From Planctomycetaceae bacterium (GTDB lineage: Bacteria > Planctomycetota > UBA1135 > GCA-002686595): 20,815 nucleotides of DNA. How positions within the stretch are numbered: position 1 is the stretch's first letter; each line of letters begins with the position of its first letter. The stretch is taken from contig JABWBL010000006.1 of the NCBI GenBank assembly GCA_013360535.1, positions 1 to 20,815 on the forward strand, read 5' to 3'. Position numbers and translations under genes: made by a program. Of this stretch, positions 1-20,815 are shown one piece after another. The notes beneath the pieces were generated by a model. The model did no database searches and was not told the DNA's origin. It was given only the letters and a program-made list of their open reading frames with translations.

Positions 1-81
1 CACGCCGCACGCGCCGTTCCGCGCTGACCGAGCCGGGCCACCGCGCCTGTGACCGCCTGCGCAGCGTAGGCTAGTCGCGTC

Positions 82-993
82 ATGCGACGTCCCGCGTTGG
101 CCCTGCTCGCGCTCCTTCCGGCCCTCGCGGGGCTTCAGGCGCCCGTGGACCTGCGCAAGGAGACGCCGCAGGCGCGCGAGCAGCGGCTCGAGGCCTTCGT
201 CGCGACCCAGACCGGCTGGAAGCTCGAGCTCACGCCGGACTACTTCGTCTTGCGCGACTTCGCCGACGCGAAGCCCGCGCGCGAGCTTGCCGAGCGCGCG
301 TCGCTCTTGCTGCGGCAGGTCGAGCGCGACCTCGACCCGCCCAAGCCCGACACGAAGTGGGAGCGCACCCGGAGCACGCTCTACCTCTACTCTGCCGAGG
401 CCAGCTACCACGCCGCCGGCGGCAACGGCGTCGACAGCGCGTTCTGGCGCACGAGCGATGCCTCGCTGCACCTGTACGTCACCGACACGACCCACGGCAA
501 GCGCGTCGTCGAGCGCGCGCTGCAGAGCGTCGTCGTCGCGGAGTACATCGACCTGCGCGGCGGTCCCGGCGGTCACGCGCCGTGGTTCCTCAACGGCCTG
601 CAGATGCACTACTCGGGTTACACGCTGAAAGCGAAGAAGCTCGCGTTCGCACCGCGCGAGGATCTGGTCGAGCGCCTGCGCGAGATGACGAAGCCGTTCT
701 CCGAGAACTTCGTCCCATTCGCGCAGCTCTTCCGCTACGACTCGCGCGAGTTCAACGGCCACAACGAGCTTGGGATCGATGGCCTCGACGTCTGGGCGCA
801 AGGCGGCTCGTTGCACGAGTTCCTGCGGCTGGGCGCGAAGACCGACGGCTTCCAGCCGCGTTGGAGCGACATCCCGCGCCTCTATTGGGCCGAGTGGAAG
901 AGCTCGCACGACCCCGAGCTCGCGACCAAGCTCGCGCTCACCGGCGTCGACCTCGCCGCCCTCGAGCGCGTCTGGCTCGCCTGGGTGCGTTAG
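82..993 (+). CDS. Exported protein, resembles a degenerate gluzincin-like (DUF1570-type) peptidase domain
   Basis: A 303-residue protein with a short N-terminal signal peptide (MRRPALALLALLPALAG, probable cleavage near residue 20), so probably exported. The rest is soluble and mixed alpha/beta. Residues 148-178 resemble the core of secreted zincin-like proteins found in planctomycetes, where HExxH is followed by a P-W-[LF]-x-[ED]-G-[LI]-x2-[YH] segment. Here the second part is present (APWFLNGLQMHYSG), but the helix that should carry HExxH reads LQSVVVAEYI, so the two zinc histidines are absent. If the family assignment is right, this is a non-catalytic relative. The ATG at 82 is the only good start ahead of the signal peptide; its Shine-Dalgarno sequence is weak (TAGG about 13 bases upstream). 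There is no link to the respiratory genes further on. The family assignment is tentative; that a gene is present is likely. Confidence 0.8.
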   Translation: MRRPALALLALLPALAGLQAPVDLRKETPQAREQRLEAFVATQTGWKLELTPDYFVLRDFADAKPARELAERASLLLRQVERDLDPPKPDTKWERTRSTLYLYSAEASYHAAGGNGVDSAFWRTSDASLHLYVTDTTHGKRVVERALQSVVVAEYIDLRGGPGGHAPWFLNGLQMHYSGYTLKAKKLAFAPREDLVERLREMTKPFSENFVPFAQLFRYDSREFNGHNELGIDGLDVWAQGGSLHEFLRLGAKTDGFQPRWSDIPRLYWAEWKSSHDPELATKLALTGVDLAALERVWLAWVR

Positions 994-1085
994 CACGCGG
1001 CGAACGCGAGGGCACTCCCGGCTACCCACAGCGCCCCGCTGGGGGAGCGCGCCTCCCGGGTCGACGATCCGCGCGGAGGTGTTCG

Positions 1086-2951
1086 ATGGCACGGTCGTTC
1101 CTTCGTCCGCTCGGACTTGCGTTGGCCTTCGTCGGATCGAGTTCGCTGGCCGCAGCCGACACGTGGTGGGTCGATGCGAGCGCGCCTTGGGGCGGCGACG
1201 GCTCCTCCGCCAGTCCCTTCCGCACGGTGCAGCAGGGCATCGACGCGGCAGCGCATGGCGACGAGGTGCGCGTGCATCCCGGCACCTACTTCGAGTCGAT
1301 CGACTTCGAGTCGAAGTCGATCGCGGTCCTCGGTCTCGCGGGCCCGGAGTCGACGAAGCTGCGCGGCGCGCAAGACGGCCCCGTCGCGCACTTGCGCGCC
1401 GGCTCGCCCGTGCTCGACGGTTTCACGCTCGAGAACGGCTCCGGAGGCTTCGTGCCCGGCCTCTGGGTGCCCTGCGGCGGCGGCATCCTGATCGAGGGCT
1501 CGGGCTACGCCGTCGTCGCGAACTGCATCGTGCGCGGCAACTACGCGGCGCGCGGGGACGGCGTCGCGGCGGTCAACGCGGTCGGCGTGATGCACTCGAG
1601 CTTGATCGAGTCCAACGGTGGCTACGCGGATCCGTCCTTCTGCAACGTCGAGGACTGGGGGGGCGGAGTCTTGGGTCACTCGTCGCAGTTCTGGGTCGCC
1701 TACTCGACGATCCGCGAGAACCGGACCACGACCTACGGCGGCGGAGCACTGGGGGTCTCGCTCGATCACTGCACCATCGAGCGCAACACCTCGGCCTATG
1801 GCGCCGGCATCAGCGGCTGCTACGCGGTCGATTGCACGATCCGGCAGAACGCGGCGCGCTCCTGCGACGCCTCCGACGCTTGGGCCGGTGGGGCGGACAG
1901 CTCGACGCTGCTGCGCTGCACGCTCTTCCAGAACTACGCGGACTTCTCGGCCGGCGGGGCGCGCAACAGCGTGCTGCGCGAATGTCTGGTCCGCGGCAAC
2001 GCCGCGAACCCGTGGGAGGGACCCGGCCGCGGCGGTGGGTTGCTGTCCTGCACGCTCGAGGACTGCCGCGTCGAGGGCAACTCCATCTTCGCGTCAGCGG
2101 GTGGGCCTCCTGGCTGTGGCGGCGGCGCGTGGGGCGGGAGCGCGCTGCGCACCGTGTTCCGCGGCAACGGGGCGGACATCGGCGGGGGCGTGTTCGGGAC
2201 GACGCTCGACCGCTGCGTGGTGGTCGAGAGCGGTGGAGTCGGTGCGCTGGGGGCCACGATCACGAACTCGATCGTGCGCGACAACGCTGGCGGCGACGTC
2301 GATCCGAGCTGCAGCGTGCAGTACTCCAACATCGGTGGCGGTTTCCCCGGCGTGGGCAACCTCGACGCCAATCCGCTCTTCTGGGATGCACCCGGCGGCG
2401 ACTTTCACTTGCAGCTGCACTCTCCGTGCATCGATCGGGGCGATCCGCTCGCGCAGGACCCCGACGGCACGCGCGTCGACATGGGCGCCTTCCCGTTCCT
2501 GCGCACCGAATGCCTGCCGCCGGTGCCGATCGGCGCCTGCCCCGCGGGGCCGTCGTCCGAGGGCTGCCAGCCGACGATCGTGGGCCTCGGCAGCACGAGC
2601 CTCGCGCAATCGCAGGGTTTCCTGATCCGCGCGACCGACCTGCCCGGCCAGCGCAACGCGCTCGTGCTCTACGGCACGAGCTGCGGCGTCGAGCAGCCGT
2701 GGGGCACGACGACACGCTGCGTCGGAGCGCCGGTGCAGCGCACGGACCCGCGCTCGACCGGCGGAACCTCCGGCGCCTGCGACGGCTCGCTCGCCTTCGA
2801 CTTCCACGAGTGGCGCACCAGCCGACCGTGGGCGCTCGGCGTTCCGTTCGCGCCCGGAGACGTGGTCTGGACGCAAGTGTGGTACCGCGACCCTGCGGCG
2901 CCGACGGGCAGCAACTTCTCGCCCGGCCTGCGCTTCCAGTGGTGCCCGTGA
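1086..2951 (+). CDS. Secreted right-handed beta-helix protein with planctomycete-type C-terminal module
   Basis: A 621-residue exported protein. The start at 1086 is preceded by GGAGG at 1075-1079 and opens a clear signal peptide (residues 1-24, ending SLAAA). Residues 26-75 match the opening of polysaccharide-lyase-like beta-helix proteins: WWVD, DGSSASPFRTVQQGIDAA, then GDEVRVHPGTY. Residues about 75-460 are short repeating coils rich in N, G and C (for example CIVRGN, CTIERN, CRVEGN), typical of parallel beta-helices that bind or cleave polysaccharides. Residues about 475-621 form a separate Cys-rich module with the pattern LYGTSCG, CDGS, DFHEW, GDVVWTQVWYRDP and a final LRFQWCP. I recognise this as a C-terminal module common on secreted planctomycete proteins, function unknown. 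No catalytic residues can be assigned. An in-frame reading extends upstream to 357 but overlaps the preceding gene and lacks a signal peptide. Confidence 0.85.
   Translation: MARSFLRPLGLALAFVGSSSLAAADTWWVDASAPWGGDGSSASPFRTVQQGIDAAAHGDEVRVHPGTYFESIDFESKSIAVLGLAGPESTKLRGAQDGPVAHLRAGSPVLDGFTLENGSGGFVPGLWVPCGGGILIEGSGYAVVANCIVRGNYAARGDGVAAVNAVGVMHSSLIESNGGYADPSFCNVEDWGGGVLGHSSQFWVAYSTIRENRTTTYGGGALGVSLDHCTIERNTSAYGAGISGCYAVDCTIRQNAARSCDASDAWAGGADSSTLLRCTLFQNYADFSAGGARNSVLRECLVRGNAANPWEGPGRGGGLLSCTLEDCRVEGNSIFASAGGPPGCGGGAWGGSALRTVFRGNGADIGGGVFGTTLDRCVVVESGGVGALGATITNSIVRDNAGGDVDPSCSVQYSNIGGGFPGVGNLDANPLFWDAPGGDFHLQLHSPCIDRGDPLAQDPDGTRVDMGAFPFLRTECLPPVPIGACPAGPSSEGCQPTIVGLGSTSLAQSQGFLIRATDLPGQRNALVLYGTSCGVEQPWGTTTRCVGAPVQRTDPRSTGGTSGACDGSLAFDFHEWRTSRPWALGVPFAPGDVVWTQVWYRDPAAPTGSNFSPGLRFQWCP
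1297..1323. repeat. Perfect 27-base palindrome inside the beta-helix gene
   Basis: Thirteen bases (CGATCGACTTCGA) are followed by one G and then the exact reverse complement. It lies inside coding sequence for the stretch SIDFESKSI of the beta-helix protein and could form a strong hairpin in DNA or mRNA. The local protein is itself repetitive (FES-IDFES-KSI), so repeated TCGA-containing codons may explain it. Confidence 0.6.
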
Positions 2952-2987
2952 GGGCGACCGCGGAGGAGCTCCGCCTCCCGACTCCAC

Positions 2988-3022
2988 GGCGCGCTGCGCA
3001 GTCTGGCCCGCTGCGGCGCGCC
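2988..3022 (+). terminator. GC-rich bulged hairpin, possible terminator after the beta-helix gene
   Basis: GGCGCGC (2988-2994), a two-base bulge and CGCAG (2997-3001) pair with CTGCG (3011-3015) and GCGCGCC (3016-3022) across a nine-base loop, giving a 12-bp stem. A smaller hairpin (GCGGAG, loop GAG, CTCCGC) lies just upstream at 2960-2974. No T-run follows, so intrinsic termination is uncertain. The position, 36 bases after a stop codon and before the next gene, fits a terminator. Confidence 0.4.
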
Positions 3023-3049
3023 GAGCTCGCGCCGTAGCGTGCGGAGAGC

Positions 3050-3646
3050 ATGGACCGCACCGGAATGCCGGACCCGCTGCGCTCGCACGGAGCGTGGATC
3101 ACGCTGTGCGTGTCGACGGCCGTCGGCACCCTGTCGGTCGAGCGTGGCTTCGTCGAGCTCGGCCTGCTCGCGGGCACGGCCTTCGCGGGAGGTTTCCTCG
3201 CGCTCGCGGCCGTTTCCGCCGGAATCTCGCGCCACCGCAAGCGTGCGTCGCTCGGGCTGGTTCTCACGGGCCTGTCGACAGCGGCAGCGCTCGCGCTCGG
3301 CGCTCCGAGCTCCTTCCTCGTCGCACTCGTCGCTGCTGCGGCCTGTGGAGGCCTCGGTCTCGCACTCGCGCGCCGGCGCGGCATCCTCGATCCGCTCACC
3401 CTCGCCGCGAGCCTCGCGCCGTTCACGCTCGCCGCCTCCGGTGCCGCGCTCGCGCTCGGCGCCACTCCCACGCACGCGCTCACGCTGTTCCTCGCCCTGT
3501 GGCTCTTCGCCTGCTGGCGCAGCCTGCTCGTCGCCCGCACTCTGCACGCCGACGCGGCCTGGGACCGAATGACCCTGCGCGCTCGCGGCCTGCGCGAAGC
3601 GGCCTGGAGCGCGCTGTGGGGAATCGTGGTCGCGGCGCTGGCGTGA
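3050..3646 (+). CDS. Six-helix membrane protein, probable YwiC-like family
   Basis: A 198-residue, very hydrophobic protein with about six membrane helices and no signal peptide. Near the N-terminus it carries LRSHGAW (residues 10-16) followed at once by a hydrophobic helix. This matches the P-R-E-H-G-A-W opening of the YwiC-like membrane proteins, whose Bacillus subtilis founder lies beside the nitrate reductase (nar) genes. That parallel fits the nitrogen-oxide genes later in this window, but the function of the family is unknown. GGAGAG at 3043-3048 is very close to the ATG at 3050; an alternative ATG at 3065 would give a start just before the HGAW motif. The gene converges with the cytochrome-copper gene, with eight bases between stops. 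Membrane protein is certain; the family name is moderate. Confidence 0.7.
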   Translation: MDRTGMPDPLRSHGAWITLCVSTAVGTLSVERGFVELGLLAGTAFAGGFLALAAVSAGISRHRKRASLGLVLTGLSTAAALALGAPSSFLVALVAAAACGGLGLALARRRGILDPLTLAASLAPFTLAASGAALALGATPTHALTLFLALWLFACWRSLLVARTLHADAAWDRMTLRARGLREAAWSALWGIVVAALA

Positions 3647-3654
3647 CGTGCGCC

Positions 3655-5892
3655 TCACCAGGGAAGTGGATGCTGGCGGACGAACAGGCCCATCGCCCCC
3701 GTGTCGGTCTTGAGGTCGAGGTCGAGGTGGGTCATCCCCCAGCCGGGCACGTCGACCCAGACGTGTTCCTGCAAGTAGCAGCGGGGTCCGGGAGTTCCCG
3801 GCAGGGTGAGGGGCAAGTCGCCAACGTGAACGAGGCCGCGGGCGTCGGGTGAGAACGTCGTGAGCGGAACGATGGCGCTGGCTTGTCCAGTGAGCGCGAG
3901 CGCCGCGTGGCCTTCGACGAGGACTCGCTCGGTTGCGCCGCCGGGGCGGAAAGCGAGCGGAGCCGCACCCACAGCTTCGAGCCGCAGGAGTCGCTCGAGG
4001 CGTTCGAGGTCGTACACGCCGACGTAGTTCTCGAAGGTGTTGGTGACGTAGGCGAAGTAGCTCAAGCGGCCCGGCTCGATCGTCGCCTTGCGACCGAACG
4101 CGACGCCGTGACAGCCGAGCCCGGCGGGGAACGTGTAGACACCCGTCGGTTGACCCGCGGCATCGAGCGGCACGATCGAGACGTTGAAGGACGCCTTGTT
4201 GCACACGACGAGGAAGCGCCGATGTCCATTGGCGTCCGGCGGACTCACGATCGCCTGGATTGGCATGTGGGCCCAGCGCACGGGTGTCGCCGTGACGTCG
4301 CTCAGGGCGAGATTGCCGGCCGCATTGCCCAATGGAGCCGCGACCGGAGTGCGGACGAGGCTCTCCGAGCCTGCGGTGGCGTCGATCGAGTACACGCTGA
4401 CGTCGTCGGAGCCGGCGTTGTTCGTGAAGCCCACGTACGCGGTCGACCCCGGTGAGCCCGTGTTGACGATGCCCGCGGCGAGGGGCGAGCGACCAGCCGT
4501 CGGGATGCGCGCGACCTCGGCGCCAACGCCCCAGCGCCCGTCGGGATCGGTCCAAGGACGTGAGATGGAGTAGAGCGACGCGCTCGCGCCGAGCGTGTTC
4601 GCGGTCATGAAGTGGTCGCCGTCGTCGAGGAACCACAGGCCGTGCGGGGAGAAGGCGGGCGCGCCGCCAGCACCGGAGCTCTGCCCGAGCGCGGGAACGT
4701 CGGGCCGGCCCCACTGGAGCGCGAGCAGCGGATCGAACTCCTGCACTCGGTTGTTCCCCATCACGGTCAGGAACCAGCGATCCGAGCCCGTCGTGGGGGA
4801 GGGATTGCGGGGCGCGGTCATCACGTGCGCCGTCGCAGCTCCCATCGGGATGTCGCCGATCACCTGTTTCGTGCTGGCATCCAGCACAGTGGCCGTGACG
4901 TCGTGCCAGTTCGAGAAGACCACGACGTCGCGCAGCAGGCCGTTCCAGTCCCGCGACTTGCCGCTCCAGCCATTGTGAGGGTTGTTGCCGACGTGCGGGA
5001 CGTGCGTGCGACTCCAGTCCTGAGCGTCGAACACGTCGACGGCTCCGTTGGGCGCGCCAGCGTACGCGAAGGTCTGCAGGCCCACCCACAGTTCGCCAAG
5101 GCCCTTCAGGCGCGGCGGGGGCAGCGGCAGCTTGCTCACGTGCGTCAGCCCCATCGGCATGTGTGCCGCCGTCACGATCTGCACCTGCATGTAGGGGTGC
5201 AGCGCGCAGTAGTAGCGCTGGTCGCCGTCGGCGAGGTCGGTCGCTTCGAGGTAGTAGTAGCCGACGTCCTGTCCGGGGATGTTGTTCGAGTAGCCGATGA
5301 AGCCCGTGTCGACGCCCAGCGCGGAGTTCGAGACGGTGTGCCATGTCTTGCCGCGGTTGTAGACCTTCACGTACTCGCCCGGCGAGAGAACGACGCGGCG
5401 AGTGTCCATGTCCATGTCGCGCGTATCGCTCCCGTCGTCGCGATACCAAGGAGCCTCGTCGAGGATCTCGAGCACGATCGCCCGGCCCTGTGGGACCGGC
5501 GGAGCCGGCACGCCGAGCTGCGGGTGCGCGGCGCCGACGGGCGGCGCGTAGACCAGCCACTGAACGAGCTGGTCGAGCTCGACGTCGCTGATCACCTCCA
5601 GCCCGAAGGCCGGCATGCGGAAGTCGAATCCGCCGACGAGGTAGGCCCCGTTGCGGACTTGCCAGCGAACATGTTCCTCGACGGCGGTTTGCGACGATGT
5701 GAGGCCATACGCGATCGGGGGTGCCCAGGATCCCGTGTCGGTCCAGCTCGGTCCGCCGCGGCCATCGGCGCCGTGGCAGGTCGCGCACGCGGCCGCGAAC
5801 AGCTTCGCCGGAGAACGTGGTGTCTGTGCGGTGGCCGTGACGGGAAGCAGGGCGAGCGCGATCAGGGCGATGCAGGTGCGCGTGGGCGACAT
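3655..5892 (-). CDS. Periplasmic multidomain redox protein: cytochrome c, type 1 copper (amicyanin-like) and beta-propeller
   Basis: A 745-residue exported protein. Residues 1-23 are a signal peptide (ending TATAQ). Residues 30-115 are a mono-haem cytochrome c domain with C36-A-T-C39-H40 and a likely Met ligand at M93 (FRMPAFG). Residues about 160-245 are a cupredoxin: H185 in GKTWHTV, then C229-A-L-H232-P-Y-M235. That C-x2-H-x2-M ligand loop is the amicyanin pattern for a type 1 copper site. Residues about 255-700 look like a beta-propeller of YVTN or NosZ/NirS style, with blade strands such as RWFLTVMGN, RRFLVVCNK and YFAYVTNTF. Several His residues fall in blades (SNWHDV, TAHVM, SPHGLWF, WAHMPI, GCHGVAFG). 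The start at 5892 has AGGAG seven bases upstream. An FNR-type box lies 88 bases upstream. The role is inferred to be periplasmic electron transfer or nitrogen-oxide chemistry; the reaction is unknown. Confidence 0.85.
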   Translation of the reverse strand: MSPTRTCIALIALALLPVTATAQTPRSPAKLFAAACATCHGADGRGGPSWTDTGSWAPPIAYGLTSSQTAVEEHVRWQVRNGAYLVGGFDFRMPAFGLEVISDVELDQLVQWLVYAPPVGAAHPQLGVPAPPVPQGRAIVLEILDEAPWYRDDGSDTRDMDMDTRRVVLSPGEYVKVYNRGKTWHTVSNSALGVDTGFIGYSNNIPGQDVGYYYLEATDLADGDQRYYCALHPYMQVQIVTAAHMPMGLTHVSKLPLPPPRLKGLGELWVGLQTFAYAGAPNGAVDVFDAQDWSRTHVPHVGNNPHNGWSGKSRDWNGLLRDVVVFSNWHDVTATVLDASTKQVIGDIPMGAATAHVMTAPRNPSPTTGSDRWFLTVMGNNRVQEFDPLLALQWGRPDVPALGQSSGAGGAPAFSPHGLWFLDDGDHFMTANTLGASASLYSISRPWTDPDGRWGVGAEVARIPTAGRSPLAAGIVNTGSPGSTAYVGFTNNAGSDDVSVYSIDATAGSESLVRTPVAAPLGNAAGNLALSDVTATPVRWAHMPIQAIVSPPDANGHRRFLVVCNKASFNVSIVPLDAAGQPTGVYTFPAGLGCHGVAFGRKATIEPGRLSYFAYVTNTFENYVGVYDLERLERLLRLEAVGAAPLAFRPGGATERVLVEGHAALALTGQASAIVPLTTFSPDARGLVHVGDLPLTLPGTPGPRCYLQEHVWVDVPGWGMTHLDLDLKTDTGAMGLFVRQHPLPW

Positions 5893-5973
5893 GGACTGAC
5901 TCCTGGGCCTTGCGAAGAACCCACTTCGGGAGCGTCGCAAGTTCGAGTCTGATCCACGTCGCGCGAACGCGTC

Positions 5974-5987
5974 TTGACGAGAATCAA
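5974..5987 (-). promoter_or_regulatory. FNR/Dnr-type operator upstream of the cytochrome-copper gene
   Basis: The sequence is TTGAC-GAGA-ATCAA, flanked by C and G, so it differs from the classic TTGAT-N4-ATCAA box at one base. Its centre is 88 bases upstream of the ATG at 5892, in the 112-base gap after the TPR gene. A box centred at -41.5 would place the transcription start near 5939, leaving a leader of about 46 bases. A weak -10-like CAGACT lies at 5951-5946 on the minus strand. Two similar boxes occur in this window. Confidence 0.7.
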
Positions 5988-6004
5988 GGCGGCGAAGCGC
6001 GCCC

Positions 6005-7849
6005 TCAGCGCCGGGGTGTCGTGGGGGTCGGTGTGGCGAGCAAATCGTCGACGATCGGGCCGTATCGCGCGTCGAGTTCGCTCGCTGCGCGCAAGTGCGG
6101 CAACGCCTCCGATGCACGTCCTTCGAGTAGGAGCCACGCACCACGGTTGAAGCGCGCCGCGGCGTGGAGCGGACCGAGCTCCGCGGCCCGTCGAAGGGGT
6201 TCTTCGGCCTCGGGAGCGCGCCCCATCCGCATCAGCAGGAAGCCGAGGTTGTTCTGAGCATCGACATCATCGGGGGCCAGCGCGACCGAGCGCTCGAAGG
6301 CCGCCAGCGCCTCCGCTTCCCGCCCGCTCGCGGCGAGCAGCACCCCGTGCTGGTAGTGCGCGATGGCGCTGTGGCTGAAGCGTGTCGCCAGCGCGTTTGC
6401 GAGCTCCAGTGCATCGGCGATGCGCCCGATTCCGGCGAGCTGCTCGATCCGGGCGAGACTCGAGGCGAACTCGGCCGGTGTCGGGAACTGCGGTTCGATC
6501 GCCTCCGCTCGCGTGAGCGCTGAAGCGAGCTCGACGCGCTCGCGCAGGTCCGCCGGTGGATCGACCGAGAGACGCTCCACGAACCTGTAGAGGCGGAGCG
6601 CCGATGAGGCGAGCCTCGCCGATCCGCCTCGCTCGTTGGTCGCCTGCGCCGACGCCAGTCTCGAGCCTGCGAGCAGCTCCGCAGCCCGCACGACCGCGTT
6701 CTCGCAGACAGCGAGCAGCAGGACGCTGCTCGCGACGACCCACACGCGACCGGCGCCCGTGACGCCGCGCTCATTCCGCAGTTCCCGGCCCAGCGCGCGC
6801 AGGCGCTTCCCGCGCAGGAAGCGAGTGGACTGGAACACCGCGAAGGCCAGCATCACGCTCACGATCACGGTCAGGAGCAGCGGCAGAACATCGAACAGGC
6901 CGCGCAACGAGAACACCCCGACGGACACGACGGCGAGAAGCAGCGCTTCCTCCCCCCAGCTCGCATCCCACTTGCGATCGAGGCCGTGCCAGACGGTCAG
7001 TCCCTTCAGCAACGGCGGACGAACGAACCCGAAGCGCACGCGCCCATCCGGACAGGCAGCGACGCAATCGAGGTCCCGCAGGCAGGCCGGGTCGACGACC
7101 GTGCCGAAACGCGTGAGCTCGAGGTGCACGCGGATGTGGCTCTGGCAGGCGGCCGTGCAAGCCCCGCAGTCGCTGCAGTCGCCGCGCGCGACGATGCGTC
7201 CGGGCGCGGCACGATCGGCGAGCGAGAACAGCGCACCGTAGGGGCAGGCATGGCTGCAGAAGGCGCGGGAGCCGAGCCAGAGCACGCTCGCGAAGCCGCA
7301 GGTCGCGAGCGTCGCGAGCGCGACTGGCCAGCTCGGCAGGTTGCGAGTGAAGTCATCCGTTAGGAACGAGGACCACGCCGTTCCGGCGGGACGTTGGTGA
7401 AGCTCGACGTCGAGCCCGAGCCACGCACGGTACGCGAGCGGCCAGACGAACATGTAGGCCGCGACGAGGAACGGAATCGCGAAGAGCACGCGCGAACGCA
7501 GCGGGCGCGGGCGGATCCCGACGCGCTCGAGCCAATGCGCGCACAGGTCCTGCAGCGCGAGGACATGGCAACCCCAGGAGCAGAAGAAGCGCCCGAACAC
7601 GGCGCTCGCCAGCACGAGTACGGCGAGCAGCACGAAACCGGCGGTGACGACACCTTCGGCCGCGGTGTAGACGGCCTCGTTCAGCTCGAGCGGCGCGAGG
7701 GTGCGGCCGACGAGCTTCCAGTGGACGTAGTGCGCCACCATCGCGAGGTGGACGGCGACGAGCGTCCAGGCGCGGCGCCGCGCGATCGTGGACGAGCCGC
7801 GCGGCCGTGTGGCCGATTCAAAGGAAGCGAGGGAGTCGGAGCCTTGCAC
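6005..7849 (-). CDS. NapH-like membrane polyferredoxin fused to C-terminal TPR repeats
   Basis: A 614-residue protein. Residues 25-345 form a NapH/CcoG/NosR-like membrane iron-sulfur protein: helices at about 27-45, 65-85, 120-140, 175-193, 300-340 and 368-388, with the signature pairs C90-SWG-C94 and C198-SHA-C202-P. Cytoplasmic clusters follow, C225-x2-C228-x2-C231-x3-C235 and C256-x2-D259-x2-C262-x3-C266-P. In the second, the expected second Cys is Asp. Residues about 430-610 are TPR repeats (for example AIAHYQHGVLLAASG and VDAQNNLGFLLMRMG). In known relatives, such proteins pass electrons between the quinol pool and periplasmic reductases; here the partner is inferred to be the neighbouring oxidoreductase system. 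The start is GTG, with GGAGG ten bases upstream, overlapping the moaA stop region. Six bases separate it from moaA, so the two are co-transcribed. Confidence 0.85.
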   Translation of the reverse strand: MQGSDSLASFESATRPRGSSTIARRRAWTLVAVHLAMVAHYVHWKLVGRTLAPLELNEAVYTAAEGVVTAGFVLLAVLVLASAVFGRFFCSWGCHVLALQDLCAHWLERVGIRPRPLRSRVLFAIPFLVAAYMFVWPLAYRAWLGLDVELHQRPAGTAWSSFLTDDFTRNLPSWPVALATLATCGFASVLWLGSRAFCSHACPYGALFSLADRAAPGRIVARGDCSDCGACTAACQSHIRVHLELTRFGTVVDPACLRDLDCVAACPDGRVRFGFVRPPLLKGLTVWHGLDRKWDASWGEEALLLAVVSVGVFSLRGLFDVLPLLLTVIVSVMLAFAVFQSTRFLRGKRLRALGRELRNERGVTGAGRVWVVASSVLLLAVCENAVVRAAELLAGSRLASAQATNERGGSARLASSALRLYRFVERLSVDPPADLRERVELASALTRAEAIEPQFPTPAEFASSLARIEQLAGIGRIADALELANALATRFSHSAIAHYQHGVLLAASGREAEALAAFERSVALAPDDVDAQNNLGFLLMRMGRAPEAEEPLRRAAELGPLHAAARFNRGAWLLLEGRASEALPHLRAASELDARYGPIVDDLLATPTPTTPRR

Positions 7850-7855
7850 GCGAGT

Positions 7856-8881
7856 TCAACCTCCGCGCGTGTGCATCTCGAGCCGCGGATCCTCGCGGAG
7901 CGCGCTCGAGTCGGCGTATGGTCCGCGCTCACGCTCGCCGAGCCGTTCTTCGGCCCCGCGCTCGCTTCGCACCTGCCAGGTCTTCGCGATGCGCCGCGCG
8001 AGCTCCTCGGTAGAGGCGCCCGCTCGCAGCAGGGCGCGCAGGTCGAGCCCGAGTCGAGCGTAGAGGCAGAGGTACCAGTGTCCGTCCGCCGTCAGGCGGC
8101 TGCGATCGCAGCGGGTGCAGAATGGCGCGGTCGTCGACGCCACGATCCCGAACACCGTGCCGTCGCCGAGGCGGAAGCGCTCCGCCGGTGCGGACGAGCG
8201 CTCGCGAACTTCCTCGATGGAGCCGTGGCGACGCTCGATCCGGCGCAGGATCTCGTCGCGCGAGACGACTTTCTCGGGCGTCCAGTGCGTCGCGCCGCCT
8301 ACATCCATGTACTCGATGAAGCGCGCTTCGATGCCGCGCTCGCGCGCGAACTCGAGCAGTGAGTCAACTTCCGCGTCGTTGACGTCCCGCAGGACGACGG
8401 TGTCGAGCTTCACGCGTCCGGGCCAGAGTCTGGCTGCGGCTGCGATGCCCGCGAGCACCTCGGGCAGTCCGCGACGACGGGCGATGCGCTCGAAGGTGCG
8501 CTCGTCGAGCGTGTCGAGGCTCACCGTGACGCGTTGCAGGCCCGCCAGCGCGAGCGCCTCGGCGTGTTCGGCCAGCAGCATCCCGTTGGTGGTCATGGCG
8601 ATGTCGCGCAGCGCCGGACGTCGCGCGAGCTGCTCGACCAGTCTCGGCAGCTCGCGACGCACGAGCGGCTCGCCACCCGTGATGCGCACCGCCTCCACTC
8701 CGAGCGAGCAGAACGCATCGACGAGCGTCGCGATCTCGCCGAAGTGCAGCAACCGCTCGCGTTCCAGCCAGCGATAGCCCTGCTCCGGCATGCAGTAGGC
8801 GCAGCGCAGGTTGCAGCGGTCGGTGACCGACACGCGCAGGCTGCGGAGCGGCCGGCCCAGGGCATCGTGCAACACATCCAT
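7856..8881 (-). CDS. moaA: GTP 3',8-cyclase MoaA, molybdenum cofactor biosynthesis
   Basis: A 341-residue radical-SAM enzyme that converts GTP to the cyclic intermediate on the way to molybdopterin, in the cytoplasm. Evidence: the N-terminal cluster motif C23-x3-C27-x2-C30 in VTDRCNLRCAYCMP, the RITGGEPLVRR segment, the MoaA-specific C-terminal cluster (FCTRC, then LCLY 13 residues on, inside the conserved SRLTADG context), and a C-terminal Gly-Gly. I chose the ATG at 8881 because the family normally begins about ten residues before GRPLRSLRVS. An upstream in-frame ATG at 8941 would overlap the palindromic operator at 8935-8948. The Shine-Dalgarno sequence is weak (GAGAG next to the ATG). The gene is divergent from the molybdoenzyme operon, which needs its product. 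The length is normal; the C-terminal tail is slightly longer and more charged than usual. Confidence 0.95.
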   Translation of the reverse strand: MDVLHDALGRPLRSLRVSVTDRCNLRCAYCMPEQGYRWLERERLLHFGEIATLVDAFCSLGVEAVRITGGEPLVRRELPRLVEQLARRPALRDIAMTTNGMLLAEHAEALALAGLQRVTVSLDTLDERTFERIARRRGLPEVLAGIAAAARLWPGRVKLDTVVLRDVNDAEVDSLLEFARERGIEARFIEYMDVGGATHWTPEKVVSRDEILRRIERRHGSIEEVRERSSAPAERFRLGDGTVFGIVASTTAPFCTRCDRSRLTADGHWYLCLYARLGLDLRALLRAGASTEELARRIAKTWQVRSERGAEERLGERERGPYADSSALREDPRLEMHTRGG

Positions 8882-8934
8882 CTCTCGCAGTATGGACGCG
8901 AGCGCCGCGTCGCGGCCGCAGAACCTCGACGCCC

Positions 8935-8948
8935 TTGACATCGGTCAA
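8935..8948. promoter_or_regulatory. Perfectly palindromic FNR/Dnr-type operator between moaA and the molybdoenzyme operon
   Basis: TTGAC-ATCG-GTCAA is a perfect palindrome in its five-base arms, within CCTTGAC...GTCAAGG. It lies 60 bases upstream (centre) of the moaA ATG on one side and 163 bases upstream of the cytochrome lipoprotein ATG on the other. It could therefore control both directions. A class II arrangement would start moaA transcription near 8900 and operon transcription near 8983. No good -10 hexamer is visible on either side. Confidence 0.75.
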
Positions 8949-9050
8949 GGCGAGCGCGTCGTCCGATCGCGTTCACTGGGCCGCATGAGCGAAGAACGTG
9001 GGAAGAGGCGCGGCGAACCGGCTCCCGAGGAGCTCTGCCGTTCCCTGCCG

Positions 9051-9066
9051 CGCCAGCGTGCTGGCG
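9051..9066 (+). other. Hairpin in the presumed leader of the molybdoenzyme operon
   Basis: CGCCAG (9051-9056), loop CGTG, CTGGCG (9061-9066): a perfect six-pair stem with a tetraloop, ending 38 bases before the ATG at 9105. It falls inside the leader predicted from the operator at 8935-8948. It could affect mRNA stability or translation; no riboswitch fold is recognised. Confidence 0.35.
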
Positions 9067-9104
9067 AGATCGGAAGCGATCCGCGAGTCGAGAAGGAGAC
9101 CGAG

Positions 9105-10703
9105 ATGAACACACGTCACGTGTCGTGGAGCATCGGGCTGGCGGTGATGGCCGCTCTCGCGCTGGGTGCCTGCGAGCTCACAGGGCTCGCAGCGGACACG
9201 AGCCAGCCGGCAGCCACTTGCGCGAATCGCGGGCGCGGCCTGTACACGACCTACTGCGTCTCCTGCCACGGCGCTTCCGGACGCGGGGACGGGGCGGCCG
9301 CCTACCTGCTCTCCCCGGCGCCGCGCGACTTCGGCTCGGCGCGCTTCCGCATCGTCTCGACGGTGAATCAGGTTCCCACGGAAGCGGATCTCGTCGCGGT
9401 CCTGCGCCGCGGGATGCCAGGCTCGGCGATGCCGCCGTGGGAGTGGATGCCGGATTCGGACCTGCTGGCGCTCGCCGGCTACGTACGCGAACTGGCGATC
9501 ACTGGCCGGGCCGACGACCTGCAGAAACGCGCCGAGGCCGACGAGGAGACGCTCGAACGCGCCGAGGCGCTCGCGATCGCGACGCGCGCGCTGACGCCGG
9601 GCGATCCGATTCCCGTGCCGCCCGACTGCGCGGGAACTCCGGCCGAGCTTCAGGCGGGCCGGCGCTTCTTCGTCGAGAACTGCTCCAAGTGTCACGGCGC
9701 GGAAGGGACCGGCACGGCGGACTCGCCGCAGGTCAACGAGGATGGAACGCCCGCGTATCCGCGCGACTTCACGCGCGGAATCCTGAAAGGCGGTTCCTCG
9801 CACGCGGACATCGTGCGCCGCATCACTGCCGGCCTGCCCGGCAGCCCAATGCCGGCGACGGAGATCAAGGATCCCGTGCTTGCGGCATGCGTATCGGCCT
9901 ACGTGCGCAGCCTGATCCGCCCCGGCATGCAAGAGCGCGTCGCGCAGACGCGGCGCACGCTCGTCGCACAGCGTGCAGTCGGGACGCTGCCGCAGACCGT
10001 GCAGGATGCCGCGTGGTCGCAGGCGGCGGAGCAATGGGTGCCGCTCATGCCGCTGTGGGCGCGGGCGAACAGTGTCGAGGGTTGCACGATCCGCGCGCTG
10101 CATGACGGTTCGACGCTGGCGCTGCGCATCAGCTGGGAAGACCGCACGCAGAGCACCGAACTGCTCGCGCAGGACCTCTTCACCGATGCCGTCGCGCTGC
10201 AGTGGTCTCGAGGCGCGCAGCCGCCCCTGTTCACGATGGGCGAGCCGACGCGGCCCGTGAACATCTGGCAGTGGCGCGCGGGTTGGGAGCTCGATCTGGC
10301 CGGGGTGCGCGACGTGACTGCGCTCCACGCCGATACGCCCGACGACATGTACGGCCATGTCGACCCGCAAAGCGAGGCGCTGTACCTCACGGCACGCGCC
10401 GCGGGAAACCCGATGGCGGCAGCGACCCGGACGAGCGCGGGCGAGATGCTGAGCGCCACCGGTTTCGGCACGCTCGCGCCCATCGCCGGCGCCGACGCGA
10501 AGCTGACGGCGAAGGGCGTGTGGTCCAACGGCTTCTGGGACGTGGTGATGACGCGTCCGATGCAGGCCTGCTGTCCAGGCGAGCTCCCGCTCGCACCCGG
10601 TGACAGCGTGTTCCTCGGAGCGGCCGCGTGGGACGGCGACCAACGCGACCGCAACGGTCAGAAGTCCGTCTCCGTCTGGCATGTGCTCCGCATCGCGGAC
10701 TGA
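9105..10703 (+). CDS. Lipoprotein di-haem cytochrome c fused to type II DMSO-reductase gamma (haem b) domain
   Basis: A 532-residue protein. Residues 1-23 form a lipoprotein signal ending in the lipobox LGAC23, so the protein is probably anchored facing the periplasm. Two cytochrome c domains follow: C51-VS-C54-H55 with M109 (SAMP), and C193-SK-C196-H197 with M249 (SPMP). Residues about 300-532 match the haem-binding gamma subunit of ethylbenzene dehydrogenase, chlorate reductase and nitrite oxidoreductase: [52 protein letters not shown]379 and K520 sit where EbdC-type proteins bind haem b by Met and Lys. It would carry electrons between the Fe-S subunit and the periplasmic cytochrome pool. 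AGAAGGAG lies six bases before the ATG. An in-frame ATG at 8985 exists but would bury the lipoprotein signal. It is the first gene of the operon, 14 bases before the catalytic subunit. It is the equivalent of NxrC. Confidence 0.9.
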
Positions 10704-10717
10704 ACGAGCAAGCCACC

Positions 10718-13700
10718 ATGAACACCAACCGTCGCGACTTCCTCTCGTTCTTCGCCGTCGGCTCCGTACTCGGCGCCGCCAGTGCCGCCAGTCCCGAAGG
10801 CTGGCTGTGGCCGTTCGCCTCGGGCGACGTTCCCAATCCGCTGGCGGCCTACCCCACGCGCGACTGGGAGAAGGTCTACCGCGACCAGTACGCCTACGAC
10901 TCGAGCTTCACCTGGGTCTGTTCGCCGAACGACACGCACGCCTGCCGCGTGAAGGCCTACGTGCGCAACGGCGTGATCGTGCGCATGGGTTCCGACTACA
11001 CGTACCAGAACTACGCGGACCTCTACGGCAACAAGGCGACCCCGAACTGGAACCCGCGGCAGTGCGCGAAGGGCTACACGTTCCATCGCGTGGTGTATGC
11101 GCCGTACCGCATCAAGTACCCGATGGTGCGTGCGGGTTGGAGGCGTTGGGCGGACGATGGCTATCCGTACCTCGACGACGAGGCGCGCAAGAAGTACCGC
11201 TTCTACGAGCGAGGGCAGGACGAGCTCGTGCGCGTGACATGGGCCGAGGCGTTCCGGTACGTCGCCGGCGCCTACGTCGCGATTGCGAAGCACTATTCCG
11301 GCGACAAGGGCGCGAGACGCCTTGCGGAGCAGGGCTACGAGCCCGAGATGATCGCGGAAATGAAGGGCGCGGGAACGCGCTGCCTCAAGTTCCGCGGCGG
11401 CATGGGCCTGCTCGGCGTGCTCGGCAAGTACGGCGCGTATCGCCTCGCGAACTCGATGGCGCTGCTCGACGTGCACGTGCGAGGCGTCGACGAGCACCAC
11501 GCGCTCGCGGGACGCCAGTGGTCGAACTACACGTGGCACGGCGATCAGGCGCCCGGCCACCCGTGGGTACACGGCCTGCAGGCCTCGGAGTGCGACTTCA
11601 ACGACCTGCGCTCGTCCAAGCTGATCATCATGGACGGCAAGAACCTGGTCGAGAACAAGATGACCGACTCGCATTGGTTCATCGAGTGCATGGAGCGCGG
11701 CGCGAAGCTCGTCGTGATCGCTCCCGAGTACGGTGCGCCTTCGTCGAAGGCCGACGTGCACGTGCCGATCCGTCCCACGACGGACGCGGCGCTGTTCCTC
11801 GGCATCACTCGACTGATGATGGAGCGCGGCTGGTACGACCGCGACTTCGTGCTCGGCTACACGGACTTCCCGCTGCTCGTGCGCACGGACACGGGCAAGC
11901 GCCTGCGCGCGGCGGAGGTGTTCGCTAACCATGCGTCGAGCCTTGCGGCCGATGGACCGAGCCGGAAGCTGCAGGGCCTGACCGCGGAGCAGCACGAGAA
12001 ACTCGGCGACTTCGTGGTCTGGAACGAGGCGACCGACTCGCTCGCCGCCGTCACGCGCGACGACGTCGGCCGCAAGCTGGCCGCGCGCGGAGTTCGGCCG
12101 GCGCTCGACAGGATCGTGAAGGTCCGTCTGGTCGACGGCCAGGAGATCGAATGCCGCACGCTGTGGTCGATGTACGTCGTGCACCTCGCCGACTATGACC
12201 TCGACACGGTCCACGCGATCACGCACACGCCCAAGGCGCTGATCGAGGAACTTGCGAAGGACATCGCCACGTTCAAGCCCGTCTCGATCCATCAGGGCGA
12301 GGGCATCAATCACTGGTTCCACGCGACGGAAATGAACCGCGCGGCATACCTGCCGCTGATGCTCACCGGCAACATCGGGCGCCGCGGGGCGGGTTGCCAC
12401 ACGTGGGCGGGCAACTACAAGGCCGCGCTGTTCCAGGGCTCGCCGTGGACGGGAGCGGGCTTCAAGGGCTGGGTCAATGAGGATCCGTTCCACCCCAACC
12501 TCGACCCGAACGCGCACGGCAAGGACGTCATCGCCCACGGCTACACGAAGGACGAGGAGCCGGCCTACTGGAACCACGGCGATCGCCCGCTGATCGTCGA
12601 GACGCCCAAGCACGGGCGCGTGTGCCTCACCGGCGAGACGCACATGCCCACGCCTACGAAGGCGCTGTACTTCTGCAACGTCAACCTCTTCAACAACGCG
12701 AAGCACGCCTACGCGATGCTGAAGAACACCAACCCGCGCATCGACATGATCGTCACCGCGGAGATCCAGATGACCGCGAGCGTCGAGTACGCGGACGTCG
12801 TCCTGCCCGCGAATTCGTGGGTCGAATTCGAGGATCTCGAGGTCACGGCCTCGTGCTCGAACCCGTTCCTGCAGGTCTGGAAGGGCGGCATCAAGCCGCT
12901 CTACGAGAGCAAGGATGACCTGACCATCCTCGCGGGCATCGCCAAGGAACTCGGCGTCCAGACCGGCGACCGGCGCTTCCACGACTACTTCAAGTTCGAG
13001 CACGAGGGCAAGCGCTCGATCTACCTGCAACGCCTGCTCGACACGAGCACGACGACGTCCGGCTACAAGGTCGAGGACATCCTCGCCGGCAAGTACGGCG
13101 CGCCGGGCGGGGCCCTGATGATGTTCCGCACTTACCCGCGTATCCCGTTCTGGGAACAGGTGCACGACGACGAGCCGTTCTTCACCGACACGGGGCGCAT
13201 GAACGCTTACGCCGACATCGACGAGGCGCTCGCCTGCGGCGAGAACTTCATCGTGCACCGCGAGGGCACCGAGGCGACGCCTTACCTTCCCAACGTGATC
13301 GTGAGCACGAACCCGTGGGTGCGACCGGAGGACTACGGGCTGCCGCTCGACTGCGAGCACTGGGACGAACGCACGATCCGCAACGTCAAGCTGCCCTGGT
13401 CCGAGGTCAAGGGAACGCGGAACTTCCTGTGGGAGAAGGGCTTCCAATTCTTGCTGCTCACCCCGAAGACGCGCCACCGAGTGCACTCGCAGTGGAGCTC
13501 GGTCGAGTGGCACGCGATGTACGACTCCAACTTCGGCGCCCCGTGGCGCATCGACAAGCGCTCGCCCGGCGTCGGCGAGCACCAGATGCACATCAACCCC
13601 GGCGCCGCGCGCGATCTGGGCATCGCCGACGGCGACTACGTCTGGGTCGACGCGAACCCGGCCGACCGTCCGTACTACGGCGCGGACCCCAAGGACCCGT

Positions 13701-14164
13701 TCTACAAGGTCGCGCGCTGCATGGTGCGAGCCATGTACAACCCGGCCTATCCCTACAACATCGTGATGATGAAGCACGCTCCCTACATCTCGACGGAGCG
13801 CAGCGTGAGGGCGCACGAGTCGCGGCCCGACGGTCGAGCGCTCAGCGCGGACACCGGCTATCAGGCCAATTTCCGCTACGGCTCGCACCAGAGCCTGACG
13901 CGCAACTGGCACATGCCGATGCACCAGACCGACAGCTTGTTCCACAAGGCCAAGGCGGCCACACGCTTCATCTTCGGCGGCGAGGCGGACAACCACGCGA
14001 TCAACACCGTGCCGAAGGAGACGCTCGTGCGCGTCACGAAGGCCGAGGACGGCGGCCTCGGAGGCGTAGGCGTGTGGAAGGTCGCCACGCTGGGCTACAC
14101 GCCCGGCGCGGAGAACGAGGCGATGAAGCGCTACATCGCGGGCCAGTTCATGGACATCGAGTGA
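10718..14164 (+). CDS. nxrA: Molybdopterin catalytic subunit, NxrA / archaeal-type NarG-like, Tat-exported
   Basis: A 1148-residue catalytic subunit of a type II DMSO-reductase-family enzyme. It starts with a Tat signal (N4-RRDFLSFF, then a hydrophobic stretch), so the complex folds in the cytoplasm and works outside it. The FS0 cluster region reads C68-x3-D72-x3-C76-x39-C116. The probable Mo-ligand Asp is D276 in Y271-T-W-H-G-D276-Q-A-P-G-H-P, aligning with the YxWxxDxxP region of NarG. Other matches include [17 protein letters not shown] and, near the C-terminus, [19 protein letters not shown]. Its length, export signal and closeness to the NxrB-like partner place it with periplasmic NxrA of Nitrospira and anammox bacteria and with archaeal-type nitrate reductases, not E. 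coli NarG. Direction and substrate (nitrite oxidation, nitrate reduction, or another oxyanion) remain open. There is no strong Shine-Dalgarno sequence; translation is probably coupled to the gene before. Confidence 0.85.
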
Positions 14165-14174
14165 GGAAGCTCCC

Positions 14175-14489
14175 ATGCCCAAGCTTGAACCTGACGCCAC
14201 CGATCCGATGGAGCTCGCCGGTGTGGCCTTCGACGATCCCACGGGCCAGAGCGTGCGCGTGATGGCCGAGTGCTTCGCCGACGAGTTCCTGCGCCTTGGA
14301 CACAGCGTGTCCGAGGTGATGGAGCTCTTCCGCGGCAGCGAGCATCGCCTCGCGCACCATGCGTGGGAACGACTGGGCGACATCGCGGTCTTCGCCATGG
14401 TGCAGGAGCTGCGCAGTCGCAACGACCGGATTCGCGAGTGCTTCCTGCGCTCGCGCAAGGCGCGCGGGATCGAGATCACGGAGAGCTAG
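14175..14489 (+). CDS. Small protein of unknown function between the catalytic and Fe-S subunits
   Basis: A 104-residue, acidic, apparently all-helical soluble protein with no signal peptide and no metal-binding motif. It starts ten bases after the catalytic subunit stop, with GAGGAAG seven bases upstream of the ATG, and ends five bases before the Fe-S subunit, so it is clearly part of the operon. Recognisable patches are DPMELAGVAFDDP (residues 10-23), MAECFADEFLRLGHS, ELFRGSEHRLAHHAWERLGD and VQELRSRN. I have an impression of similar DPxELxGV...FxxE small proteins beside molybdoenzyme genes in other bacteria, but I cannot name a family. Assembly, maturation or regulation are possible roles. 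No function is claimed. Confidence 0.85.
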   Translation: MPKLEPDATDPMELAGVAFDDPTGQSVRVMAECFADEFLRLGHSVSEVMELFRGSEHRLAHHAWERLGDIAVFAMVQELRSRNDRIRECFLRSRKARGIEITES

Positions 14490-14494
14490 AGCCA

Positions 14495-15778
14495 ATGGCA
14501 ACGGTCTACAACTGGCAGCTGGGACGCGAGATGGACTACCCCTACGAAGGGGCCTGGCCGGAGCGGCAGTTCGCGTTCGTCATCAACACCAATCGCTGCC
14601 TGGGCTGCCAGACCTGCACGATGGCGTGCAAGTCGACCTGGACCTTCGCGCAGGGTCAGGAGCACATGTGGTGGACCAACGTCGAGACCAAGCCCTACGG
14701 CGGCTACCCGCGCAACTGGGACGTCAAGCTGCTCGAGCTCCTGAACAAGGCCAATCCCGAGGGCGTGCGGTGGTTCGCGCCGGACGGCAGCGCGCCCGAA
14801 GACGCTCCCTACGGCGAGTTCGAGGGGCGCACCATCTTCGAGGCCGCCCAAGACCGCAGCGCGCGACCGGAGGCCTCGCAGCGTGTACTCGGTTACCTGC
14901 CGAGCGACGAGGAGTGGGGCACCCCCAACCTGTACGAGGACGTGCCGTCCGGTGGCGGCGGCGAGCGCGGTGAGTGGGTCCGCGAGGGCTCGGACGTCTC
15001 GCTTCCCACGCACAGGTCGTGGTTCTTCTACCTCGCGCGGCTGTGCAACCACTGCACGTACCCCGCCTGCCTCGCAGCCTGCCCGCGCACCGCGATCTAC
15101 AAACGGCCCGAGGACGGCATCGTGTTGATCGACCAGGAGCGCTGCCGCGGCTACCGCAAGTGCGTCGAGGCATGTCCGTACAAGAAGGCGCTGTATCGGC
15201 CGACGACCCGCACGAGCGAGAAGTGCATCGGCTGCTATCCGCGCGTCGAGGGTCGCGACCGCGACACGAAGGGCGCGCGCACGGAAACGCGCTGCATGTC
15301 GGCCTGCATCGGGCAAGTGCGCATGCAGGGCCTCGTGCGGACCGAGCAGGACGGTATCTGGACGCCCGATCGCCAGCACCCGCTGTACTACCTCGTCCAC
15401 GTCGCGAAGGTCGCGCTGCCGCTCTATCCGCAGTTCGGCACGGAGCCCAACGGCTACTACATCCCGCCGCGGTGGGTGCCCAAGCCCTACCTCGAGCAGA
15501 TGTTCGGCCCCGGTGTCGAGCACGCCATCCAGCAGTACCTCGCGCCCGGTCGCGAGCTGCTCGCCGTGCTGCAGCTCTTCCGCCGCGACAGCCGCATGAT
15601 CTTCCGCTACGACATCGAGGAAGGCCCCTTGGTGTACGAAGGCGAGATCCATGGCCAGCCTTTCCAGCTCCACGACGACACGGTGATCGCGTTCGGCGAG
15701 AAGGGCGAGGAGCTCTTCCGCACGACCGTCGAGGAGCCGCTGCACATTCGTCCCTCCGAACGCATCAACTGGGTCTAG
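14495..15778 (+). CDS. nxrB: Iron-sulfur subunit, NxrB-like
   Basis: A 427-residue electron-transfer subunit with four Fe-S cluster motifs: C35-x2-C38-x2-C41-x3-C45; C184-x2-C187-x4-C192-x3-C196; C217-x5-C223-x3-C227, where Tyr220 replaces a Cys (NarH has Trp), so probably a [3Fe-4S] cluster; and C244-x2-C247 with C267-x3-C271. Hallmarks of NxrB are very clear from memory of the family: VYNWQLG at the start, CLGCQTCTMACKSTW, HMWWTNVETKPYGGYP, RPEDGIVLIDQERCRGY, ALPLYPQFGTEPNGYY and a final IRPSERINWV. The length is close to the Nitrospira subunit. It has no signal peptide; it is expected to be carried out with the Tat-exported partner. It passes electrons from Mo/FS0 to the haem-b subunit. 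GGAGAG lies nine bases before the ATG, overlapping the preceding stop. This is the strongest evidence for the enzyme type. Confidence 0.93.
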   Translation: MATVYNWQLGREMDYPYEGAWPERQFAFVINTNRCLGCQTCTMACKSTWTFAQGQEHMWWTNVETKPYGGYPRNWDVKLLELLNKANPEGVRWFAPDGSAPEDAPYGEFEGRTIFEAAQDRSARPEASQRVLGYLPSDEEWGTPNLYEDVPSGGGGERGEWVREGSDVSLPTHRSWFFYLARLCNHCTYPACLAACPRTAIYKRPEDGIVLIDQERCRGYRKCVEACPYKKALYRPTTRTSEKCIGCYPRVEGRDRDTKGARTETRCMSACIGQVRMQGLVRTEQDGIWTPDRQHPLYYLVHVAKVALPLYPQFGTEPNGYYIPPRWVPKPYLEQMFGPGVEHAIQQYLAPGRELLAVLQLFRRDSRMIFRYDIEEGPLVYEGEIHGQPFQLHDDTVIAFGEKGEELFRTTVEEPLHIRPSERINWV

Positions 15779-15780
15779 CC

Positions 15781-16545
15781 ATGGACACCCTCACCCGTTC
15801 TCCGGCCGATCTCGCCCTGGCGCGCGCCGTCGTGCATCGATTCCTGAGCGATGCCATCCGCCACCCCGGGCGCTCGATGCTCGTCGGGTCCGACTGGAGT
15901 CAGGCGTTGCGGACTGCGCTCGAGGAATGTGACGCACCCGAGCTAGTCCCGCTCGCCGAGGCGTGCGTGGCCGCCGGAAGCGATCGCCGCTCGACCGAGT
16001 TCGCCTACGGACGCCTCATCGGCCACACTCCGCGCGCCGGCATCCCGCCTTACGAGTCGGAGTGGCTCGGGGCCGCCGGTGACCTGCTGCAGTACCACCA
16101 GATCGCGGATCTCTCGGGCTTCTACGGCGCTTTCGGCCTGCGCCTCAACGACACTTGCGACGAACGCGCGGACCACATCGGGATCGAGCTCGCCTTCGCG
16201 CAGTTCCTGTGCGCCAAGGAGGCCTGGGCGGTGCAGCACGACGAGCCCGAGCTGGCGAGCGTCTGTCGCGACGCGCAGCGCCGCTTCGTGGCCGAGCATC
16301 TCGCGCGCTGGGCGCCGGCCTTCTTCCACCGCATCGGAGCCTGCGCCGACGGCGGGTTCCACGCTGCGCTCGCGCGACTCGCATGCGGCTGGATCGAGAA
16401 CGAGTGTCGGCGGCTGGAGGTTCCCTGCGGCGACCCGACGCTCGCACCGGGCGAGTCCTCGGTGACGCTCGAGGACACCTGCATCTCCTGCGCGCACGCC
16501 TCGAGTTGCGTGCCCGGCGGTACTCCACGTCCCGAGCCGAACTGA
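15781..16545 (+). CDS. TorD/NarJ-family molybdoenzyme assembly chaperone with Cys-rich tail
   Basis: A 254-residue cytoplasmic all-helical protein of the TorD/DmsD/NarJ type, which binds the Tat signal of the catalytic subunit and holds it for cofactor insertion before export. Evidence: the hallmark region PPYESEW (residues 89-95), followed by DLSGFYGAFGLRLN, DHIGIELAFAQFLCAKE, and W-x-PAFFHRIGA. It begins two bases after the Fe-S subunit stop, with no separate Shine-Dalgarno sequence, so translation is probably coupled. The C-terminal tail adds C-x2-C-x6-C (DTCISCAHASSC) near residues 230-243, not something I expect in the core fold and possibly a metal or Fe-S site. It is the counterpart of NarJ, ClrD or DdhD in related operons. 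Confidence 0.85.
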   Translation: MDTLTRSPADLALARAVVHRFLSDAIRHPGRSMLVGSDWSQALRTALEECDAPELVPLAEACVAAGSDRRSTEFAYGRLIGHTPRAGIPPYESEWLGAAGDLLQYHQIADLSGFYGAFGLRLNDTCDERADHIGIELAFAQFLCAKEAWAVQHDEPELASVCRDAQRRFVAEHLARWAPAFFHRIGACADGGFHAALARLACGWIENECRRLEVPCGDPTLAPGESSVTLEDTCISCAHASSCVPGGTPRPEPN

Positions 16546-16562
16546 CGCCCGCGGAGGCCGAC

Positions 16563-17213
16563 ATGACCCGCATCGAGATCGCCCCGGAACTCGTCGAGGA
16601 GGCTGTCTTCCTCCTTCAGCGCGACGCCGAGCGACGCGGCGACCTGCGCGCGACACGCTGGCTGGAACAGCGCGAGCCGCTCTACGAGCTTCGCGACCCC
16701 CGTGAACGAGAGGCGGCCTTTCTCGCCCACGCCCTGCTCGCCTTCCGGACGCTGCACCTCGATGAACCGCTCAGCGTGGCCCTCGATGCCTGCCCGGCCG
16801 CTCGCGAGCGCCTCGACGTGCTCGCAGTGCGGAGAGCGCGACGCACCAAGGAAGAGGGCGCGGAACTCTACAGCTCCGCGACCTCGGCGCGTGCTGCGTC
16901 CCCGACCCGCGCCGTGCTCGCGCTGAAACCCGATCGCTTCGCGGATCTCGAACGCCTGCACGAGCACGTGCGCCGCGAGCTGCTCTTCATCGACGACATG
17001 CTCGAACCCTCGTTCGAATACGACCCGTGCGCGATCGACGGGCTCGACCTCGATCCCGGCACGCGCGACGTCGTGCGCGACCGCGCGAGTCGCGCTTGGC
17101 GCAGGCGCGTCGAGGCGCGCGCCCGTGGCGAACGGACTTCCGGCACCTTCGCCGAGCTCGTCCGCGGTGCCGTCGCGTCGCTGGGCACCGTTGGCGCGAC
17201 GCTGGAGAGCTGA
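16563..17213 (+). CDS. Unknown operon protein with an ELLFIDDMLEPSFEY segment
   Basis: A 216-residue soluble protein, rich in Arg, Glu and Ala, without signal peptide or membrane helix. GGAGG at 16553-16557 lies five bases before the ATG at 16563, 17 bases after the chaperone gene. I do not recognise a named family. Residues 118-150 (LKPDRFADLERL, then RRELLFIDDMLEPSFEYDP) resemble a pattern I associate with LRHELxHxxDMLDPxFGY-type bacterial proteins, which would carry an HExxH-like helix. Here the two histidines would be R and F, so it would be non-catalytic if related. Its position between a molybdoenzyme chaperone and a dehydrogenase suggests a role in maturation or regulation of the enzyme, which is inference from context only. 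Confidence 0.8.
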   Translation: MTRIEIAPELVEEAVFLLQRDAERRGDLRATRWLEQREPLYELRDPREREAAFLAHALLAFRTLHLDEPLSVALDACPAARERLDVLAVRRARRTKEEGAELYSSATSARAASPTRAVLALKPDRFADLERLHEHVRRELLFIDDMLEPSFEYDPCAIDGLDLDPGTRDVVRDRASRAWRRRVEARARGERTSGTFAELVRGAVASLGTVGATLES

Positions 17214-17218
17214 TCACG

Positions 17219-18289
17219 ATGCGAGTCGAAGCGTGGAGCCTGCGGGCCCCGCGGGCGTCGTTCGTGTCACTCGCGCGGGAGGAAGCGGCGGGACCTGGCG
17301 AGGTGCTCGTGCGTGTCGCCGGTTGTGCGGTCCAACCGGAGGACGTCGCGATCTACCACGGCAAGTCGAGCTCGTCGACCAGACTCCCGCTCACACTGGG
17401 TGCCGAGATCTCGGGGCAGGTCGTCGAGACCGGCGCTGGCGCCGAATGCTGGGGTGGCCAGAGCGTCGTGATTCCGGCGTCGCTGCCCTGCCATCGTTGT
17501 TCCGCCTGCGAGGCCGGACGCGGCCAGCTGTGCGCGGCGGCGCTGCGGCCCGGCCGCAACATCCACGGTGGGTTCGCCTCGCACGTTCGAGTTCCAGCGC
17601 GCAGCCTGTGCCGCGTGCCATGGCTCGGAGATCGTTGGAAGGGCGCGGCCCCGCTCGAGCTCGCGCACCTCGCGCTGCTCTCGGACTCGTTCGCCACGCC
17701 TTATCAGGCGCTTGCTCGCGGTGGGCTGGTGCAGGGGGATGTCGCGGTGTTCGTCGGCATGGGGCTCGGCGCCATCGCGGGCATCCAGCTCGCCGTCGCG
17801 CGTGGTGCGCAGGTCGTGGCGATCGACACCGACCCGCGGGGGCTCGAGCTCGCGCAGGAACTCGGTGCGGCGCTCACGCTGCCGGAGTCCCAAGGCGCGG
17901 GGGAGCCCGCGTCCGCGCGAATCGAGGCCTTCGCAGCCGGGTTCGGCTGCCCGACCTGGCGCATTCGGCTGTTCGAGACCTCGTCGTCCGATTGGGGTGC
18001 GAAGCTTGCGCTCAGCTTGCTCGGGCGTGGACAGACGCTCGTGTTCGTCGGTCGGCGAGCCCGCCACACCGGGGCCGTCCTGCCCGAGCTCGCCGCGCTC
18101 GATGCGGTCCTCGCCGGCAGTGTGGGCTGCGCTCCGGAACTCTATCCGGCGCTGCTGCGGCTCGTGCTCACCGGGCAGGTGCGGGTTGCGCCCTTTGCGC
18201 GAATCCTCCCGATGGATGCGCTGCGCGGCACGCTCGAGACCGCCGATCCGCAAGCTCACATGCGGCGCGCCGTCCTCGTGCCGAAGTAG
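17219..18289 (+). CDS. MDR-family (zinc-type) dehydrogenase lacking a catalytic-zinc histidine
   Basis: A 356-residue medium-chain dehydrogenase/reductase. The structural zinc lobe is intact, C91-x2-C94-x2-C97-x7-C105, in a context (VVIPASLPCHRCSAC, RNIHGGFASHVRVPARSLC) that closely recalls 6-hydroxycyclohex-1-ene-1-carbonyl-CoA dehydrogenase (Had). The nucleotide fold is present: ATPYQALARGGL, then VFVGMGLGAIAG and the acidic VVAIDTD that favours NAD. The catalytic zinc site is altered: C36 is kept, but the usual GHE reads G61-A62-E63, losing the His ligand. It may therefore work without catalytic zinc or on an unusual substrate. GGAGAG precedes the ATG at 17219, five bases after the previous stop; it is the last gene of the operon. 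Why it sits with a respiratory molybdoenzyme is unknown. It converges with the hemerythrin gene six bases away. Confidence 0.88.
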   Translation: MRVEAWSLRAPRASFVSLAREEAAGPGEVLVRVAGCAVQPEDVAIYHGKSSSSTRLPLTLGAEISGQVVETGAGAECWGGQSVVIPASLPCHRCSACEAGRGQLCAAALRPGRNIHGGFASHVRVPARSLCRVPWLGDRWKGAAPLELAHLALLSDSFATPYQALARGGLVQGDVAVFVGMGLGAIAGIQLAVARGAQVVAIDTDPRGLELAQELGAALTLPESQGAGEPASARIEAFAAGFGCPTWRIRLFETSSSDWGAKLALSLLGRGQTLVFVGRRARHTGAVLPELAALDAVLAGSVGCAPELYPALLRLVLTGQVRVAPFARILPMDALRGTLETADPQAHMRRAVLVPK

Positions 18290-18295
18290 TTCGCC

Positions 18296-18892
18296 TCAGG
18301 GGCACCACAGGCCGCAGGAGTGCGAGCGCGGTGCCTGGGAACGGGCCGCGCCATGCGGCACGCCGAGGTCGGCGGCGAGCCTGTCCGCCATGTCGACGAG
18401 GGTCTCGCGCACGCCTTCGCCGAGCAGCTCGCGATCCGCGCTCGCGAAGCCTTCCTCCAGCGCACGGCGGTCGTCGTCGCCGAAGCGCTCTTCTCCCATA
18501 GGGAACAGCACGCCGTCTTCCTTGCCGATGTGATCGCGCAGGATCTCGACGTAGGAGCCGGCCGCCGCGGCGAATCCCGGCGCATCTTGCTTGAGGAGCG
18601 CCGTGCGCATGCGCGCCATCTCCGCGCGCCCGAGGTCGTGCTCGTTCAGCATCACCGCGATCGGTCCCACATTGTCCGGAATCCCGCAGCGGTGCATCGC
18701 GGGGAAGAGCAGCTTCTCTTCCTTGCCATGGTGAAGCCGGTCCGCGAACTCGGCCAGGAAACGCAGCGCCCGGTGCGCACGCTCCAGATCGAGTGCCCCG
18801 CTGGTGGCGCTCAGGTGCGTCAGCTTGTCCAGGCAGTCGAGCACCTGTTCGATCAGGCGATGGTCGGCCGAGAGTCTTTCGGTGGGGCGCAT
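18296..18892 (-). CDS. Hemerythrin HHE-domain protein
   Basis: A 198-residue cytoplasmic protein with the di-iron hemerythrin fold. Visible ligands: H11 (ADHRLIE), H54/H55 with E58/E59 (RLHHGKEEKLLFP), H85 (NEHDLGR), and H121 with E125 (RDHIGKEDGVLFP). Both H-x3-E helices are intact. Such proteins bind O2 or NO or help repair iron-sulfur clusters under nitrosative stress (YtfE/RIC-like, but without its N-terminal ScdA domain). The C-terminal 30 residues are basic with two late cysteines (CGLWC). The start at 18892 has GGAGA six bases upstream. An FNR-type box is centred 73 bases upstream, and this region separates it from the Crp/FNR gene on the same strand. An NO-handling role is inferred from the regulator and neighbours. 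Confidence 0.9.
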   Translation of the reverse strand: MRPTERLSADHRLIEQVLDCLDKLTHLSATSGALDLERAHRALRFLAEFADRLHHGKEEKLLFPAMHRCGIPDNVGPIAVMLNEHDLGRAEMARMRTALLKQDAPGFAAAAGSYVEILRDHIGKEDGVLFPMGEERFGDDDRRALEEGFASADRELLGEGVRETLVDMADRLAADLGVPHGAARSQAPRSHSCGLWCP

Positions 18893-18958
18893 GGCGGTCT
18901 CCGGTGGATCGGGCGGGCGGAACGGGAGTCAGGCTCCCACGGGACGCCCGACGGCACC

Positions 18959-18972
18959 TTGACCGGAATCAA
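18959..18972 (-). promoter_or_regulatory. FNR/Dnr-type operator upstream of the hemerythrin gene
   Basis: TTGAC-CGGA-ATCAA, flanked by CC and GC. It overlaps the last codons and stop of the Crp/FNR-family gene, and its centre lies 73 bases upstream of the hemerythrin ATG. A box at -41.5 would give a transcription start near 18924 and a leader of about 31 bases. The arms match those of the other two boxes in the window. Confidence 0.7.
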
Positions 18973-19688
18973 GCCGGGTCGTCTTCGAGCCGGTCGGCGA
19001 TCCGCACCAGGATCCGCGGCTCGAGGACGACGATCGAGCGCGTCCGGTTCTCGATCACACCCGTGTCCTGCCAGCGCCGCAGGAGGCGCGAGAGCGTCTC
19101 CGGCGTGATCGCGAGGTGGGCCGCGAGGTCCTTCTTCGTCATCGGCAAGTCGATCTCGGGATGCGAGCCCTCCGCGCGCGTGGGCAGCGCAAGCAGGTAG
19201 TGGGCGAGCCGCGCGGGGGCGCTGGCGATTGAGAGTTCCTCGACGCGTTCGGCGAGCCGCATCAGCCACATGCACAACGATCCCACCATCGCCGTCGCGA
19301 CCCCCGGTTCGTCGCGCAGCAGCGAGATGAAGGCCTGCCCGCCGATCTCGAGCACCGTCGAAGGCGCGACGGCGCGCGCGTTGGCCGGGTAACGCCCGAT
19401 CGAGAGCAGCGCAGCTTCCGCGAACGTCTGGCCGTCGTGAAGGTGGTGCAGCACCTGCTCGTGACCGTCGGCGGCGATGCGGTACACGCGGATCCTTCCA
19501 CGGACGACCGCAAAGAACGAAGTGGCCGTCTGTCCCTCCGCGATGAGCGCCTGTTCCGCCTCGAGCTCGCGCACGGTGGTCCCCTGCGCAATGCGCTCCA
19601 CCAACGGACGCCCCAGAGGCCGGAAGTGGGGCAGCTTGGTCAGGAAACGCTGTCGTTCCGCGAGGTCCATTGACAGTGAGTCAAACAT
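18969..19688 (-). CDS. Crp/FNR-family transcription regulator, Dnr/NnrR-like
   Basis: A 239-residue regulator. Residues about 20-130 form a cyclic-nucleotide-type effector domain (LIAEGQTATSFFAVVRGRIRVY, then DGQTFAEAALL and PANARAVAPSTVLEI). A dimer helix follows, then a winged helix with MTKKDLAAHLAITPETLSRLLRRWQ. The recognition helix has E197, S200 and R201, the E-x2-S-R pattern with which FNR reads TTGA half-sites. There is no N-terminal cysteine cluster, and only one Cys (C139) in the protein, so it is not an oxygen-sensing Fe-S FNR. It is more like Dnr/NnrR regulators that sense NO through haem. It probably acts on the TTGAC-N4-RTCAA boxes found nearby. The start is uncertain: the ATG at 19688 (GGAG upstream) or the ATG at 19670, after a palindrome. 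Confidence 0.92.
   Translation of the reverse strand: MFDSLSMDLAERQRFLTKLPHFRPLGRPLVERIAQGTTVRELEAEQALIAEGQTATSFFAVVRGRIRVYRIAADGHEQVLHHLHDGQTFAEAALLSIGRYPANARAVAPSTVLEIGGQAFISLLRDEPGVATAMVGSLCMWLMRLAERVEELSIASAPARLAHYLLALPTRAEGSHPEIDLPMTKKDLAAHLAITPETLSRLLRRWQDTGVIENRTRSIVVLEPRILVRIADRLEDDPA
19670..19684. promoter_or_regulatory. Palindrome TTGAC-N5-GTCAA at the regulator / hemH divergence
   Basis: The arms TTGAC and GTCAA match those of the operators at 8935 and elsewhere, but the spacer is five bases, not four, which puts the half-sites out of the usual register. It overlaps the first codons of the regulator if the ATG at 19688 is used, or lies just upstream of the ATG at 19670. It could be an autoregulatory site or chance. 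Confidence 0.35.
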
Positions 19689-19752
19689 GACCACCGCGCT
19701 CCTGCAACGCCGCAGGTCCGCTCGCCGCCTCGGCTCGGTATCGTCTGCGCCC

Positions 19753-20718
19753 GTGAAGCCGATCGGAGTGCTGCTCGTCAACGTGGGTTCGCCGGACGCG
19801 CCGGAGACGGCGGCGGTGCGGCGTTATCTGGCGGAATTCCTCGGGGATCCGGCGGTGGTGCAGGCGCCGCGCTGGTTGTGGTTGCCGCTGCTGCACGGCG
19901 TGATCCTGCCGCTGCGTGGGCCGAAGAGTGCGGAGCTCTACAAGCGCGTGTGGACGAAGGAGGGCTCGCCGCTGGTCGCGATCTCGCTCGCGCAGGGGCG
20001 CGCGCTGCAGGCGGAGCTCGGGGCGGCATACAAGGTCGAGGTCGCGATGCGTTATGGCAGTCCGACGATCGCGAGTGCGCTGGAGCGGCTCTCGAAGGCG
20101 GGTTGTGGCGAGCTCCTGCTCGTGCCGATGTTTCCGCAGTACAGCGGCACGACTTCGGGCACCGTCGTCGACGAGGTGCGGCGCCAGCGCGCAGCGCGCG
20201 GCGAGAGCGAGCCGCGTGTCGTCAGCGCTTTCCACGACGACCCCGAGTACATCGCGGCGCTCGCCGACGGCGTGCGCCTGCTCGTCGACGACCAGGTCGA
20301 CCACTACGTGTTCAGCTTCCACGGCATCCCGCTGCGTTACGTCCAGGCCGGCGATCCGTACCGCGAGCACTGCGAGCGCACCGCGAACCTGCTCGCGAAG
20401 GAGCTCGGCCTCGCGCGCGAGCGCTGGACGCAGGTCTACCAGTCGCGTTTCGGCCGCGAGGAATGGCTGCGGCCCTACGCGCTCGAGGCGATCCCGGAGA
20501 TCGCCAGGCAGCACAAGCGCGTGGTGGTCGTGTGCCCCGCGTTCACGACCGACTGCCTCGAGACGCTCGACGAGGTGCGGCGCGAGCTCGGCCACGTGTT
20601 CCATTCGGCCGGGGGAGAGAGGTGGACCTTCGTGCCGTGCCTCAACGACGACCCGGCCTGGATCCGCGCGCTCGGGAACCTCGTGCGCCGCCGCAGATTT
20701 GCCACGGTTCGCGTGTAG
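19753..20718 (+). CDS. hemH: Ferrochelatase HemH
   Basis: A 321-residue enzyme that inserts Fe2+ into a porphyrin (protoporphyrin IX in the classical pathway) in the last steps of haem synthesis. It is usually membrane-associated on the cytoplasmic side. Family signatures: GVLLVNVGSPDAPE at the start, YKRVWTKEGSPL, MRYGSP, VPMFPQYSGTTSGTV, the catalytic His in FSFHGIPLRY (H190), YQSRFG, and CPAFTTDCLETLDE with the conserved acidic residues. I chose the GTG at 19753 because ferrochelatases begin just before this motif. An in-frame ATG at 19687 would add 22 unrelated residues and would share its bases with the regulator's ATG on the other strand. There is no strong Shine-Dalgarno sequence at either. 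Haem is needed for the three c-type and one b-type haem sites encoded nearby. Confidence 0.93.
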   Translation: MKPIGVLLVNVGSPDAPETAAVRRYLAEFLGDPAVVQAPRWLWLPLLHGVILPLRGPKSAELYKRVWTKEGSPLVAISLAQGRALQAELGAAYKVEVAMRYGSPTIASALERLSKAGCGELLLVPMFPQYSGTTSGTVVDEVRRQRAARGESEPRVVSAFHDDPEYIAALADGVRLLVDDQVDHYVFSFHGIPLRYVQAGDPYREHCERTANLLAKELGLARERWTQVYQSRFGREEWLRPYALEAIPEIARQHKRVVVVCPAFTTDCLETLDEVRRELGHVFHSAGGERWTFVPCLNDDPAWIRALGNLVRRRRFATVRV

Positions 20719-20815
20719 CGCCGCGCCGTGGGGATTCGCGCGCCGGAGCGGAGCGGAAGACCGGAATACCGAGCCAGAGCAATTTTTTCTGCAAACTGCG
20801 GCCTGCGTCGACGGC

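Follow-up and report, generated by a model that had tools for sequence, protein, structure and literature searches.

Does a planctomycete outside the anammox lineages really carry a nitrite:nitrate oxidoreductase (NXR), from where does this enzyme descend, and in which direction does it run? Virtually all nitrate in nature is made by NXR (PMC8387239), and the range of organisms possessing the enzyme is still being drawn. The window, i.e. the whole stretch of 20,815 nucleotides analysed here (69% GC), is one contig (G000:C262) of a metagenome-assembled genome of 4.05 Mb in 728 contigs that is 78% complete. Its subunit genes nxrC (9105–10703), nxrA (10718–14164) and nxrB (14495–15778) all lie on the plus strand, just where an earlier note on this DNA had put them. 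The operon is longer than that note said and spans 9105–17213 in the order nxrC, nxrA, a gene for a 104-aa protein, nxrB, torD and a gene similar to kustd1701. Using the window protein as query we found 315 loci and kept 80 of them, in which tblastn matched nxrC in 79, the 104-aa gene in 69, nxrB in 78, torD in 70 and the kustd1701-like gene in 58, each count meaning presence anywhere in a locus, with many loci cut by contig ends. A promoter and terminator scan of the window gave nothing clearly above shuffled sequence (0 vs 0.4 and 4 vs 3.0), and Rfam had no match within the window.

The catalytic Mo-bisMGD subunit NxrA (1148 aa) matches NxrA of Kuenenia stuttgartiensis (PDB 7b04_B, also 1148 aa) with 1679.7 bits across residues 4–1147, which excludes chance, and is 59.4% identical to it over the 956 available residues, whereas the next-best matches PcrA (203 bits), EbdA (158) and NarG (113) are far weaker. 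For the Kuenenia enzyme Asp275, Asn70, Cys67 and Asp71 of NxrA and Met155 and Lys305 of NxrC have been described as key residues (PMC8387239). In our alignment Asp276, Asn71, Cys68 and Asp72 occupy the columns of the four NxrA residues, and the molybdenum ligand Asp276, the substrate residue Asn71 and the FS0 ligands Cys68, Asp72 and Cys76 are all kept, FS0 having three cysteines and one aspartic acid, the last cysteine being spotted by eye. This aspartic acid is present in 98 of 104 aligned NxrA rows and replaced by cysteine in four (Halobaculum, Alisedimentitalea, ClrA and NarG), with a gap in the other two. The N-terminus shows a twin-arginine motif (RR at 5–6), in agreement with the putative Tat signal that had been proposed for this subunit. 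Sequence, ligands and tree thus bear out the earlier claim of an NXR-type enzyme, which we take with good confidence to be an NXR-family nitrite:nitrate oxidoreductase working in the periplasm. Several other identities were tried and rejected: the type II DMSO reductase models for NxrA stayed far under their cut-offs (TIGR03479 356.4 vs 984.75 bits; ebdA 174.7 vs 2000 bits), as did narG for a respiratory NarGHI (143.9 vs 1084.15 bits), where also the gamma subunit is of the EB_dh type, and scores and ligands together speak against ethylbenzene-, perchlorate- and Nar-type identities.

The Fe–S subunit NxrB (427 aa) matches Kuenenia 7b04_A with 571.7 bits and 246 of 403 aligned residues identical (61%), and in a check of the cluster ligands 15 of 15 NxrB cysteines were common to 7b04_A. 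Motifs which had been read as hallmarks of Nitrospira-type NxrB, LIDQERCRGY and GTEPNGYY among them, are present and align to Kuenenia NxrB. The gamma subunit NxrC (532 aa) does contain the haem-b domain ascribed to it before (Pfam EB_dh, 84.1 bits), here fused to a dihaem cytochrome c (Pfam Cytochrom_C) with CxxCH motifs at 51 and 193; it matches 7b04_C with 105.4 bits and the cytochrome 6h5l_B with 103.1 bits. Counted along the alignment, Met378 and Lys520 correspond to Kuenenia Met155 and Lys305. From 79 matches 72 NxrC homologues were readable, and 70 of these carry two CxxCH motifs and two carry one. A strict pattern around the haem-b methionine (MG-x4-PVN) was found in just 21 of 73 NxrC rows, whereas all 73 fit a looser pattern drawn around the lysine. 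By eye a lipobox-like signal (LGAC) can be seen in the window protein; a loose lipobox pattern occurs in just 16 of the 72 homologues, so that a lipid anchor is not general in NxrC. Kuenenia NxrC has one b-type haem (PMC8387239), compared with which the window protein possesses two extra c haems; the Kuenenia-like NxrC frame in our own collection (locus L155) was read in part. By its description, the alt_NxrC of Nitrospina is a similar fusion, with a haem-b domain and one to three c-type haem sites, although the nxrABC operons there carry a separate NxrC (PMC3578206).

Three further genes complete the operon. The conserved 104-aa protein (14175–14489, plus strand) is encoded between nxrA and nxrB, and 70 of its 71 matches were read; D10, P11, M30, E37, F52 and G68 are invariant in an alignment of 43 rows. 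The best Pfam match of the window protein, TYW2_N_2, is under the cut-off (24.5 vs 27.7 bits). It is followed, after nxrB, by a TorD-like chaperone (NxrD, 15781–16545, plus strand), which is over the cut-off for PF02613 (73.8 bits) and under that for TIGR03482 (72.0 vs 152.3 bits). The last product, the kustd1701-like accessory protein (16563–17213, plus strand), has no Pfam or NCBIfam match; neither this family nor the 104-aa family is named by Pfam, and scattered matches of single members are never common to more than four. In 55 of 59 kustd1701-like matches read for motifs HExxH occurs 29 times and CPxC 36 times, and nine of 12 further relatives also have HExxH. The window protein itself has RELLF instead of HExxH and no zinc-ribbon motif.

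A counterpart to this gene set exists in Kuenenia. L155 is taken as Kuenenia, since over 956 residues its NxrA shows 100% identity to 7b04_B. Its gene order is nxrC, nxrB, torD, kustd1701-like gene, nxrA, and the 104-aa gene was not found there at E ≤ 1e-3. The accessory protein in L155 is 27% identical to that of the window, differs from it in holding HExxH, and from its position upstream of nxrA would be kustd1701. The Kuenenia NXR (kustd1700/1703/1704, PDB 7b04) resembles the window enzyme in the architecture of its catalytic, Fe–S and haem-b subunits, in the tested ligands and in its TorD and kustd1701-type neighbours. In Kuenenia, kustd1701 is given as a protein of unknown kind; feeding with NO lowers its transcript along with that of nxrA, and the protein table, as far as available, contains no value for it (PMC6423088). 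A putative zinc-finger protein has been described in a cluster common to Kuenenia, Nitrospira and Nitrospina (PMC3578206) and possibly belongs to the same family, for which a role as NXR maturation factor would be our guess.

All flanking genes described here are on the minus strand. moaA for molybdopterin biosynthesis (7856–8941; TIGR02666 352 bits, over cut-off) is divergent from nxrC, and beside it lies a NapH-like membrane Fe–S protein fused to TPR repeats (6005–7849; Fer4_5 and TPR), a candidate redox partner, with strong homologues (340–421 bits) in five of the 80 loci (L054, L072, L077, L089, L092); two more loci have weak ones (46 bits). A cytochrome c domain protein with a repeat region (3655–5892; Cytochrome_CBB3 50.9 bits) has a cupredoxin-like motif CALHPYM, the copper motif and a propeller being read by eye, and is matched in one of the 80 loci (L026); it may serve as electron carrier. 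The idea that it is a NosZ was discarded, as it matches no NCBIfam family and in Pfam cytochrome c only, and as the sole TIGR04246 match in the genome is short and far under cut-off. On the other side of the operon a hemerythrin (18296–18892; PF01814 74.7 bits, matched in 16 of the 80 loci) and a Crp/Fnr-type regulator (18969–19781; cNMP_binding and HTH_Crp_2) are encoded.

The presumed non-anammox planctomycete host was supported: the genus mate G001 (92% complete) agrees in its gene coordinates with JADYYP01, Planctomycetota SJ533, and hydrazine synthase (HZS) alpha gave no match in the source genome G000, in G001 and in G049. The same search, on which we rejected an anammox host, returned 97.5 and 96.3 bits for two genomes of Candidatus Anammoxibacter and weaker matches (34–58 bits) for four relatives (G057, G063, G071, G072). 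In the family mate G007 HZS_alpha is matched nine times, with up to 113 bits, which shows that proteins resembling HZS do occur in the host family; homologues of this sort have been described as lacking key residues (PMC12758564). What found no support was the view that in Planctomycetota this enzyme type is chiefly one of the Brocadiales. From 392 planctomycete genomes drawn evenly 83 match at E ≤ 1e-200, a number that includes anammox families and a distant clade of 41–44% identity, and NXR genes in non-anammox planctomycetes have been reported already (PMC10732223). Those MAGs are other genomes with the same enzyme type in the same phylum, the direction being undecided there too, and neither the accessory genes nor the clade of the window is described in the available part of that work. 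A published RefSeq-based NXR-A tree has just two non-anammox Planctomycetota species (PMC12758564). Within the host genus two of seven genomes contain a full-length or nearly full-length NxrA, and among the 101 genomes listed 18 do, nine at ≥70% identity, six at 55–57% and three at 41–43%. The NxrA proteins of the 80 kept loci are 68–100% identical to that of the window, and their bins are named, with names that can be wrong, Planctomycetota, Verrucomicrobia, Omnitrophota, Acidobacteria, Rokubacteria, Latescibacterota and others, with no Nitrospira or Nitrospina title among these 80.

To take a closer look at the origin of the enzyme we calculated a first NxrA tree with 74 of 104 proteins, leaving out 30 (near-duplicates, fragments and L130), and further trees of 65 and 35 rows hand-picked to span the groups; the trees hold Kuenenia and anammox rows and no Nitrospira or Nitrospina rows. 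In the careful tree of 35 rows (LG+C20) the window falls into a clade of 18 rows with a support of 100/100, and within a set of eight rows (100/99) it stands together with NxrA of Anammoxibacter (L042 and L083), which is 71.5 and 69.5% identical to it. Each of the two Anammoxibacter genomes has one NxrA match at E ≤ 1e-30, and this match lies inside the clade of the window, although the host differs in being anammox, matching HZS alpha strongly and COX1 not at all. The Kuenenia-type rows (f49) and the f96 rows group elsewhere in this tree (100/99) and the f78 rows lie deeper; as the f49, f96 and f78 genomes all have HZS alpha (77–102 bits), NxrA of anammox bacteria is found at three separate positions. 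A topology joining f49, f96 and Anammoxibacter was rejected with p-AU 3.0e-58 in the 35-row tree and with 1.4e-86 in a quick tree of more rows; for both tests the groups were picked with a tree already in view.

The anammox NXR tree has been reported as congruent with the genome tree (PMC10467342), and with that congruence, as it is stated in the accessible portion of the paper, the position of Anammoxibacter NxrA inside a group of non-anammox bacteria does not agree. NxrA trees or counts have been published (PMC10839748, PMC8141241), as has a new nitrite-oxidising phylum (PMC11009272), and the available text of these three papers does not describe the clade of the window. A fully supported NxrA clade with relatives in bins named for many phyla, holding both the window and Anammoxibacter, is what we add here, and the clade and this nesting are the parts worth following. 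As a bolder and rather doubtful extension, the window might belong to an extensive branch of NXR that lies apart from the recognised nitrite oxidisers and was exchanged with an anammox lineage, giving anammox NXR more than one origin. The planctomycetes and other uncultured bacteria bearing it might form an overlooked guild that gains side energy from nitrite oxidation, by means of an NxrC with a built-in cytochrome c as wire and of a maturation factor of the kustd1701 type.

What the sequence itself shows are the subunits with their ligands, the export motif, the operon, the group of the host and the oxidase-type genes, and from them a path for the electrons may be proposed. The Mo-bisMGD of NxrA would interconvert nitrite and nitrate in the periplasm, the substrate being suggested by Kuenenia outside and Anammoxibacter inside the clade. 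Electrons would pass from FS0 with its three cysteines and one aspartic acid over the NxrB clusters to the haem b of NxrC with its Met/Lys ligands, then probably in this order to the two c-type haems built into NxrC, and from there presumably by a periplasmic carrier to an aa3- or cbb3-like cytochrome oxidase. A check of the genomes for respiratory genes and, for carbon fixation, RuBisCO, along lines which the earlier note had envisaged, came out mixed. COX1-family matches of 490 (aa3-like), 230 (cbb3-like) and 208 bits (NOR-like, an 800-aa open frame) besides a weak one of 36 bits are found in G000, and three corresponding ones of 492, 241 and 204 bits in G001, these labels being read from score, length and sequence, while neither genome gave a match to RuBisCO or NirK or one over cut-off to NosZ (about 30 vs 625 bits). 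PF02239 (cytochrome d1) has one 390-aa frame in G000, over cut-off with its pieces summed (40.5 bits), which could come from a NirS-like or some other propeller protein, and one match under cut-off in G001 (21.9 bits). The NOR-like and Fnr-like genes and the PF02239 frame of G000 fit a life at low oxygen. A separate NapA, over both NapA cut-offs, is present in G000; TIGR01706 is over cut-off in three of 14 genomes (G000, G049 and one Anammoxibacter), and in three more its main piece reaches 460–658 bits.

Regarding the direction we lean slightly to auxiliary nitrite oxidation over nitrate reduction. Points that weigh against our main reading include the missing RuBisCO match, the full-length gene being present in just two of the seven genomes of the genus, and the low count for the strict pattern at the haem-b methionine. 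That the enzyme is mainly a periplasmic nitrate reductase of low-oxygen respiration, fed with quinol electrons through a cytochrome c or the NapH-like protein, is a possibility of some weight, though not the one we would choose. The Kuenenia NXR works in both directions and its Vmax for nitrate reduction with methyl viologen exceeds that for nitrite oxidation with ferricyanide (PMC8387239), and the nitrate reducers Thermogutta and Methanoperedens sit in the broad NXR cluster (PMC10732223), so that membership does not fix the direction. Anoxic nitrate respiration, to which the earlier note tilted, would also agree with the Crp/Fnr and hemerythrin neighbours, the NOR-like gene and the PF02239 frame, but the separate NapA of G000, the lack of NirK matches and of NosZ over cut-off in both genomes and the absence of a membrane quinol-oxidising subunit among the operon products scanned speak against it. 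The more complete G001 has no NapA, which weakens the NapA argument for nitrite oxidation, as NXR could be the nitrate reductase of this strain. That the enzyme serves neither direction, or both, has a small chance. Should the clade oxidise nitrite, models of nitrification overlook a guild distributed among many groups; should it reduce nitrate instead, counts that use such genes as marker for nitrite oxidisers are wrong.

Two other explanations appear very improbable to us. The enzyme might turn over a different compound from the range of the type II DMSO reductase group (perchlorate, chlorate, selenate, ethylbenzene or dimethyl sulfide), as the EB_dh domain of NxrC occurs in several such enzymes and TIGR03477–79 are the top NCBIfam matches of the three subunits; these scores, however, are all under their cut-offs, PcrA and EbdA match far more weakly than Kuenenia NxrA, and where the window has Asn71, Asp72 and Asp276 the ClrA row reads Gly, Cys and Ala, in an alignment that is unsure for so distant a row. 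Equally hard to credit is a binning or assembly error that would make the operon foreign to this planctomycete. The fragmentation and incompleteness of the MAG would allow for it, and around 10400–12200 the window is 99–100% identical to SJ533 compared with 70–78% at 9200–10000, a tract that indicates either recent recombination or an assembly collapse. Against such an error, the identical gene order is found in another species of the genus on a 105-kb contig and again, with 88% NxrA identity, on a 484-kb contig from one more member of the family.

The dN/dS ratios of nxrA and nxrB are 0.02 and 0.03 against the sister species SJ533 and 0.10 and 0.09 against the more distant L027, low values as would be expected for working genes. 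In the comparison with SJ533 the dS of nxrA is 0.095 vs 0.60 for nxrC. The ratios obtained with L027 are unaffected by the near-identical tract.

Along positions 10400–12200 the window and the related locus L026 are 99–100% identical at the DNA level, whereas the flanks of this tract show 70–97% identity between the two species compared, and the near-identical stretch reflects either recombination or a collapsed assembly.

Two candidate redox proteins are encoded upstream of the nxr genes on the minus strand. In the protein at 3655–5892 a repeat region occurs together with a cytochrome c domain and with the sequence CALHPYM, recognised by eye as a likely type-1 copper motif; a homologue is present in one of the 80 related loci. 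At 6005–7849 we found a NapH-like Fe-S membrane protein with fused TPR repeats, strong relatives of which are located near nxr in five other loci (L054, L072, L077, L089 and L092). The hemerythrin gene of the window lies farther downstream, whereas in six loci (L047, L058, L077, L084, L088 and L089) a hemerythrin match is located between nxrA and nxrB. For the zinc alcohol dehydrogenase at 17216–18289 the top model was 6-hydroxycyclohex-1-ene-1-carbonyl-CoA dehydrogenase, with a score (268.5 bits) below the cut-off of 338.65.

NxrA-like matches showing 41–44% identity to the NxrA of the window recur across Planctomycetota. The sister species encodes a second NxrA-like protein with 43% identity (L129, G001/G106 contig C23). 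Plasmid 2 of Natronococcus occultus (L130) carries a match with 38% identity, which is adjoined by annotated Fe-S and TorD genes and has no annotated gene beneath it in the PLSDB gene table, itself incomplete.

In G007, a genome from the same family as the window, nine matches to the hydrazine synthase alpha domain HZS_alpha were detected (contigs C555, C177, C442, C559, C438 and C287). Their top score is 113 bits, whereas G198, a Kuenenia-like genome, reaches 89 bits.
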